Assembly (NCBI RefSeq): GCF_007993755.1
Contig: NZ_CP042467.1
Span: forward strand, 4,302,001 to 4,366,000
DNA length: 64,000 bases
Direction: 5' to 3'
Origin: Microvenator marinus
GTDB lineage: Bacteria; Myxococcota_A; Bradymonadia; Bradymonadales; Bradymonadaceae
The notes below the pieces were generated by a model that ran no database searches, was not told the DNA's origin, and saw only the letters and a list, made by a program, of their open reading frames with translations. Each line of letters opens with the position of its first letter. Positions within the stretch are counted from its first letter, which is position 1. Positions 1 to 64,000 of this stretch are shown here, piece by piece. The position numbers were made by a program, and so were the translations under genes.

Positions 1-81
1 AAACGTGTGCTCCAGACCTATTGGATCTACGCCTGGCTTTGGGACGAACATACCGTTCCGAAGTTCGATATGAAGTTGTAG
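1..81 (+). CDS. C-terminal end of an unidentified gene (partial)
   Basis: The frame is open from the first base, reads 26 codons and stops at TAG 79-81. It is rich in Trp and Tyr and ends in PKFDMKL. The start lies outside the window and no family can be named from so short a piece. The 124 bp that follow, up to the FHA gene, show no clear hairpin or gene. Confidence 0.55.
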   Translation, partial: KRVLQTYWIYAWLWDEHTVPKFDMKL

Positions 82-205
82 GCGCGCATTAAATTGATGA
101 ACTTAGAATTTCTGTGATAGGAATGTATGGAAAATTCCGTTCAGGGTTGCGTCTTCAGTTGGGTAGACTATCCTTGTGGCTCGGAATTGTGCGTAAGGTC
201 AGTGC

Positions 206-1912
206 ATGTTCAAGCTCGTGATAGAGGATGACGAAGGTAATAAGACCGTCGTCCCAGTCATCCGAGATGAAATTTCCATCGGGCGTCAGGAAGGTAATAC
301 CATCCGGCTGACCGAAAGAAACGTCTCCAGACGCCACGCGAAGCTGGTTAGGGCCAGCGATAATTCGATCGTGGTGGAAGAACTTTCAGCCCGTTATGGG
401 ATTCGAAAGAATGGCGAGAAAATTGCGGGCAAAGCTGACTTCGCCATCGGGGATGTATTCCTGATCGGTGATTATCGCTTGACCTTGCAAGGTGACGCGC
501 CTCCGGAAGCCAAGCCTGAGCTTCCGAAATTCAATGGCGCTCCGCCGCCAGCCTCCTTCCCGAAACCCTCGGGCGGGGGATTTTCGAATCAGCCCACGCA
601 GATCACACGGACCGAAGATCTCGAGAAACGCGCCTCTCAGGGCACCGAGATTATCCCGGCAGCCCCCGCGAAAATCGTCGTCGTATCCTCGAATTTCGCA
701 GGGCAAGAGTTTCCGCTCACCAACAAAGAGATGGTGATCGGCCGCGGTGATGAGTGCGATATCATCGTCGACCACAGGTCCGTCTCACAATCCCATGCCA
801 AGATCGTTCGCGAAACCAGCGGCACCTATAAAATCGTCGACCTGAACAGCAAGAATGGCATCAAGGTCTCTGGCGAAGAGTATAAGGCTGTTCACCTCAA
901 ACGCGGCGATATCATTGAGCTTGGCCATGTGAAGTTCAGATTCGTTGAGCCGAATGAAAACTACGTCTTCACGCCTCAGGCCGTCATCCCCGACGATGAT
1001 GATATTGCTCCGCCAAAGGGTGGAAATAAGAATCTTTTGATCGGCGTGCTTGGATTCGCGGTCATCGGTGCACTGGCGGTAGCCGGTTACGCCCTGACCC
1101 AGATGAATTCGACCAAGTCGGAAGGTGAAGAGCCCGTTGCGGTTCAGGCAGAACCCGCCGCAGAAGACGCGCCAAAATCCTCCGTTCAACCTCAACTCGA
1201 CAAGGCAGTCGAAGAGCTGAACCAAGGAAACGCTGACCGCTCAATCGCCATTCTGGAACTCGCCAGGGACACCCTGAGCCCAAGCCCAGAAGAAAAGACT
1301 AAGATTTCAGACCTCTTAAGCCAGGCGCGTCGTGAAAAACCGCTTGAAGAAGCCCTTAAGGAAAGCCGGGCCTCGTTTGAGGATAAGCGCTATGTAGACG
1401 CTCTCAAGCGGCTCAAGAGCATTCCTCCAGAGGACTCTATTATCTATGGCTTGCTCAAAGAGGAGGGTCTTGTGGAGAAATCCATTGAGCAAGTCCTCGC
1501 TCAGGCTGAAGCTGCACACGAAGAGGGCGATTCTGAAGAAGCCATGGGTCTTGTGGAAGAGGTCCTGCTTTTTGACTCGGAAAACCAGGCCGCCGCGGCG
1601 CTTCGGTCGAAGATCGAGGCAGCAGAGCCGGCAGAACCTGTGGCCGTAGCCCAGAAGTCGTCTCCATCCAACGCGGTTAAGAGGCCTCCCGTTAAGAAGG
1701 GAATGACTCCGGAAGAGAGGGATGCCCGTATCGAACGCGCTCAAGAAGCCTTCAAGGGTGGCGATTGGCAAGCCGTGATCGACGAGTGTAAGCCCATCAA
1801 AAATGCCCGCTGTTACCGCCTGATGGGTGTCGCCTATTCCAAGATCGGCGACAAAGAAAAGACCTGTGAGTATTTTGAAAAAGCAGGTACAAAACACCCC
1901 GACTGTCCGTGA
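206..1912 (+). CDS. Double FHA-domain, single-pass membrane protein with TPR-like C-terminus
   Basis: The 568-residue protein has two forkhead-associated domains. FHA-1 lies at about 1-95 (SIGRQEGN followed by SRRHAKL) and FHA-2 at about 155-247 (VIGRGDECD followed by SQSHAKI and SKNGIKV). Both keep the Arg, Ser/His and Asn residues that bind phosphothreonine. One membrane helix follows at about 276-298, then a 270-residue helical region with TPR-like repeats ending in a Cys-containing TPR (about 530-568). FHA domains read Ser/Thr phosphorylation, so this is likely a membrane adaptor with cytoplasmic FHA domains and the TPR part across the membrane; two candidate kinases are encoded elsewhere in the window. 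The start ATG 206 has AAGG about 8 bp upstream. The stop overlaps a short ATG-led reading frame that precedes hflX. The partner is unknown. Confidence 0.9.
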   Translation: MFKLVIEDDEGNKTVVPVIRDEISIGRQEGNTIRLTERNVSRRHAKLVRASDNSIVVEELSARYGIRKNGEKIAGKADFAIGDVFLIGDYRLTLQGDAPPEAKPELPKFNGAPPPASFPKPSGGGFSNQPTQITRTEDLEKRASQGTEIIPAAPAKIVVVSSNFAGQEFPLTNKEMVIGRGDECDIIVDHRSVSQSHAKIVRETSGTYKIVDLNSKNGIKVSGEEYKAVHLKRGDIIELGHVKFRFVEPNENYVFTPQAVIPDDDDIAPPKGGNKNLLIGVLGFAVIGALAVAGYALTQMNSTKSEGEEPVAVQAEPAAEDAPKSSVQPQLDKAVEELNQGNADRSIAILELARDTLSPSPEEKTKISDLLSQARREKPLEEALKESRASFEDKRYVDALKRLKSIPPEDSIIYGLLKEEGLVEKSIEQVLAQAEAAHEEGDSEEAMGLVEEVLLFDSENQAAAALRSKIEAAEPAEPVAVAQKSSPSNAVKRPPVKKGMTPEERDARIERAQEAFKGGDWQAVIDECKPIKNARCYRLMGVAYSKIGDKEKTCEYFEKAGTKHPDCP

Positions 1913-1932
1913 TGAGGCAAGACTATCGCTAA
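1912..1932 (+). other. Six-codon mini-ORF bridging the FHA gene and hflX
   Basis: ATG at 1912 overlaps the TGA stop of the FHA gene (TGATG) and reads MRQDYR before TAA at 1930-1932, one frame away from hflX. It could be a termination-reinitiation hook or the 5' end of hflX joined by a +1 shift. There is no independent evidence that it is translated. Confidence 0.3.
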
Positions 1933-3598
1933 GATATTTGGGGATCTGAGTAAGCTCAAAGCTAGCCAGATCAAATCTCTAGAAAAATTCTACAAACGAA
2001 AAATCCCTACAGCTCGTGCCGTCTCTCAGGAGTTTGCGTCGGAGCTCACCCTCTTTACGCGAGAGACCAACCGAGTCATCGCTGCGCTCGTGAATCGAAA
2101 TGGGCAGGTAGAACACCTCGCTGTAGGTGATGCTCAACGTGTTTACCTCCCAGATATCGGCCGCGCTCGCGTCGGTGCCGGAAGGTTTCGTGGGCTTCGC
2201 CTTATCCGGACATTCATCACGCCTACGCGCAAGGTGGAGCTGAGCGCCGAGGATATTACGGACCTCTCCAAGCTTAGACTTGATGCCGTGATCTCGGTCG
2301 CGGTGGGGCCCGGAGGCTACCCCGCAGAGACTGCGTTTGCGTATCTCGTCCCCGACAATCCCGACGGGCAGATCTACCAGCTCGATAAGTTTCCGAACCC
2401 CGCTGAAGTCGACGTTGATTTCGAACATTTCATCCTCGAACTCGAGGCGGAATTTCAGAAAAAAGCAGAGGATACGGTCAAGGTCGCGGGCCAACCGGCC
2501 ATGCTCATTCTGGTGGCCACCCCGAACATGCGCCACCTCGAAGTGGAACTCGCCGAGATGCAGGAACTCTGCCGTACGGCCGGTGTTCACGTGGTGGAAA
2601 CCGTGGTGCAAAAGCGCTCTCAGATCCATCCGAAGTACGCGGTTGGACACGGGAAGATCGAAGAGATCAACCTTCGGGCACTTCAACTCGACGTGGACCT
2701 ATTGATTTTTGGGCAGGACCTTCATCCGGGCCAGATGCGAGCGATCACCAACGAGACGGAGCTCAAGGTTATCGACCGTACTCAGTTGATCCTCGATATC
2801 TTTGCTCAGCACGCGACTACGGCTGACGGAAAGCTTCAGGTTGAACTCGCCCAGCTCAAGTACAATCTGCCGCGTCTCTCCTCCAAGAATACCGGGATGA
2901 GCCGACTGACCGGTGGAATCGGCGGTAGAGGGCCGGGTGAGACAAAACTCGAGATCAATCGTCGCCGTGCCAACGATCGCATTCGGCAATTGCAAAACGA
3001 TATCGAAAAGCTCTCAGGTCAGCGCCAGTTGAGGCGCTCGAGGCGAACCAAGAGTGATGTCCCCGTGGTCGGCATCGTTGGATACACCAACGCGGGAAAG
3101 TCCACCCTCTTAAACCAACTCACCAACTCGCAGGTTCTGAGCGAAGACAAACTCTTTGCGACGCTCGTTCCGACCTCTCGCCGCCTCCGATTTCCTGATG
3201 AGCGTGAACTCGTACTCACCGATACGGTGGGTTTCATTCACGACCTCCCACAGGATCTTGTGGCTGCATTCAAGGCCACGCTCGAGGAGCTCGAAGACGC
3301 CGATCTCTTGTTGCACGTCGTGGATATGGCTGAAGAAACTTGCGAGGACCGCATTCGTTCCGTCAATAAGATCCTGGAAGAAATCGGGATCGGTAAAAAA
3401 GAGCAGATTCTGGTCTTCAACAAGATGGACAAGGTCGACCCCAGACTGGCTCGGGCGTTTGCCAATCAGTGGGATGCCGTACCGATCTCCGCCCTGGAGC
3501 GCCAAACCACGCTAGAGCTCATCGAGGTTTTGGAACGTAAACTCTTCAGGCAGTCCAAAGAAAGAGACTTTCGCAGCGAAATGAACTCCGGCGATTGA
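1925..3598 (+). CDS. hflX: GTPase HflX, probably starting at a non-AUG codon
   Basis: HflX is a ribosome-associated GTPase that splits stalled 70S ribosomes. The G domain shows GYTNAGKST (G1, about 386-394 from codon 1925), DTVGF (G3) and NKMD (G4). The family-specific Gly-rich linker GGIGGRGPGETKLEINRR lies just before it. The first in-frame ATG is at 2090, but homology to the HflX N-terminal domain clearly runs upstream (FGDLSKLKASQIKSLEKFY, then ...PTARAVS). The frame is open back to a stop at 1913-1915 and holds no ATG, GTG or TTG in that stretch. ATC at 1925 sits 7 bp after a GAGG motif, so I place the start there (557 residues). A start at 2090 would remove 55 conserved residues. A sequencing indel or a frameshift from the mini-ORF at 1912 are the alternatives. 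Confidence 0.85.
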   Translation: MAKIFGDLSKLKASQIKSLEKFYKRKIPTARAVSQEFASELTLFTRETNRVIAALVNRNGQVEHLAVGDAQRVYLPDIGRARVGAGRFRGLRLIRTFITPTRKVELSAEDITDLSKLRLDAVISVAVGPGGYPAETAFAYLVPDNPDGQIYQLDKFPNPAEVDVDFEHFILELEAEFQKKAEDTVKVAGQPAMLILVATPNMRHLEVELAEMQELCRTAGVHVVETVVQKRSQIHPKYAVGHGKIEEINLRALQLDVDLLIFGQDLHPGQMRAITNETELKVIDRTQLILDIFAQHATTADGKLQVELAQLKYNLPRLSSKNTGMSRLTGGIGGRGPGETKLEINRRRANDRIRQLQNDIEKLSGQRQLRRSRRTKSDVPVVGIVGYTNAGKSTLLNQLTNSQVLSEDKLFATLVPTSRRLRFPDERELVLTDTVGFIHDLPQDLVAAFKATLEELEDADLLLHVVDMAEETCEDRIRSVNKILEEIGIGKKEQILVFNKMDKVDPRLARAFANQWDAVPISALERQTTLELIEVLERKLFRQSKERDFRSEMNSGD

Positions 3599-3704
3599 TT
3601 GCGGCATCCAAGAGGCATAAACTTGGGAATGGATGCGCAGCAGAACTTGGTTATGTTCGCTGAGCGTCGAGCATTCCGAGTCGAGCTCCAGAAGGTTTAA
3701 CCAG

Positions 3705-4580
3705 ATGACATACGAGGAATTCGAGTGGCACGTATTGAGGATGGCGTACGAAGAGAACGTCAACCGGTTCCGTACGCCTATGTTGGCGTATGCCCTAGGT
3801 ATCCCACACGATGCTGTCCGGAACTTCTTGGAGCAAGCGGCCCATAACGGTGTTTTGGAGTTGGACCTCAATGAAGAAGGCGTCTTGGAGTATTTTGTTC
3901 CGGGAGTCGACGAGTCCAAGCCCGCTCTCAAGCCCATTTGGAGACAGGAAGAACCCGAGCCTAAGCCACGCCAGGTGGACGAATTTGGCCACGACGGGTC
4001 CGTCACGGCCATTGAGCATCCCATGGAGATAGCGAGGCCGCGGGCTATTCCTGCGCCTCCCTCAAGCCTTCGAGAGCATGCGCTCGCGTTGCGCCCCCAA
4101 ACCGGTTTGGAGTCGTTGCGTGTAGAGGCCTCTGATGAGGCGTTTTGCGACCCGTCTAAGACCATGTTCATGAGGCAGATTCGCGTCTACGGCGCGCAAT
4201 CACCGCAGGCCATCAAGGATCAGGTCACCCGTCTTTTCCAGTCTTTTGGCTACAAGATCGTGGATTCGTCGGCTGAACGTATGCGCTTTGAGCGCGGCAG
4301 CGTGATGTTCATTCTCGCGCTCGTGCCCCTCTTTATTCTGGTTATTCCACTTTTCGTCTATCTCTTTTTGTACGTGATGGGGCGCTCCACCATCCACCAA
4401 GAACCCATTGAGCTCGACGTGCAGCTTCGGCGCGGCCAGTCCGACGAGCCCTACTGGGAGATCGACCTCACCTTTGTTGGATTGCATGGCGTTGTGCTCG
4501 GTGCCGCCGATCAACAAGTACTCAATCGCGAAATCGACACTCTAAAAGACGAACTCAAATGGTCACTGGCTCAAATCTAA
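3705..4580 (+). CDS. Membrane protein of unknown function with winged-helix-like N-terminus
   Basis: The 291-residue protein is unrecognised. Residues 1-60 look like a small helical, perhaps winged-helix, module (TPMLAYALGIPHDAVRNFLEQ). A Pro/Glu-rich linker runs to about 145. Residues 155-200 form an alpha/beta stretch with Arg and Lys, followed by one long hydrophobic segment at 200-226 that may cross the membrane twice. A 65-residue C-terminal part follows. ATG 3705 is chosen over an upstream frame extension from 3633 because AGAAGG lies 9 bp before it and the upstream residues look non-coding. It stands between hflX and a lipoprotein gene on the same strand. Confidence 0.75.
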   Translation: MTYEEFEWHVLRMAYEENVNRFRTPMLAYALGIPHDAVRNFLEQAAHNGVLELDLNEEGVLEYFVPGVDESKPALKPIWRQEEPEPKPRQVDEFGHDGSVTAIEHPMEIARPRAIPAPPSSLREHALALRPQTGLESLRVEASDEAFCDPSKTMFMRQIRVYGAQSPQAIKDQVTRLFQSFGYKIVDSSAERMRFERGSVMFILALVPLFILVIPLFVYLFLYVMGRSTIHQEPIELDVQLRRGQSDEPYWEIDLTFVGLHGVVLGAADQQVLNREIDTLKDELKWSLAQI

Positions 4581-4630
4581 TTTGGAGCTAAATGGTTGGA
4601 GTTCGTTAGGGTTTGGGTTATGAAGGGGAC

Positions 4631-6169
4631 ATGAAGGATATCAAAATCGGTTTAACCCTCTTGGGGATCGTGTGTTTGAGTAGTTGTACGCTGCTTGTCG
4701 ACTTCGATGAGTGCACGACGAGCGAAGATTGCGAAGCTAAGTTTGGTGCCGGTGTTTCTTGTGACGCCGGTATCTGCCAGACCGCTGCGCCCGCAGGATT
4801 ACTCGGGGGGCCGTGTCAGCGTGTCATCGGTCCGGTCGATGCCGGCAATGCTTTTAATATTGGGGTCCTCCTGCCTACTTCGGGTGATGAAGCAGGGTTC
4901 GGAATTCCACTCGTCAACGCGATTGAGGTCGCGCAATCCGATATCAATTCCGGCGGAGGCGTGCTTGGCCGCCCCATCGGCTTGGTCGTTTGCGATACCG
5001 AGGGGCTTGATGACGTCGCGCTACAAGGCGCCGAACATCTGGTCAATCGGGCCAAAGTTGCTGCCATCATCGGTCCAGATTTCTCCAGACAAACCATCGA
5101 CGTAGCCAACGAGCACACAATTCCTGGAAACACGGTACTGGTCACGCCTTCCGGGACTGCGGCATCCATCACTACGCTTGCCGACAACAACCTGGTATGG
5201 CGCACATGCCCCAGTGATAACCTCCAGGGACAAGCTCTTGCACAGGTCGTTTCGAGCGAGATCGATAAACTCGATGCCGTGGAACGCCCCGTCGTATGGT
5301 CGTTCCACCTTGAACAAGACACGTATGGGGTCGGCCTCCAAGAGACCTTGAACAGTGGGCTTGGCTCCGAGCTCGTTGCCTCAGAGAGCTATATTGCGCG
5401 CGTGTACCCCACGAACTGGCAGGAGTGGATCGTAGGGCAGCTATCGTCTTTGCCTGAACCAGATTTGATCGTGCTTCTCGGAGCCTCCGAGGCCTGGGAT
5501 ATCGCCGAAGAAATCGACCGAATCTACCCGGGTAAGAAGTACTTCTTCGCTGACGCCGCAAAGAACAACGAAGAGGCCATGCGAACAAGCTCTGACCTCG
5601 AAGGAAGGATTTTGGGCGTCGCTCCACAAAATGTGGGCGAGGCGGGCTACACGCCTTTTTTGAACTTCTCTACGAAATACCGCTCGAGATTCGACGGACA
5701 AGACCCGGCGCAGCTCCAGTTTGTGGCGAATGCGTACGATGCGTTAATCGCAGTAGCCTTTGGCGCTGCGGCCGGCGGGTTTACCGGCACAGGCATCGCC
5801 GAAGGAATGTCCAGAATCTCAGACGCCAACGGTCAGTCCATAGAAGGCTCTCAAACCGCGATCCAATTGGGGTTCCAGACCCTCTCGCAGGAAGGAACTA
5901 TCGACTACCAGGGGGCCTCAGGTCCCCTTGATTTCGATGCCAATGGTGATCCCGCCAACACTCCAATCGCCTTATGGTGTTTCCGCGATTCCGGAACGCC
6001 CGAAGTAGGCGTAGTGCTCTCATCGGACGGGACATTTACGTCTCTCGATTGTGACGCCGCGCCCACCAACAATCCGGACCCTGATCCAGATATGGGCGCA
6101 GATATGGGAATGCCGGATATGCAAGTCGACATGGAAGTCGACATGGGGGACGTAGATGCGGATATGTAA
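4631..6169 (+). CDS. Periplasmic-binding lipoprotein, branched-chain amino acid / amide type
   Basis: Residues 1-19 are a lipoprotein signal ending in LSSC (Cys19). A short Cys-rich stretch follows (CTTSEDC to CDAGICQ). Residues about 75-445 form a type I periplasmic-binding fold of the LivJ family (IGVLLPTSGDEAGFG, DINSGGGVLGRPI, and AKVAAIIGPDFS). The tail is an Asp-Met/Pro-rich run (PDPDPDMGADMGMPDM and similar). Such proteins bind amino acids or small amides, but no ABC permease or ATPase lies nearby, so it may be a sensor or orphan receptor. ATG 4631 gives an ideal signal peptide; a TTG at 4613 in the same frame is the alternative start. The gene abuts the DUF4112 gene (2 bp gap). Confidence 0.85.
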   Translation: MKDIKIGLTLLGIVCLSSCTLLVDFDECTTSEDCEAKFGAGVSCDAGICQTAAPAGLLGGPCQRVIGPVDAGNAFNIGVLLPTSGDEAGFGIPLVNAIEVAQSDINSGGGVLGRPIGLVVCDTEGLDDVALQGAEHLVNRAKVAAIIGPDFSRQTIDVANEHTIPGNTVLVTPSGTAASITTLADNNLVWRTCPSDNLQGQALAQVVSSEIDKLDAVERPVVWSFHLEQDTYGVGLQETLNSGLGSELVASESYIARVYPTNWQEWIVGQLSSLPEPDLIVLLGASEAWDIAEEIDRIYPGKKYFFADAAKNNEEAMRTSSDLEGRILGVAPQNVGEAGYTPFLNFSTKYRSRFDGQDPAQLQFVANAYDALIAVAFGAAAGGFTGTGIAEGMSRISDANGQSIEGSQTAIQLGFQTLSQEGTIDYQGASGPLDFDANGDPANTPIALWCFRDSGTPEVGVVLSSDGTFTSLDCDAAPTNNPDPDPDMGADMGMPDMQVDMEVDMGDVDADM

Positions 6170-6171
6170 TT

Positions 6172-6699
6172 ATGTCTGAAATGGTCCTTGCGCCCGACCG
6201 AGTTGAGCGCTCCCTGGCACGCCTAGACCGACTCGCACGTTTGATGGACGACCAATTCAAGGTCCCCGTTCTCAAAGTCAGGGTGGGTCTCGACCCCATT
6301 ATCGGCTTGATTCCGGGCGGTGGAGATTGGGTCACATGGGTGGTCTCCTCATTTATCCTCTGGGAAGCGGCAAAACTTCGCGTCCCGAAAGCCCTTCTAT
6401 TGCAAATGGCCGCAAACCTCACCGTAGACTTTCTCGCGGGCTATGTGCCTGTGGCGGGTGACGTGGCCGATATCTTTATCAAGGCGAACCGAAAAAACGT
6501 GGATCTTGTGTTCCGGTACTTCCAGGCTGAGACTGACCCGCTGGCGCGTTCCAAGGTCGTCGTTAAAAAAGACCTGAAAACACTGGAAAACACAAACCCA
6601 GTCTTGATTTATGGTTTGGCAATAGCAATCATATCCATTCTCTTTGTAATAGCGAGCATACCAATTGCCCTCTTGATTTGGGCATTTTCCGAAGGTTGA
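6172..6699 (+). CDS. DUF4112-family membrane protein
   Basis: The 175-residue protein carries the DUF4112 core: LARLMDDQFKVP, VGLDPIIGLIPGGGDW and AGYVPVAGDVADIF, with a Gly/Pro-rich hairpin in each half. A hydrophobic C-terminal helix (about 145-172) anchors it in the membrane. The family is widespread in bacteria and fungi and its function is unknown. It starts 2 bp after the binding-lipoprotein gene and is followed at once by the MYXO-CTERM gene, so the three are probably co-transcribed. Confidence 0.85.
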   Translation: MSEMVLAPDRVERSLARLDRLARLMDDQFKVPVLKVRVGLDPIIGLIPGGGDWVTWVVSSFILWEAAKLRVPKALLLQMAANLTVDFLAGYVPVAGDVADIFIKANRKNVDLVFRYFQAETDPLARSKVVVKKDLKTLENTNPVLIYGLAIAIISILFVIASIPIALLIWAFSEG

Positions 6700-6701
6700 A
6701 G

Positions 6702-7511
6702 ATGAAGAATATTTTGGGCGTAGTTTGTGTAATTGGATTGATGTCAGTCCACGATTTGGCCGACGCTCGTGCAGGGCGCCAGAATCTGGTTCCTAACGGG
6801 CTGGAGAACAATTGTGCCACGTGCCACGTTTCACCAGCAGGTGGCGGAGCGCGAAATGCGTTTGGTGTGCAAGTGGAGGATGCCTTCGACGACGGTACTT
6901 TTGATTGGGCTGATTTCTACAATCTAGACGCAGATGGTGATGGTTACTCAAATGGTGAGGAGCTCGGCGATCCTGAGGGAACGTGGACGGACGGAGCTGC
7001 GGGCGACTATCTCTCGCACCCAGGCGTTGAATCGAGCACCCCGTGCGGCAACGGAACCATTGAAGGCCCCGAAGAATGCGATGGCGCCGATATCAATGAT
7101 GCGACGTGCGAAGCGGCTGATTTTGGAACCGGTACGGTTGCGTGTAGCTCCGAGTGTACGTTCGACTTCTCGGGCTGCGATGGCGCGCCAACCAATAATA
7201 TCAACAACACCAATGGTGCGACCAACAACGCCAACAACACCAATGGTGGTGGCTCGAATAACGTCAACACCAACGGCGCCAACAATACCAACGGCGTCAA
7301 TAATCCGGTGGGTTCCAACAATGAGCCCGGAAACAACGATAACAACAACTCGAACGGAGGAGATAACAACTCCGACGGGCCTTCAACCGGCGGCGACTCA
7401 GACGATTCCGGTTGCACCGCGGTTGATTCTAGCGCATCACCACTTGTCCTTCTCTTCGGCGTGTTCATGTTCATGCGCCGAAACAGAAGGCGAGTGAGCC
7501 ATGCTAAGTGA
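6702..7511 (+). CDS. Secreted surface protein with CxxCH, calcium repeat, Asn-rich linker and MYXO-CTERM-like tail
   Basis: The 269-residue protein starts with a signal peptide (cleavage near DLADARAG). A CATCH motif at about 42-46 could bind one c-type heme. A DADGDGYSNGEE calcium loop follows at about 77-88, then a Cys-rich patch and a long Asn/Thr/Gly linker (about 160-235). The end is Gly-Cys, a hydrophobic helix and MRRNRRR, matching the MYXO-CTERM sorting tail, in which the Cys is processed and lipidated for surface display. ATG 6702 has GAAGG 6 bp upstream; an in-frame TTG at 6678 is less likely. The 3' end overlaps the dksA-like gene by 11 bp. Confidence 0.85.
   Translation: MKNILGVVCVIGLMSVHDLADARAGRQNLVPNGLENNCATCHVSPAGGGARNAFGVQVEDAFDDGTFDWADFYNLDADGDGYSNGEELGDPEGTWTDGAAGDYLSHPGVESSTPCGNGTIEGPEECDGADINDATCEAADFGTGTVACSSECTFDFSGCDGAPTNNINNTNGATNNANNTNGGGSNNVNTNGANNTNGVNNPVGSNNEPGNNDNNNSNGGDNNSDGPSTGGDSDDSGCTAVDSSASPLVLLFGVFMFMRRNRRRVSHAK
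7186..7380 (+). repeat. Asn/Thr/Gly low-complexity coding repeat
   Basis: AACAACACCAATGG-type units repeat imperfectly and encode NNTNG and NNxN tracts. This is the spacer between the globular part and the sorting tail of the surface protein. Confidence 0.8.
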
Positions 7512-7899
7512 TGAATTCTTGAAGGAGATGGAAGGGAAACTTTTGGAAAGGCGCGCCGCGCTCGTTAAGCGACAGCTTAACGCCCAAAACGAACTCATCG
7601 AGATCCAAGCAAGTGACGCCGGAATCAGAGATTCGCTTGATACCACTGGGCTCGAACAAGAGTCCGCCCAGGCGATGATCATGAGGGAAAGAGAGCGCAA
7701 AGAACTCCTCGAGATCGATGAGGCCTTGCGCCGAATCGAGCAAGGCGAGTATGGAGTATGTGAAGCCACCGGAGAGCCCCTCTCCGAAAAGAGGCTTCGG
7801 GTTAATCCGCTCGCACGTCTAACTGTTGAAGCACAGGAAGATTTGGAGAGGGAAGAAAAACGAAGGAATTTTCGGCCCGGCTTGCTTGATGATATGTAG
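7501..7899 (+). CDS. DksA/TraR-family protein with degenerate zinc finger
   Basis: The 132-residue protein has the DksA layout: an N-terminal helical coiled-coil (about 1-80, including the tip region IRDSLDTTGLEQ) and a C-terminal finger (YGVCEATGEPLSEKRLRVNP, then ARLTVEAQE). Classical DksA has four zinc-binding Cys; here only the first is left and the others are Thr, Ala and Thr. DksA-family proteins bind the RNA polymerase secondary channel and alter promoter choice, and Cys-poor variants are known to work without zinc. It overlaps the upstream gene by 11 bp and lies 24 bp before clpX. Confidence 0.88.
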   Translation: MLSDEFLKEMEGKLLERRAALVKRQLNAQNELIEIQASDAGIRDSLDTTGLEQESAQAMIMRERERKELLEIDEALRRIEQGEYGVCEATGEPLSEKRLRVNPLARLTVEAQEDLEREEKRRNFRPGLLDDM

Positions 7900-7923
7900 T
7901 AGTTTCCTTCTCTGGTGCACTTA

Positions 7924-9186
7924 ATGAAAACAACCGACCCAAATAGCAAAGTTCGCTGCTCCTTCTGTGGAAAGGAGGCGCGAGACGTCAAGAAGCTCAT
8001 CGCTGGACCTAAAGTCCATATCTGCGACGAGTGTGTCTCGCTTTGCCGCGAAATTATCGAAGAAGATAAACATCGTGAGCCGGGAAAGACACGCGGTATC
8101 GAGGATATGCGGCCCAAAAAGATCAAGGCCTTCCTCGATGAACATATCGTGGGCCAAGAGTTGGCTAAGCGTGCGCTCTCTGTGGCTGTCTACAATCACT
8201 ACAAGCGGATTTTGGCAGCCAAGGCTGATGAGGAAGTCGAAGAGGACGAAGACGCCGATGTCGAGCTTACCAAAGGAAACATCCTGCTCATCGGACCTAC
8301 CGGTAGCGGAAAGACCTTGATGGCTCAGACTCTTGCCAAGATGCTCGACGTGCCGTTTACGATCGCTGACGCGACCTCGCTCACCGAAGCAGGCTACGTG
8401 GGCGAAGACGTAGAAAACGTGATTAAGAATCTCTGGCTCGCTGCCGACCGCGATGTGGAGCGTGCTAGCCGTGGAATCGTTTGCATTGACGAGATCGACA
8501 AGATTGCGAAACGCGGAGACGGCCCGTCGTCCACCAGAGACGTTGGTGGCGAAGGCGTTCAGCAAGCCCTTCTGAAGATGGTCGAATCCAGCAAGGTGAT
8601 GATCACTCCAGAAGGCTCAAGAAACCGGCCACAACAGGAGTTTATTCAGGTTGATACCACCAATATTCTCTTCATCTGCAGCGGCTCGTTTCAGGGTCTG
8701 ACCGACGTCATCAGCCGCAGGATGGGCGAGAGCCGCATGGGGTTTGGGGCTGACGTAGCGCCCAAAAAAGAGAATACCAACGCGCTTTTGCACCAGGTCA
8801 AGCCTACCGATCTCACCAAGTTCGGATTGATCCCTGAGTTTGTGGGCCGATTCCCTGTGATTGTGACCTTCGATGAGCTCGACGAAGACATGTTGGTCAA
8901 CATCCTCTGGCAACCTAAGAACAGCCTCGTAAAGCAGTACCAGAAGCTTTTTGAAATCGAGGGCGTTAAGCTCCGAATCAATCAAGAGGCCATGCTTGCG
9001 ATCGTTCGAGAAGCCATCAAGAGAAAGACAGGAGCGCGTGGTCTCAGGGCAATCATCGAAGAGGTGATGCTCGATATCATGTACGAAATACCGAGCCTTC
9101 AGGGCGTTCGAGAGTGCGTGATCACCGAAGAAGTGGTGATGAAGAAAGAAAAGCCCATGCTGGTCTACGAAAAGAAGACGGCATGA
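7924..9186 (+). CDS. clpX: ATP-dependent Clp protease ATP-binding subunit ClpX
   Basis: ClpX unfolds tagged proteins and feeds them to ClpP. The N-terminal zinc domain has Cys12, Cys15, Cys34 and Cys37. The AAA+ core has Walker A GPTGSGKT (124-131) and Walker B IVCIDEID (185-192). The ClpP-docking loop reads MGF (272-274) in place of IGF, and [13 protein letters not shown] follows. A short acidic insert ([12 protein letters not shown]) precedes the AAA core. ATG 7924 is chosen; GTG 7915 in the same frame would add three residues, and neither has a strong ribosome-binding site. No clpP or lon is adjacent. The stop overlaps the next start (ATGA). Confidence 0.96.
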
Positions 9187-9593
9187 AGCTCGGTGCCTTG
9201 AGCCTGCTCGGAACACTCACCATGCTTGGGTGTTCGTCGACTACCTACGTGGTGACGGACCCTCCTGGGGCCGAAGTCGTCTTGGATGAGACCAAGAGCC
9301 TTGGGAAATCGCCCGTGAAAATCAACGCTCAGGTCATGGTGTGGTCTGAGTTTGAGGTTAAGGCGATAAAAGAAGGGTATCAGACCAAATCTCTAACTTT
9401 GCGCCCGGACGAGCCGATAAGCCCCAAATATCTGGCGCTCTGTCTATGTTCTTTTGGAGTGCTTTGGCCCCTGACCTTGCTCTCAGACTTTGAAGAACCT
9501 GTGTATTCGTTGGTTTTGGAGCCAACCCAAAAAACGACTCCACCAGACAAATTAGTTGAACGACCCTCCATTAAATTCAGTTCTCGAAACTGA
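9183..9593 (+). CDS. Small lipoprotein with PEGA-like domain
   Basis: Residues 1-17 form a lipoprotein signal (MLGC, Cys17). Residues 22-85 resemble a PEGA-type beta domain ([21 protein letters not shown]). A hydrophobic stretch at about 83-100 and a polar tail follow (136 residues). PEGA domains are thought to bind surface glycans or peptidoglycan-linked partners; the role here is unknown. ATG 9183 overlaps the clpX stop, so the frame upstream of it is inside clpX and is not used. Confidence 0.8.
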
Positions 9594-9605
9594 TGGACCC
9601 TGAAT

Positions 9606-11000
9606 ATGATTCAATGCCCTAACCGTCCGATCTGCGATGGATGCCCAAATTTTGAACTCGACGATGATGACGACCACGCCCGCGTCCTCGAGGAATTGAG
9701 GCCGCTCTTTGAGACTCACGATCTGGAAGTCCCCACTGAGATTTTGGGTGCGGGTCCCCGCCTTGGCTATCGAAACCGCGCCAAAATGGTGGTGAAACGT
9801 GGTCAACTTGGATTCTACAGTCGAGGGTCTCGAGACTTTGTCCCGATCGAAACATGCCTCGTGCATGACCAAAATGTTGAGGCCGCTATCAATGCGATTC
9901 GACCTTTAGTCAAAGGACTCGACGGGCTGAAGTTCATAGACGTTCGGTATCTGAGAGAGGGTGTTGTTACACTTAGTGGTAAGCGAGACTTCTCGTCCGA
10001 AGAAACCGAACCTTTCAGGGTGGCCCTTTCAGAGCTGCCTACCAAATGGTCACTTCATCAAGTGGTGTCGTCGGCGTCGGTGGTGCATCCTTCAAACTCC
10101 TCGGCTCCAGTGCTTGAGGCTCAGGTCCGAGATAAGTCGTTTGAGCTGCCAGCCGACGCGTTCTTCCAGCTCAATACCTACGTGTTGGAGGCGATTCACG
10201 AAGCCATTCGCGAACGCGTTGAGTCGGGCGATCTGCTCGACCTCTATTGCGGAATCGGTACGCACGGCCTTTCGTTAGTCAGTCCCGAAGGGCGAGTGAG
10301 GGGTTTTGACGCGGTCGAAAGCAGCGTCCTCGCCGCACGTCGCAACGCAGAGGCGTTGAAGATCGAAGCGGACTTCGCAATACACGACGATTCTCAGCCG
10401 CCCAATTGGTCTGATGTGGCGGGCTCGACAGCCATCACCAATCCAGGAAGACAAGGCATGTCCACTGAAGTTGTTGAATGGCTGAACTCCAAAGATCTCG
10501 CGGGAATCGTGTATTTGTCGTGCCAGCCTGAGACCTTCACCCGCGACGTAGAAAGGCTCACAAACTGGAAAGTCGACGAGATCCAAATCTGGGATATGTT
10601 GCCAAAGACCTCCCGCGTTGAGGTCCTGGCCTTTCTGAGTCCGCGCAAGATAGAAGTCCTAGAGCCAAGCGACACCTGGGTGGCTCTAGTGGCGGGGCGC
10701 GCTCCGCATGGCGAACTTCCGGGCGGAAAGTTCAAGGTGCGAGCTATCAAGCGCACAGACCAATTTTCGCTGGTCTCGATTCAGGGTACGCCCGTCTCTG
10801 AAGATGAAATCGTCTTTGCCTTGAGAAAATGGGGTTTTCCTCTACTCACCCCCAATCAGGCGCTTGCGAAGTCTATGTTTTTGAATCGTTTACCGCTGGA
10901 AAATGTCGTATCAGGTGCCCCTTGCCATTTGTTCGCTCAGGCCCGCGTTCCCGTCAAAATTTTGGACAGTCTAGTGGCTTTGGGAACGAGCGAAGGGTGA
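9606..11000 (+). CDS. 23S rRNA uridine C5-methyltransferase, RlmD/RlmC type, with extra C-terminal module
   Basis: The enzyme transfers methyl from SAM to C5 of a uridine in RNA. An iron-sulfur site is visible as C4-x5-C10-x2-C13 plus C84. The SAM loop is DLYCGIGTHGL (212-222) and the catalytic Cys306 lies in YLSCQPETFTRD. The usual DPPR motif reads NPGRQG (279-284), an unusual change. The methyltransferase should end near 345 (SRVEVLAF), yet about 115 residues follow. Part of them (TWVALVAGRAP; then DQFSLVSIQ and WGFPLL) looks like the C-terminal half of an RluA-family pseudouridine synthase without its catalytic Asp region. Which uridine is modified cannot be told from the sequence. Confidence 0.87.
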   Translation: MIQCPNRPICDGCPNFELDDDDDHARVLEELRPLFETHDLEVPTEILGAGPRLGYRNRAKMVVKRGQLGFYSRGSRDFVPIETCLVHDQNVEAAINAIRPLVKGLDGLKFIDVRYLREGVVTLSGKRDFSSEETEPFRVALSELPTKWSLHQVVSSASVVHPSNSSAPVLEAQVRDKSFELPADAFFQLNTYVLEAIHEAIRERVESGDLLDLYCGIGTHGLSLVSPEGRVRGFDAVESSVLAARRNAEALKIEADFAIHDDSQPPNWSDVAGSTAITNPGRQGMSTEVVEWLNSKDLAGIVYLSCQPETFTRDVERLTNWKVDEIQIWDMLPKTSRVEVLAFLSPRKIEVLEPSDTWVALVAGRAPHGELPGGKFKVRAIKRTDQFSLVSIQGTPVSEDEIVFALRKWGFPLLTPNQALAKSMFLNRLPLENVVSGAPCHLFAQARVPVKILDSLVALGTSEG

Positions 11001-11042
11001 TGTTGATTTGAAAAATGTTCAGGTTTGCTTCATCATGCAATG

Positions 11043-11071
11043 TTGCAAGTCGGAGATAGTCTCCTTGTTCT
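11043..11071 (+). promoter_or_regulatory. Possible promoter with spacer dyad upstream of first vWA lipoprotein gene
   Basis: TTGCAA at 11043-11048 is followed after 17 bp by TGTTCT. A perfect inverted repeat GGAGA-TAG-TCTCC (11052-11064) lies between them and would suit a repressor. The -10 match is poor. Confidence 0.25.
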
Positions 11072-11087
11072 AGCTTTTAGGATTTAG

Positions 11088-13184
11088 ATGGTGCCCCATT
11101 CGTTAAAAACTCTCGTCGTTTTCTTGTTGTTCGTGGCCGTGGGATGTGGAGATGACACCCAGCCATCGGGGAACAATCAAGCTGATATGGATGAGTCGGA
11201 CGCCACCACGCCGGACATGACTGAGCCAGATATGTCCGAGCCGGACATGACCGAGCCAGATATGTCCGAGCCGGATATGACTGAGCCGGATATGACTGAG
11301 CCGGACATGGCTGAGCCGGATATGGCCGAGCCAGACATGACGGAACCTGACCCCAATTTTGATCCTTTGCAGGTTTGTCTCTCGGATTGCAACTATTCGG
11401 GCCCAAGATGGTGCGAGGTAGATTGTGATTATGACGGGTTGAGCAATTGCGAAGAGTCTCAACTTGGAACCGATTCTTGTGACGAAGACTCCGACGATGA
11501 TGGGCTAAGAGACCTCGTTGAACTTCAGGTGGGAAGCGATCCGCTCAACCCTGATAGTGATGGCGATGGACTCCTCGACTACGACGAGACGTTCTTCGGT
11601 TTCAATCCGACAAATCCGTCCACGTACAACGATAACATCCTCGATGGTGATCGATGGATTGTGAGCGCATGTGACGATCCAGCTGGAGAGCCTGTCAACT
11701 ACTTCACCTCGTCTGAAGGTGATTGGCTCGTCGCTCTGCCGCCGGTCCTCGGAAACTACACCGAACTCACGATTGCTACGTCCACGGCTCAGAATAAGCA
11801 GGCTGCGGCGGTCTTTGAAGACCCCGCTAACGAGGTGATGGCCTTTATTCTGACAGAAGCACCAACGGCTGGACAAAATACTCCAATTTCGGTGCTTCAG
11901 GCCCTGCGATCTAGGGTTGCTGCCACTGGCGCAATCGAGCAGGACCAGACTTCTGGTGAGTTTGATACACACGACTTCCATCGCGCTGCCATCGGACGTT
12001 ATCTCATTCGCACCACTGCTCAGAGCTCGGCCCGACAAGTACGCGATTCGCTCCTCTTCAACGTGGCGTCGTTTGAGCCTGCTGACGCTTCAGGTCTTCC
12101 TGTCTCGTCGGGTAATACCTATCGGGATTTCCGCCTCTTCATTTCCGTGACGTACCGTGAGAGCCAGACCAACGGGGATCGATTGGTCTACACCGCTTCC
12201 ATTGCACCAGCTCAGAAGTTCGAGGAGCGCGAGAAAGTTCGATTCCGTATGGACGATATCACCAACACCACAGGCGTGGCGTCAGCTGTCGATAGCAACC
12301 AAGACCGTTGTTCCACGTTCCGTGCAGGAGAAGGAAATCCAGAGGCTGATTTCCTTTGGAACCTGGACCAGTCTGGCTCCATGTTCGACGATTACGCACG
12401 CGTCAAACTCGTGGCAAACAACTTCTACGCGAACCTCAACAATACCTCGCTCGATTATCGACTCGCCGTGAGCACCATGGACGAAGACTTTTTCGGACGT
12501 CCAATCGGAACGACCGCGTGGGTCACAGACCTCCCGTCGTTCATCAGCCGAATCACGGCCATTGAGAACGGCAGCTACGATTGTTGTGCAGAGTACGGAC
12601 TCAAGACCACGAGAGACGGCATTCAGTGGATGCGCTCCTCGTCTGCACCTCAGAGCGCACGGGTTAGGGCTGATGCACAGCTGATCACTGTGATTCTCTC
12701 GGACGAAGAAGATGAGGAATTCCAAGGCGTGAACTTGGGCTCTGGGCCAGGCGCTAACCTCTTGGAGCAGTACAAACAGTTCTTCATCGCCAATACGATC
12801 TTCTTTGCGATCGTTGAGTATACTACTAGCCGTTACTCGGATGGTGCAGCTTACCGTGAAGTTGCATTCGCTACCGGTGGCTCCGCTGCTGACCTTTTGG
12901 CGACTGATATCCAGGAGACCATCGATGAAATTATCTACGCTGCAACTGGCTTGGCTTCATCCTACGTCCTTCCTGCGACTCCAATCTCGAGCACGCTTCG
13001 CGTCTACAAGAACGCCGAATGGGTGCCTCGTAGCCGTTCCAATGGCTTCGATTATTTCGCCAACACGAACTCGATTGCCTTCTTCGGGACCTACAGACCG
13101 GAGCCTGCAGACCCCACTCAGGGACGCTACGGCGACGACATCGCTGTGAGCTACTCGACCTTCATCGATCAGTCAAAAGACTGA
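11088..13184 (+). CDS. Surface lipoprotein with DM-E-P repeats, calcium repeats and von Willebrand A domain (paralogue 1)
   Basis: The 698-residue protein begins with a lipoprotein signal (VAVGC, Cys20). About ten PDM(T/S/A)E pentapeptide units follow (about 41-88), then a Cys-containing patch (CLSDCNYSG, CEVDCDYDG) and thrombospondin-3-type Asp loops (DSDDDGLRD, DSDGDGLLD). The middle is an unassigned beta-rich domain. A von Willebrand A domain begins at about 425 with a MIDAS start DQSGSM and holds VILSDEEDEE. vWA domains bind protein ligands through a metal ion. It is probably an outer-membrane adhesin or sensor. ATG 11088 follows AGGA by about 6 bp. The next gene is a close paralogue. Confidence 0.88.
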   Translation: MVPHSLKTLVVFLLFVAVGCGDDTQPSGNNQADMDESDATTPDMTEPDMSEPDMTEPDMSEPDMTEPDMTEPDMAEPDMAEPDMTEPDPNFDPLQVCLSDCNYSGPRWCEVDCDYDGLSNCEESQLGTDSCDEDSDDDGLRDLVELQVGSDPLNPDSDGDGLLDYDETFFGFNPTNPSTYNDNILDGDRWIVSACDDPAGEPVNYFTSSEGDWLVALPPVLGNYTELTIATSTAQNKQAAAVFEDPANEVMAFILTEAPTAGQNTPISVLQALRSRVAATGAIEQDQTSGEFDTHDFHRAAIGRYLIRTTAQSSARQVRDSLLFNVASFEPADASGLPVSSGNTYRDFRLFISVTYRESQTNGDRLVYTASIAPAQKFEEREKVRFRMDDITNTTGVASAVDSNQDRCSTFRAGEGNPEADFLWNLDQSGSMFDDYARVKLVANNFYANLNNTSLDYRLAVSTMDEDFFGRPIGTTAWVTDLPSFISRITAIENGSYDCCAEYGLKTTRDGIQWMRSSSAPQSARVRADAQLITVILSDEEDEEFQGVNLGSGPGANLLEQYKQFFIANTIFFAIVEYTTSRYSDGAAYREVAFATGGSAADLLATDIQETIDEIIYAATGLASSYVLPATPISSTLRVYKNAEWVPRSRSNGFDYFANTNSIAFFGTYRPEPADPTQGRYGDDIAVSYSTFIDQSKD
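11211..11350 (+). repeat. 15-bp coding repeats (PDM-x-E units)
   Basis: Units of the form GAGCCGGAYATGRCY repeat in tandem and encode PDMTE, PDMSE or PDMAE. The repeat is in frame and in multiples of 15 bp, so unit number could change by slippage without a frameshift. Confidence 0.85.
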
Positions 13185-13303
13185 TCGGCAACTGATTTCC
13201 TAGCGTTGCTTCTTAATTGGTGGGACTTGGCGCAAGAAATGCACGCTTTTTTGAGGAAATGTGTTGCTCAATCCGCTACACTCCGCACTCGGAGGTTTTG
13301 ACC

Positions 13304-15403
13304 ATGACTTTGAAACATATCTTTTTGCTCGTTCTAATCGGCTCTCTCTCTGCGTGTGCGGATGATGTGGACCCTCCTGATACGCGCCCTGACATGGGCG
13401 ATGAAGATATCGGAGTCGTCGACATGCCTGAGGAGGACATGCCGGATCCAGATATGACTGAGCCAGACATGACTGAGCCAGACATGACTGAGCCCGATAT
13501 GACTGAGCCAGACATGACCGATATGGGCGACGATATGGCGCCTGACCAGGGCCAACCTGACACCCCAGAGGACTTCAATCCCTTACAGATCTGTCTTTCG
13601 GACTGCAATTACTCCGGTGTGCATTGGTGCGAAGTCGACTGCGACTACGACGGTTTGAGCAATTGTGAGGAAGCCCAACTGGGTACCGACTCTTGCCAGA
13701 CGGATACCGACGGAGATGGCCTCAATGACCTCGCTGAGCTTCAGGTCGGCTCAGACCCGATGATCGGCGATAGTGATGGGGACGGCCTCAACGACGCCGA
13801 CGAGATTACATTCGGCTTCAACCCTACCAATCCATCCACCTACAACGACCAGATCCTTGACGGTGACCGTTGGATTGTGAGCGCCTGTGACACTCTCGAA
13901 GGTGAAACACTCAACTACGAGGTTTCTTCTGCGGGCGATTGGCTGGTGGCTTTCCCAACGGTCTTTGGTAACTACGTAGAGCTCGGCATTTCGACAGCGA
14001 CACCACAGAACGCGCAGGCTGCCTCTGTTTTTGAAGACCCCGCAAACGAGGTCGCTGGTACGTTGTTCTCAATGCGCCCGGCTGCCAATCAAACCACTCC
14101 GGAAGACGTTCAAGCGTTCTTCAGAAGCCGAGTGGCCGCGACGGGTTCCATTGTTCAGGACTCCACAGGTGGTGGTTTCACTACACATGACTTCGAAACA
14201 GCGGCCATCGCAAGATTCTTGATTAGAACTCCGCAACAGAGCTCAATCAGGCAAGTTCGCGATGCGCTTCTCTTTAACCTGGCGCCTTTTGAAGCCGCAG
14301 ATGTGACGGGTCTGCCAGTGTCGTCGGGAACAACCTATCGGGATTTCCGCGTCTATATCTCCGTGACATATCGAGAAAGTGACCAAAACGGAGATCGTTT
14401 GGTTGTGGCCGCAGCACTTGCTCCAGCGCAGAAATTTGACGCCAATGAGAAAGTCTCATTCCGAATGGATGACCTTACAAACACCACCAATGTGGCTTCG
14501 TCGCAAGACGACCACTTCGGAAGATGCAACGCTTTCCGAGCCGGCGAGGGCAATCCTGAAGCCGACTTTTACTGGGTATTGGACCAATCTGGCTCAATGT
14601 CTGACGACTACGTGCGCGTTAGAAATGTGGCGAACAACTTCTTCGCGAACTTGACCAACACGGCTCTGGATTATCGCTTGGCGGTAACCACGATGGACCG
14701 AGATTACGACGGTCGCCCCGTGGGCAACGTGCCCTGGTACACAGACCAGCCTACCTTCCTTGCGGGCATCAACGAAGTCGAGAACGGACCCTACAACGGA
14801 GGCGCGGAGTATGGTCTGAACTCGGCGCGTGACGGTATTCAATGGATGCGCTCATCGAGTGCCCCTCAAATTTCGCGAGTTCGTCCCGATGCACAGCTCA
14901 TTACGATCTTCGTTTCAGATGAAGAAGATAATGACTTCCAATACGACAACCTGAGCGACCCTTCGGTAGCGAACTTCCTTGAGCAGTACGTCCAGTTCTT
15001 CGTCGCTAACACGATTGCATTCGCCATTGTAACAATCGATCCAGGCGACCGATATGAAGACGGCGAGGCCTACCGGCGTGTCGCTCTCGCCACCGGTGGT
15101 AGTGTGGCTGAGCTCACAGCCAATGATATCCAAGAGACGATCGATGAGATCATCTACGCTGCAACCGGTCTGGCCTCGGCGTACGTGCTTCCAAGCGTGC
15201 CGATCTCTAGCTCCTTGCGCGTCTACAAAGACAACGTCTGGGTGCCTAGAAGTCGTGAGAACGGATTCGACTACTTCGCGAACTCCAACTCCATCGCATT
15301 CTTCGGAACGTACCGCCCAGAGCCCGCAGATCCTACGCAGGGCCGATATGGCGATGATATCGCCGTCGGATATGAAACCTTCCTCGACCTCACCAAAGAC
15401 TAA
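13304..15403 (+). CDS. Surface lipoprotein with DM-E-P repeats, calcium repeats and von Willebrand A domain (paralogue 2)
   Basis: The 699-residue protein has the same architecture as its upstream neighbour: signal with LSAC (Cys18), acidic DM-E-P linker (about 45-80), the Cys patch CLSDCNYSG, calcium loops (DTDGDGLND, DSDGDGLND), a shared middle domain and a vWA domain with DQSGSM and IFVSDEEDND. The C-terminal 60 residues are almost the same in both (FGTYRPEPADPTQGRYGDD). ATG 13304 has GGAGG 8 bp upstream, which rules out the longer frame from 13217. The two genes are 119 bp apart and are a tandem duplication whose linker diverged while the rest stayed similar. Confidence 0.88.
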   Translation: MTLKHIFLLVLIGSLSACADDVDPPDTRPDMGDEDIGVVDMPEEDMPDPDMTEPDMTEPDMTEPDMTEPDMTDMGDDMAPDQGQPDTPEDFNPLQICLSDCNYSGVHWCEVDCDYDGLSNCEEAQLGTDSCQTDTDGDGLNDLAELQVGSDPMIGDSDGDGLNDADEITFGFNPTNPSTYNDQILDGDRWIVSACDTLEGETLNYEVSSAGDWLVAFPTVFGNYVELGISTATPQNAQAASVFEDPANEVAGTLFSMRPAANQTTPEDVQAFFRSRVAATGSIVQDSTGGGFTTHDFETAAIARFLIRTPQQSSIRQVRDALLFNLAPFEAADVTGLPVSSGTTYRDFRVYISVTYRESDQNGDRLVVAAALAPAQKFDANEKVSFRMDDLTNTTNVASSQDDHFGRCNAFRAGEGNPEADFYWVLDQSGSMSDDYVRVRNVANNFFANLTNTALDYRLAVTTMDRDYDGRPVGNVPWYTDQPTFLAGINEVENGPYNGGAEYGLNSARDGIQWMRSSSAPQISRVRPDAQLITIFVSDEEDNDFQYDNLSDPSVANFLEQYVQFFVANTIAFAIVTIDPGDRYEDGEAYRRVALATGGSVAELTANDIQETIDEIIYAATGLASAYVLPSVPISSSLRVYKDNVWVPRSRENGFDYFANSNSIAFFGTYRPEPADPTQGRYGDDIAVGYETFLDLTKD
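13441..13520 (+). repeat. 15-bp coding repeats (PDMTE units), second paralogue
   Basis: Five to six GAGCCAGACATGACT-like units in tandem, fewer than in the upstream paralogue. Confidence 0.8.
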
Positions 15404-15424
15404 ACGAGTCGAATCGATCAGTTT

Positions 15425-15892
15425 TCAGGTCAGGGATTGGCGGTAGAGGTGTGCGTCCCAGGCGTGCATCGCCTCTTGGAGCACGCGGTTTTCTGCGTCG
15501 TAAGAAATCTCACGAACAGCCTGTGCCAAGGTCATGAATTCCACGTCGAGAACTTCGTGGTCATGGTCTGCAACATCGCCTGAGATGTACTCCATCAGGT
15601 AGAATGCCACAGACTTTTGGATACGGTGCCGCCCTGAGTCATCATGACGGGTGTACCAATAGTCGATTGGGCTCAAGGTCGAGATAATTCTCCCGAGGCA
15701 GCCGGTTTCTTCGCGGGTTTCGCGAATGGCTGCATCCTCAGGTGTTTCGCCGGGTTCTATTGTCCCCTTGGGTAGTCTCCAGCTAGGGTTTCCACCGCGA
15801 GTCGCCACTTTGATCAGGCAAACCAGTGGTCCTCCGTCCATCGGCTTAAAGAGTACGCCACCCGCCGATCGTTCCACTTGTGTTTCCATCAT
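15425..15892 (-). CDS. Nudix hydrolase
   Basis: The 155-residue protein carries a full Nudix box (residues 43-65): GTIEPGETPEDAAIRE followed by TREETG, the metal-binding motif that hydrolyses nucleoside diphosphates linked to another moiety. The N-terminal SAGGVLF and the strands match a single-domain MutT-like enzyme, and the substrate cannot be told. SD-like GAGGAGAG stands before ATG 15892; a second ATG is at 15889. It starts 20 bp after the aminotransferase gene on the same strand and converges on the second vWA gene with a 21 bp gap. Confidence 0.92.
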   Translation of the reverse strand: MMETQVERSAGGVLFKPMDGGPLVCLIKVATRGGNPSWRLPKGTIEPGETPEDAAIRETREETGCLGRIISTLSPIDYWYTRHDDSGRHRIQKSVAFYLMEYISGDVADHDHEVLDVEFMTLAQAVREISYDAENRVLQEAMHAWDAHLYRQSLT

Positions 15893-15912
15893 CTCTCCTC
15901 AGTCGGCCCTTG

Positions 15913-17340
15913 TTACCTGCTGAGGTCGGCTTTCTCAATACAATTCTGAAGTGTGTGGAAAAATGACTTCCATTGTTCCTCGCTAAGTACAAATGGAGGC
16001 GAGAGTCCTAACACATGTCCCCATGCGCCTGAGGGTAGACAGATAAAGCCTTTGGCGAGTAGCTCAGAGCAAATCTGTAGACCGCGCGCGCCGTCAGGAC
16101 TTCCGTCCGACTTGATGAATTCGACTCCCAACATTGCGCCGCGTCCACGGATGTCCGAAATGGAAGGCGAGCGAAGAGTTGAAAGGTCTTGGTACATCAT
16201 TTCGCCCAGTTTCTGCGCGCGATTTGCCCAATCGCCTTCCTTAAACTCCTCCAGAAACGCGAGCCCCATGGCGCAGCCCAACGGATTACCGAGGAAGGTC
16301 GACGTATGAACTGATTCACCCGATGACGTGCCCCAAGAGCGCATAATATGTGGCCTTCCGATGGCCGCCGAAAGCGGAAATCCACCGCCGAGGGCCTTTC
16401 CGACGCAAAGAATGTCAGGAAGGACGCCTTCCCACTCGCACGCGAAGGTTTTGCCCGTTCGCCCAAACCCAGTGAAAATTTCGTCAAAAATCAGTACCAG
16501 GCTGAATTCATCGGCAATCTCTCGCAAGCCTTGGAGGAAACCCTCCGGAGGTACAACTTCCCCTCCACGGCCGAGAATCGGTTCAATGATGATGGCGCCA
16601 ATTCCCTCAGCCCCGGTTGCTGGCTCACTGAGCATCGAGCGGATATGTGTCAAGACCGCGTCTCGGATAGTCTCGGGTGCCGCGCCTTGGAGGCCAAACG
16701 GAGGTCTGGCTGGATTGGGATATGGTACGTGGAACACATCGCGACCAAGCTGGCTTAAGAACGGTTCGCGAAAACTCTTTCGGTAGGCCGTCACGCTCAG
16801 CGCGCCGTGCCCAAGCCCGTGGTAACCATTCCAAAACGCAATGACGCCGCTCTTTCCGGTGTGTATCGCGGCCGTCTTCAAGGCAGCACCAATCGCATCA
16901 GCACCGCTCAGCCCTAGGATGGACTCTTGGAGGTCGCCCGGTGCGATCTGAGCTAGCTTCTCCGAAAACTCAATCTTCACGTCAGATGGGAACACATCCC
17001 CCATGGCGTGAATCATACGGTCGACCTGTGAATGCGCGGCCTGAGCAACTCTTGGGTGTCTGTGCCCGAGCCCGCTCACTGCGAAGGCTGCGCTCAAGTC
17101 GACATAGATATTGCCGTCAGCATCCCGAATGTTCGCCCCGAGCGCGTGCGTCCACACGATCGGATCCTGATTGACGCCTGTCTCATGCTGTCTTCGTGCG
17201 CGCCTTGCTGTGATAGCGGGGCATTCGGTGGCGGCGAGGCGCGTGATAAAGTCCCGAGAAAGAGGGCCGGGCGGTGATGCGATGATCTTGGGGAGTAAGA
17301 GGCCAAAATCTTTGGGGAGTTCTTCTTTGGTTTCGTTCAT
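15913..17340 (-). CDS. Class III (PLP-dependent) aminotransferase
   Basis: The 475-residue enzyme belongs to the ornithine / 4-aminobutyrate / acetylornithine aminotransferase fold. The PLP site shows FDEIFTGFGRTG (Asp about 286) and the Schiff-base Lys at about 315 in CVGKALGGG. Gly-rich SGADAIGAALK near 145-155 is the phosphate-binding region. Specificity cannot be assigned. ATG 17340 gives the start; GTG 17358 would add six residues without a better ribosome-binding site. It is probably co-transcribed with the Nudix gene and is divergent from the small broken gene at 17403. Confidence 0.92.
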   Translation of the reverse strand: MNETKEELPKDFGLLLPKIIASPPGPLSRDFITRLAATECPAITARRARRQHETGVNQDPIVWTHALGANIRDADGNIYVDLSAAFAVSGLGHRHPRVAQAAHSQVDRMIHAMGDVFPSDVKIEFSEKLAQIAPGDLQESILGLSGADAIGAALKTAAIHTGKSGVIAFWNGYHGLGHGALSVTAYRKSFREPFLSQLGRDVFHVPYPNPARPPFGLQGAAPETIRDAVLTHIRSMLSEPATGAEGIGAIIIEPILGRGGEVVPPEGFLQGLREIADEFSLVLIFDEIFTGFGRTGKTFACEWEGVLPDILCVGKALGGGFPLSAAIGRPHIMRSWGTSSGESVHTSTFLGNPLGCAMGLAFLEEFKEGDWANRAQKLGEMMYQDLSTLRSPSISDIRGRGAMLGVEFIKSDGSPDGARGLQICSELLAKGFICLPSGAWGHVLGLSPPFVLSEEQWKSFFHTLQNCIEKADLSR

Positions 17341-17344
17341 ATTC

Positions 17345-17372
17345 TTGCACCACGTCACAAGCCGATTATCCT
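17345..17372 (+). promoter_or_regulatory. Candidate sigma-70 promoter for the small frameshifted gene
   Basis: TTGCAC (17345-17350), a 16 bp spacer and TATCCT (17367-17372) lie 31 bp before ATG 17403. An imperfect inverted repeat (TCCTGTCTT against AAGACGGCAGGA) would pair part of the ribosome-binding site. Confidence 0.3.
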
Positions 17373-17402
17373 GTCTTTATAAACAAGACGGCAGGAAGAC
17401 TC

Positions 17403-17661
17403 ATGTACCAAATTCTCATTGTCGACAAGAACGCGAGCCTCTCAATCCCAGATTCAAAAGGCGAACACACCTTCAGGGTGCCGACAATTGGCGAACACAT
17501 TCTTGTAAAAATGGAACGCCGAGACCAAAGTCTGCGAAGTAGAGGACGTCTGGACCCATATCAATCTTGAGTCCGAACCGCCATTTCAAGGGGCCGTGCA
17601 AGTTCTGGTAAGGTGGAGTAAGGGTTTGGATCCATCTGTCTATGTACGCCGGTTCCGATAG
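17403..17661 (+). pseudogene. Small gene broken by a one-base shift in an A5 run
   Basis: ATG 17403 has AGGAAG just upstream and reads 36 sensible residues (MYQILIVDKN to GEHILVK). It then runs out of character and stops after SLRSRGRLDPYQS. If one A of the AAAAA run at 17507-17511 is skipped, the frame continues as KWNAETKVCEVEDVWTHI and on to VYVRRFR, stopping at TAG 17659-17661, for 85 residues in all. The second frame is clearly protein-like ([17 protein letters not shown]). It is therefore one coding unit with an indel: a real frameshift, a phase-variable tract or a sequencing error. Function is unknown. The lipoprotein gene begins 13 bp later. Confidence 0.65.
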
Positions 17662-17674
17662 CGAAAGGCAAAAA

Positions 17675-18130
17675 ATGAAGAAACTCACACTGATACTGGT
17701 CGCATGCGGCCTAGCGTCCTGTTCGACCACACCTCCACCTGTGGAAGAAAAAGAGACCCCTCAAGAAGTCGCCCCGCCACCACCACCGCAGTGCCTACCA
17801 AACTGTGAAATCAACATTGAGGACGCCTGTGTATCTGAGGCGAACGTCATCGATGGAGCCCGCACCACGACCCAAGAGGTTGACTGTGACCCGCGTTGTT
17901 GTGAGGCGAGGTTTCAAGAGGCAAATGAGATCGACGCGGATGGAGACGGGATTCCTGACGAAAGGGATCAGTGTCCAGACCAGCCCGAAGACCTCGACGG
18001 GTTCGAGGACGAGGACGGCTGCCCAGATCCAGACAACGACGGAGACGGAATTCTCGACGTCAACGACCTCTGCATGCTCGATCCTGAGGACAAAGACGGG
18101 GACCAAGACAACGACGGGTGTCCGGAATAG
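17675..18130 (+). CDS. Small lipoprotein with thrombospondin-3 calcium repeats
   Basis: The 151-residue protein has a lipoprotein signal (GLASC, Cys16), a Pro-rich linker ([15 protein letters not shown]), a four- to six-Cys patch and three Asp-rich calcium loops ([42 protein letters not shown]). These loops usually precede an OmpA domain in this lineage, but none is present here. ATG 17675 has AAGG 6 bp upstream, so the 11 codons in front of it are not used. It converges on polX with a 5 bp gap. Confidence 0.85.
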
Positions 18131-18135
18131 CTCAC

Positions 18136-19839
18136 TTAGCCGAGCGAGAGTTCCGGCGCCGTGTTCATGATATCCGCTTTGGTGAGTCCCGCGCGGCGTG
18201 CTTGCTGTAACGCATAGTCCAAATCCTCAAGGCCCCGTGTTGAGTGAGCATCGGATGTCAAAACGATTTTCACACCACGATCGTGCGCCATTCGTGCCAG
18301 ATCAGCATTTAGGTCGAGGCGCCCTGTCGAGCCATTGATCTCCATCGCCACTCCATGGACGGCGCAAGCGTCCATGACCTGCCCGATATCGAGGTCGTAT
18401 CCGTCGCGTCCTCCCAGGATACGGCCCGTCGCGTGACCCAGACAATGCACGAGTCCGGATTCTACGGCTCGAATCACTCGCGCCGTCATCTCCTCTTTAG
18501 GCAGATTGAAATGTGAGTGAACGCTCGCCACGACCCAGTCCGTCTCACGCAAAAGGTCGTGATCCATGTCCAAACTTCCATCTTTGAGAATATCGACCTC
18601 GATTCCCGAATAGATTCGAAAATCCTCGAGCTCCTGATTGATCTCTCGGATCTGAGCGATCTGGGCTTCGAATCGATTTGGTGTCATGCCGCCCGCAACT
18701 GTAACGGCCTGAGAGTGGTCGGTGATGGCGATGTAGCGGTAGTTTCGTGCCTTGGCCGCCTCAACCATCTCAAGAATGGTGTTTCGGCCATCCGTCTCGG
18801 TGGTGTGCATATGCAGGTCCCCCAACATATCTGAGGCTTCCACGAGTTTTGGCACCTTGGACTCTTCAGCCAAATCGATTTCGTCTCGTCCTTCTCTCAG
18901 CTCCGGTGGAATGAATTGAAGGTCGAGACACGCGTAGAGGTCCTCTTCGGTCTTGGAAGCTACTGGAGTGTCTGAGTCTCTGGGGAACACCCCGTACTCA
19001 TTGATCTTTAAGCCCATCTTCTTTGCGCGAGTGCGCAGCTTGACGTGATGTTCTTTGCTGCCGGTGAAGTAGTGCAACGCGGCTCCGAACTGCTCCGGCC
19101 TAACGATTCGCACATCGACTTGCATTCCATTGCGAAGGCGCGCGGACGTCTTGGTATCGCCGCGCACCAACACTTCCTCCACCTCTGGAAGAGTGACAAA
19201 GGCCTCAAAGATTGGTTGTGGCTCGCCGCTCGTCGCCACGAGTATGTCGATATCTCCAATTGTTTCGCGGCCTCGCCGGATAGAGCCAGCGACGTCGATC
19301 GCCTCGACGCCCTTAACTTCCTTCAGTTTGTCTCGCACGCCGTAGGCAATCGCGCGGGCTGCGGGAAGTGGCATCCTTCCAGAACTCTGGGCGAGTCGTT
19401 CAATCTCCGCCAGTATTTTTTCCTGAGTTTTCTTCCCAAGTCCCTCGACGTCGGCAATCTTGCCGGACTCGGCGGCCTCTTTCAGAAGGTCCACATTGGA
19501 GATTCCGAGCTCGTCATATAGCGTCTTAATGCGTTTTGGCCCGAGGCCCTGAATCTTCATCAGGTCCAAAAGCCCAGGATCCAATTCCACCAAGAGTTCT
19601 TGGTGAACACTTGAAACTCCAGTTTCCCTCAGCGATTCAAGCTCTTTTGCCAAACTTTTTCCGATACCCTCGATTTGAGTGATATCACCCTCGTCCATCA
19701 GGCTCTCAAGAGGGTCGGCCAAGTTCTCGATGGCACGTGCGCCATTTTCATATGCTCGAATCTTAAAATGATTATCACCTCTGATCTGGCGTAATATTGA
19801 AATCTCTTTTAGAATTCTGGCGTATTCTTTGTTATCCAT
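18136..19839 (-). CDS. polX: Family X DNA polymerase with PHP domain (PolX)
   Basis: The 567-residue protein has an N-terminal helical 8-kDa-like domain (1-90), helix-hairpin-helix elements (IEGIGKSLAKEL, IQGLGPKRIKTLYDEL, VEGLGKKTQEKI), and a polymerase core with GSIRRG (185-190) and catalytic Asp197, Asp199 and Asp242. A PHP exonuclease/phosphoesterase domain follows from about 338 (DLHMHTTETDG, later DHS, HSHF and SDAH). Bacterial PolX fills short gaps in base-excision repair, and the PHP part gives 3'-5' exonuclease or AP-endonuclease activity. All metal-ligand motifs look intact. It is divergent from the envelope-machine operon. Confidence 0.95.
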   Translation of the reverse strand: MDNKEYARILKEISILRQIRGDNHFKIRAYENGARAIENLADPLESLMDEGDITQIEGIGKSLAKELESLRETGVSSVHQELLVELDPGLLDLMKIQGLGPKRIKTLYDELGISNVDLLKEAAESGKIADVEGLGKKTQEKILAEIERLAQSSGRMPLPAARAIAYGVRDKLKEVKGVEAIDVAGSIRRGRETIGDIDILVATSGEPQPIFEAFVTLPEVEEVLVRGDTKTSARLRNGMQVDVRIVRPEQFGAALHYFTGSKEHHVKLRTRAKKMGLKINEYGVFPRDSDTPVASKTEEDLYACLDLQFIPPELREGRDEIDLAEESKVPKLVEASDMLGDLHMHTTETDGRNTILEMVEAAKARNYRYIAITDHSQAVTVAGGMTPNRFEAQIAQIREINQELEDFRIYSGIEVDILKDGSLDMDHDLLRETDWVVASVHSHFNLPKEEMTARVIRAVESGLVHCLGHATGRILGGRDGYDLDIGQVMDACAVHGVAMEINGSTGRLDLNADLARMAHDRGVKIVLTSDAHSTRGLEDLDYALQQARRAGLTKADIMNTAPELSLG

Positions 19840-19923
19840 ATGCTCCTCGCGCGCTTGACGCTACATGGGAAATCCCGGATGCTCCAACGTGGGACAGCAT
19901 AAGCTCTATCTATTGAGGTCATT

Positions 19924-20844
19924 ATGACAAGGTTGAATCGTGTTCTCTTGACGGCAATTTTGCTCAGCGCAGCCTCAACCGCGTGGGCGCAAAATGCGGA
20001 TGAGAACGCAGAAACCGCGCAACAAGAGGTTGCACAAGAAGATGCCGCACCTGCGGCAGAAGGTTCAGAAGCGGAAGCGGAGGGTGCTCCTGAAGAAGGT
20101 GCTGAAGCTGCGCCTGCCGAAGGCACTGAGGCTCCCGCTGAAGCAGAGGGCCAACCCGCAAGCAACGAGCCCGTCTTGGGGCCCGGTGGTCGTCCTCTGA
20201 GAACCGACTACCCGGGCACGGACGAGTCGCTTCAGGCTCGAATGGACTCCAATCAAGTCCAAGGGCTGCAGGTTGACCCCAACATGCCGCAGGAAGCCTA
20301 CTCCATGAAAATCCAGGAGTTGGAGACCAAGATCGATGATCTCAAAGAGAAGGTTTTTCAATCGAAGACTCGAATCGTGCTCCTGCGCGAGACGCTTCTG
20401 AGCGGAAACTTGGCCGGTGCACGAGCGATCGTGATTCATAAGACCGATATGGGACGGGCATTTAAGCTTCGAGAAGCGCTGTACAGCCTCGACGGAAGCA
20501 AGGTCTTCGGGCAGGTGGATCGCAACGGCTCACTCGCCGATAAGAACTCGTTCGAAGTCTACAATGGCGGCATCGCGCCAGGAAACCATAACCTCTCGAT
20601 CTTTTTGAAGTATCAAGGAAGTGGCTACGGGCTCTTCCCCTATTTCAACGGATACGACTTTGAAATCCGGTCGTCGTGTCAGTTCAAGGCAGAGGAAGGG
20701 AAGATTAGTCAGATTCGTGTGGTTGCATACGAGAAGGGTAACGCAGCGACCTCCAAAGAGGACCGCCCATTTACCCGTTGTGAAGTGCAATTCTTCGATA
20801 ATATTCGAACGGACGAAGGTGCCGTCGGGGACGAAGCGAAGTGA
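19924..20844 (+). CDS. Secreted coiled-coil protein, first gene of the envelope-machine operon
   Basis: The 306-residue protein has a signal peptide (ends STAWAQ), a long Ala/Glu/Pro-rich linker (about 25-95), a coiled-coil (about 118-155, IQELETKIDDLKEKV) and a C-terminal beta-rich domain with two Cys (SSCQFKA, FTRCEVQF). The Ala/Glu/Pro linker tends to draw false matches to dihydrolipoamide acyltransferases, and no such domain is present. The gene overlaps the next one by 4 bp (GTGA) and heads a run of overlapping periplasmic genes leading to a TolQ/ExbD motor. It probably works in the periplasm as part of that complex. GAGG lies before ATG 19924. Confidence 0.85.
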   Translation: MTRLNRVLLTAILLSAASTAWAQNADENAETAQQEVAQEDAAPAAEGSEAEAEGAPEEGAEAAPAEGTEAPAEAEGQPASNEPVLGPGGRPLRTDYPGTDESLQARMDSNQVQGLQVDPNMPQEAYSMKIQELETKIDDLKEKVFQSKTRIVLLRETLLSGNLAGARAIVIHKTDMGRAFKLREALYSLDGSKVFGQVDRNGSLADKNSFEVYNGGIAPGNHNLSIFLKYQGSGYGLFPYFNGYDFEIRSSCQFKAEEGKISQIRVVAYEKGNAATSKEDRPFTRCEVQFFDNIRTDEGAVGDEAK

Positions 20845-23090
20845 AGTTTAATCAACTCAAAACCCTGATCGCGTCAGCATCGCTCTTTGCCGCGCTCGGT
20901 TTGATGACTCCCAGTGTTTTTGCGCAGGCCCAGCCCGTAGAAAACCCAGGCGAGATCACCAGGGCCATTTCTGAGCTTGAGAATACCTTCATCAAGCCGG
21001 CAGAAGTGGCATCTCAGTATCGCACAGAATCGCGACTCAACGATGCTCGGGTCGCCTACTATCTTGAAGACTATCAGCGGGCGAGCGTGCTTTTCATGGA
21101 CCTCGTTCGCCGCGAAACCGAGGCGTTTCCGAGTTATCGAGAAAGCCTTTTTCTCCTCGGAGACAGCCTCTACCGTTTGCGAAATTATCAGGCATCGCGC
21201 CGCTATCTCAAACAGCTCATCGACATGGGCCGTGGGACACATTTTGACGATGCCGCGCGCCTCTACCTAGAAATGGCGTACGAATCCCGAAACTTTGAGG
21301 GGGTCGACCAAATTCTCTCAAAGCTACAGGGCCAAGGGGTTGACGGAGCTCTCGACTATATTTCGGGAAAGACCCTCTATCGGCAGGGTAAATTCGAAGA
21401 GGCCAGACAGTCCTTCATGAGGGCGTCATCAAATCCTGAATATTCGGTGGTCGGGCTCTATTTTGCTGGCGTGGCGCAGGTCGCTCAGAAGGAATACGAC
21501 GCGGCGTTGACGACCTTTCAGACCGTGACGTCGAAGACTCCGGGCAATCCCCGAGATATCTCCGTCATTGAACTCGCCTATATCGCTCAGGGGCGACTCG
21601 CCTACGAGCGCGGCGATCATGAGAGTGCCATCGACTTGTACAATCGCGTGCCTCGTGAATCCGAGCACTTCGATCGTGCACTCTGGGAGTTTACCTGGGT
21701 GCTCGTGGCTAAAGAGATGTACCGCGAAGCTCGACGAAACGTGGAGATTTTGCTTCTCAATGATCCGAACCCTGCTTTTGAGCCGGAAGCAAAGCTCCTG
21801 AAGGCTGACCTCTCCATTTTGCTCAATGAATACGAGCTCGCCGAGGATGACTTCAAAGACATCTTGACGACCTTTGAGCCGGTCAAGACTGAGATGGATA
21901 AACTCGCGGCTGAACAGCAAGACCTTCAGGCTTTCTTTTCGATCCTCGTTGAGGAGGTGCCGGGAGAAGAGGCGCGTCAAATGCCACCGTTGGTTACGAA
22001 ATGGCTTGAGTCCGATGACTCGGTAGCCGCGGCGACAGCGATGATTCGAGACGTGAGAAATGTGAGCCGTGATATCGAAGACACGGGAAGCGTGATCCGA
22101 GAGATCAATGCTCGTCTGTCCTCTGGTGCACGGGTGCAGTCGTTCCCGGAGCTTTCCGAAGGGCTGGCTCAGGGGATTGAGGTGGAAAACCAGTTACTGG
22201 CGACACGCCATGCAATGCTTGAGAAGCAAGTTTCTAGCGCCAATCTCAGTGGTGATCTGGCCACCCGTTGGCAGGCGATGGCCTCGGAGCTAGAGGCCAT
22301 CAAGGCAGCGCATGAGCGTGCCCCTCAGAGCCGAGTGGAGCTTGCGGAGCGTGAGGAGCTGATTTTTCAAGAGTACGATCGCCTACGTGCACAACTCGAT
22401 GCTGTGGCGTATCAAATCGATAGCCAAAACGCGCAGCTTGCGGCGGTTAATACCTACTTAGAGCGAGAATATGGTCGTGACCTGAGTCAGGATGAGAAGG
22501 ATCGCGTCGATGCGCTCCGCGCTGAAATCCGTGGCACCCTCAAAGAACTCGAAGATCTGAGAGCTCAAATCCAAGCTGAGATCGCGGAGTCTAGAAGCAT
22601 GGTTGGCGTCGGAGATGATGTGGTACGCGCCGAAGGAAATATCAGAAAGCGATACCAGGATGCACTTGCGAGGGCCGAGAGTATGCTTGGAAGTCAGGGG
22701 CTTGATTCCAGCATGCAAACCGCCCGTGCGGAGTTTCCTCAACAACACCAGAGGCTAGACGCCTACTTCGCAAAACTAGAATCGCTAGTGGATGAAAAGG
22801 TCTCGGAGATCAGATCCGAGATCGAAGGCGAAGAGCGCCTATTGGCAGAACACCGAGCGTCCCTGCAAGAGCTGATGTTCGCATCGCAAGGTGGTGCCGG
22901 GGTGTTGGCATATCTGAACTTTATGAGAACACGAGCTAAATTTGATGAACTTGTTCTTCGAGCGGATGTCGGCCTGATCGATGTGAAGTGGCAGAAGAAA
23001 GAGCGAATTTCGAACCAAATTAATCAGCTCTTTGAAGACCGTACGTCTGAATTGAGAATGCTGCAGGAGGCCTTCAATGAAGTTCGATAA
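20841..23090 (+). CDS. Large periplasmic TPR/coiled-coil protein
   Basis: The 749-residue protein starts with GTG 20841 inside the previous stop and has a signal peptide (ends PSVFAQ). Residues about 50-360 are TPR repeats (ARVAYYLEDYQRASVLF, LFLLGDSLYRLRNYQASRRY, RLAYERGDHESAIDLY). Residues about 400-749 are long helices and coiled-coil. TPR arrays are protein-binding scaffolds. In the Glt/Nfs systems of Myxococcus comparable periplasmic TPR proteins form the track between the inner-membrane motor and the outer membrane, and that role is inferred here from gene order. It overlaps the next gene by 14 bp. Confidence 0.85.
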   Translation: MKFNQLKTLIASASLFAALGLMTPSVFAQAQPVENPGEITRAISELENTFIKPAEVASQYRTESRLNDARVAYYLEDYQRASVLFMDLVRRETEAFPSYRESLFLLGDSLYRLRNYQASRRYLKQLIDMGRGTHFDDAARLYLEMAYESRNFEGVDQILSKLQGQGVDGALDYISGKTLYRQGKFEEARQSFMRASSNPEYSVVGLYFAGVAQVAQKEYDAALTTFQTVTSKTPGNPRDISVIELAYIAQGRLAYERGDHESAIDLYNRVPRESEHFDRALWEFTWVLVAKEMYREARRNVEILLLNDPNPAFEPEAKLLKADLSILLNEYELAEDDFKDILTTFEPVKTEMDKLAAEQQDLQAFFSILVEEVPGEEARQMPPLVTKWLESDDSVAAATAMIRDVRNVSRDIEDTGSVIREINARLSSGARVQSFPELSEGLAQGIEVENQLLATRHAMLEKQVSSANLSGDLATRWQAMASELEAIKAAHERAPQSRVELAEREELIFQEYDRLRAQLDAVAYQIDSQNAQLAAVNTYLEREYGRDLSQDEKDRVDALRAEIRGTLKELEDLRAQIQAEIAESRSMVGVGDDVVRAEGNIRKRYQDALARAESMLGSQGLDSSMQTARAEFPQQHQRLDAYFAKLESLVDEKVSEIRSEIEGEERLLAEHRASLQELMFASQGGAGVLAYLNFMRTRAKFDELVLRADVGLIDVKWQKKERISNQINQLFEDRTSELRMLQEAFNEVR

Positions 23091-26000
23091 CCTGCATAGG
23101 TGGGGCTCGCGAGCACTCTTGCTCGGTCTGCTCTTCGGTACTCCAACGGGCGTGTTCGCTCAGGAAGAGGTCGCTGAAGAAGACGGCCCCGAGATCGTCG
23201 ATGAAACCGATTTGGACAAAGAAGCCGCCCAACGTGGAGAAGATATCCGCAATAAAGAGGGTATGGCTGCGGAAGACAAAGGCTTGATTCGTGCTCCGAT
23301 CTTGCTTCCCGAAGGTGTTAGTCAGGAACAAATCGCGCATTTCGAAGACTGGCAGAACGCCCTTAATCGTTATGCTGCTGAGATTACCGACTTCCAGGGT
23401 ACCGTAGATAATATCGTCGATGCCGAGTACAAAAAGCGTGTCTCGCAGATCAACGCGGCATATCAAGGGAAGATCGAGTCGAGCGAAGAGATTGAGCGAC
23501 GTGACCGCGTCGCAGCGATCGAGTCTTTTGAGGCTTTCCTCGTCAAGTATCCGAATCATGAGCGATACACGCCGGACGCGATTTTCAGGCTCGCTGAGCT
23601 GCATTTCGAGAAAGCAAACGACGACTTCATGCTCGCTGATGACGCGTTCCAGGAGCAATTGGAGGCTTTTCAATCAGGTCAGAGGACCGACCCTCCGGCT
23701 GATCCGATTCGCGACTATTCAAATACGATCGCACTCTTCAGGCGTCTCATTGCGGAATTCCCTGACTATCGCTTGCTCGATGGCGCCTATTACCTGCTCG
23801 CGTATTGTGAATTGCAGATGGGCAACGAGACTGAGGCGCGTTCACTCTTTGCCGAGCTGATCGTCAAGAGGCCTGATTCTCAGTTCGTGCCAGAAGCGTG
23901 GATCCGAATTGGTGAATTCCACTTCGACTACAACGAACTCGAGCTTGCCAAGCAATCGTACATCGAGGCGATGAAGTTCGAGGACTCGCAGTTCTACGAT
24001 AAGGCCCTCTACAAGCTGGCCTGGACTTATTACCGGCAAGACAATTTCGATCAGGCGATCAAAGAGTTTGCCCGCCTGATCGAGTACAGCGATGAGCTTC
24101 AAGCGACAACGGGCCAACAAGGTTCGGTTCTCCGCGCTGAAGCCGTGCAGTACATGGCCATCTCCCTCGCCGAGGAAGACTGGAATCTCGACGGCAATAA
24201 GGACGACGATTTCGGTCTGATCCGAGTTCGAAAGTACATCACCGGGGATAAACCCTACGAGAAGGAAGTCCTCCGACGCCTGGGTGGGTACCTTTTTGAT
24301 AACACACGCTATGCGGATGCTGTGGATATCTACCGCTTCATCCTCGCGAGATATCCGCTCGATCGCGAAAACCCGGAAGTTCACGAGCAGATCATTTTGG
24401 CGTTGTTGAGAGACGACCAGCTCGAACTGGCTTTCGAGGAGCGCGGAAAACTCAATCAGTTCTACGGTCCCGAGAGTCAGTGGTACGCCCACCAACAAAA
24501 GCTCGGAAATGCCGAGGCCATTCGCTATTCAGATGTCTTGGTCAAAGATAACCTGATTCAGTCGGCCACGTGGTATCACGCCGAGGCCCAAAAAATGCGG
24601 TCCGAGGCTGAAGCCAGAGAAGACGAATCGCTTGGTGAGCGGGCGCAAACCCTCTACGCCTCCGCGGCTACGGGCTATGAAGGCTATCTTCAGCGCTACC
24701 CGAACGATAAAGATTTCTACCAATGGAACTTTTACTTCGCCGAGAGCCTCTATTACTCAGGGCAGTATCAACGAGCCTATGAGCAATACCGAGTGGTGCG
24801 AGAGATGGACGTTCCCAAAAACGAATTCCAAGAGGTGGCGGCATTCAATACCGTTAAATCTCTTGAGAATATGATGGCCGATAAGGTCAAAACTGGTGAA
24901 CTTCCTCCGAAAGTCTTGCCGGGCCTTGCTGATGCGCAAGCTGTCGCGGAGAATCAAACCCAGGTTCGAAGTGAAGACGAGCGGGAAGAGCAAAAGACTA
25001 TCACCGCAGAAGCAATTCCTGCGATGGTTCGTGATTACGTCACAGAAATGGACCGATACGTGGTGCTCAACCTCAAGAATGAGGAAGACAAGTATCTCGA
25101 TGCGAAGTTCGCGTTCCAAGCCGCCAAGGTCTACTACGACTTCAACGACTATCCGACCGCAAGACGGCGCTTCGAGTGGGTGATCAACCAATACCCCGAG
25201 CACGAGGTCGCGTATCTCTCGGGAAGTTTGATCCTAGAGACTTACCGCAACGAAAACGACTTCACCAAACTCGCTGAAGCCGCGGAGAAGCTCTCCAACG
25301 TGATTCAGGGTGAACAAGCTGCCGCCGTTCGTGCAGAAGTCAAAGAGTTCAAGCTCGGCGCGATGTTTAAGTCGGCCGAACAGCTCTTTGCGGATGAAAA
25401 GTACGAACAAGCGGCTGAAGAGTATTTGCGCCTGCTCCAAGAGGATCCAAACAACCAGTTTGCAGCGAAGGCTCTAAACAACGCGGCCGTGGCCTACGAG
25501 AACGTTCAGCGATACGAATCGGCCATGAAACTCTACGATCGGGTTTACAAGGAACATCCGAACGATCCCCTGGCCGTTTACGCACTCTTCAGGGTGGCCG
25601 TGAATCAGGAGCGTTTCTTTGACTACGAAAACGCGATTCAGTCGTATGAGATTTTCTACGATAAGTATCGCAACAAGTCTCAGGCTGAGATCAACGAGAC
25701 AGGACTGGATTTCCAGCTCACGGAGCGGCGTGCGGATGCGCTTAGGAATGCAGCCGTTCTTCAGGAAAACCTCCAGAATTATAAGCAGGCCGCAACTGCG
25801 TATGAGCGCTACTCGACGACTTTCCCCGAAAGTGAAGAGGCCGATGAAACTGCATGGCGAGCGGTTGAGGCGTGGGAGAAGGCAGGTGATTCTCAGAAGA
25901 TGATTCGAGCCATCAACACCTATGTCAAGGACCACGGAACGGCGGAAAACTCCCCGAAGGTCCTCGAAGGATTGATGAAGATCGCCGACTATTACGAAGG

Positions 26001-26628
26001 ACGTCGTGACCAGAGACGCGCCGACACGTACTACAAGCAGATCATCGACGAGTATCAGTCGCGCGGCGTGGCTCCGGCATCTCCAGGCGCCTTCTTTGCG
26101 GCCAAGTCGCAGTTCATGCTGGCCGAGAGAAACTTTGATAAGTGGAACAAGATTCAGATCAAAGGCTCGCTCAACAACCAGAAGAAGTTGCTCAACGAGA
26201 AGATCGCTGGTCAAAAGGCGCTCACAGCGGAATATGAATCGGTTTGGGGCTATCAGAGTCTTGAGTGGACCATGGCGTCGAGCTTCCGAATCGGAAGTCT
26301 CTTTCAGCAATTCGCTCAATCTTTGTATAACGTGCCTATTCCGTTCAGAGACGATTCCGAAGAGTACGAGGTCTATCGTACGCAGCTTGAGGATATCGCC
26401 ATTCCGCTCGAGGATGAGGCGATTCGCCGCTACGAGACCACTATCGCTAAAGCCCGTGAAGAGAAGATCGTCAACGAGTGGACCATGCGAACACTCGAGG
26501 AGCTCAACCGCTATAAGCCGGCTGATTATCCGCTCTACAAAGAAGAACGTTCTACCTACGAGATGCGCGTGGTTACGGGTCGAGACCTCATCGGTGCCGA
26601 GAACCTGAATCCGGGAGCTCCAAAATGA
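23077..26628 (+). CDS. Very large periplasmic TPR protein (GltD/NfsD-like by context)
   Basis: The 1183-residue protein has a signal peptide (ends TGVFAQ) and TPR-like repeats along nearly its whole length (DAIFRLAELHFEKANDDF, KALYKLAWTYYRQDNFDQAIKEF, KYEQAAEEYLRLLQEDPNN, AVAYENVQRYESAMKLYDRV). Size, periplasmic location and position upstream of a TPR lipoprotein and TolQ/ExbD genes resemble the giant TPR component of the Myxococcus gliding/spore-coat machines. It is not possible to say by eye that it is an orthologue. It overlaps both neighbours (14 bp and 4 bp), which points to translational coupling and fixed stoichiometry. Confidence 0.88.
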   Translation: MKFDNLHRWGSRALLLGLLFGTPTGVFAQEEVAEEDGPEIVDETDLDKEAAQRGEDIRNKEGMAAEDKGLIRAPILLPEGVSQEQIAHFEDWQNALNRYAAEITDFQGTVDNIVDAEYKKRVSQINAAYQGKIESSEEIERRDRVAAIESFEAFLVKYPNHERYTPDAIFRLAELHFEKANDDFMLADDAFQEQLEAFQSGQRTDPPADPIRDYSNTIALFRRLIAEFPDYRLLDGAYYLLAYCELQMGNETEARSLFAELIVKRPDSQFVPEAWIRIGEFHFDYNELELAKQSYIEAMKFEDSQFYDKALYKLAWTYYRQDNFDQAIKEFARLIEYSDELQATTGQQGSVLRAEAVQYMAISLAEEDWNLDGNKDDDFGLIRVRKYITGDKPYEKEVLRRLGGYLFDNTRYADAVDIYRFILARYPLDRENPEVHEQIILALLRDDQLELAFEERGKLNQFYGPESQWYAHQQKLGNAEAIRYSDVLVKDNLIQSATWYHAEAQKMRSEAEAREDESLGERAQTLYASAATGYEGYLQRYPNDKDFYQWNFYFAESLYYSGQYQRAYEQYRVVREMDVPKNEFQEVAAFNTVKSLENMMADKVKTGELPPKVLPGLADAQAVAENQTQVRSEDEREEQKTITAEAIPAMVRDYVTEMDRYVVLNLKNEEDKYLDAKFAFQAAKVYYDFNDYPTARRRFEWVINQYPEHEVAYLSGSLILETYRNENDFTKLAEAAEKLSNVIQGEQAAAVRAEVKEFKLGAMFKSAEQLFADEKYEQAAEEYLRLLQEDPNNQFAAKALNNAAVAYENVQRYESAMKLYDRVYKEHPNDPLAVYALFRVAVNQERFFDYENAIQSYEIFYDKYRNKSQAEINETGLDFQLTERRADALRNAAVLQENLQNYKQAATAYERYSTTFPESEEADETAWRAVEAWEKAGDSQKMIRAINTYVKDHGTAENSPKVLEGLMKIADYYEGRRDQRRADTYYKQIIDEYQSRGVAPASPGAFFAAKSQFMLAERNFDKWNKIQIKGSLNNQKKLLNEKIAGQKALTAEYESVWGYQSLEWTMASSFRIGSLFQQFAQSLYNVPIPFRDDSEEYEVYRTQLEDIAIPLEDEAIRRYETTIAKAREEKIVNEWTMRTLEELNRYKPADYPLYKEERSTYEMRVVTGRDLIGAENLNPGAPK

Positions 26629-27899
26629 AGAAGATTATACTTCTAGCTATCGGAACTTCTTTCGTGCTGGCTTGCTCGGGATCTCCGGAGAAGAAAGACG
26701 AGAGCGTTGTTGAGGAAAGTGTCGCTACCGAGGACATGCCAGCGACTGAGGACTTGATGAAGGATGTCCAAGAGATGCCTTCAACCGATAGTCTCGATGA
26801 CGGATCTGCTGAGTCTAGCTCTGATGAGAGCGAGCTCGACGCCGGCTCGGCAGCAATGATCCGCGACGCGATGGAATCCGCAAAACGTGGAGACCTCAAA
26901 TCTGCACAATCCTCCCTTGAATCTATTCTTACCCAGCCAGGTGCTGCGTATCTTGCAGCGTATAATCTGGGTGTGATTCATGAGAGACAGGGACAATACG
27001 AGCAATCTGCGCGCCGCTACTTTGAATCACTTCAAAAGAACCCCAACTTTAGCCCGGCGTTGATCAATTTGGTGCGTCTCTATCTGAGACAGGATCGCGT
27101 TCAAGACGCTGAAAGGCTTGCCGATCGCTTTGCGAATCAGAGGCCGGACGTGCTGAGTCACCGTGTGGCCGGCCTCGAGGTAGGGCTCTACAAGGGCGCG
27201 TACGAGGATGTGATTCGTAAGGCCAAAGAGGTTCTGAGACGCGACGAAAAGAATGTGGACGCCATGGTGGCTATGGCGCAAGCAAACTTTAACCTTGGCC
27301 GCTTCGAGCTCGCACGCTCTGTGGTTGTGAGGGCCGTGGAGCTCGATGGATCGAGGGCTGATCTTTTCAATATCTACGGGCTCGTGGAGCTGAAGTTGGA
27401 CAAGAAGCCGGCGGCCATCGCGAACTTCCGTAAAGCGGTCGAGCTACGCCCACAGTTTCCCGAGGCGCGAAATAACCTCGGCTTGCTCTATCATGAGGCT
27501 CGTGATTTCGAGGCGGCCCGCTTGCAGTTTGAAGAAGCTGTCAGGGTCTTTCCCGATTACAAGCATGCGTTCTTAAATCTTGGTAGTGCTTACAAAGGTC
27601 TGAGCCGCTTTCGAGATGCGGAGCTCGCGTTCAAACGAGCGATCGAGATCGACCCTCAGTTTGCGGACGCTCACTTTAACTTAGCCATTCTTTATCTCGA
27701 CAGCGATATCCCTGGCATGGACCCCATCGCACGCCTTCAAAAGTCCGTTGATACCTTTGGTCAGTACAAGGCCGTCAACAAGACCATGGCAAAAGATGAC
27801 CCAGCCAACAAATATCTTGAGGAAGCTCGCAAAGCGATCGAGATTGAAAAACAGAAGCAAGAGATGATGCGTGAGGCTCAAAAAGGAGAAGAATCATGA
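26625..27899 (+). CDS. TPR lipoprotein (GltE/NfsE-like by context)
   Basis: The 424-residue protein has a lipoprotein signal (VLACSGS, Cys17), an acidic linker to about 75, then eight or so TPRs (LAAYNLGVIHERQGQYEQSARRY, AFLNLGSAYKGLSRFRDAEL, ADAHFNLAILYLDSD). The C-terminus is a charged helix. A TPR lipoprotein held in the outer membrane is a regular part of AglT/GltE- and NfsE-type complexes. ATG overlaps the upstream stop (ATGA) and its own stop overlaps the next start in the same way. Confidence 0.88.
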   Translation: MKKIILLAIGTSFVLACSGSPEKKDESVVEESVATEDMPATEDLMKDVQEMPSTDSLDDGSAESSSDESELDAGSAAMIRDAMESAKRGDLKSAQSSLESILTQPGAAYLAAYNLGVIHERQGQYEQSARRYFESLQKNPNFSPALINLVRLYLRQDRVQDAERLADRFANQRPDVLSHRVAGLEVGLYKGAYEDVIRKAKEVLRRDEKNVDAMVAMAQANFNLGRFELARSVVVRAVELDGSRADLFNIYGLVELKLDKKPAAIANFRKAVELRPQFPEARNNLGLLYHEARDFEAARLQFEEAVRVFPDYKHAFLNLGSAYKGLSRFRDAELAFKRAIEIDPQFADAHFNLAILYLDSDIPGMDPIARLQKSVDTFGQYKAVNKTMAKDDPANKYLEEARKAIEIEKQKQEMMREAQKGEES

Positions 27900-28129
27900 A
27901 AATGATCGTACTAACGGTGGCTCTGATCGCTGCCGGAACAATGATTTCAGGTTCTGCCTTTGCGCAACAAGGTGTCATCAATCTGGATGAGACCGTGATT
28001 AAAGGTAGAATTGAAAAGCCAGAAGCCTTTTATATTCTGCAACATGCACAACTTAATTACGAAAAGCTCAAGCCAAAGCAGAGCTTTATTCCTGAGTTGC
28101 TAGAGACGGTTGATGAAAAGCCTTTCTAG
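27896..28129 (+). CDS. Small secreted protein of the envelope-machine operon
   Basis: The 77-residue protein has a signal peptide (ends GSAFAQ) and a mature part of about 53 residues (INLDETVIKGRIEKPEAFYI, then NYEKLKPKQSFIPELL). It has no Cys and no known domain. It is coupled by ATGA to the TPR lipoprotein gene and is the last gene before the motor genes, so it is probably a small periplasmic subunit or assembly factor of the same complex. Confidence 0.78.
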   Translation: MKMIVLTVALIAAGTMISGSAFAQQGVINLDETVIKGRIEKPEAFYILQHAQLNYEKLKPKQSFIPELLETVDEKPF

Positions 28130-28177
28130 CGACAAAAAAATGAACTTGGCCGCCCGCAATGCGGTATGCTATAGGGT

Positions 28178-28204
28178 ACGGACTTCGGAGACAGCCGTTT
28201 TTTT
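28178..28204 (+). terminator. Weak intrinsic terminator or attenuator before tolQ-like gene
   Basis: ACGGACT (28178-28184) can pair with AGCCGT (28193-28198) with one bulge, followed by seven T (28198-28204). It lies between the coupled periplasmic genes and the motor genes and would reduce read-through, setting a different level for the motor. Confidence 0.4.
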
Positions 28205-28301
28205 CGAGAGCGTTGGTTCGGAGTCCTGATTTAGTTTTTTCAACGACCTACGGGTCATAACGGTTCGCAGTTTGTTAAAACGCGTACGGAGGTAACTCAA
28301 C

Positions 28302-28946
28302 ATGGGCGCAATTGCCGAAGCATTCCGCACTGGCGGAATTTGGATGTATCTCATCCTCGCAGTATCCATCTTCGCAATCGGGATTGCGATTGAGCGGTTC
28401 ATTTTCTTGTTCTTCAAGTACAACATCAACGCCGAGGCCTTTTATCTTCAGGTCCAAAAGTTGGTGATGGCCAACAACATTGATCGTGCGATCAAGTTGT
28501 GCAATGCCGCTCCATCCGCAGCTCTTCCTCAAGTGGTGAAGGCTGGTTTGACTCGCGCCAACAAAGGCGAAGTCGAGATCCAGAACGCCGTGGAAGAGGC
28601 CTCCCTTGAGGTGGTTCCTCGTATTCAGAAGCGTACCAACGCCCTCGCGGCCCTTGGTAACATCGCAACGCTTCTCGGTCTTCTCGGAACCATCCTCGGT
28701 CTTATCGAGGCTTTCGAGGCTCTCGAGAAAGCCACTCCTGAGAATCGTCAGAGACTTCTGGCACGTGGTATTGCTCTCGCGATGAACACGACGGCTTTCG
28801 GTCTTATCGTGGCTATCCCGTCGTTGCTTGCTCACCTTGTACTCAGCGGTCAGACCAAGCGTCTGATGGACGAGATCGATCTCTACAGCGTCAAGCTTGA
28901 GAACCTTCTTGTCAGCCGTGGCAAGGGTGGCGTGGCAGAAGAGTAA
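28302..28946 (+). CDS. MotA/TolQ/ExbB-family proton channel protein (AglR-like)
   Basis: The 214-residue protein has three membrane helices: about 12-33 (IWMYLILAVSIFAIGIAIERF), 118-140 and 155-180. The family core ALGNIATLLGLLGTILGLIEAF is followed by ALAMNTTAFGLIVAIPSLLAH. TolQ/ExbB/MotA proteins form a pentameric proton channel around an ExbD/TolR dimer and turn proton flow into movement. It has a strong ribosome-binding site (GGAGG, ATG 28302). With the two ExbD genes it has the AglR-AglQ-AglS order known from the Myxococcus gliding motor. Confidence 0.95.
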   Translation: MGAIAEAFRTGGIWMYLILAVSIFAIGIAIERFIFLFFKYNINAEAFYLQVQKLVMANNIDRAIKLCNAAPSAALPQVVKAGLTRANKGEVEIQNAVEEASLEVVPRIQKRTNALAALGNIATLLGLLGTILGLIEAFEALEKATPENRQRLLARGIALAMNTTAFGLIVAIPSLLAHLVLSGQTKRLMDEIDLYSVKLENLLVSRGKGGVAEE

Positions 28947-29003
28947 TTCCTCGGAATTAAGTGTGGTCCTGGAATAATAGTCTTCCAGGACGCAGGAGGA
29001 TTC

Positions 29004-29669
29004 ATGGCGCGTAAACGCACCGAAGAAAAACCAGATTTGGAACTCAACCTCGCCCCCATTATGAACATGGTGGTGATCTTGATTCCCTTGCTCCTTCTCT
29101 CGATCGTCTTCTTGGAAGTGGGTGTGATTAACATCACTGCGCCCAAGCTTTCAGTTGGACCTTCGACAGAAGAGCCTCCACCAGAGGACGATAAGAAGCC
29201 TTTGAATCTCACGGTCACCGTGCAGACCAAAGGGTTCATGATCGCTGCTTCCGAGGCAGTGCTCACCCCTCGTCCTGGATGCCCAACGCAGGGCCCGACG
29301 ATCTGTCTTGCGAAGCAGAACGTCGACGTCGCTGCAAAGTTCCAGCGTGCTCGCGAAGCGATGGCACAAGGAAACCTCGTGGGTGGTGAAGCGGAGCTGA
29401 AAGAAGCGCTCGCGGCCTACAACTGGCCTGAGCTCTACAACCAGCTCATGAGAATTAAGAAAGAATACCCAGACGAGACGATCATCAAGATCTCGGCGGA
29501 TCCAGACACCCCATACTCGGCCATTGTGCGCCTGATGGACGTGTCACGTTTCCAACTCGCCAAAGAGTCCTATGGCCAGGCGAGCGAGTTTTGGTCAGCT
29601 CAGTATAAGGGAACCGGTACTTCACCAGAAGAACTTTTCCCAGACCCAATCTTGTCGATCGCGCAGTAA
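29004..29669 (+). CDS. ExbD/TolR-family protein 1, motor Asp replaced by Asn
   Basis: The 221-residue protein has an N-terminal cytoplasmic stub, one membrane helix (about 18-42) and a periplasmic domain. The helix begins LNLAPIMNMVVILIPLLLL. In TolR/ExbD proteins the same place reads (N)xxPLIDxM, with an essential proton-carrying Asp; here it is Asn21 (codon AAC 29064-29066). The periplasmic part is longer than usual and contains an inserted helical stretch with two Cys (RPGCPTQGPTICLAKQ). GCAGGAGG-like sequence precedes ATG 29004. It lies 57 bp after the TolQ-like gene and 12 bp before ExbD-2. Confidence 0.92.
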   Translation: MARKRTEEKPDLELNLAPIMNMVVILIPLLLLSIVFLEVGVINITAPKLSVGPSTEEPPPEDDKKPLNLTVTVQTKGFMIAASEAVLTPRPGCPTQGPTICLAKQNVDVAAKFQRAREAMAQGNLVGGEAELKEALAAYNWPELYNQLMRIKKEYPDETIIKISADPDTPYSAIVRLMDVSRFQLAKESYGQASEFWSAQYKGTGTSPEELFPDPILSIAQ

Positions 29670-29681
29670 AGGAGAACGATC

Positions 29682-30269
29682 ATGTCGGACGGTTTTACAC
29701 AATCAGACGAGCAATTCATTCTCGAGCAGCGTGCGCGGCAAAAGAAGGCTGGTCGGCGTAAGAAGAAAGCCTTGGAAGAGCCAGGTGGCCTTGGGATGAA
29801 CTCCCTTATGGACATCATGGTTATCATTCTGGTCTTCCTTCTGAAGAACTACGGTGATGAGCCGATCAAAGTGATCGGTGAAGACTTGAAGGCTCCAGAG
29901 AGTGCGACCCAGCTCACACCGGAAGATATGACCACTATTACGGTCAGTCAGAAAGCGATCTTGGTGAACAACACTAAGACTGTGGACGTGAAGCAGGGTG
30001 CTGTGGATAAGAGCATGAAGAAAGGTGGCGAAGCCAGCCTCCTCATTCAGCCACTCTTTGAGGGACTCCAAGAGGAGATCGCCAAGAAGAAGCGTGAAAT
30101 GCGAGTTTTGGGGCAAACCTATGAGCCCACTGCGACCATCATCGCCGATCAAAGCACTCCATTTCGCCTCGTAACCGAGGTGATGTACACCGCAGGCCAA
30201 GCAGAGTTGAACCAGTTTAAGTTCGCTGTGGTTAAGGTGAATCGCGACTCCTTCGGGGGCGCAGAGTGA
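29682..30269 (+). CDS. ExbD/TolR-family protein 2, motor Asp present
   Basis: The 195-residue protein has a basic cytoplasmic N-terminus (RRKKKALEEPGG), one membrane helix from about 37 (LGMNSLMDIMVIILVFLL) and a periplasmic ExbD domain ending in QFKFAVVKVNR. Asp44 in SLMDIM is at the place of the proton-carrying Asp. It is probably the active partner of ExbD-1 in the rotor dimer. AAAGGAG lies before ATG 29682, and a strong terminator follows at 30293-30318. Confidence 0.93.
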   Translation: MSDGFTQSDEQFILEQRARQKKAGRRKKKALEEPGGLGMNSLMDIMVIILVFLLKNYGDEPIKVIGEDLKAPESATQLTPEDMTTITVSQKAILVNNTKTVDVKQGAVDKSMKKGGEASLLIQPLFEGLQEEIAKKKREMRVLGQTYEPTATIIADQSTPFRLVTEVMYTAGQAELNQFKFAVVKVNRDSFGGAE

Positions 30270-30292
30270 GTTAATCCGCGTATTCGCGTAGA

Positions 30293-30318
30293 GGACGGTT
30301 TTTACCGTCCTTTTTTTT
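30293..30318 (+). terminator. Strong intrinsic terminator after motor genes
   Basis: GGACGGT (30293-30299), a TTTT loop and ACCGTCC (30304-30310), then eight T. It closes the motor operon, so the TonB-like gene at 30478 needs its own promoter in the 160 bp between, where I see no convincing sigma-70 boxes. Confidence 0.88.
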
Positions 30319-30477
30319 ATGCGGTTGCGCAGAATCGTGGTTTAAGTCATTCTAGTGAGGGAAGGAAATCGGTATGCCGATGGTTCTAGTGTGAGCGTCA
30401 CAATCGGGTGGTTGGAGAGGCCTCACGTTCGAGAGGGCGTGCGACGACTTGGCAACGGCTGTTTAAAGAGTTTTTGA

Positions 30478-31905
30478 ATGTCTACGCAGAAAAAGCCTGT
30501 ACAACGAATCCTAAGGGTTGGTCTTTTTCAGAATAAAAACTGTATCGAGGAACGTCTTATCCATACACGGAAGGCGGTCACGATCGGTCAAGATCTAAAG
30601 AAGAACACCTTTGTGGTCCCTGCATCAAAATTGCCACGGACCTATCAACTCTTCGATGTTAAGGACGGTGAATACGTTCTGAACTTTACGAAGGATATGA
30701 CCGGACGTGTCTCGGTGGGCGATTCAAAGCCGCTAGAGCTCGAAGAACTGGTCAAGATGAATAAGGCACAGAAGTCGGGGGATGGATACGCTCTCAAAAT
30801 CACCGAGAAGACGTATGGCCGCGTGGCGTTTGAAAACGGGGGTGAAGAGGTCGCTATCCTCTTCCAGTTCGTCAAGCCTCCGCCACCACGAACGCCCCCC
30901 GTGCTGCCCGCGAGCATGCGAGGAGGCCTTCTTTTCGCGCTCGTCGGTGCAACCACCCTTCTAATCACCACCTTCATTTCTGCGTTCCTTCAAGTTGGTT
31001 TCGTCGCGTTTGTTCTGGCGAAAGACTGGCCACAACCCAAAGATATCGATTACGTGATGCCGGATCGTTTTGTTTCGATCATGGTGGACGAAAAGCCAGA
31101 GCCGATCGAAGCGGAACCTATCGAGACCGAAGAAGGAGACGGGCCAGGGGAAGAGGTAGAGGACGATGGCCCATCAGAGCCGGCCCCAAAAGCAGATGAC
31201 GAACCAAAGGCGGAGCCAAAGACCGCTGAAGAGCGCGCGGCTGCGGATGCGGAGCGGAAGCGACGATTGGCGGAAGAAGTGCAGAATAAGACTATTCTGG
31301 GTCAGATCGGCGCTTTGAGTTCCGAGGGGGGCTCATTGATCGATTCACTCTCTGAAGGTGCCGGACGTACCTCGATGGAAGAAGCCTTTGCGAACTCAGC
31401 GGGTATTGCGACCAACGTAGCAGGCGCCGAGCAAAGCGGTCTTAGGACTTCCGGCTCATCCGATGCCGACGGCAAGGGAAGTGCGGTGGGTATGGGTGAG
31501 TTGAAGGGTTTGGCAGGTGCTTCCAAAGCTAAGAAGGGCGTGGATACCGGCAAGCAGGCCGAGAAGAAGGTCAAGGTTAAGTTGAACCTCAAAACACCCG
31601 AGAAGATGGTCGGTGGAAAGCTCGACTCCAATTCTGTGTCTGATGTGATTCGAAGGCGCCAAGCCGCTATCCAACGCTGCTACGAGCGCGAGATTAAGAA
31701 CAATCCAAGCGCTTCGGGTAAAGTGGTCGTTTCGTTTACGATCGGAACCATTGGCCGTGTGACCAGCGCGAAGGCCGTAGAGGACTCCGTCGGTGGTGGG
31801 GTTGGCTCGTGTGTAGCCGGTGTTGTGAAGGGCTTCAGGTTCCCTCGACCAGAGGGTGGTGAGGTCATTGTGAATAAAACCTTCGTCTTCGAGGTCGCAC
31901 AGTAG
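30478..31905 (+). CDS. TonB-like energy transducer with AgmX/PglI C-terminal domain
   Basis: The 475-residue protein has a cytoplasmic beta-rich N-terminal domain (about 10-130), FHA-like in layout but lacking clear GR/SxxH motifs. One long hydrophobic segment follows at about 148-181. A periplasmic Glu/Pro/Lys-rich linker (about 205-275) and a Gly/Ser-rich region follow. The C-terminal domain (about 370-475; SVSDVIRRRQAAIQRCYER, GKVVVSFTIGTIGRVTSAK, VVKGFRFPRPEGG) is the AgmX/PglI tail, related to TonB and made to span the periplasm. This layout is that of the GltG/NfsG-type transducer that links motor and TPR track. AAAGAG precedes ATG 30478. Confidence 0.92.
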   Translation: MSTQKKPVQRILRVGLFQNKNCIEERLIHTRKAVTIGQDLKKNTFVVPASKLPRTYQLFDVKDGEYVLNFTKDMTGRVSVGDSKPLELEELVKMNKAQKSGDGYALKITEKTYGRVAFENGGEEVAILFQFVKPPPPRTPPVLPASMRGGLLFALVGATTLLITTFISAFLQVGFVAFVLAKDWPQPKDIDYVMPDRFVSIMVDEKPEPIEAEPIETEEGDGPGEEVEDDGPSEPAPKADDEPKAEPKTAEERAAADAERKRRLAEEVQNKTILGQIGALSSEGGSLIDSLSEGAGRTSMEEAFANSAGIATNVAGAEQSGLRTSGSSDADGKGSAVGMGELKGLAGASKAKKGVDTGKQAEKKVKVKLNLKTPEKMVGGKLDSNSVSDVIRRRQAAIQRCYEREIKNNPSASGKVVVSFTIGTIGRVTSAKAVEDSVGGGVGSCVAGVVKGFRFPRPEGGEVIVNKTFVFEVAQ

Positions 31906-31979
31906 TTGTTTTTGGTTCGGTTTGTATGACGTGCTAGATGTGTTAGTGTGAAGCGGAAATTGTAAGAATAGGGTCTGCT

Positions 31980-32576
31980 ATGATGGCAAAAAACTTGATT
32001 ATGGGAGCAGTGGGGGCGTTGACGCTTACTCTCGCTCTAAGTTTTGTAAACGCCCAAGATTCGGAGGCGCCTAGCACTCTTGCATCTGATATTGCGAATT
32101 TGCAGAATGAGGTCGACACCTTGACCGGTCCAGAGAAGATCGAGAGAGCGACCGAAATCGTAAACGGCATGAAGTCTACACTCACTAGCACCAATGAGGT
32201 GTTGGAGCGTGTTCGAACCGAAGAACAAGACATTCTGAAGTTGAACTGTTTGAATGAGAAGGTTGCCGCTATCAAAGGCTTTGTTAAGGTCGGTGAGAAG
32301 AGCCACGAAGAACTTAAGAGCGCCGTCTCAGCTGGAGACAAAGAGGCCGAAAAGCACCACTACACACTTGTGGCAATTGGCGGCGAGAAGGTGGGTGAGC
32401 TCGGTGAACAGGCGCTCGTATGTGCGGGGGAAGTTTTGAGATTTTCAGAAGATACCGTTGTCGATCGAACAATTGATCCCAACATTGCCGAGGTCGATCC
32501 TATCGTTATTGACGATAATGAGTTCGATTTTGACCTTGCGATGGAACGACTTCCCGAACTAACAGCATTTAACTGA
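31980..32576 (+). CDS. Periplasmic helical protein of unknown function
   Basis: The 198-residue protein has a signal peptide (ends LSFVNAQ), then mostly helix with two Cys about 60 residues apart (LKLNCLNEK and ALVCAGEV) that may form a disulfide. The tail is acidic (VIDDNEFDFDL). No family is recognised. It lies between the TonB-like transducer and the outer-membrane barrel. A second ATG at 31983 is an equally good start. Confidence 0.8.
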   Translation: MMAKNLIMGAVGALTLTLALSFVNAQDSEAPSTLASDIANLQNEVDTLTGPEKIERATEIVNGMKSTLTSTNEVLERVRTEEQDILKLNCLNEKVAAIKGFVKVGEKSHEELKSAVSAGDKEAEKHHYTLVAIGGEKVGELGEQALVCAGEVLRFSEDTVVDRTIDPNIAEVDPIVIDDNEFDFDLAMERLPELTAFN

Positions 32577-32637
32577 TTTTTGTGGGTGTATTTTGTATTC
32601 GGGTTCTGCTACTCACAGACCACTGATGTGTGATTAA

Positions 32638-32650
32638 CTGGGGTCCCCAG
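32638..32650 (+). promoter_or_regulatory. Perfect GC palindrome next to the ribosome-binding site of the beta-barrel gene
   Basis: CTGGGG-T-CCCCAG is a perfect dyad whose last bases run into the AGGAA ribosome-binding site of ATG 32658. It is too tight for a stable hairpin loop and suits a DNA operator better. Confidence 0.3.
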
Positions 32651-32657
32651 GAATAAG

Positions 32658-33899
32658 ATGGTTGCTAGAGTTCAACAAGTACAAGTCATGAGTGTGATCG
32701 CGGGGATGATCATGTCCGTGAGTGCTCTGGCGGCACCTGGTGAGGGTTTGCAATCCGAGTCGTTAGTCGCGTCATTTGGACTGACGATGGCGGGCGCCTA
32801 CGATTCGAATATCTTCTATCAATCTGAAGATGAGACTACACGGCTGTCTTCGGCACCCTCCCTTAGATTCACCCCATTTCTCTCCATCGATTCCCTGAAT
32901 CCAGGGATGGCTCAATACAACGTTTCCGCCAGTGTTTCGTGGCAACAGTATTTGGATGATGAGGCCACGGTCTCGGAGCAGAGCGGGCTTTCGGCCAACG
33001 TTGGCGCTACGCTCGGGATCAATCGCGAGGGCGCCTTTTCGGTGACCTTCAAAGAGGCTTTCGCAAGAACGAACGAGCCACCTGAAGGTCCCACGCTCGA
33101 TGCATATAACCGCAACGTGAACTCATTGGGGCTTACGCTTGGGTTGCATCCCGGCGGAAAAGTATTCCAGCATTATTTGAGCTATGATTGGTTGGTATAC
33201 AGGCATGAGGATATCGAAGCGATTAATCGCATGATCCACGACCTCACGCTGACGAACTATTGGCGATTTCTGCCAAGAACCGCGCTTACGTTGAGCCTCG
33301 ATTATCAGATCGTCCAGTACGATGATTCGAATCAGGCGATTGGGAATATCGCGAATTCGAATAGCACACCTTTAAAGGTTCAGGCTGGTCTGACGGGTCT
33401 GATTACCGAGAGACTCTCATTGAAGCTCGTCGGTGGTTGGGGTTGGTCGTTCCATGACCAGGGAGACAGCTTCAGCGGTTTGGTGATCGACACGCGCTTG
33501 ACCTACCACGTAGGCGACCCAGTCGCGAAGAACGTGCTCTTTGTCGGCTACAATCAAAGTTTTGCAGATACCACTATCGGGAACTTCTACACCTACTATC
33601 GGCCATACGCGGGATATCAGCATCGGTTGGTCGACCGGATTCGCCTTGGATTGGATGCAGAGGTCTCGATTCGAGACTACGTGGGAACTCCAGGCTTTGT
33701 TGGAGACATCTCAGACTTGCTCATCGGCGGTCGGGCCTCGTTGGGCTTTGATATTTTCAAGTGGTGGAGTGTTGATGCAGCTTATCGCCTGCAAATCAAC
33801 AATACCGAAGACGTGCTCTTCGACGAGACTTTGGGTTTGAATTCGCTGCGGGAATATACCAAGCATTTGGTGACCTTCGGTACGACAGTTCGATACTGA
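32658..33899 (+). CDS. Outer-membrane beta-barrel protein, probable polysaccharide-export porin
   Basis: The 413-residue protein has a signal peptide (ends SALAAP) and then alternating amphipathic strands throughout (for example YNVSASVSWQQYL, LTLSLDYQIVQYD, LSLKLVGGWGWSF). It ends HLVTFGTTVRY, with a terminal aromatic residue as expected for BAM-inserted barrels. Similar barrels lie beside OPX genes in Myxococcus polysaccharide clusters and form the outer-membrane pore for short OPX proteins. An OPX gene follows within 25 bp. AGGAATAAG precedes ATG 32658. Confidence 0.85.
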   Translation: MVARVQQVQVMSVIAGMIMSVSALAAPGEGLQSESLVASFGLTMAGAYDSNIFYQSEDETTRLSSAPSLRFTPFLSIDSLNPGMAQYNVSASVSWQQYLDDEATVSEQSGLSANVGATLGINREGAFSVTFKEAFARTNEPPEGPTLDAYNRNVNSLGLTLGLHPGGKVFQHYLSYDWLVYRHEDIEAINRMIHDLTLTNYWRFLPRTALTLSLDYQIVQYDDSNQAIGNIANSNSTPLKVQAGLTGLITERLSLKLVGGWGWSFHDQGDSFSGLVIDTRLTYHVGDPVAKNVLFVGYNQSFADTTIGNFYTYYRPYAGYQHRLVDRIRLGLDAEVSIRDYVGTPGFVGDISDLLIGGRASLGFDIFKWWSVDAAYRLQINNTEDVLFDETLGLNSLREYTKHLVTFGTTVRY

Positions 33900-33921
33900 A
33901 GACTTGAGACCCGCTCAATCT

Positions 33922-34533
33922 ATGAGATCCTACTTCTACATCTTGCTTTTGGCGTGTTCTATCCTTGTCTTCGGCGCTTGCGGCTACGGTAGCGTAGACC
34001 CAGCGTACGAAGCATTGGTTGAGCAAGAGAACACGATGCCTATCGCCGGTGAACTTGGCGTGGGGGATCGTTTCCAACTGACAGTACACGGGCAAGGCTC
34101 GCTTTCCGGTGAATTTACGGTCTCCAATGAAGGGACGATCAACTACCCGTATCTTGGACGGATCACCGTTGAGGGGCTTACGTGCTCCGACATGGAAGAG
34201 AAGGTCACGGCAGGGCTTGCGGACGGATACATTCAAAGTCCAAGCGTTCGCTGCTCGATCACCGAGTTTAACTCCAAGCGAATCTACATTTTCGGCTCGG
34301 TGGGCGCGCCGGGCGCGTTCCCGTATCGGACGAATCTTTCGATCATCGAGGCTATTGCGCTTGCGGGCGGTTTTGCTGAACGTGCCTCGAGTAATGGGAC
34401 GAAGTTGAGCCGAGTGGTCAACGGCACCGAGATACAGGTCCGGGTCCCGCTACAAGACATCGTTGAAGGCAAGAGCCGAAACATCCGCTTGTTGCCTGGC
34501 GATATTATCTTCGTACCTGAAACCCCCTACTAG
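33922..34533 (+). CDS. Short Wza-like polysaccharide export (OPX) lipoprotein
   Basis: The 203-residue protein has a lipoprotein signal (VFGAC, Cys20), a poly-export domain at about 40-120 (LGVGDRFQLTVHGQGSLSG; GTINYPYLGRITVEGLT) and one SLBB domain at about 125-200 (IYIFGSVGAPGAFPYRTN, LLPGDIIFVPETPY). It has no second SLBB and no C-terminal amphipathic helix, so it cannot form the helical pore of Wza in the outer membrane and should need a porin, which the gene just upstream would supply. ATG 33922 gives the proper signal; TTG 33904 is the alternative. Confidence 0.9.
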   Translation: MRSYFYILLLACSILVFGACGYGSVDPAYEALVEQENTMPIAGELGVGDRFQLTVHGQGSLSGEFTVSNEGTINYPYLGRITVEGLTCSDMEEKVTAGLADGYIQSPSVRCSITEFNSKRIYIFGSVGAPGAFPYRTNLSIIEAIALAGGFAERASSNGTKLSRVVNGTEIQVRVPLQDIVEGKSRNIRLLPGDIIFVPETPY

Positions 34534-34539
34534 TAAGCG

Positions 34540-35364
34540 TCAGTCCAAGGGGAGGAGCTTGTGCCCGTCAAACGCACAGAACGCCGCGGCCTTCGAGTAT
34601 CGTTTTGAACAATGGGGACAGATCGTTCTTCGTGGTCCCTCGCCTAACGGGGCCAGCCGCGTGCGTGCGAGGTGTAACATGGGGAGCAGAGGGACTGCGT
34701 CGATCGGACACAGCATGGCTGCGCCATTGGGCTCTACATGGTGGCAGAGTGGGCAAAAGAGCATCGGGATGAGGGGAGGGCGCTGGTCAACCAGGCTCGG
34801 GTTAACCTCAACAACATTTGGCTCCTCGCAACACTTCTCCAGCCGGGTTTCTGATTCGCTTCCACAGTTTCGGCAAACATAGACACATAGAGCTTTTTCA
34901 ACGTCTAGTGCCAACTCGCTGCCGTCGTGTCTGCAGTACCGAATCCCATGCTCATACCTTCGTCCGCACTGCTTACACGTGGGGCAGGCAGAAGATTCGC
35001 GCACGACGACTCGCTTCTGACCTTCCTCCAGCGCTTTCAGCGGGGTTTGATCATGAGGACAAATCACCAATGACTCATGGAAGTTGCGTTCACACTTCGG
35101 ACATTTCCGGTCTCTGGAGCGTTTTGGGTTTACCAAAAGCTCCGCCTCTTTAAGGGCGCTCACAGACTCCGTGCTAACGCTTAGGCCGGCATGGCGCCCC
35201 GTGGTTGGTCTTCGCTTGTCTTCGGGCTCAGGAGGCTCCTGAGAGGTTCTAGAAGGCAATGGTGGTTTGTGTTGTCGCCTGCCACGAGTCCACATATATC
35301 CCAGAGTCCCAAGTGCGCCGACGAGGAAGAGAGAGAGGTAGAAGATAAGTGGTGCACTGAGCAT
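34540..35364 (-). CDS. Membrane-anchored multi-zinc-ribbon protein
   Basis: The 274-residue protein has one N-terminal membrane helix (about 5-24), a basic/Pro linker to about 80 and then at least five Cys-pair units: CPKCERNFHESLVICPHD, CPTCKQCGRRYEHGIRYCRHDG, CRNCGSESETRLEKCC, CPLCHHVEP with LCPID, and CPHCSKRYSKAAAFCAFDG. These look like serial zinc ribbons of the double-zinc-ribbon type. No enzymatic domain is seen. AGGAGGAG precedes ATG 35364. It converges on the OPX gene with a 6 bp gap and follows the IMPase-like gene. Confidence 0.85.
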   Translation of the reverse strand: MLSAPLIFYLSLFLVGALGTLGYMWTRGRRQHKPPLPSRTSQEPPEPEDKRRPTTGRHAGLSVSTESVSALKEAELLVNPKRSRDRKCPKCERNFHESLVICPHDQTPLKALEEGQKRVVVRESSACPTCKQCGRRYEHGIRYCRHDGSELALDVEKALCVYVCRNCGSESETRLEKCCEEPNVVEVNPSLVDQRPPLIPMLFCPLCHHVEPNGAAMLCPIDAVPLLPMLHLARTRLAPLGEGPRRTICPHCSKRYSKAAAFCAFDGHKLLPLD

Positions 35365-35418
35365 GGCCGACTCCTCCTTGCACTATAACAATCCAAGTCG
35401 GGCACTACAAACACTCGG

Positions 35419-36288
35419 TCAAACGAATTGCAGAAGCTCGGGAACTCGGCTTTCGTGAACGATAATGACCTCGGCGTTAACCTCAAGGGTGGTTCGGGGA
35501 ACCTCCATCTCAAAGACTTGTTTGGTCTCTAGGTTCACGAACACAAATCCCAAACGTCTTGAGATTCCGATGATTGGGGCAAAGTCCCAAGGGGTGATGT
35601 TACCTGGACGGATGAGAATGCCTCCAACTTCGCCCTTCCAGAGTCTGGAGAATTCGATACCGACGCTTCCTCGCGTGATTTCATAGGACGAAAAGAGACG
35701 GGACGCTGGGGTCAAAAAGAGCCTTTGGGATTCGGTCGAAAAGCTCGCTGGATCGTCGTGTAGAAGAAGGTATTGCCGCTTGAGAAGTCGTTGAGGGTCG
35801 ACCGTGAGCTCTACGCCGCTGCTGTACTGAGAGATTCGATGCACTTTGGGGGAGCCTGGTCGGTAGCCGTAGATCTCTCGGGTTGTGACGTCCCCCACGT
35901 AGGCAGCGTGGACTTCGTGCTCGGAGATGAGTGCGACCATGGTTCCAATCCCGTGAGACTGGCGCCTCATGAATGCGCGGGTCCCGTCCAACGGGTCGAT
36001 CGTAATCCAGAGTGAGGGTGAAAATGCGCACTCTACCTGCAGTTCATCCTCTTCGGCGATGATTCCGTAGCCAGGAAGGCACTCACGCACCATGCGCAAG
36101 TAGATAGCCTGAGCGGCATGGTCGGCCGTGGTTACAAAGTCTAGACCGCTACCGTACGAAGTAGTCTTTTCACTAGCTTCGAACGTGAATTGCTGCGCCT
36201 GGATAGTTTCTATTGCGCGCCGAACCATCTCTTTGAGGAGCACGCCGAGCGCATGAGACGTCAATGGGCCAAACTCAGACATGCTCAC
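35419..36288 (-). CDS. Inositol-monophosphatase-family phosphatase
   Basis: The 289-residue enzyme has the metal-site motifs of the IMPase/FBPase superfamily: GIIAEEDE (about 93-100), IDPLDGTRAF and the second-half WDFAPIIGI. The family removes phosphate from inositol phosphate, PAP or histidinol phosphate; LDGTRAF in place of the usual LDGTxNF leans away from plain inositol monophosphatase. The start overlaps the upstream kinase stop by 4 bp, so it sits in the metH-kinase operon. Confidence 0.88.
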   Translation of the reverse strand: MSMSEFGPLTSHALGVLLKEMVRRAIETIQAQQFTFEASEKTTSYGSGLDFVTTADHAAQAIYLRMVRECLPGYGIIAEEDELQVECAFSPSLWITIDPLDGTRAFMRRQSHGIGTMVALISEHEVHAAYVGDVTTREIYGYRPGSPKVHRISQYSSGVELTVDPQRLLKRQYLLLHDDPASFSTESQRLFLTPASRLFSSYEITRGSVGIEFSRLWKGEVGGILIRPGNITPWDFAPIIGISRRLGFVFVNLETKQVFEMEVPRTTLEVNAEVIIVHESRVPELLQFV

Positions 36289-37760
36289 CTCTTCTTTCGA
36301 TTCGATTTTTTAGGAGCATCGTCTAGGTCCTGAAGAACAAGCACCTCTCTTGTAAGGGGGGCGTCTTTGACCTCGACGGTAGCTCGTTTTCGAACCTCAC
36401 CTTGTTCGAGTTCAACCTTATAGAACCCAGGTGTGAGCCGCGTGTAGACGGGCGTAGTGCCGATGAACACCCCGACATGGTAGAGTTTCGCCTCGGGTTG
36501 GGAGTCGATCACCACCCAGTTTCCGTCTTTCTTAAAAAGGGCCGTCGGTACAGCATCGGCTTGGACGATCGCTTCCTCGGAAAGAATGAAGCTCGCGCCA
36601 CGTGGAATCTGGGAGGACGTGGTCTTGCTGCCCGCGGAGAGAACTGCGATCAAGACCATCGCCGCCAGCCCAAGGATGGAGCCCGGAACCATGAAAGCCA
36701 GATACTTGAACGGCAGCTGGGTAAGGCCTTCGGGCTTCTTTGGGGGCGGTGCGGTCATGGTCTCGAGCGCGTAGGCCGAAATCATGGTCTCGCCTGAGCG
36801 GTCCGCTGAGAAAAGGCCGGCATCTACTTCGTGAGAGGCATCCACATCGATTTCGAGTCCACGCAGGGTGCGCACGTAAACGCTGATCTCGAGCGGCGTG
36901 ATGTAGGCGTTGCGCTGTCTGAGCGTGGTCTCGATGTCGAGGAGCATAGAGCGGGCGCTTTGGTAGCGATTCTCGGTTTGTTTTTCGAGCGCCTTTTGAA
37001 TGACGCGTGCGTAGCTTTCGGGGATATCCGGTCTGAATTCCCTTGGGTCTGGCGTTGGGTTGCGCAGAATGGCGCTAACGGCAGGGAGTTCCTTGCCGAA
37101 GGGCTTTACTCCGGTCAGGAGTTCGAAGAATGTGATTCCCAGACTGAAGACATCGCTTTGGGGGCCAACGGTCTGACCTTCGATTTGCTCGGGAGACATG
37201 TAGGCATACTTGCCTTTCACGGCTCCTGATTGAGTGGCGCTGCGGTGCTTGGCAGCTTTTGCGACTCCGAAATCGACCAGTTTGGCGATGCCATCGTTGG
37301 ACACCAAAATGTTTGAAGGCGTGACATCACGATGGACGATATTCAGCGGTGCTCCGTCCCTATCCGTGGCTCGGTGGGCGTATTCCAGTGCGTCGAGAAT
37401 CGAGGCGATCACTCGTGCCGCGAGGTCGATGGGGATTGGCCCGTTGGTCTCGTAACCGTTGATAATCTCTTCGAGTGAGAGGCCGTCGATGAACTCCATG
37501 GCGATGTAGTGCTCGCCCCTCGCCTCGCCGAGTTCGTAGATCTGGCCGATATGGGGATGCGAAAGAAGTGAGGCGAGTCGAGCCTCGTCGAGAAACATTT
37601 CGCGAAGGGCGTTTTCCTTGGAAAATTCGGGCAATAGGCGTTTAATGGCGATATAGCGGGCAAAGCCTTCAGGGCCATTTTGCTCCGCCACCCAGATGGT
37701 CGCCATGCCTCCATCTGCGAGGTGGCGCAGGATGGTGTATTTTCCGAATTCTTGGGTCAT
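36285..37760 (-). CDS. Membrane Ser/Thr protein kinase with PEGA-like C-terminal domain
   Basis: The 491-residue protein has a kinase domain at about 5-280: GGMATIW loop, catalytic Lys in YIAIKRLLP, HRDVTPSN loop, DFGVAK and APE-equivalent MSPEQ. A membrane helix at about 365-390 is followed by a PEGA-like domain (VGVFIGTTPVYTRLTPGFYKVELEQG). ATG 37760 begins one base after the metH stop, so the longer frame from 37952 (which lies inside metH) is rejected. Co-transcription with metH and a phosphatase-like gene is clear from spacing. The substrate is unknown, and the FHA protein at 206 is one of several possible readers. Confidence 0.93.
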   Translation of the reverse strand: MTQEFGKYTILRHLADGGMATIWVAEQNGPEGFARYIAIKRLLPEFSKENALREMFLDEARLASLLSHPHIGQIYELGEARGEHYIAMEFIDGLSLEEIINGYETNGPIPIDLAARVIASILDALEYAHRATDRDGAPLNIVHRDVTPSNILVSNDGIAKLVDFGVAKAAKHRSATQSGAVKGKYAYMSPEQIEGQTVGPQSDVFSLGITFFELLTGVKPFGKELPAVSAILRNPTPDPREFRPDIPESYARVIQKALEKQTENRYQSARSMLLDIETTLRQRNAYITPLEISVYVRTLRGLEIDVDASHEVDAGLFSADRSGETMISAYALETMTAPPPKKPEGLTQLPFKYLAFMVPGSILGLAAMVLIAVLSAGSKTTSSQIPRGASFILSEEAIVQADAVPTALFKKDGNWVVIDSQPEAKLYHVGVFIGTTPVYTRLTPGFYKVELEQGEVRKRATVEVKDAPLTREVLVLQDLDDAPKKSNRKKR

Positions 37761-37761
37761 T

Positions 37762-40700
37762 TCACACCAAATAAGGAGCAAGCCATCGTCGCGCTTCGTC
37801 GAGGGTTTGCCCTTTTCGCCGCGCGTAGTCTTGGAGTTGGTCGTCTCCAATCTTCGTGATGGAGAAGTATCTTGCCTTGGGGTGAGCGAAGTACCAACCC
37901 GAAACCGACGCCGCCGGATACATGGCGAAATTCTCGGAAATGGTAAGGCCAAACTCGTCGGGCTTGAGCAGTTCCCAGAGCTTTGACTTCTCGGTGTGGT
38001 CCGGGCACGCCGGATAGCCGGGGGCTGGCCGGATTCCCTGATACTTTTCGGCGATCAGGTCTTGGTTTGGCAAAGGCCCGTCTTGGATTCCCCATTCGAT
38101 CCTCGCCTTCTGGTGCAACCACTCGGCAAAGGCCTCGGCGAGTCGGTCGGCCAGCGCTTTGACCATGATCGCGTTGTAGTCATCGTGGCGTGCCTCAAAC
38201 TCTTTGGCCTTCTCTTCGGCCCCAAGACCCGTGGTGACGGCAAACGCCCCCATGACATCTCTTCCAATCTCCTTTGGAGCGATATAGTCCGCTAATGACA
38301 TATTTGCCTGGTCATTCTTGGCGCGGTCGTTCTGTTGGCGAATCATGCACAATCGAGTGAGTTCGTTGCCCTCTTCGTCGTAAAGAACGACGTCGTCCCC
38401 TTCGCTATTCGCGGGGAAGAAGCCGTAGACGCCTTGGGCGTTGAGCCATTTCTCATCGACGATGGTCTTGAGCATGGCTTGAGCGTTCGCGAATAACTCA
38501 CGGGCGGTTTCGCCAACGTCGGGATTGTCCAGAATTTGCGGGTAAGCGCCTCGAAGCTCCCATGCGGCAAAAAACGGGGTCCAGTCGATATAATCTACCA
38601 ATTCACCGATTTCCACGGAGACTAGTTTTGGACCGTGAAACGGAAGCTTTGTGAGGTCTTCGGTCTTGAATTCAATCGGGAAGCGGTTCTCTTGGGCTTC
38701 TTCAAAAGGCACCACGGTTGGCGCGAATCGGCCTTCGTAGTCGGACTTGTCTTTGGCCTGCATTTCCCGGTTTTCGTCGATGTACTGGTCCCGTCGGTCG
38801 GCCGAAAGTAGACTTTCCACCACGTTGACCGCACGAGAGGCATCCACGACATGCACGGTTGGGCCTTCGTACATCGGGGCGATTTTGACCGATGTATGCT
38901 TGCGGCTCGTGGTCGCACCTCCGATTAGGAGAGGACGTGTGAACCCTTGGCGTTGCATCTCTTTGGCGACGTGTACCATTTCGTCCAGAGAGGGCGTAAT
39001 CAACCCGCTCAGTCCGATGATATCTGCATTGGAGCTCTTGGCTTCGGCCAAAATCTTCTCGGCGGAAACCATCACCCCGAGGTCGATGACGTTGTAGTTA
39101 TTGCAGGCGAGGACCACCCCGACGATGTTCTTGCCGATATCGTGCACGTCGCCCTTTACGGTAGCGAGAAGCACGGTACCCGCGTTTTGAGCCTCTATGC
39201 CCGTCCTCTCGGTTTCTTCCTCCATAAACGGCGTCAGATAGGCCACGGCCTTCTTCATAGCGCGTGCACTCTTGACCACCTGTGGCAGGAACATCTTTCC
39301 TTGACCGAAGAGATCTCCCACAATGCGCATTCCGTCCATGAGCGGCCCTTCGATGACTCGAATCGGGCGTTTCAGCTTGATTCGCGCCTCTTCGGTATCC
39401 GCTTCAATAAACTCATCGATGCCTTTGATGAGCGCATGTCGCATCCGCTCTTCGACCGGAGCATTGCGCCAGGCGTCGTCTCTGCCTTTTTTCTGTGTGG
39501 TCGTCTGGTTCAGAGTCGCCGCAAAATCCACGAGGCGTTCGGTGGCATCCGGCCGACGGTCAAAGAGTACGTCTTCGACGTGCTCAAGCAGGTCTTTTGG
39601 AATTTCTTCGTAGACCTCAAGCTGGCCCGCATTCACGATCCCCATATCCATCCCAGCAGAGATGGCGTGATAGAGGAAGGCCGCGTGGATGGCTTCACGT
39701 ACGCGGTTGTTGCCGCGGAACGAGAACGAGATATTGCTTACGCCGCCCACGATCTTGATTTCCGGGAACTCGGCTTTAATCCGTCGTACTGCCTCGATGA
39801 AGTTGATGGCGTAGCGATTGTGCTCCTCGATACCGGTTCCGACCGTCAGGATATTGGGGTCGAAGAGGATGTCTCTGAGGTCGTAGCCGACCTTTTCTTG
39901 TAGGAGGCCGAACGCTCTTCGAGCGATCTCAACGCGTTGTTCAACTTCAGTGGCCTGGCCTGTTTCGTCAAAGGCCATCACGACCACAGCGGCGCCGAAC
40001 TTCTTGCAAATTCGCGCCTGTCTGAGAAAGGTTTCTTCGCCCTCTTTGAGGGAGATCGAGTTGACGATGGGCTTTCCCTGAATCCATTTGAGGCCGGCTT
40101 CGATGACCTCGAAGCGCGAACTGTCCACCATGGTTGGGACGCGCGCAATGTCTGGCTCAGACGCGATGAGCTTGAGGAAGCGCTCCATCGCAGCCACAGA
40201 ATCGATCAGGCCCTCATCCATGTTGATGTCGATGATATTTGCGCCGTTAAAGACCTGCTCGCGCGCTACATCAAGAGCCGTGGAGAAGTCGTCAGTCTTG
40301 ATCAGGCGCTCGAACTTCTTCGAACCCGTGATATTCGTTCTTTCACCGACCATGGTGAAATTTGATTCTGGACGAATTTGGAAGGCCTCGAGCCCTGCGT
40401 ATACCGTGTAGGGGGACGGCTCCGATGGAGTCCTGGGTTTGAGGTCTGATACCGCGGCTTTGATGGCGCGGATATGGTCGGGCGTGGTGCCGCAGCAGCC
40501 CCCAACGAGGTTGAGCCAGCCTTCCTTAGCAAAGTCCCTCAGAACCGATGCCATATGTTCCGGGGTGTCGTCGTACTCGCCGAACTCATTGGGCAAGCCA
40601 GCGTTCGGGTAACAACCGGTGTAGGAGTCCGCGAGCTTTGAGAGTTCCTCAACGTACGGGCGCATGTCGTCGGCACCGAGCGCACAGTTGATGGATGTGA

Positions 40701-41406
40701 TCAGAGGTTTCGCGTGGGCGATGGTGGCCCACCACGCGCCCAACGTTTGTCCCGAAAGCACGCGGCCTGAGGCGTCGGTGATGGTCACGGAAGTGATGAC
40801 CGGCACACGCTTTCCGCGCGCTTCGAAAGCCTCTTCAATCGCAATGAGTGCGGCCTTGAGGTTCAGCGTATCAAACGTGGTCTCCGGAAGGAGAATGTCT
40901 ACTCCGCCATCGAGAAGCCCGTTGACTTGCTCAATGTACGCATCCTTCATCTCGTCGAATGTGACGGCTCGGAAGCCTGGGTCATTGACGTCAGGCGACA
41001 TGGAGAGGGTTTTAGACGTTGGTCCAATGGATCCGGCCACAAATTTGGGAGCGTCGTTCGTGGTGAACTTATCCGCGACGGACCGAGCGAGTTTGGCGGC
41101 CTCGAAGTTGAGTTCATACGCCAAATCTTCAAGTTCATAATCGGCGAGCGAGATCCGCTGGGCATTGAACGTATTGGTCTCGATGATGTCGGCACCGGCT
41201 TCGATGAAGTCCTGGTGAATACTCGAGATCACGTCCGGCTGGGTGAAGACTAGCAAGTCGTTCGCGCCTTTGAGATCGATATGATGGTCGTGGAAGCGTT
41301 GACCGCGATAATCCGCCTCTTCAAACTTATGGCGCTGGATCATTGTGCCCATGGCTCCGTCGATGATGACGATGCGTTCGGCGAGCAGGGTTTCGAGACT
41401 TTTCAT
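37762..41406 (-). CDS. metH: Cobalamin-dependent methionine synthase
   Basis: MetH transfers methyl from methyltetrahydrofolate to homocysteine by way of cobalamin. All four modules are present in 1214 residues. The homocysteine domain has zinc ligands Cys241, Cys304 and Cys305 ([10 protein letters not shown]). The pterin domain (about 345-630) contains [14 protein letters not shown]. The B12 domain has the axial ligand His755 in GDVHDIGKN. The AdoMet activation domain (about 900-1214) contains [16 protein letters not shown] and [11 protein letters not shown]. The protein looks full length and intact. Its start overlaps the PRMT-like gene by 4 bp and its stop is one base from the kinase start. 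Confidence 0.98.
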
Positions 41407-42569
41407 GGGCGCTCTCCGGAGCGAATACTTCGATACGAGTCGAGCATGATATTGTAGATCTGCTCGTCAGTTGGTGTGCTTCCTGCCTGTGCGGCAAGGC
41501 GGCGGAAATCTTCGACCATAGCTTTTAGCGGCTTTCTAAATTCGTCGTCCACCGTCCAGAAGAGGGCGGTGAGACGCGTGACATCGCCGTGCGGGTCGAA
41601 GGTATACGTCACGACTTTGTCGAGATCTGCGCCTCGGCCTAGTTCGTCGACCTGAGCGATCATCTTTGCAACGTTATCGTGAAACTTCTGCAAGACGTCT
41701 GGGCTGATTTCGGCTGCCGGAGTCTCAGAGTCGTCAATATGGCGAGCCATAAAGCGTGAGGCCTTGAGCCCCTCGCCCATACGGAAGCGTGCGAAAATGG
41801 TGACGGGTTCGTGGGCTTTGACGTCCAGATCCTCGCGCAATGGCATGAAGAGCGACTGATAGCCCGAGTGGCCAGCGAGGTGAACGGTGTTGTCGGTCAG
41901 CTCCACCAGGGTGGAGAGTCGAAGTCCAGTCAACGTGCCGCTAAGCAGTGGTTTCACGATGATCGTGTCGTCGATCTCCACGCTGAAATCTTCGTCGTGT
42001 GTGAAATCCGTCGTCGACCAATGTTTTGATTCTCCCAAAACCGCAAACACCTCACCGGGTCGCCCATATCGCGGCACCCTCAATGAGATTCCGCTGATAT
42101 CAGTCGCAGACGAGGCGAGCTCAAAGAGGTGAACGAATCTGCGGGGAATCATGACGCCTTCGGGCTTGAGCACGTTCTTTCTGATATTCGTCAGGATTTG
42201 GGCCGCAGGTGTCTCCATGAACCAAGGTGAGTGAACGATGGTCACGGCGATATCCACTCTGGAGTCCAATTGGACACTGGCTGCGTCTTCTTTGAAGAGA
42301 GAAACGTTCTTGCCGATTCCTCGAGTCATGACGGCGTTTTGAATCGACTCAAAGAGCTCGGGATGTTTTTCTACGATATAGACCCGCTCGCTAACCTCGA
42401 GCGCCACATCGACCAAGGTGGCAGCTTGCCAACCGATGAGGGCGATTGAAGGTGTTCCCCCCATTTTCTTCGCAGCCTCTCGGATCGCCTTTTCGTAGGC
42501 GTTTCGACGATGGGGATCGAGTGCGGCGGAGAATTGAAAAGCAGGTTCGAGCAGGAATGTATCACTCAT
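41403..42569 (-). CDS. PRMT-like class I SAM-dependent methyltransferase
   Basis: The 388-residue protein has a Rossmann-like N-terminal half: [16 protein letters not shown] (motif I region), [15 protein letters not shown] (post-I) and [17 protein letters not shown] in the place of the PRMT double-E loop. [11 protein letters not shown] follows and a beta-barrel half runs to about 290. The fold order is that of protein arginine methyltransferases, but motif I lacks the usual GxGxG and the double-E loop has Ser-Pro-Trp. Activity is therefore uncertain. ATG 42569 has AGG 8 bp upstream. It overlaps metH. Confidence 0.8.
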
Positions 42570-42614
42570 CGGAACACCTCGTGGTTTTCTTGAGGCATCC
42601 ATAACAAAGCGGGT

Positions 42615-43340
42615 CTATTCTGTCGATCTTGTCAGCGTTTCAAAGTTGAGATGAATCTTGGCTCTTAGCCACTCTGCGGGCACGCAAACCAGCGACCGAT
42701 CGAGCTCGATGGAGTGACGGAATGACTTAGCGTCAAGGTCTTCGCGCCTCAGCGAACGAAAGCTCGCGAGGAGCTTATTCTGAGCCAGTGTCGGGCCGAC
42801 GAGTCTCTCGAGTTCAACGCAATCCGTATCGGAAATCTCTTGTTCGACGTCCCAATTCTTGACGTGCGGCAAAATCGCGAGGTCGGCGACAGACTTCTTA
42901 AAGCGATCTCCTCGTTCTTCCAGGACACAATGTAGAAGGTCAGCCTGTTTCATCCCGCCCACGATTCGGAGCGATGGCGACTCGTTCGTTTGAACCCTCA
43001 AACTCGGCGTCTTGAGGACTTCGTTGTCCAAGGGGAAGGCCATCCATCCTGGTTGGATGCCGTCTGCCGTATGAACAAAACCGACGCATGGCTCGTGCGT
43101 GAGAAGCCTATAACCCGTGGCTTTGGTTTGTGTTTCCGAGTCTTCGAGGGCCGAGATGAGGCGTGCAGCTAGCTCGATATTTTGAAATTCTTGGAACGCG
43201 ATGTGTTGTTGGAAGAAACTCAACCGTCGGATGCGCGACCCATCTGTCGCAAAGACCTCCACTTGGAGCCCGTCTTCGTCCAACTCTGGACGATATGCAA
43301 TCGAGTGCTTGAATTGTGCGGCATCCTGAATCTTTGTCAT
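42615..43340 (-). CDS. Unknown protein between lipid kinase and methyltransferase genes
   Basis: The 241-residue soluble protein has no signal or membrane segment and matches no family I know. Features are a mixed alpha/beta N-terminal half (YRLLTHEPCVGFVHTADG) and an acidic, Leu-rich C-terminal half. It starts 3 bp after the diacylglycerol-kinase-like gene, so the two are co-transcribed. Confidence 0.75.
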   Translation of the reverse strand: MTKIQDAAQFKHSIAYRPELDEDGLQVEVFATDGSRIRRLSFFQQHIAFQEFQNIELAARLISALEDSETQTKATGYRLLTHEPCVGFVHTADGIQPGWMAFPLDNEVLKTPSLRVQTNESPSLRIVGGMKQADLLHCVLEERGDRFKKSVADLAILPHVKNWDVEQEISDTDCVELERLVGPTLAQNKLLASFRSLRREDLDAKSFRHSIELDRSLVCVPAEWLRAKIHLNFETLTRSTE

Positions 43341-43343
43341 GCA

Positions 43344-44378
43344 TCAATCCTGATACGCTACCGCTAATTGAACTGGAAACTCCGGGGACTTCCAGTGCGC
43401 TCCACGTTGATAGCCCTGGGCATCTCCCGCCACCTGGTACGGAAGAGAGCCTTCCAGAATGGTGCAGGTGACGTCATTGCAGATGAAATCCCAGTGGTGG
43501 CCCTCTTGGAGCTCACCTTTCCAAAACCGATTCAGGTTCTTGAGAATCCATAAGATAGAGCCGTCGAAGGTGCGCAGTTGGAAGAAACCAGGTTTGAAGT
43601 GACACTGAGGGAACATCTGTAAATCAAAGCCCCAATTGCCGATCGAGCCCACGCCAAAGATCTTTACGCGACCTTCAAAGATGGTCTCGCCAGCCTTGAA
43701 CTCCCTGAGGACATTTCCATTTGCGTCGATCTGAAAGGCCTCCTTGTTGTTTACGAACTCGACCGGGACTTCCTTTTGCCGAAGAGCGGTAGGGATAGAA
43801 CGCGTGCCAACGGCTAGCGCATAGCCGCTTAATCCCGTCACGTAATTCTCAAGGGCGCGTCCCTGAACCATTTCTTTTATGGCGTCGTAATCATTGAGGA
43901 TGAGTGCGTCTAGGCCAAACCCTGCAAAGGGATAGAGCCCTTCGATGCCTTCGATCATCCCGACTTCGTAGGTGATAAGTGGCGCGCCAGCGCGGAGCCT
44001 CCTCAGGTCCGATATGATGTCGCCACTGCCGAGATAGGACGCTATCGCATTGCCGGTGCCCATCTTAAGCACGCCAACTTTGGGTGCTTCTGAGCGTTCT
44101 ACTTGTCCGCTTCGAATCCGATTCTCGATGGCATTCAAGAGGTACATGATGGTGCCGTCGCCACCGGCAGTGAAGATGGTCTGGTAGCCTTCGCGGATAA
44201 GCCTATCCACGGTTCTTTCGGCTTGTCTGAAGTCCTCCGTCAGAAAGAGGTCTTGTGCGGGGACCCAGCGCGAGATCTCGGCATGAAGCGTGCCGGTCCA
44301 GCGTTTCGCGCGCGCATTAAGCATGACGGCGTATTTGCCCGGCGAGCTAGAAATCTTGGATGGAATGTCTTTTAGCAC
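43344..44378 (-). CDS. Diacylglycerol kinase / sphingosine kinase-family lipid kinase
   Basis: The 344-residue protein carries the DAGK catalytic signature IFTAGGDGTIMYLLNAI (about 66-84), preceded by NARAKRW and followed by VGVLKMGTGNAIASYLG. The second domain (about 150-344) has AGFGLDALILNDY and the typical beta-sandwich. Such enzymes phosphorylate diacylglycerol or related lipids; the exact lipid is not evident. It lies 35 bp downstream of the Cys-rich lipoprotein gene. Confidence 0.9.
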   Translation of the reverse strand: MLKDIPSKISSSPGKYAVMLNARAKRWTGTLHAEISRWVPAQDLFLTEDFRQAERTVDRLIREGYQTIFTAGGDGTIMYLLNAIENRIRSGQVERSEAPKVGVLKMGTGNAIASYLGSGDIISDLRRLRAGAPLITYEVGMIEGIEGLYPFAGFGLDALILNDYDAIKEMVQGRALENYVTGLSGYALAVGTRSIPTALRQKEVPVEFVNNKEAFQIDANGNVLREFKAGETIFEGRVKIFGVGSIGNWGFDLQMFPQCHFKPGFFQLRTFDGSILWILKNLNRFWKGELQEGHHWDFICNDVTCTILEGSLPYQVAGDAQGYQRGAHWKSPEFPVQLAVAYQD

Positions 44379-44413
44379 CTGTGGCTCGTAATCGAAGCAG
44401 GCTCAACGCGGCA

Positions 44414-45169
44414 TCAGAAGGAACATTGATTCAAACACTGGTCCGACCCAAAACGAAGGTCGCAGCAATCTTGGCCGTTCTTACAATCGGCCGCTGTGTT
44501 GCACGATCCGCCCGTCAAACATTGTTGTTGGCAGGTACTTTGACCGCCGAGTCCAGGGCAGCAGACCTGAGCTCCTGGGCAATCGCTTGTGACCGTACAT
44601 CCTTGACCGCCGTTGCCGCCACCGCATGTTGGAGCGCAAACTTGTTGCTGCAGGCCGATGCTAGAAAGGTCACAACACTCATCATTTCCAGAGCAATCAG
44701 CATCCGAGCCGCAAAGGCCGCCGAAGAGGCAATCGTCCTGGCAAATTGCAGAGCCGGTAAGGTCCACACAACACACTTGCGTGCCTGAACAATCAGCGTT
44801 GGTCATACACGCAGAGTTGGCTGGCATATCCGGTGCGGGCATGTCGGGCGCCATATCTGGCGTAGACATATCCGAGGCCATGTCGGTACCGGCATCGGGC
44901 GTTTGATTGTTGGTCGGGTCCGGATTGTTTGTGGGATCAGGGTTATTTACCGGGTCCGGGTTGTTGGTCGGGTCCGGGTTGTTGGTCGGGTCCGGGTTGT
45001 TTGTGGGATCAGGATTATTCTGAGAATTGTTCGTGGCGTCTGTGCCAGGGGTTTGATCACCATTGCCCAAGTCTTCGAGATCCCAGGGAGTACCCTCCAC
45101 AGGGCTATCACCCGCATCAAAGGAGCATGCACTGAGTCCAATAACCAGAAGTAATCCGAGGAGTCTCAT
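44414..45169 (-). CDS. Cys-rich lipoprotein with NNPDPT repeats
   Basis: The 251-residue protein has a lipoprotein signal (GLSACSFD, Cys15), then six NNPDPT hexapeptides (about 46-90) and an Asp-Met run (MASDMSTPDMAPDMPAPDM). The C-terminal domain contains about 26 Cys in four units of the type CxxxxDCxGxxxCC (CMTNADCSGTQVCC, CGSDADCSGNDECC, CTVTSDCPGAQVCC, CNTAADCKNGQDCC). These are disulfide-rich knots as in Dickkopf/colipase-like folds. It is surface exposed by inference. It starts 3 bp after the Gfo/Idh gene. Confidence 0.87.
   Translation of the reverse strand: MRLLGLLLVIGLSACSFDAGDSPVEGTPWDLEDLGNGDQTPGTDATNNSQNNPDPTNNPDPTNNPDPTNNPDPVNNPDPTNNPDPTNNQTPDAGTDMASDMSTPDMAPDMPAPDMPANSACMTNADCSGTQVCCVDLTGSAICQDDCLFGGLCGSDADCSGNDECCDLSSIGLQQQVCAPTCGGGNGGQGCTVTSDCPGAQVCCPGLGGQSTCQQQCLTGGSCNTAADCKNGQDCCDLRFGSDQCLNQCSF
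44905..45020 (-). repeat. 18-bp coding minisatellite (NNPDPT units)
   Basis: Six tandem 18-bp units (read on the minus strand as AACAACCCGGACCCGACC with few changes), in frame in the lipoprotein gene. Copy number could change without a frameshift. Confidence 0.88.
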
Positions 45170-45172
45170 AAC

Positions 45173-46246
45173 TTAACCTTGCTGCAGCGAAACGGTTCTC
45201 CCGCGCCTAAATGCCTCTTGATAAGCGAGCGTGAGAATAAGTAGCTGTTTGGCTTCTGCGCCCTTGAGCAAAGGCTCTTCTTCTCCAAGGCATGCGCTTA
45301 CAAAGTTGCGTGTCGCGCGATGGAAGGAGTCCTCGAAGGCGGTATTCTTTTGGCCGTAAAACACTTTTCGGGAGTCGCGGCGAAGTTCGACCGGGGCCTC
45401 CATTTGTGTGGGGTCGGAATTCCGAATGATATCGATCTCCCCGCGTGTTCCGGTGATCGTGATTCGGAATTCGATCGGGTGATACGGCGTTCGCATCTTG
45501 CGTTCAGGCGCATAGACGTAGTTGAGGGTGCCGAAGCATTCTTGTTGGAAGTGCTTCCACATGGCCACGGTCGGCGCATCCAGGGTGAACTGCTCGTTGA
45601 TCTTGGTATGGCCTTGCCAGACGTCGATTTTCTCAATCGAGCCGATCAAGAAGAGCGAAATACAGATGGATTGATAGCCAATATCGTAGAGCATCGGCGA
45701 GCCACCAACCAATTCTGGATTGAATCTCCACGCGTCGGCATCCTTGGCGTCGAACGACCAGGTACCACTAACGGATTTACCGATGGTGGCGCCAATTCTT
45801 AAGCTTGTGGGCTTTCCAATCTCGTTGGCATCGATGAGATTTCTGGCATCGAGGAGCGGCTTGTAGAAGAGACAAGGCTCAAACACCTGAAGGATTTTGC
45901 CTGATTGTTGAGCAGCTGCAATGACGGCATCGGCTTCTTCAATCGTGGTGGCAATCGGGCGCTCTACCGAGACGTGCTTGCCTGCGCGAAGGGCCGCGAT
46001 GGCTTGCCGAGCGTGCAGATGATTTGGCGTGATGATCTCGATGGCATCAATGTTGGGGTTCTGAAGCATCTCCTCGAAACTCGTGTAATAGTTTCGAGCA
46101 CCCCAATCCAGCGCACGCCGGATGGCTAGGTCTTCATCACGTTCGCAAACTGCGACGATTTCAGCGCGGTTATCATGTTCGTATCCCTTCGCATGAAGGT
46201 CTGCGATGCTACCAGCTCCGACAATTCCCACTCTCAATCGAGCCAT
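45173..46246 (-). CDS. Gfo/Idh/MocA-family oxidoreductase
   Basis: The 357-residue protein has an NAD(P)-binding Rossmann fold (VGIVGAGSIADLHAKGY, 5-21) and the family C-terminal domain. The usual EKP motif reads VERPI at about 97, changing the conserved Lys to Arg. The second-half motif is YDIGYQSICI. Family members oxidise or reduce sugars, inositols and related polyols. The substrate is unknown and the Lys-to-Arg change may alter activity. It seems to be the first gene of the minus-strand operon that runs to metH and beyond. Confidence 0.88.
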   Translation of the reverse strand: MARLRVGIVGAGSIADLHAKGYEHDNRAEIVAVCERDEDLAIRRALDWGARNYYTSFEEMLQNPNIDAIEIITPNHLHARQAIAALRAGKHVSVERPIATTIEEADAVIAAAQQSGKILQVFEPCLFYKPLLDARNLIDANEIGKPTSLRIGATIGKSVSGTWSFDAKDADAWRFNPELVGGSPMLYDIGYQSICISLFLIGSIEKIDVWQGHTKINEQFTLDAPTVAMWKHFQQECFGTLNYVYAPERKMRTPYHPIEFRITITGTRGEIDIIRNSDPTQMEAPVELRRDSRKVFYGQKNTAFEDSFHRATRNFVSACLGEEEPLLKGAEAKQLLILTLAYQEAFRRGRTVSLQQG

Positions 46247-46299
46247 AAACGCTCCAACTCACGGCGGTGGATAGATTTATCCGAAGAATGAATCAGCCT

Positions 46300-46328
46300 T
46301 TTTAATCACGGGACCTTCAAATTGTCAA
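46300..46328 (-). promoter_or_regulatory. Sigma-70-like promoter for the Gfo/Idh-to-metH operon
   Basis: On the minus strand TTGACA (46328-46323), a 17 bp spacer and TTAAAA (46305-46300) precede the ATG at 46246 by about 50 bp. Confidence 0.5.
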
Positions 46329-46363
46329 AGGTACATCGTTGTGAGACCCGTGGCGGACGAGCC

Positions 46364-47818
46364 CTAGGCGCCTTTGACGAGGTTCACGAGCGTTGCCACG
46401 CCAAACCCCGTGCCACCTGGGGGGCTCAGTGGGGTCTCTGCCTCCGCCCATGCGGGTCCAGCAATGTCGAGATGCGCCCAAGAGTCCATGTTGACGAAAT
46501 TCTTGAGGAAAAGCGCGGCAGTAATCGCACCGCCCCACCGAGGACCGATATTTTTCATATCGGCGGTGTGGGTGTCGAGCCCCTTTGCGAGCTTCTTCGT
46601 CAGCGGCATGCGCCAAAAATGTTCGCCCGAGGTTGCGCCAGCGTTTAGGATCGATGACGCGAGCTCCTCGTCGTTCGTAAAGAGTCCGGCGGTGTATTCG
46701 CCAAGGGCCACCACACAAGCGCCTGTCAAAGTCGCAAGGTCGATGATGGTGTCAGGCTTGAACTCTTGGATATACGCGAGAGCGTCAGCGAGGATGAGTC
46801 GGCCCTCAGCGTCCGTATTATGAATCTCAACCGTTTTGCCGCCGTATCCCTTGATGATGTCCTGAGGTCGCATTGCGCGTCCGCTGATGGAGTTTTCAGC
46901 GGTAGGAACCACAAAGTGGATTTCAACTCCTTCGGGCTTGAGCTGCCCAATGGCATGCGCCGCGCCGAGCACGGCAGCAGCTCCGCCCATATCTCCGTGC
47001 ATACCAAGCATGGAGTTACCCGGCTTCAGGTTGTATCCACCCGTATCAAACGTCACCCCTTTACCCACAAAAGCCAAGCGCTTCTTGACCTCGCCGGCCG
47101 GCTTGTACGTGAGGTGGATGAGTCGCGGTGGATTCTCACTGCCTTGGCCCACAGCGGTAATCAGGTTGAACCCGCGTTTGACCAGTTCGGTTTCGTCAAA
47201 GATCGTACAGTCGAGCCCGAAGGACGTGGCGATAGTTCGCGCCTTGTCCGCCATGACTGCCGGTGTGAGGATATTTGGAGTCTCGTTGAAGAGGTCTCTC
47301 GCGATGATGATTCCGTCCGCGATATGATTGGCCCTTTCAAGCACGGCATTATCAAAATCGCCTTGGAAACTGATCCCTTCAAACCCTGGGAAAGAATCCT
47401 CAGATTTGGAGATGTGTCGGTCGAAGATGTAGGCGCCGAGCCGTGTTCCGATAGCCAGATGTTCAACGGTGTGGGTGTCGAAGCCAGCGGCCAAAACGCT
47501 GAGTCGCAGAGCGAAAATTTCCTTTGCTTTGCGCGCGGCGGTAGCGCCAGCGAGCAGAACATCGTCGAGTTCGCCGTTTCCATCCCCGAGGCCAACGAGG
47601 AGCAGTCTCGGGGCTTGGAGTCCCTGAAGTCCGCGCATCAAGAAGGATTGGCCAGCTTTGCCTTTGAATCGCTCTTGTTTGGCGAGCTCCAGCACGTCTT
47701 GGCCGCTCGACTCCTTGATTTGGTCGAGGGTTTTGCTCTTGAGGTCGGATCCGACAGGGACGACGAGTAGGTCGGTGACGATCTCAGGGAAACTTTCAGT
47801 GGATTTGGTGATGTTCAT
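46364..47818 (-). CDS. pepA: Leucyl aminopeptidase (PepA, M17)
   Basis: The 484-residue enzyme removes N-terminal residues from peptides using two metal ions. The M17 signature NTDAEGRLILADAL is present (about 333-346), as are KGVTFDTGGYNLKPG (metal Lys and Asp) and MHGDMGGAAAVLGA. The active-site Lys/Arg region looks intact. It lies 9 bp after an ABC permease gene on the same strand and so is probably at the end of that operon. Confidence 0.96.
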   Translation of the reverse strand: MNITKSTESFPEIVTDLLVVPVGSDLKSKTLDQIKESSGQDVLELAKQERFKGKAGQSFLMRGLQGLQAPRLLLVGLGDGNGELDDVLLAGATAARKAKEIFALRLSVLAAGFDTHTVEHLAIGTRLGAYIFDRHISKSEDSFPGFEGISFQGDFDNAVLERANHIADGIIIARDLFNETPNILTPAVMADKARTIATSFGLDCTIFDETELVKRGFNLITAVGQGSENPPRLIHLTYKPAGEVKKRLAFVGKGVTFDTGGYNLKPGNSMLGMHGDMGGAAAVLGAAHAIGQLKPEGVEIHFVVPTAENSISGRAMRPQDIIKGYGGKTVEIHNTDAEGRLILADALAYIQEFKPDTIIDLATLTGACVVALGEYTAGLFTNDEELASSILNAGATSGEHFWRMPLTKKLAKGLDTHTADMKNIGPRWGGAITAALFLKNFVNMDSWAHLDIAGPAWAEAETPLSPPGGTGFGVATLVNLVKGA

Positions 47819-47827
47819 GGAGGTCTC

Positions 47828-48616
47828 TCAGACGTGGTATTGGCGATTGGCGAAGATCGAGGCACCCGCGATCAGCGCGGCTACCGAAAGCCCGACGAGC
47901 ACCAAACCGCCGATCCACCAGTCAAAGACGATGGGCTCCTGCAGAACGAGACTGTCGAGCATGCCGAGTCTATCGGTGGCGCTGAAGCCGCCGAATGTTC
48001 GCATATAGTAGCGCACGCTCAGAAGTTCAAGGATAGGGAGCGTGGCGAGCACCATCTCGAAGACTACGAAGTACACGATACTTGCGAGCAATGTGGACGC
48101 AAAGGCAGCGCCGAGTGCCGCAAAAATCGTTGTATAGGCGATCGTACCGATGACCACGGCGCCCGCTGCTTTTCCGAACGCACCCATCAATTCGGCAGGG
48201 TCGGCTTGAGTCGCACAGATCCCGAATAAGGCCACGACAGGGATGATCGTGAGAACACACGCGATGATCGAACCCGCCGCCACTTTGCCAATCAGAATCA
48301 TTGGTTTGGGCAAGGGTCGAAGAGTCAGGTACGTCAGGGTTCGTCCTTCCATCTCGTCGACAATGGCTGGACCTCCAAAGAAGATCGCGGCGAGTGGGAC
48401 GAGGAACGTCAGCGTGACCTTCTCGGTGATGCCCGTGAACATGGTCATCCCATCCACGTTCTCAAAAATCACGTAGATGAAGGCGCCGATGACGGGCAGG
48501 AGTTGGACCACGGCGAGTGCCCATGTCTTTCGTGCTCGAAAACTCATTTTGAGCTGCACGCCAATCAGGGTCATGAGCAGGTGGGCAACGCCCAGATTTC
48601 GATCTTGAGTTGCCAT
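47828..48616 (-). CDS. ABC-2-type transporter permease (second pair)
   Basis: The 262-residue protein has six hydrophobic segments in the ABC-2 pattern (TWALAVVQLLPVIGAFIYVIF; VTLTFLVPLAAIFFGG; and others). The loop GPAIVDEMEGRTLTYLTLRPLP is typical of gliding/Nos-type ABC permeases. ATG 48616 follows the ATPase stop by 2 bp and is preferred to TTG 48622. It pairs with the ATPase at 48619. Confidence 0.9.
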   Translation of the reverse strand: MATQDRNLGVAHLLMTLIGVQLKMSFRARKTWALAVVQLLPVIGAFIYVIFENVDGMTMFTGITEKVTLTFLVPLAAIFFGGPAIVDEMEGRTLTYLTLRPLPKPMILIGKVAAGSIIACVLTIIPVVALFGICATQADPAELMGAFGKAAGAVVIGTIAYTTIFAALGAAFASTLLASIVYFVVFEMVLATLPILELLSVRYYMRTFGGFSATDRLGMLDSLVLQEPIVFDWWIGGLVLVGLSVAALIAGASIFANRQYHV

Positions 48617-48618
48617 GG

Positions 48619-49575
48619 TCAACGCACCAGGTAGTTGAAGACAGCCATCAGGTTATTGTCCTGAGAGGCGTATTGTTTGAGTTCGATTTTGTGCTCAAGA
48701 GCCATGCGCGGAATGCGGTCGTAACATGCGTCCGGATTTCGCGTGGCGATTTGAAATCCGCGTTCAAGGAAACGGATTTCCACCACATCATCAAACTTGG
48801 AAAGAAGGGCCGCGAACTCTCGATTCTTGTCCGCTTCAATGAAGATCGTGTGAGGATGCTCATCGATCATTTCGCGAATACGGTAGACGTTTCCATCCGC
48901 GATAACTCGGCCCTTGTTGATGAGCAGGATGTTTGAGGTCATCTGCTCGACCTCATGAAGGATATGGCTAGAGACGATGACCGTGCTGCCTTGCTCTCCC
49001 ACCTTCTTGATCAGCTCGATGATATGGCGTCTACCCACTGGATCGGTTCCTGTGAGCGGCTCGTCCATGAAGAGGATCTGCGGTTTATGGGCCAAGGCCT
49101 GAGCGATCTTGATACGTTGACGCATACCCTTGGAGTACGTGTGAATCGGTCGATCTTGCTCTTTGGTTAGACTGACTTCAGCGATCGCATCTTTGGCGAG
49201 CTCGGCCGCTTTCTCCTTGCTGAACCCCTGGAGCTGGGTCAAGAAAGTCACGAACTCCAGCCCTGTCATTTCCTCATAGAAAGCATCCTGCTCAGGGACA
49301 AACCCTACTTTGCTCATGATTTCAGGATTGTTCCAAACCAGTTTGCCATGGATAGCAACTCCGCCCGTGGAGGGATGGAGTTGGCCCGTGAGAACCTTCA
49401 TAAACGTTGACTTCCCGGCGCCATTGGGGCCGAGCAGGCCGATCACGCCACTTCCGATATCAAGGGTGATATCGTTGATGCCGATGACTTGTCCGTACCA
49501 AAGGCTTGCGCGCCGAACGGCAATAACGGGATCGCCTGAGCCGATCAGAGGGATGTTCTTTTCTTTCTCGCTCAC
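48619..49575 (-). CDS. ABC transporter ATP-binding protein (second pair)
   Basis: The 318-residue protein has Walker A GPNGAGKST (about 50-58), signature YSKGMRQR, Walker B ILFMDEP and switch His in SSHILHEVE. A 90-residue C-terminal extension is usual for CcmA/NatA-type exporters. GTG 49575 overlaps the upstream permease stop by 4 bp. Confidence 0.94.
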   Translation of the reverse strand: MSEKEKNIPLIGSGDPVIAVRRASLWYGQVIGINDITLDIGSGVIGLLGPNGAGKSTFMKVLTGQLHPSTGGVAIHGKLVWNNPEIMSKVGFVPEQDAFYEEMTGLEFVTFLTQLQGFSKEKAAELAKDAIAEVSLTKEQDRPIHTYSKGMRQRIKIAQALAHKPQILFMDEPLTGTDPVGRRHIIELIKKVGEQGSTVIVSSHILHEVEQMTSNILLINKGRVIADGNVYRIREMIDEHPHTIFIEADKNREFAALLSKFDDVVEIRFLERGFQIATRNPDACYDRIPRMALEHKIELKQYASQDNNLMAVFNYLVR

Positions 49576-50426
49576 GCGACCCCCTCAAGTTTGGAAATTC
49601 GTCGAGCCATAGAGGCGATGCCTAGACCGGTAACCACGGCCGGAATCACATAAGATACCCAGATAGGGGCATCAAACGTCTCTTCTGTGAGAAGATGTTT
49701 GGACGCCACCAAAATATTGCCGGTCAGGCTCCAGAGGTGCGCCCAATCGGCACCTCCAGTGGCGACCGCCACGATACCACTCATGATCAAGGGTACGATG
49801 ACCACGCCGATCCACGAGAGCACCACGTAGCCGGTTCGCGGGGTCAAGGAGCTCAGCCCAACCACGATTGCTGTAACGATGGCGTTGAGTGCAAATGAAA
49901 GCCCGATGCCGATGGCGATTTGCCCTACCACGTCCTTTAAGAACTCGTTCTGAAGGTAGAAAGCGATTCTCAAGCCTCCCACGATCAACGCAGGGATGAC
50001 CGTGACGAGTGAGCCCAGCAGAAAGAGCCCGAGGTACTTCCCAAGCGCATAGTCTGGCCTCGAGATGGGCTTACTGAAGAATAGCTGAAAGGTTCGGTAC
50101 CTGAGGTCCTCGCTAATCACACCACATCCGCTCGCCGCATAGAGTACAGCGAGACTAAATGCCTGGGCCTGGATGAAATAGACGATATGGTTTCCGCTCG
50201 GGGGAGCTGGCTCGGTGAATTTTGCCACCTGGCCACTGACGGCATACTCCAAAATCACGAGGAAAATGGCGATGCCGGGGCCCACGGCCCAAAGACCGAG
50301 CAAGATGAGTTTGGTCCTGAGGAAGCTCAGATATGTACGAAGCGAGGTTCGGGCGATGACCCACCATGCGCCGGATTCCCGCAGCACGCCGTCGTAACGC
50401 GTGTAGTTTTGGTCGTGGATAGCCAT
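49572..50426 (-). CDS. ABC-2-type transporter permease (first pair)
   Basis: The 284-residue protein has six hydrophobic segments (LILLGLWAVGPGIAIFLVIL, AFSLAVLYAASGCGVI, LGLFLLGSLVTVIPALIVGGL and others) and the motif GCGVISEDLRYRTFQLFFSKPISR that links subunits in this family. It overlaps the ATPase gene upstream by one base (TAATG) and the next ATPase gene by 4 bp. Confidence 0.9.
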   Translation of the reverse strand: MAIHDQNYTRYDGVLRESGAWWVIARTSLRTYLSFLRTKLILLGLWAVGPGIAIFLVILEYAVSGQVAKFTEPAPPSGNHIVYFIQAQAFSLAVLYAASGCGVISEDLRYRTFQLFFSKPISRPDYALGKYLGLFLLGSLVTVIPALIVGGLRIAFYLQNEFLKDVVGQIAIGIGLSFALNAIVTAIVVGLSSLTPRTGYVVLSWIGVVIVPLIMSGIVAVATGGADWAHLWSLTGNILVASKHLLTEETFDAPIWVSYVIPAVVTGLGIASMARRISKLEGVA

Positions 50427-51334
50427 TAGGCGTTCGCCTCCAGAAGTCCGAGAAATGCGTTCTCAAGGGTGAGTTCGCCAGGAACAAAATGGCGGATTTG
50501 AATATCGTTTTGAACGGCGAGCTCAAGCACTTTTGTGCGTTCGTGCCCCTCTGGGAGGTAGACTTTGAGCCGTAGTCCTTCAACGATAGCGCGGATTCCC
50601 TCGGCTTCGAGCACGGCTTTGAGCGCCTCATTTTTGTCTTTGGTCTCGATCTCGATCATGGCTTCGCCGCCAGACTTGAGTTCGTCGATAGCGCCCTGAA
50701 AGATGACCTCTCCCTGATTGAGCATGATCACGGATTCGCAAACCCTCTCAACATCGGGAAGGAGATGGCTCGAGAGCACCACGTTCACGCCGCGCGATTT
50801 GACGTCTTCAATCAGCTCGAGCATCTCATCTCGCCCTTTTGGGTCAAGTCCGTTGGTCGGCTCGTCGAGGAAGACCAGCTTAGGGCCCTGGACGATAGCC
50901 TGGGCGAGTTTAACGCGCTGCTTCATACCTGTTGAGAACCCGCTAAGCTGCCTGTAGCGGGCCTCTCCAAGGCCAACGTAGTAGAGGACTTCGTGAGCGC
51001 GGCGGAATGCCTCGGCACGCGGCATGCCAGCCAGCTCTCCACCAAATGAGACGTATTGAACCGCCGTCATATAGGGGAGGTAACAATCGTTTTCCGGCAT
51101 GTAGCCAACGAGTTGTCGAACTTTTAGCGCCTCGTCCGGAAGTCGGCAGCCGAGCACGGATGCCGACCCACTGGAGAAGTCCAGAAGTCCCAGGAGCGCC
51201 TTAATGAGCGTGGACTTTCCGGCACCGTTCGGGCCGAGGAGGCCAACCGAGCCTTCGGGCACGCGTAGCGTGACGCCTTTAAGGGCATGAAAATCCCCGT
51301 AATGCTTGTGAATATTATCCAGATCGAAGAGCAC
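50426..51334 (-). CDS. ABC transporter ATP-binding protein (first pair)
   Basis: The 302-residue protein has Walker A GPNGAGKST (about 35-43), signature FSTGMKQRV, Walker B LVFLDEPTNGLDP and the switch His in SSHLLPDVE. GTG 51334 follows AGGGG. It lies 12 bp after the kinase gene. Two ATPase-permease pairs in tandem may form two exporters or one hetero-complex. Confidence 0.94.
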   Translation of the reverse strand: MLFDLDNIHKHYGDFHALKGVTLRVPEGSVGLLGPNGAGKSTLIKALLGLLDFSSGSASVLGCRLPDEALKVRQLVGYMPENDCYLPYMTAVQYVSFGGELAGMPRAEAFRRAHEVLYYVGLGEARYRQLSGFSTGMKQRVKLAQAIVQGPKLVFLDEPTNGLDPKGRDEMLELIEDVKSRGVNVVLSSHLLPDVERVCESVIMLNQGEVIFQGAIDELKSGGEAMIEIETKDKNEALKAVLEAEGIRAIVEGLRLKVYLPEGHERTKVLELAVQNDIQIRHFVPGELTLENAFLGLLEANA

Positions 51335-51346
51335 GGGACCCCTGTA

Positions 51347-52531
51347 TTATTTAACGAGGAAGAAAGCCACAGCCACAAGTACGGCAACGAGGGCAAACGA
51401 TACTGCGATGATCACAGCGATCATGATCTTCTTCTGAGTAGCCGCACTGGTCGCAACCGTTGAAGAAGCCGGACGTTGCATCTGCTGAGGCGGTGCCGCT
51501 TGCGGGAAATTCGCTGAAGGGCCTTGCTGCTGCGCTTGCCCTTGAGGCTGTACTCCGACGCCGTGCGGCGCCTGGGTGGGAACGGCTTGAAAAATTCCGG
51601 TGAGCTCATTGCCCGGGTAATAGGCCGCTGATGCGCTCACTCGGCCCTCGGCCAGAATCTCGCGTTCGCGGGCATCGAGAGCTCGGAAGAGCTCCATCGC
51701 GTCCCCAAAGCGCTGCTTTGGATCCTTGGCCATGGCCTTGTTGATGATCGCGGCCATGGTAGGACTGACGCGGTTTGGAGCCACTTGTTCTGCGGGCGTA
51801 GGCGGGTTGAATACGTGCATCGTGAGCACTTGAACCGCCGAGCTCGACTGGAACGGGACTCTGCCTGTCATCATTTCGTAAAGGATCACGCCGAGACTGT
51901 AGATGTCGGTGCGTTGGTCTAGCGGCTGCGCCTGAGCTTGTTCCGGAGAGAGATACTCCGGCGTTCCGTACACAATTCCGGCCTGCGTGAGCTGATGTTC
52001 TTGGCTTCCCTGGTCCACGAGTTTCGCGATCCCGAAGTCCAAAACCTTGACGAAATTCGCCTCGCCGCGGAAATCCATGAGCAGGATATTGTCAGGCTTA
52101 AGGTCTCGGTGAACGATCTTGAGGTCGTGGGCTTCGGCCAGTGCTGAGCAACACTGCTTCAGAATCTTGATGACCGTGATCTCGTCGAGCAGGCCCTTTG
52201 CAAGCTTCTCTCTAAGCGTTCCGCCTCGGACGAATTCCATCGCCATATAGAGCGTCTCGGAGACGTTCCCACGTGGCTCAATCCGTCCAAATACCAGCAC
52301 GCGTACGATATTCGGGTGCGAGAGCATGGTGATGACTTGAGCCTCGCGCTGGAATCGCTGGCGGATCTCAGAGCTCTGAGCGGCACTGCCGTGAAGAAAC
52401 TTGACGGCGATATCGTGACCGATAAGCGGGTTCTTGGCTAAATAGACTGAGCCCATGCCTCCTTCGCCGAGGAGTTTGGTGATCTCGTAGTCTCCGAAGA
52501 GGCGCTGGCCAATAAAGTTTTGAGCCGACAT
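51347..52531 (-). CDS. Tail-anchored Ser/Thr protein kinase
   Basis: The 394-residue protein has an N-terminal kinase domain (about 14-275): GEGGMGSVYLAK, catalytic Lys in DIAVKFL, HRDLKPDNILL, DFGIAK and SPEQAQ. A Gln/Pro/Ala-rich linker (about 320-360) leads to a hydrophobic helix at the very C-terminus (about 369-394), so nothing extends outside the cell. It heads an operon with two ABC exporter pairs and pepA, and may control them by phosphorylation. A good promoter lies upstream at 52576-52604. Confidence 0.94.
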   Translation of the reverse strand: MSAQNFIGQRLFGDYEITKLLGEGGMGSVYLAKNPLIGHDIAVKFLHGSAAQSSEIRQRFQREAQVITMLSHPNIVRVLVFGRIEPRGNVSETLYMAMEFVRGGTLREKLAKGLLDEITVIKILKQCCSALAEAHDLKIVHRDLKPDNILLMDFRGEANFVKVLDFGIAKLVDQGSQEHQLTQAGIVYGTPEYLSPEQAQAQPLDQRTDIYSLGVILYEMMTGRVPFQSSSAVQVLTMHVFNPPTPAEQVAPNRVSPTMAAIINKAMAKDPKQRFGDAMELFRALDAREREILAEGRVSASAAYYPGNELTGIFQAVPTQAPHGVGVQPQGQAQQQGPSANFPQAAPPQQMQRPASSTVATSAATQKKIMIAVIIAVSFALVAVLVAVAFFLVK

Positions 52532-52575
52532 TCAATAACCTGCGGAGTTTCCCATAAATTCTTGAGGCCGCGCGC

Positions 52576-52604
52576 GTTATAACACCATCGATGTGGTGCG
52601 GCAA
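52576..52604 (-). promoter_or_regulatory. Sigma-70-like promoter for the kinase/ABC operon
   Basis: On the minus strand TTGCCG (52604-52599), exactly 17 bp, then TATAAC (52581-52576), about 45 bp before ATG 52531. The spacer holds a short dyad (CACCA and TGGTG arms around TCGATG) that could be an operator. Confidence 0.55.
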
Positions 52605-52658
52605 CTTCGGTGTGTCGGACGAATTCGGCAAAGAGCCTTCCCCCCCAATGTGGCGGAA

Positions 52659-52808
52659 TTACAAAGGCTTTCGTCCCTGAATGACCCGGATGAGTACGAC
52701 GATCACGGCGACTACAAGGAGGAGGTGGATGAACCCGTTCAAGGTATACGATGATACCAGTCCGAGTACCCAGAGTACGAGAAGAATGACTGCAATGGTC
52801 CACAACAT
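52659..52808 (-). CDS. Lmo0937-family small membrane protein
   Basis: The 49-residue protein reads MLWTIAVILLVLWVLG and then a second hydrophobic helix ending IRVIQGRKPL. It matches the short two-helix family named after Listeria Lmo0937, often found with stress genes and of unknown function. ATG 52808 has GAGGA 6 bp upstream; the longer frame from 52853 lacks a ribosome-binding site. Confidence 0.8.
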   Translation of the reverse strand: MLWTIAVILLVLWVLGLVSSYTLNGFIHLLLVVAVIVVLIRVIQGRKPL

Positions 52809-52922
52809 AGGTTGTCCTCGATGAGCCGAAGCATTTGGATCGGCTCGAAACACTCCAGAATTCGGCGAATTGCCAAACTAGAAATACTGGAAGTAGGTCC
52901 AAGGTAGGGACGGTTTTTTGTC

Positions 52923-52951
52923 TGTCAATCAAAAGTGTCAATTTTTTGACA
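52923..52951. promoter_or_regulatory. Cluster of TGTCAA/TTGACA half-sites in a divergent intergenic region
   Basis: TGTCAA at 52923-52928 and 52936-52941 and TTGACA at 52946-52951; the last two make a TGTCAA-TTTT-TTGACA palindrome. They lie between the small membrane protein gene (-) and the small lipoprotein gene (+). They could be an operator or overlapping -35 boxes. Confidence 0.35.
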
Positions 52952-53034
52952 AAGGGTCGCGAGTGAACGCTCTTGCGCTTTTCGAACGGGTGTAGCAGAT
53001 ACCCCAAGGTCTTCAACGTTATAGAGGTAGTGCG

Positions 53035-53304
53035 ATGAAATGGTTCATGTTGGCGTTTTTCGTGTCGGCGAGTCTCGCGTGTACCCCGCAATTGGCAAGT
53101 AAGGACAAGCTGCTGAAAAGGGCTAGTTTTGATATGGATTGCCCGGAGTCATCCCTGGAAATTGTGGAAATTGACGACAGAACGCGCGGTGTTAAAGGTT
53201 GCGATCAGCGCGCAACCTACGTTGAGACGTGTAAGCCGTGCGCGAACGGATACGTTGGTTGTGAGTGCACGTGGCTTCTGAACACCGATGGCAGATCGAA
53301 TTGA
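53035..53304 (+). CDS. Small Cys-rich lipoprotein
   Basis: The 89-residue protein has a lipoprotein signal (SLACTPQ, Cys16) and six further Cys (DCPESS, KGCDQ, ETCKPC, GCEC) that may form three disulfides. No family is recognised. AGAGGT precedes ATG 53035. It ends 15 bp before pgi. Confidence 0.78.
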   Translation: MKWFMLAFFVSASLACTPQLASKDKLLKRASFDMDCPESSLEIVEIDDRTRGVKGCDQRATYVETCKPCANGYVGCECTWLLNTDGRSN

Positions 53305-53319
53305 ACATGGAGTTTCATC

Positions 53320-54918
53320 GTGATTAGACTGACCGAAACGAAGGCGTGGAAGGACCTAGAATCACACGCAAACCAGATGAAGAGCGCTTCGATTCGAGAG
53401 CTTTTTGCCAACGAAGGGCGTGCCAAGGCTTTAAGTGTTGAAGCCGAAGGCGTGTTCGCAGATTTCTCGAAACAAAGACTCAATGAGGAAACCATCGGGT
53501 TACTCGTAACTCTGGCGCGCGAAATGAGCGTGCCTGCCAAGATCGAGGCGATGTTCTCTGGAGCCGAGCTCAATCCCACGGAAGGACGAGCCGTCCTACA
53601 TGTGGCCTTGCGTGCTCCCTCAGATGCCGTGATTGAAGTGGACGGAGAAAATGTCATTCCTGGGGTGCATGCGGTCCTGGCGAGAATGCGGGATTTTTCG
53701 CGGCGGATCCGAAGCGGAGCGTGGAAGGGGCACACCGGGAAACCAATTCGGAATGTGGTGAATATCGGAATTGGCGGCTCGGATTTGGGCCCTGTGATGG
53801 CCTACGAAGCCCTCAAGCATTTCTCGGATCGAGAGCTCACGTTTCGCTTTGTATCAAATGTAGATGCGACCGATTTTTACGAGGCGACCTACGACCTCGA
53901 CCCCGCAGAGACGCTCTTTATCGTAGCCTCCAAGACCTTTACGACCCAGGAGACGATGACCAACGCTCAGTCTGCTCGTCGATGGCTTGTTCAGACGTTG
54001 GGCGAGAGCGCCGTGGACAAGCATTTTGTCGCGCTTTCCACCAATCGTGTGGGCGTTGAGGCTTTCGGGATCGACCCCGAAAACATGTTTGAGTTCTGGG
54101 ATTGGGTCGGCGGGCGTTATTCGATGACGTCGGCGATCGGGTTGTCCACGATGATCGCGATTGGTCCTGAGAATTTTGACGAGATGCTCGGCGGTTTCCA
54201 CGCGATGGACACTCACTTTCGCAGAACACCACTCGAGGAGAACCTGCCTGTTTTGATGGCGTTGGTCGGCATCTGGAACACCAATTTTCTGGATGCAAAA
54301 GCGCAAGCCATTTTGCCGTACGAACAATATCTGAAGCGCTTTCCCGCGTATCTTCAGCAATTGGTGATGGAGAGTAATGGCAAGCGTGTGACCCTTGATG
54401 GCGAGGCCGTGGATTACCGGACGTGTCCGGTCTTTTTTGGGGAGCCGGGCACAAACGGCCAGCACTCGTTCTATCAGCTCATTCATCAAGGAACGGAGTT
54501 TATACCGTGTGATTTCATCGGGTTTCTCAAGCCCACCCACGATTTTTCGAACCACCATCCGCAACTCTTGGCGAATATGCTCGCCCAGGCAGAGGCCTTG
54601 GCGTTTGGGAAAACCGAGGACGAGGTCAGAGAAGAAGGTGTGAGGCAGTGGGTGGCGCACCGAGTTTTTGAGGGAAATCGCGGGTCGACCACGATACTGC
54701 TCGATGAATTGACGCCTGCGGCGCTCGGAAAGCTGGTGAGTCTCTACGAACACATGGTCTTTGTTCAAGGTGTGATCTGGAATATCGGGAGCTTCGATCA
54801 GTGGGGCGTGCAGCTTGGGAAAGTCCTGGCTTCTAAGATATTACCAGAACTCGAAGGCGCCCCGTTGGGACCACACGATGCGTCCACGCGTGCCCTCATC
54901 GAGAGGTTTCGCGGCTAG
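53320..54918 (+). CDS. pgi: Glucose-6-phosphate isomerase
   Basis: Pgi interconverts glucose 6-phosphate and fructose 6-phosphate. Both family signatures are present: [14 protein letters not shown] (about 265-278) and [18 protein letters not shown] (about 488-505). GIGGSDLGP and the active-site run [11 protein letters not shown] also match. The length (532) fits the proteobacterial type. The start is GTG 53320 with GGAG upstream. Confidence 0.97.
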
Positions 54919-55002
54919 TTGGGCCAAAATATGGCTTTGAATTGGCGGATCGTGATACTAATGAAGAACTCAATCGGTTTAATTTAAGAAGGTTCGAGAG
55001 AT

Positions 55003-56367
55003 ATGAAGATTTACTCATTGTTAGCGCTTCTAGCGCTTCTCGTCGGGTGCGCGGAGGCGGAATCTGGTTCTGGCCCTGGGCAAGATACGAATAATGGAAC
55101 GATGCCCACCGAGGATGCCTGTTTGGACAACGACTTGGATGGTTATTTTGGGCGTACCTCGGCGTGCCCCAACGGCACGGATTGCAACGATTTTGACGCG
55201 AATATCAACGCTGGGGCTACTGAGATTCCGGGCAATGGTATCGATGAGAATTGCGACTCGATGGACGGGATGCGCGAGGTGGAATGCGACGATGCCGATG
55301 GCGATGGATTCCGCGATAAGGCGTGTGGTGGAACGGATTGCGATGACTCCAATCCAGACGTGAACCCCCGAGCTACTGAAACCTGTGGGAACTCCGTAGA
55401 CGAAGACTGTGACGATATGGACCTCGAATGTGCCGAAGGGTGTTTCGATGAAGACGGCGACGGCTACGGAACGGATGGCTCCACAGGATGTCCCGGCGGT
55501 GATGAGATCGACTGTAATGATGATGACGCTTCGATCAATCCTGGCGCGGCAGAGATCTGCAACCAGATCGACGATAACTGCAACGATGAAACCGACGAAT
55601 GTGGCCTCGAAGGGCAGGTGTGTGTGGACGGCTCGTGCCAGGGTGGGGCTGGCGCTCAATGCGAAAACAACAACGAATGTGCGGGCTCGTCATTGACGTG
55701 CGACTTCACTCAAGACCCTAAGGTCTGCAAGGCCAACGAAGATGGGGCATGTGCCACGACCGACGATTGCGTCAACGGTCTCGTGTGCGAGGATAACGTG
55801 TGTACGGGCGATTTCTGCGCCGTAAACACGTGTTCCGGAGACTATGCGCATTGTAATGACGAAGGCGGCTATTGTTCGGAATGCCCTTATTGGGACGTGC
55901 AAAACGCCGATGCTGCCTGCTCGGGCCTTGAGCAATGTGCGCCGGGAGGCTGGTGTGCGGCCAACTTCGATATTCTGACCTCAGATCCTATCGAGGGTTC
56001 GGACGCCACCGACGATCTGCTCTGGGTATCGATCGCCATCGCTGAATGCTGGATGGACAAGAAGCCAGCCGGTGACAAAGACATGTGCTACGCCATGTGG
56101 ATCTTCAACGATGTCACCCAAACGATCACAGAATCTATGGTTGAGGACGCCTATGTGGATGGAGACTTGGACGGGCTTCTCTTCGAGGACGAAGACGACG
56201 CCCTAAAGGATGTCTGGGGTGTTGGACTCTTCAATCTCAAGGAAATGGAGTGGAAGGCCGATATGGTTCCGGGCACCGCAAAAGAGGTGTGTATCTGGTA
56301 CCAACCCGGCGGATTCTTTGGTGGAGAGGCCATTGTGGTAGACCGCTGCGAGAATTTCAGTCCTTGA
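55003..56367 (+). CDS. Lipoprotein with MopE-type Asp/Cys repeats
   Basis: The 454-residue protein has a lipoprotein signal (LVGCAEA, Cys16) and four MopE-type metal-binding units at about 40-200, each with D-x-DGDGYG-like, DCND and NPGAxExCNxxDxNC parts (for example DNDLDGYFG with DCNDFDANI). EGF-like Cys pairs follow (about 205-310). The C-terminal 140 residues form a distinct domain with WDVQNADAAC and KDMCYAMWIF. MopE binds copper through a kynurenine in Methylococcus; in this lineage such repeats are common in surface proteins of unknown role. A strong terminator follows. Confidence 0.88.
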   Translation: MKIYSLLALLALLVGCAEAESGSGPGQDTNNGTMPTEDACLDNDLDGYFGRTSACPNGTDCNDFDANINAGATEIPGNGIDENCDSMDGMREVECDDADGDGFRDKACGGTDCDDSNPDVNPRATETCGNSVDEDCDDMDLECAEGCFDEDGDGYGTDGSTGCPGGDEIDCNDDDASINPGAAEICNQIDDNCNDETDECGLEGQVCVDGSCQGGAGAQCENNNECAGSSLTCDFTQDPKVCKANEDGACATTDDCVNGLVCEDNVCTGDFCAVNTCSGDYAHCNDEGGYCSECPYWDVQNADAACSGLEQCAPGGWCAANFDILTSDPIEGSDATDDLLWVSIAIAECWMDKKPAGDKDMCYAMWIFNDVTQTITESMVEDAYVDGDLDGLLFEDEDDALKDVWGVGLFNLKEMEWKADMVPGTAKEVCIWYQPGGFFGGEAIVVDRCENFSP

Positions 56368-56412
56368 TTTTGGCTTGCAGAATTTGAGGTAGGCAGTATT
56401 CTTTAGAGGTTA

Positions 56413-56445
56413 GGCCGCACCCCATTTTGGGATGCGGCCTTTTTT
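56413..56445 (+). terminator. Strong intrinsic terminator
   Basis: GGCCGCA...CCC pairs with GGG...TGCGGCC around an ATTTT loop, followed by six T. It ends the MopE-like gene 45 bp after its stop and insulates the rpoN cluster. Confidence 0.88.
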
Positions 56446-56515
56446 GCAGGCAAATCTCGTACCAAAAATTCAATTCTCTTGTGCGTGGGGTGAACTTTGG
56501 GTATCATCGAGGGGT

Positions 56516-56953
56516 ATGAAGGATTTACCAAAAACCTCAAAAACCCCGTGGTTATCGTGGGTTCCGCTCGGTTTGGCGCTTGGAATAAGCGGTGTCGTTT
56601 ATGCCGAAACAGCTCCGGAATCGGTGGTCTCTGATAGTGCGCCGGAAGATGAAGTAACGGTTGCTGAGCCCAAGCCTGCCGGACGCGTGCTCGGCAAGTG
56701 GACGGTCTACGGTATTGAAGGCTCGGAGCGGTCTCTAAGCGGCCAAGACGTGATTCTACTGCCTTCCTCAAAGACTCTTGGTCTCGTCGTGATGGCCAAA
56801 AGCATTCAATGCGAAGGTCTAGATTGCAAGATGGTGGGTGTGAGGTTGCAGCGAGGTGACGCGATCTTTCGTGCGAACGAGGGGAGTATTCGTTTGGATG
56901 ACGAATCAGTGAAGCTTGAGGGTTTGGGAATTCAGGCTCAAAAGGAGAGCTAA
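56516..56953 (+). CDS. Secreted protein of unknown function just upstream of rpoN
   Basis: The 145-residue protein has a signal peptide or anchor (LSWVPLGLALGISGVVYA) and a beta-rich domain (WTVYGIEGSERSLSGQDVIL to VRLQRGDAIFRANEGSIRLD). It occupies the place that LptA or LptC holds before rpoN in many proteobacteria, but LptB is absent and the length of the beta part (about 100) is short for LptA. I can only call the resemblance possible. ATG 56516 follows GAGGGG at close spacing. The stop is 1 bp before the rpoN start. Confidence 0.75.
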   Translation: MKDLPKTSKTPWLSWVPLGLALGISGVVYAETAPESVVSDSAPEDEVTVAEPKPAGRVLGKWTVYGIEGSERSLSGQDVILLPSSKTLGLVVMAKSIQCEGLDCKMVGVRLQRGDAIFRANEGSIRLDDESVKLEGLGIQAQKES

Positions 56954-56954
56954 G

Positions 56955-58412
56955 ATGGCGATGGAATTAAGACAACAGGTCAAGATGAGCCAGCAGTTGC
57001 GGATGACTCCGCAACTTCAGCAAGCGATCAAGCTCTTACAGCTTTCGCGTATGGAGCTCATCAACGCCGTTCGCCAGGAGATGGTTGAAAACCCGGTTCT
57101 TGAGGAGATTCAGGACGCACAAGACTCGAGGGACGATCGAACCGAGTTTGATCGGCGTGCCGAGGAGTTCGAGTCACCTGCAAAGAACGAGGAACGTGCC
57201 GAAGAAAGAGACGTCAAAGAAAAGATCGATTGGGAGAGTTATTTAGAGAACTATTCGGCGCCAACCCCGGGGAACTCCTACCTCGGTATGAACGAGGAGC
57301 GTAGCCTTGAGCAGACCCTCTCGACGAGCGAGTCCCTTGTGGACCACTTGATGGAGCAGGTTCGACTCTCTGGTATGAACGAGGACGAGGAATACATCGC
57401 GACCTTGATCATCGGAAATCTGGACGAAGCTGGATACCTGCGGAATTCAACGGTTGAGGAGATCGCTGAGGACGCGGAAGTCTCGGTTGAAGACGTGGAG
57501 TTTGTGCTGGGCATTATTCAACATGAGTTTGATCCTTTGGGCGTTGCCGCTCGGGATCTGCGCGAGTGTCTTTTGATACAGGCCGCCGTCCTCTACCCAA
57601 GGGATACACTTATCGAAGAGATGATCAGGGATCATATTCCTAACCTCGAGCGCAAGAGTTTTGCGAAGATCGCAAAGGCTGTAGACGCCGATGAAGACGA
57701 GGTCATCGACGCCGCCCGCGCCATCTCAATGCTTGAGCCCAAGCCAGGGCGCGCCTTTATGGATTCGAGCGCAGATTATATCACCCCCGATATCTACATT
57801 CGTAAAGTGGGTGACGACTACGTGCCGATCCTCAATGATGACGGAATGCCGAAACTAAAGATTTCAGGCTATTACAAGCGTGAGTTGGCGAAAAAGAAGG
57901 CATCAGGTGGACAAGATGAAGTCAAGGATTACATTCAAGACAAGCTCCGAGGAGCGATGTGGTTGATCCGCAGTATTCATCAGCGTCAGAACACCATCAT
58001 GAAAGTCACCGAGAGCATCATCAAGTTTCAGAAGGACTTCTTCGACAAAGGGGTTGAACACCTGAAGCCTTTGGTCTTGCGCGACGTGGCGGACGATATC
58101 GAGATGCACGAATCGACCGTGAGCCGTGTCACCACGAATAAGTACGTACACACACCTCGGGGCACGTTTGAGCTCAAATACTTCTTCAACTCGTCGATTA
58201 CGAACCTCGACGGAGAAGACCTTGCGAGTCAGGCGGTTAAGGCAAAAATCAAAGATATCATTTCGAATGAAGACGGGCGCAAACCCTTGAGTGACGCAAA
58301 AATTGTGGAAATTTTGGGGAAAGAGGGAATTGACATCGCCCGTCGAACGGTTGCCAAATACAGGGAGAGTCTTGGCATACTCTCGAGCGCGAAGCGCAAA
58401 CAGGTCTATTGA
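56955..58412 (+). CDS. rpoN: RNA polymerase sigma-54 factor
   Basis: The 485-residue protein has the activator-interacting region (QQLRMTPQLQQAIKLLQLSR, about 15-34), an acidic region II (about 55-100), the core-binding domain and DNA-binding domain, and the RpoN box ARRTVAKYRE near the C-terminus. Sigma-54 needs an enhancer-binding ATPase to open promoters. ATG 56955 has AAGGAG upstream. The residues before it come from the overlap with the previous gene and are not used. hpf follows directly, as in many proteobacteria. Confidence 0.97.
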   Translation: MAMELRQQVKMSQQLRMTPQLQQAIKLLQLSRMELINAVRQEMVENPVLEEIQDAQDSRDDRTEFDRRAEEFESPAKNEERAEERDVKEKIDWESYLENYSAPTPGNSYLGMNEERSLEQTLSTSESLVDHLMEQVRLSGMNEDEEYIATLIIGNLDEAGYLRNSTVEEIAEDAEVSVEDVEFVLGIIQHEFDPLGVAARDLRECLLIQAAVLYPRDTLIEEMIRDHIPNLERKSFAKIAKAVDADEDEVIDAARAISMLEPKPGRAFMDSSADYITPDIYIRKVGDDYVPILNDDGMPKLKISGYYKRELAKKKASGGQDEVKDYIQDKLRGAMWLIRSIHQRQNTIMKVTESIIKFQKDFFDKGVEHLKPLVLRDVADDIEMHESTVSRVTTNKYVHTPRGTFELKYFFNSSITNLDGEDLASQAVKAKIKDIISNEDGRKPLSDAKIVEILGKEGIDIARRTVAKYRESLGILSSAKRKQVY

Positions 58413-58438
58413 CCATTTACTGGAACCAGGGAGCTTAC

Positions 58439-59053
58439 ATGAACACACAGGTCGCATTCAGGCAGATGGATACTTCTCCGGCACTCCGTGATTACGCCAC
58501 GCATAAGTTGGAAAAAATCGTGGATAAATATGTGCACGGAAGCGTGGACGCTTCTGTCGTGATGAGTGTTCAGAAGTATTGGCACATCGCTGACTTTACG
58601 CTGAACATCAAGAATCTGACCGTGAAAGGCCAGGAGCGAAGTGAGGATATGTACTCCTCGATCGACCTTGCATTGGACAAGATCGAGAAGCAACTTCGTC
58701 GACACAAGGATCGGATCCGCGACCACAAGCCATCGAATGGTGAGGCGCGTAGATTCAAGATGGGTGTGATTTCTCCGGTTGACGTGGATGACGATCCCGA
58801 GGTGGACGATTCACTGGCCGTCTTGAACACCTACGTTGAGGAGACCGAGACTCCTCCGGTGATCGAGGCCAATGAGACTCGCGTTTTCCGCCAGAAGGAA
58901 TTCACGGCGAAGTCGATGACTGTTGAGGACGCGATTGTGCAGCTCGATATCCTTGAGGATCGAGAGTTCTACGTGTTCACGAACGCGGAAACGAACGCGA
59001 TTAACGTTGTCTTTAAGCGACGAGACGGGCGAGTCGGGTTGATCGAGACCTGA
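58439..59053 (+). CDS. hpf: Ribosome hibernation-promoting factor, long form
   Basis: The 204-residue protein has the N-terminal HPF/RaiA domain (about 1-100, VAFRQMDTSPALRDYATHKL; IDLALDKIEKQLRRHKDR). A linker and the C-terminal dimerisation domain typical of long HPF follow (about 145-204; RQKEFTAKSMTVEDAIVQL and FVFTNA-like YVFTNAETNAINVVF). Long HPF alone makes 100S dimers of idle ribosomes. ATG 58439 with GGGAG upstream is chosen over a TTG inside the rpoN stop. Its stop overlaps the thioredoxin-like start. Confidence 0.93.
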   Translation: MNTQVAFRQMDTSPALRDYATHKLEKIVDKYVHGSVDASVVMSVQKYWHIADFTLNIKNLTVKGQERSEDMYSSIDLALDKIEKQLRRHKDRIRDHKPSNGEARRFKMGVISPVDVDDDPEVDDSLAVLNTYVEETETPPVIEANETRVFRQKEFTAKSMTVEDAIVQLDILEDREFYVFTNAETNAINVVFKRRDGRVGLIET

Positions 59054-59583
59054 TGATGGAGCCCAAGGCGGGCAAGACCCGTTTCATCAAAAAGTATGGT
59101 GGGGAGGTCGTTCTTTTCCTCGTCATCTTCTTTGGGGTGATGTGGTGGCAGACCCGCGCCCTTGTGGGCAGCGGTGAGCCAGCGCCCGCGTTTGATCTGG
59201 TGAGCACCGAAGGGCAACGGGTCAGCACTGAAAGCCTGAAGGGGGAAGTGACGCTCCTCTATTTTTGGGCCCCCTGGTGTGGCGTGTGTAAAGCAAACGC
59301 TCATAACGTTCAGGACGTCAAATCCAGATGGGGCGCAAAGCTCAACGTGGTCTCGGTAGGGCTTTCGTACAAGAACACTCAGGAAGTCATGGACTTCGCC
59401 TCAGGCCACGGAATGCCTCAGCCCGTGGTCTTTGGCGAAGATTCTACGGGTAGGGACTACCGCATCAACGCGTTTCCCACCGTGTATATCTTGGACGAGA
59501 CCGGTGCAGTTTCAGGCTCCGTCGTGGGCTATACCACCGAGCTTGGCCTTCACGCGCGGGTCCTCTGGGCGAAGCTCTTTTGA
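59053..59583 (+). CDS. Membrane-anchored TlpA/ScsD-type thioredoxin
   Basis: The 176-residue protein has one N-terminal membrane helix (about 18-38, VVLFLVIFFGVMWW) and a periplasmic thioredoxin domain with WAPWCGVCKA (active-site Cys pair at about 80 and 83) and the cis-Pro loop INAFPTVYIL. It probably reduces or forms disulfides in periplasmic proteins; the Gly-Val between the Cys is of the ScsD/TlpA type. It overlaps hpf by one base (TGATG). Confidence 0.92.
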   Translation: MMEPKAGKTRFIKKYGGEVVLFLVIFFGVMWWQTRALVGSGEPAPAFDLVSTEGQRVSTESLKGEVTLLYFWAPWCGVCKANAHNVQDVKSRWGAKLNVVSVGLSYKNTQEVMDFASGHGMPQPVVFGEDSTGRDYRINAFPTVYILDETGAVSGSVVGYTTELGLHARVLWAKLF

Positions 59584-59612
59584 GCAAAAATGGCCCGAAT
59601 CCATCCCGTTCC

Positions 59613-59641
59613 TTGACAGTTTGGGCCTCCCGCACTGATAT
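59613..59641 (+). promoter_or_regulatory. Sigma-70-like promoter
   Basis: TTGACA (59613-59618), 17 bp, TGATAT (59636-59641), about 33 bp before ATG 59674 of the lipoprotein gene. It may also drive the ECF sigma gene downstream. Confidence 0.5.
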
Positions 59642-59673
59642 TCTTGGCTTTAACTGGTCAGAGAGGATTGGAA

Positions 59674-60921
59674 ATGAAGCGTTTGCTTGTGATCTTGATA
59701 GTGATGTCGCTTGCCGTCGGCTGCTCCAGAAAGCCTGAAGACCTTGAGGTCTGGCGCGATGCGGAAGGTGGTTATGAGAAAATCGAGGCATGGGCCAAGA
59801 GCCCTGAAGAGCCCATGGATGTTCGCGTCCGTGCGGTTCAAATCCTTCTCGAAGAACGCCAGCTTCATACCTTGACTCCGATGATGGAGGCCGTGACCGA
59901 TCCTGCGACTAAGAAGGCTTTGGTCGATGGTGCGATGGTGACAATCGAGGAGATGTGGAAGGCTCAAGATCAGCCAAAGCTCGATGAGGCGACCAAAGAA
60001 AAAGGTGGGCAGGTCGCTGTTGGCGATTCGAAGACGGTGGTTGCCAAAGATGCCGCATTCTACCTTCATCCTCACGCTGAGGGCGCCTCCAAAGAGCGTA
60101 TTGAAGCCATACTTGCCGAATGGATTTCAGCGGACCAAGACTTGAGGACACAGCTTGGTGGTACGACTGTGGGCCAACTTTTGCCTTATACCGGTCCTAA
60201 GGGTCTGGAGTCGGCTGTCGGCTGGCTCAAAGAGACGACGCGTCCGGCGACCGTGCAAGACAGCATTTACCAGCACACCGAAGACGAGAAGATCAAAGAA
60301 GAGCTTGGGAAGGTCCTCTTGGAGCGCGCCGAAGCTGCCCATCCGGATGTTTCGGGCGAACTAGAGATCGCTTTGCTCAAGAATGGCTCTTCGGCTGTGG
60401 TTCCTTACCTTACGAAGGCCATCAAGGATCCGAACGTTCCGGCGAAGACCAAAGATGGTTTTATGGACGCCATTGTGCGAGCGCAGGGCGAGCGGGCCAC
60501 AGGGATCTTCACGGACCTCGTTGGCACCCAGGAGGGGCTTTTGCGTTGGGTATCGGCCCAACGTCTGATCGAGATTCGCGGGAAGGCCGGTATTTTGGTA
60601 GCTGCAAACGCTCTGCCGCTTGAGACCGGCGTCTACGCCAATGAAGACCTGAATGAGGAGACCGAGATTTTCTGTAATTTTGTGAGTACAGAGATGAAGG
60701 AACTCAACGTGACGACCATTGCGGATGTGCTGGAGCGCGGGCTTGATTCGGAGCGCTGGCCAACTCGAATGGTGGCGCTCAGGTGTGCTGAGATCGCGAA
60801 AGTGAGTGAGTTGAAAGCCAAGATCGACGGCATGACGAAAGACCGGACCGCGATTGCACCATGGGATGGCGTCAAGACCACTCTGGGCGATCTTGCGAAA
60901 CAAGCCTCAGCCGCGCTTTAA
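59674..60921 (+). CDS. Lipoprotein with HEAT-like helical repeats
   Basis: The 415-residue protein has a lipoprotein signal (LAVGCSRK, Cys17) and then a nearly all-helical body. Repeated units such as VRVRAVQILLEERQLHTLTP, AVVPYLTKAIKDPNVPAKTK and MVALRCAEIAKVSELKAKI look like HEAT or armadillo repeats, which bind protein partners. No catalytic motif is seen. ATG 59674 has GAGGA upstream. The ECF sigma gene starts 23 bp after its stop, so they may be co-transcribed. Confidence 0.85.
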   Translation: MKRLLVILIVMSLAVGCSRKPEDLEVWRDAEGGYEKIEAWAKSPEEPMDVRVRAVQILLEERQLHTLTPMMEAVTDPATKKALVDGAMVTIEEMWKAQDQPKLDEATKEKGGQVAVGDSKTVVAKDAAFYLHPHAEGASKERIEAILAEWISADQDLRTQLGGTTVGQLLPYTGPKGLESAVGWLKETTRPATVQDSIYQHTEDEKIKEELGKVLLERAEAAHPDVSGELEIALLKNGSSAVVPYLTKAIKDPNVPAKTKDGFMDAIVRAQGERATGIFTDLVGTQEGLLRWVSAQRLIEIRGKAGILVAANALPLETGVYANEDLNEETEIFCNFVSTEMKELNVTTIADVLERGLDSERWPTRMVALRCAEIAKVSELKAKIDGMTKDRTAIAPWDGVKTTLGDLAKQASAAL

Positions 60922-60944
60922 CCTAAACTGGCCCCTGAGAGTGT

Positions 60945-61619
60945 ATGATTCTCTCGATCATCAAAAGCCTCTTTGCGTCGCCAAAGGCTGAGACTCCCAT
61001 CGAGGAGTTGAGCGACGAAGAGCTTATGATTGCGTACGCGGGAGGAAAAGTAGAGGCGTTTGAGGTCTTGGTGAAGCGGTATGAAAAGCCGCTCTTCAAC
61101 TTCATTGTTCGCAGCGTCAAGCGCGCCGACCTGGCCGAGGAGATGCTTCAAGAGGTCTTCATTCGGGTCATCAAGAGCGCATCGAAGTACCAGCAGACAG
61201 CCAAATTCTCGACGTGGATTTATACGATCGCGCGCAACCTGTGTATCGATCGCGCGAGAAAGAAGAGTGGAAAGGAGCTCTCGCTCGACCAGACGATCGG
61301 CGATTCGGAGAAAGATACGCATCTGGATCGCGTGGTGGACGAAAGTAATCAGGCGGCTACGGAACATGATCGAGCGGTCTTTCTTTCAAAGCTGGAAGAA
61401 GCCTTGGAGAAACTTCCAGAAGAGCAGCGCGAAGTGTTTCTGATGCGTGAGGTCTCAGATCTTAAGTTTCGAGAGATTTCCGAGATTCTGGGGATTCCGG
61501 TGCCCACCGTGAAAAGCCGAATGCGTTATGCGCTCGAGGCTTTGAGAGGGCATCTTACCGAATATGCGGAGCATAGTTTTGACGATGAAGACGTAAAGGT
61601 GAACTCGCCGGGCGGCTAG
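60945..61619 (+). CDS. RNA polymerase sigma factor, ECF (RpoE-like) family
   Basis: The 224-residue protein has sigma region 2 (about 25-95; FEVLVKRYEKPLFNFIVR, FSTWIYTIARNLCIDRARK) and region 4 (about 145-205; LPEEQREVFLMREVSDLKF, EISEILGIPVPTVKSRMRYAL). It redirects RNA polymerase to a small set of promoters when released from an anti-sigma factor, and the membrane protein encoded next is the likely partner. Confidence 0.95.
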   Translation: MILSIIKSLFASPKAETPIEELSDEELMIAYAGGKVEAFEVLVKRYEKPLFNFIVRSVKRADLAEEMLQEVFIRVIKSASKYQQTAKFSTWIYTIARNLCIDRARKKSGKELSLDQTIGDSEKDTHLDRVVDESNQAATEHDRAVFLSKLEEALEKLPEEQREVFLMREVSDLKFREISEILGIPVPTVKSRMRYALEALRGHLTEYAEHSFDDEDVKVNSPGG

Positions 61620-61766
61620 GAATGGTGCTGCTTGGAGAAAAATCGAGAGTTTTGGAGATCCAGACTTCGGTTGGTACGTTAGATAGGGAAGAGGCCGAAA
61701 CTCGGTCGAGCGGAAGGAAATAGTCCGCACGTTGGTTATAAACCCGTCCCTTCAGTTATGGGACAA

Positions 61767-61789
61767 TGTGGAACCGAGGAAGTTCCACA
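61767..61789 (+). promoter_or_regulatory. RNA hairpin with GGA loop at the translation start of the anti-sigma-like gene
   Basis: TGTGGAAC (61767-61774) pairs perfectly with GTTCCACA (61782-61789) around a CGAGGAA loop, and its foot touches the AGGAG ribosome-binding site at 61789-61793. A GGA in a hairpin loop plus a second in the Shine-Dalgarno sequence is the layout of CsrA/RsmA sites. Confidence 0.4.
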
Positions 61790-61800
61790 GGAGAAAGAAG

Positions 61801-63063
61801 ATGGCTATCGAGCCGGATGACATACTCCTCGACGCCTTGTACGAGGAGCTGGACCCAGACGCCGAGGAGGCGAAGTCGTTGAGCCCTGAGCTCGCGGCTG
61901 AGCTTGAGGGGTGGCGGGAGTTCAGGGAGTCACTCGGGGAGCAGTTCCACGTGCATACGCCCAATCCGTCTGTGCGCGCAGCGGTGATGGCTGCGGCGCG
62001 TGACGAGTTAGCCAAACAAGTGGAAGTTCAAGCGACGGATGATTCCCCGAGGCGCCCGCCAGGCGTGGACAAGCGCGGGTTCTGGGCGAAGCTTGCGTCG
62101 GGACAGGGGGCACAGATCGGTCTTGTGGCTACCATTCTCTTGGTGGGCGCATTTTCGCTTCGTTATATGAATCTCGATTCGCCTCAGATGAGTATGGAGC
62201 CTGCCTTTGAAGAGGCTGGCATTCCAATGGGTAAAGACGAAGTAGCTGCTGCTGCCCCTGCGTTTGACGCGCCTGAGGAAGCGGCTCCTGCTCCGGGGGA
62301 GGCTGAGGAAGAAGCAGCGGAGGGGTTTGCTGCGCCCGTTGAGGAGCGGGAGGCTCGAGCCGCTGAGCCTTCGATTGAACCAGAAATGAAGAAAGATTCG
62401 GCGCTTTTGGCGCGCGAGGAAACCGGACGTTCTGACGCTAAGCCCGAACCTCAGAGGCGCGTTGCAGCGAAGCGGCCGACAAAGGCAGCGCCTTCGACAC
62501 GAAGCGCCGGACCCGCGGAGGAACCTTCCAAAAAGGCAGCGCCGAAATCAAAGTTCTACGATTTTGACGATAGCCTCGTGAAGGCAGAGTCGATGGGGAA
62601 TCGTGCAGCAGCGCCTAGCAGCGCCGAGCCCGCTGAGGCAGCGCCCATGCCGGTTTCTGGCGAGAGCAAGATGGACGATGCGTTGGAATTCGGAGTGAAA
62701 GAGAAGGGCAAAGCAGAGAGCGCACCAGGCGGTACGATCGATGCAGTCGAAGCTGCGTTTAGGTCCAGGGACTGGCGCCGAGTGATCTCGGAATCCCAGA
62801 CGGTGGCTACGTCGTCGGCACCCGCGGTTCAGAAGGCGCGTGCGCTAGAGTTGCGTGCGCAAGCCTACAGGCAAATGGGCATGTTCCAACAAGCGTTGGA
62901 GACCTATCGAAATATCGAGACCAATTTTCCGACCTACCAAACGGACCGAATTCGCTCTTCACGAGTTGAAATCGAACAAGAACTCGAGTCCCGTCCACAG
63001 CCTGCATCGCGCCAGAAGCGTAGTTACGATTTTGAGTCCGAGACTCTCGACGAGCTTCAGTAG
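61801..63063 (+). CDS. Probable anti-sigma factor: single-pass membrane protein with C-terminal TPR
   Basis: The 420-residue protein has an acidic cytoplasmic N-terminus (about 1-95) without the HxxxCxxC zinc motif of common anti-sigma factors. One membrane helix follows at about 104-124 (QIGLVATILLVGAFSLRYM). A very long Ala/Glu/Pro-rich periplasmic linker (about 130-320) leads to a TPR-like end (VEAAFRSRDWRRVISESQTV; QAYRQMGMFQQALETYRNI). Position after an ECF sigma gene and topology suggest a sensor that holds the sigma factor. AGGAG stands 8 bp before ATG 61801, and the upstream TTG 61732 is rejected. Confidence 0.78.
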   Translation: MAIEPDDILLDALYEELDPDAEEAKSLSPELAAELEGWREFRESLGEQFHVHTPNPSVRAAVMAAARDELAKQVEVQATDDSPRRPPGVDKRGFWAKLASGQGAQIGLVATILLVGAFSLRYMNLDSPQMSMEPAFEEAGIPMGKDEVAAAAPAFDAPEEAAPAPGEAEEEAAEGFAAPVEEREARAAEPSIEPEMKKDSALLAREETGRSDAKPEPQRRVAAKRPTKAAPSTRSAGPAEEPSKKAAPKSKFYDFDDSLVKAESMGNRAAAPSSAEPAEAAPMPVSGESKMDDALEFGVKEKGKAESAPGGTIDAVEAAFRSRDWRRVISESQTVATSSAPAVQKARALELRAQAYRQMGMFQQALETYRNIETNFPTYQTDRIRSSRVEIEQELESRPQPASRQKRSYDFESETLDELQ

Positions 63064-63122
63064 GGTTGACGCCATATCGTGGGTGGCACTAGGCTCCGGT
63101 GCAAAGAGCCAAGGAGCATTCC

Positions 63123-63821
63123 ATGAGCAAAGTTTTCGAGTCGGCAGATGCCGCAATATTCGACATTGAGGACGGGGCCACGTTGATGAGTGGAGGATTC
63201 GGGTTGTGTGGAAACCCCGAGAATTTGATCCTCGCGCTGAGTCGTCGTGGAACCAAGAATCTTACCGTGATCAGCAATAATTGTGGGACTGATGAATTCG
63301 GGCTCGGCGTTCTTTTGCAGAACCGCCAGATCCGAAAGATGGTCTCAAGTTATGTGGGCGAAAATAAGAACTTCGAGCAACAATTCCTGAGCGGCGAGCT
63401 CGAGGTTGAGCTCAATCCGCAAGGGACATTGGCTGAGCGTATACGCGCGGGTGGTGCGGGAATCCCCGCATTCTTCACCGCAACCGGAGTCGGTACGGTA
63501 GTAGCCGACGGAAAGGAGACGCGAGAGTTTGACGGGCGCACCTATGTGATGGAGCGCGGGCTGCAAGCTGATTTCGCGCTCGTTAAGGCGTGGAAAGGCG
63601 ATAAGTCTGGAAATCTCGTGTTCCGAAAGACGGCACGAAACTTCAATTCGATGATGGCAATGGCTGGGAAAGTCACCATTGCTGAAGTCGAAGAACTTGT
63701 GGAAGTGGGCGAGATCGACCCCGATCAGGTGCACCTCCCGGGGATCTTCGTTCAGCGGATTTTGAAGGGCGAGAATTACGAGAAGTGGATCGAACAGCGC
63801 ACCACGCGCAAGAGAGGTTGA
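63123..63821 (+). CDS. 3-oxoacid CoA-transferase subunit A
   Basis: The 232-residue protein is the A subunit of the SCOT/ScoAB family, which moves CoA from succinyl-CoA to 3-oxo acids such as acetoacetate. It shows the oxyanion-hole loop [27 protein letters not shown] and [18 protein letters not shown] 63123 has AAGGAG 7 bp upstream. Subunit B starts 2 bp after its stop. Confidence 0.95.
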
Positions 63822-63823
63822 AA

Positions 63824-64000
63824 ATGGCCCTATCACGAGAAGAACTTGCTCAAAGAGCAGCTCAAGAGTTGAAAGACGGAATGTACGTCAATCTCGGGAT
63901 TGGGATTCCAACCCTGGTAGCCAACTATATCCCGGACGGCATGAGCGTGACCTTGCAAAGCGAGAACGGTCTGCTGGGTATCGGGCCCTTTCCGTATGAA
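63824..64000 (+). CDS. 3-oxoacid CoA-transferase subunit B (partial, cut by window end)
   Basis: The first 59 codons are present: [33 protein letters not shown] and [14 protein letters not shown]. The Glu in SENG is the catalytic residue that forms the CoA thioester. The rest lies outside the window. Confidence 0.93.

Follow-up and report, generated by a model that had tools for sequence, protein, structure and literature searches.

Gene content of the locus

The 64-kb window, that is, the whole stretch of Microvenator marinus DNA that was analysed, contains twelve genes between positions 19924 and 34533, all on the + strand. An earlier note on this DNA had described a twelve-part gene set on one strand, and this was borne out by the ORF coordinates, which were verified, and by the Pfam/NCBIfam domains (TPR proteins, MotA_ExbB, two ExbD, an AgmX/PglI tail, and Poly_export with SLBB). 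The features are as follows.

19924..20844, +, A: secreted protein, unnamed conserved family (alignment, AlphaFold2)
20841..23090, +, B: GltC-like periplasmic TPR/coiled-coil protein (NCBIfam GltC, E 1.1e-16, below cut-off)
23077..26628, +, C: GltD-like periplasmic TPR protein, 1183 aa (tree, family profile)
26625..27899, +, D: GltE-like TPR lipoprotein (NCBIfam GltE, E 3.7e-31, below cut-off)
27896..28129, +, E: GltF/CglF-like small secreted protein, 77 aa (NCBIfam CglF, E 0.003; position)
28302..28946, +, TolQ/AglR-like motor subunit (PF01618, E 8.6e-27)
29004..29669, +, ExbD1, AglQ-like (PF02472)
29682..30269, +, ExbD2, AglS-like (PF02472)
30290-30313, +, terminator-like hairpin with T-run, between motor and transducer genes (pattern only)
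30478..31905, +, GltG-like transducer with AgmX/PglI tail (NCBIfam GltG, E 1.4e-37)
31980..32576, +, P198: secreted helical bundle, unnamed conserved family (alignment, model)
32658..33899, +, outer-membrane beta-barrel, WzpB orthologue (family HMM)
33904..34533, +, short OPX lipoprotein, WzaB orthologue (Poly_export, 8.7e-17, and SLBB)

The A-B, B-C, C-D and D-E junctions overlap by 4-14 bp, and the gaps further downstream measure 4-208 bp. The hairpin and its T-run suggest two transcription units, one from A to ExbD2 and the other from GltG to OPX. About half of the tested relatives showed hairpins in the same motor-transducer gap, again by pattern only. An Rfam search of the window gave no match.

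Periplasmic proteins and transducer

Protein A has a disordered Ala/Glu-rich N-terminal part, a coiled coil (residues 123-163) and a beta-sandwich (residues 166-292), and the AlphaFold2 model reached pLDDT >90 across most of the fold. Mean identity within its family was 34% (alignment of 30). A Pfam search gave no match, and a fold search of the PDB gave no clear one (best 4gpv, E 2e-4 but TM 0.26). Homology to GltB/NfsB, which the same position before GltC would fit, was rejected: there was no similarity, comparison with NfsA/B gave no match, and the predicted fold combines a coiled coil with a beta-sandwich instead of forming a barrel.

P198 carries invariant Cys90 and Cys148 and a C-terminal LPELTP-like motif; its model had a pLDDT of 84, and the fold search returned helical-bundle noise only. 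Of 284 genomes from the phylum 183 carried it, and among the 120 best P198 genes of the phylum 85 were followed on the same strand by an OPX gene at a distance of 1.3-2.0 kb. Both A and P198 remain, as the earlier note had it, without named counterparts. The same claim for the 77-residue protein E did not survive, since, although its CglF match by itself reaches only E 0.003, it occupies the GltF position next to the GltE-like gene and this position is conserved in relatives.

The NCBIfam equivalog cut-offs are set for the gliding proteins themselves and were not reached by the proteins of the locus; a set of 284 genomes from the phylum likewise gave no GltE match above the cut-off. GltC and GltE were better matches to B and D than YbgF, and the M. 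xanthus G4 counterpart of B likewise matched GltC. The signal peptide of D ends in VLAC. The NCBIfam GltG match of the transducer covered only model positions 224-647, and no FHA domain was detected (Pfam; NCBIfam match starting at position 224). Its tail matched myxo_SS_tail (AgmX/PglI) with 82 bits (cut-off 40).

Motor subunits

In the TolQ tree the motor subunit grouped with M. xanthus M2 (support 98/96) and AglR fell outside this clade; M2 and M1 were told apart by subunit lengths and completeness of the set. The transmembrane Asp expected of a pmf motor (MotAB/TolQR/AglRQS) is present in ExbD2, where proton-binding Asp44 (29811-29813) is kept and where 31 of 31 homologues also have Asp. 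In ExbD1 this proton-binding Asp is replaced by Asn21 (29064-29066), a change shared by 24 of the 31 other distinct homologues, whereas ExbD1 of M. xanthus M2 has Asp. Whether AglQ and AglS form a heterodimer has been stated to be unknown (PMC9389320). With Asn in one ExbD subunit and Asp in the other, the motor provides a natural experiment that bears on the need for both proton sites in 5:2 motors.

Exporter

The barrel family HMM found M. xanthus WzpB at 6e-36, and a search of the PDB gave no sequence match for WzpB. The barrel gene lies directly upstream of the OPX gene, an arrangement conserved across relatives. The OPX protein (209 aa) scored 139 bits against PDB 9n9a, the sequence of which is M. 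xanthus WzaB; it ends after SLBB, has an invariant lipoprotein Cys26 and is without the C-terminal OM helix. In these features the OPX protein fits class 3 (OPX/beta-barrel translocon: <=280 aa, Poly_export plus SLBB, no OM helix, lipoprotein Cys). Translocons of this class have an adjacent 18-stranded barrel; here the neighbour is the WzpB orthologue, and such a pairing of barrel and OPX is known. The OPX protein of M. xanthus AM003 has 204 aa and the sequence of PDB 9n9a, and its gene starts 23 bp after the barrel gene; WzaB/WzpB were published with the same OPX length and spacing (PMC9601211, PMC9603273).

OPX is single-copy in the genome of the window, as in Lujinxingia vulgaris, and 45 of 57 genomes of the class have one OPX each. 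The sole Wzz-family PCP of the window genome is WzcB-like (378 bits versus 31 for the EPS PCP) and lies at 2.13 Mb beside a Wzy_C gene. The biosurfactant-polysaccharide (BPS) pathway is defined by WzcB/WzyB/WzxB partners and export of a ManNAcA-rich surfactant.

Orthology and conservation of gene order

The tree placed the GltD-like protein C together with M. xanthus G4 GltD in a clade of 20 (SH-aLRT 100, in a quick tree with SH-aLRT and no bootstrap), and the GltD family profile scored 1008 bits on M. xanthus G4 versus 411 and 403 on the two Nfs/Glt paralogues. Judged from these sequence comparisons, the locus is the orthologue of M. xanthus G4 (gltD homologue MXAN_1922) with motor M2 (MXAN_3003-5), a third paralogue beside Glt and Nfs. 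The earlier description as an Agl-Glt/Nfs relative holds for the type of core, but not for the Glt or Nfs system itself, as both trees give G4/M2.

The twelve-gene order was conserved throughout the class. Myxococcaceae, among which Myxococcus was examined separately from its genome contigs, keep the same order (A-B-C-D-E-GltG-P198-barrel-OPX) with the motor elsewhere, whereas here it lies inside the locus. Among 39 named loci with enough sequence, barrel and OPX were attached in 31, including Myxococcus, Pyxidicoccus, Archangium and Anaeromyxobacter, and the barrel and/or OPX was missing in 8. Because the order recurs where GltD-like identity is only ~30-40%, the arrangement is not due to chance. 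The earlier note's link of an Agl-Glt/Nfs-type core complex to polysaccharide export is upheld; the opposite outcome, TPR proteins resembling only YbgF or BamD in an order not shared by relatives, was looked for and did not emerge. That motor, track and export loci are separate in Myxococcus was right for the motor and wrong for the export pair, which is in G4. Going by sequence and gene order, the 'orphan-like' BPS exporter WzpB/WzaB of the literature turns out to form the end of G4.

Proposed function and alternatives

We consider it probable (about 0.6) that the locus encodes a pmf-driven machine of Glt type serving a polymer that exits through its own OPX/barrel pore. Its products would assemble into a single machine spanning the envelope, built on the Agl-Glt core and representing a third lineage in addition to Glt (gliding) and Nfs (spore coat). 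An inner-membrane TolQ-ExbD1-ExbD2 proton motor would move the GltG-like transducer, and the GltD/GltC/GltE-like TPR proteins with GltF would pass this movement across the periplasm to the outer membrane. There a Wzx/Wzy-type polysaccharide would leave through the D1D2-type OPX lipoprotein and beta-barrel (WzaB/WzpB type), for which P198 and A would serve as dedicated adaptors. The motor may spread the emerging polymer along the surface, like Agl-Nfs on the spore coat, or may act on the pore itself. Physical coupling, polymer identity and direction of force are what we infer. Spore-coat polymer moved by Agl-Nfs is a precedent (PMC3858216). Against this reading, agl mutants still exported slime and spore-coat polymer (PMC3858216). 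A more far-reaching version is less likely: that the proton motor mechanically drives or gates export, and that the pore is where the output of a Glt-type machine emerges, a machine from which the gliding and spore-coat versions would descend, with a rotor asymmetric in most lineages (one ExbD binding protons, the other, with Asn for Asp, unable to).

Motor and pore could also be linked without being coupled, the motor-Glt part serving the envelope in general (tethering or constriction in the manner of Tol-Pal) beside a stable OPX/barrel neighbour that exports motor-free. The eight loci in which the motor/Glt part is present but barrel and/or OPX is missing, the hairpin between the motor and exporter blocks, and the Wzc/Wzy genes 2.2 Mb away count against coupling, as does an insertion in MXAN_1922 without motility phenotype (PMC3169522). 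We nevertheless find this reading doubtful, given that GltG-P198-barrel-OPX remain linked across the class and also in Myxococcaceae, including where the motor lies elsewhere, and that B and D are closer to GltC and GltE than to YbgF.

The earlier note had left gliding and motor-driven exopolysaccharide placement side by side. Bradymonadales members are reported to glide (PMC7188933) and Glt-type parts share one locus with a motor here, so the locus could be the organism's gliding machine, with slime exported at the motor. Yet it lies outside the Glt clade in the GltD and TolQ trees, and GltA/B/H/I/J/K are absent from it (ORFs, Pfam, NCBIfam). The same genome has a separate Glt-type locus (2.04 Mb; GltA/B-type barrels, GltC-F, zinc-ribbon/GYF GltJ) and a further locus with an FHA-type GltG, which makes gliding the less likely function; the polysaccharide link was supported. 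A polar insertion in the M. xanthus G4 gltD gave no visible gliding or twitching defect, the orthologue thus being dispensable for gliding (PMC3169522), and we regard this function as unlikely. Spore- or cyst-coat assembly equivalent to Nfs, although it follows the same motor-plus-polysaccharide logic (PMC3858216), is very improbable: M2 (MXAN_3004) deletion left motility and sporulation without defect (PMC3169522, PMC3858216), and the motor subunit MXAN_3003 did not bind NfsG (PMC3858216) and likewise failed to bind GltG. The GltD-like protein is outside the Nfs clade and NfsA/NfsB barrels are absent upstream. The locus also occurs in lineages for which sporulation is not known.

A point against the favoured polymer-serving machine is that G4 and M2 may be dispensable for BPS export in those assays, as their mutants showed no such defect while mutants lacking BPS are impaired in spreading driven by type IV pili (PMC7310880). 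In M. xanthus, G4 and M2 have been listed without a known function since 2011, and the BPS exporter is an orphan 1 Mb from its own pathway. One ancestral-looking gene set joins the three and names missing partners, which is testable in M. xanthus; because the locus matches both the Myxococcus motor set and the exporter, the role of the third motor set becomes testable too. Motor, transducer and pore being encoded together would support a derivation of the gliding and spore-coat motors from a polysaccharide machine. A 2015 opinion reportedly derived Glt from a capsule system.

Comparison with known systems

The locus has linked GltC, GltD, GltE, GltG and AglR, Q, S homologues, the content of the Agl-Glt core complex (Luciano group B). 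It shares core GltC/D/E/F/G and AglR/Q/S homologues with the Agl-Glt gliding machine, but is without GltA/B/H/I/J/K, has a GltG without FHA and belongs to another clade; Glt identity was rejected on the two trees and the separate Glt-type locus. The Agl-Nfs spore-coat machine likewise combines an AglRQS-type motor and GltC/D/E/F/G-type proteins with an exported polysaccharide (PMC3858216), but is of another clade, has NfsA/B barrels where the locus has A, P198 and WzpB/WzaB, and has its Exo exporter encoded elsewhere; Nfs identity was rejected on the trees. Tol-Pal was rejected, with no TolB or Pal among the proteins of the locus (Pfam, NCBIfam). One-locus core complexes (GltC, D, E, G and AglR, Q, S) were described in Gammaproteobacteria/Geobacter in 2011 (PMC3169522); compared by gene content, they share these genes with the present locus, which additionally has GltF, A, P198, barrel and OPX. 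The BPS export pair WzaB/WzpB (MXAN_1915/1916) is likewise an adjacent, orthologous OPX and barrel with a short OPX without OM helix, and has been handled as an orphan of the BPS cluster with no mention of Glt-like neighbours (PMC7310880, PMC7484181). We found no link between G4/M2 and WzaB/WzpB in the open-licence papers searched, which handle motor set and exporter separately; here the two appear joined in twelve neighbouring genes.

Gene content and transcription units

Twelve forward-strand ORFs were found at 19924-34533, confirming the gene set of the earlier note, in the order A-B-C-D-E-TolQ-ExbD1-ExbD2-GltG-P198-barrel-OPX. The Microvenator marinus genome is a single contig of 5.85 Mb. 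Family searches assigned B as GltC-like and D as GltE-like, and returned MotA_ExbB, two ExbD domains, a GltG-like protein with an AgmX/PglI tail, and Poly_export with SLBB (the OPX polysaccharide export lipoprotein). The 77-residue protein E, previously thought to lack a recognisable named counterpart, gave a weak CglF/GltF match. The secreted protein A, the helical secreted protein P198 and the barrel had no convincing match in Pfam or NCBIfam. Intergenic gaps were small across the twelve genes. The motor-region features were as follows.

29004-29669, forward strand: ExbD1, with Asn21 (codon 29064-29066) at the proton-binding position
29682-30269, forward strand: ExbD2, with Asp44 kept
30290-30313, ExbD2/GltG gap: strong, terminator-like hairpin (10 pairs and a T-run) between motor and transducer genes

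In roughly half of the relatives examined, the same gap also contained hairpins, which differed in sequence in several of them. Because of these and the T-run hairpin, the cluster probably forms two transcription units, motor plus track and transducer plus pore. Upstream, two neighbouring predicted lipoproteins (11088-15403) contained extended repeats of the (D/E)PDMT type close to the N-terminus.

Conservation of the gene order

Relatives of the GltD-like protein C were present in 57 of 58 related genomes, and most of the related loci fetched showed the complete order, down to ~30-40% identity. Named Myxococcaceae genomes had A-B-C-D-E-GltG-P198-barrel-OPX with the motor missing; an Anaeromyxobacter MAG had the same set with the motor included. 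Downstream sequence extended for 9 kb or more in 39 named loci; of these, 31 had barrel and OPX and 19 had the motor. Of 284 genomes from the phylum, 183 encoded P198, and at least 85 of the best 120 P198 places had a same-strand OPX, always downstream at 1.3-2.0 kb; the median of 1.5 kb leaves space for a barrel gene. Relatives at L063 and L115-L116 lacked B but were otherwise complete; that lineage may not require B. A PolX-like gene adjoined the cluster in the window (18136-19839) and in several family members (L047, L050, L051, L052, L060); the conserved neighbourhood therefore reaches further upstream.

Orthology to M. xanthus G4 and M2

With the GltD-like profile, one M. xanthus locus reached 1008 bits; the Nfs and Glt copies reached 411 and 403 bits. 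In the GltD tree, that locus and the window protein fell in a clade of 20 (SH-aLRT 100), with Glt, Nfs, a G5-like copy and the genome's own paralogues all outside. MXAN_1922 is the gltD of G4 (PMC3169522), a further Glt-type cluster. Window TolQ grouped with the M. xanthus M2 motor (98/96), and AglR fell elsewhere. M1 and M2 were distinguished by subunit lengths (AglR 245 aa, AglQ 162 aa; PMC3169522) and by M2 being the sole other complete motor set (PMC3858216).

In M. xanthus AM003 a contig break falls inside G4, leaving barrel and OPX on a separate piece, where the 204-aa OPX lies 23 bp after the barrel. The exporter of the biosurfactant polysaccharide BPS therefore forms the end of G4, because this length and spacing are those published for WzpB/WzaB (PMC9601211, PMC9603273), the OPX sequence equals that of PDB 9n9a, Myxococcus congeners hold both pieces in a single contig, and the locus numbers agree (MXAN_1922 and MXAN_1915/1916). 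MXAN_1915 has been described as orphan-like or outside any polysaccharide cluster (PMC7310880, PMC7484181), and the literature searched did not name it together with MXAN_1922.

An asymmetric ExbD pair

AglQ, TolR and ExbD carry a proton-binding Asp at the position of Asn21. Among 31 other distinct sequences, ExbD1 had Asn in 24, Asp in six (M1 and M2 of M. xanthus and Archangium, plus two others) and Gly in one; ExbD2 had Asp in all 31. Most G4-type motors and the window genome's second motor were of the Asn type. The pattern suggests, from sequence, an ExbD1-ExbD2 heterodimer, which would leave one proton site per rotor. The AglQ site is needed for gliding (PMC9120999).

Proposed coupling to export

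In Agl-Nfs, the motor carries Nfs proteins and newly exported polymer round the cell (PMC3858216). By analogy, the pull of the motor would act on the GltG-like transducer and on the TPR proteins, and the outer-membrane end of the machine would meet the OPX/barrel pore. AlphaFold2 models of A (coiled coil and confident beta-sandwich) and P198 (helical bundle, with invariant cysteines and a conserved C-terminal tail) are compatible with adaptor roles in a general way only. The force could serve pore gating, chain pulling or chain distribution; distribution is favoured, since export in paralogous systems persists when the motor is absent (PMC3858216). Evidence against coupling is that an MXAN_1922 insertion left gliding and twitching normal (PMC3169522), although poor spreading is seen in mutants of BPS (PMC7310880). 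Two readings fit this: the genes downstream are expressed from a separate promoter, or BPS does not depend on this GltD in those conditions.

Other loci of the genome

One OPX (PF02563) was found in the window genome and one in Lujinxingia; M. xanthus and Archangium had three each. Across the class, exactly one was present in 45 of 57 members. The genome's one Wzz-family co-polymerase (PCP; 737 aa, 2.13 Mb) scored 378 bits against the PCP in the glycosyltransferase-rich M. xanthus cluster and 31 bits against the EPS PCP; by similarity it is WzcB-like, and a Wzy_C protein adjoins it.

A Glt/Nfs-type single locus at 2.04 Mb (L039, local coordinates 4298-16379) encodes two NfsA/NfsB-like (GltA/B-type) barrels, GltC, D, E and F, a 530-aa secreted protein and a GltJ-like protein (zinc ribbon, GYF domain, AgmX tail), and is a candidate gliding locus. 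At 5.12 Mb, GltC, D and E are accompanied by a GltG that has an FHA domain (432 bits). At 5.82 Mb there is a second TolQ-ExbD-ExbD motor, together with a G5-like GltD and a fusion of a kinase to AgmX. The fusion, a 969-aa protein kinase with an AgmX/PglI tail, directly follows TolQ-ExbD-ExbD (5.83 Mb; L217, local 4733-7642), near a G5-like GltD/GltC pair; it is possibly the kinase-transducer of another Glt-type machine. If Microvenator marinus glides, these other loci are better gliding candidates than the window cluster.

Comparison with known systems

The individual parts and the core complex are already known. As far as the literature was searched, the new points are that G4 plus M2 is identical in kind to the window machine, that WzaB/WzpB are members of it, and that its motor has one Asp.
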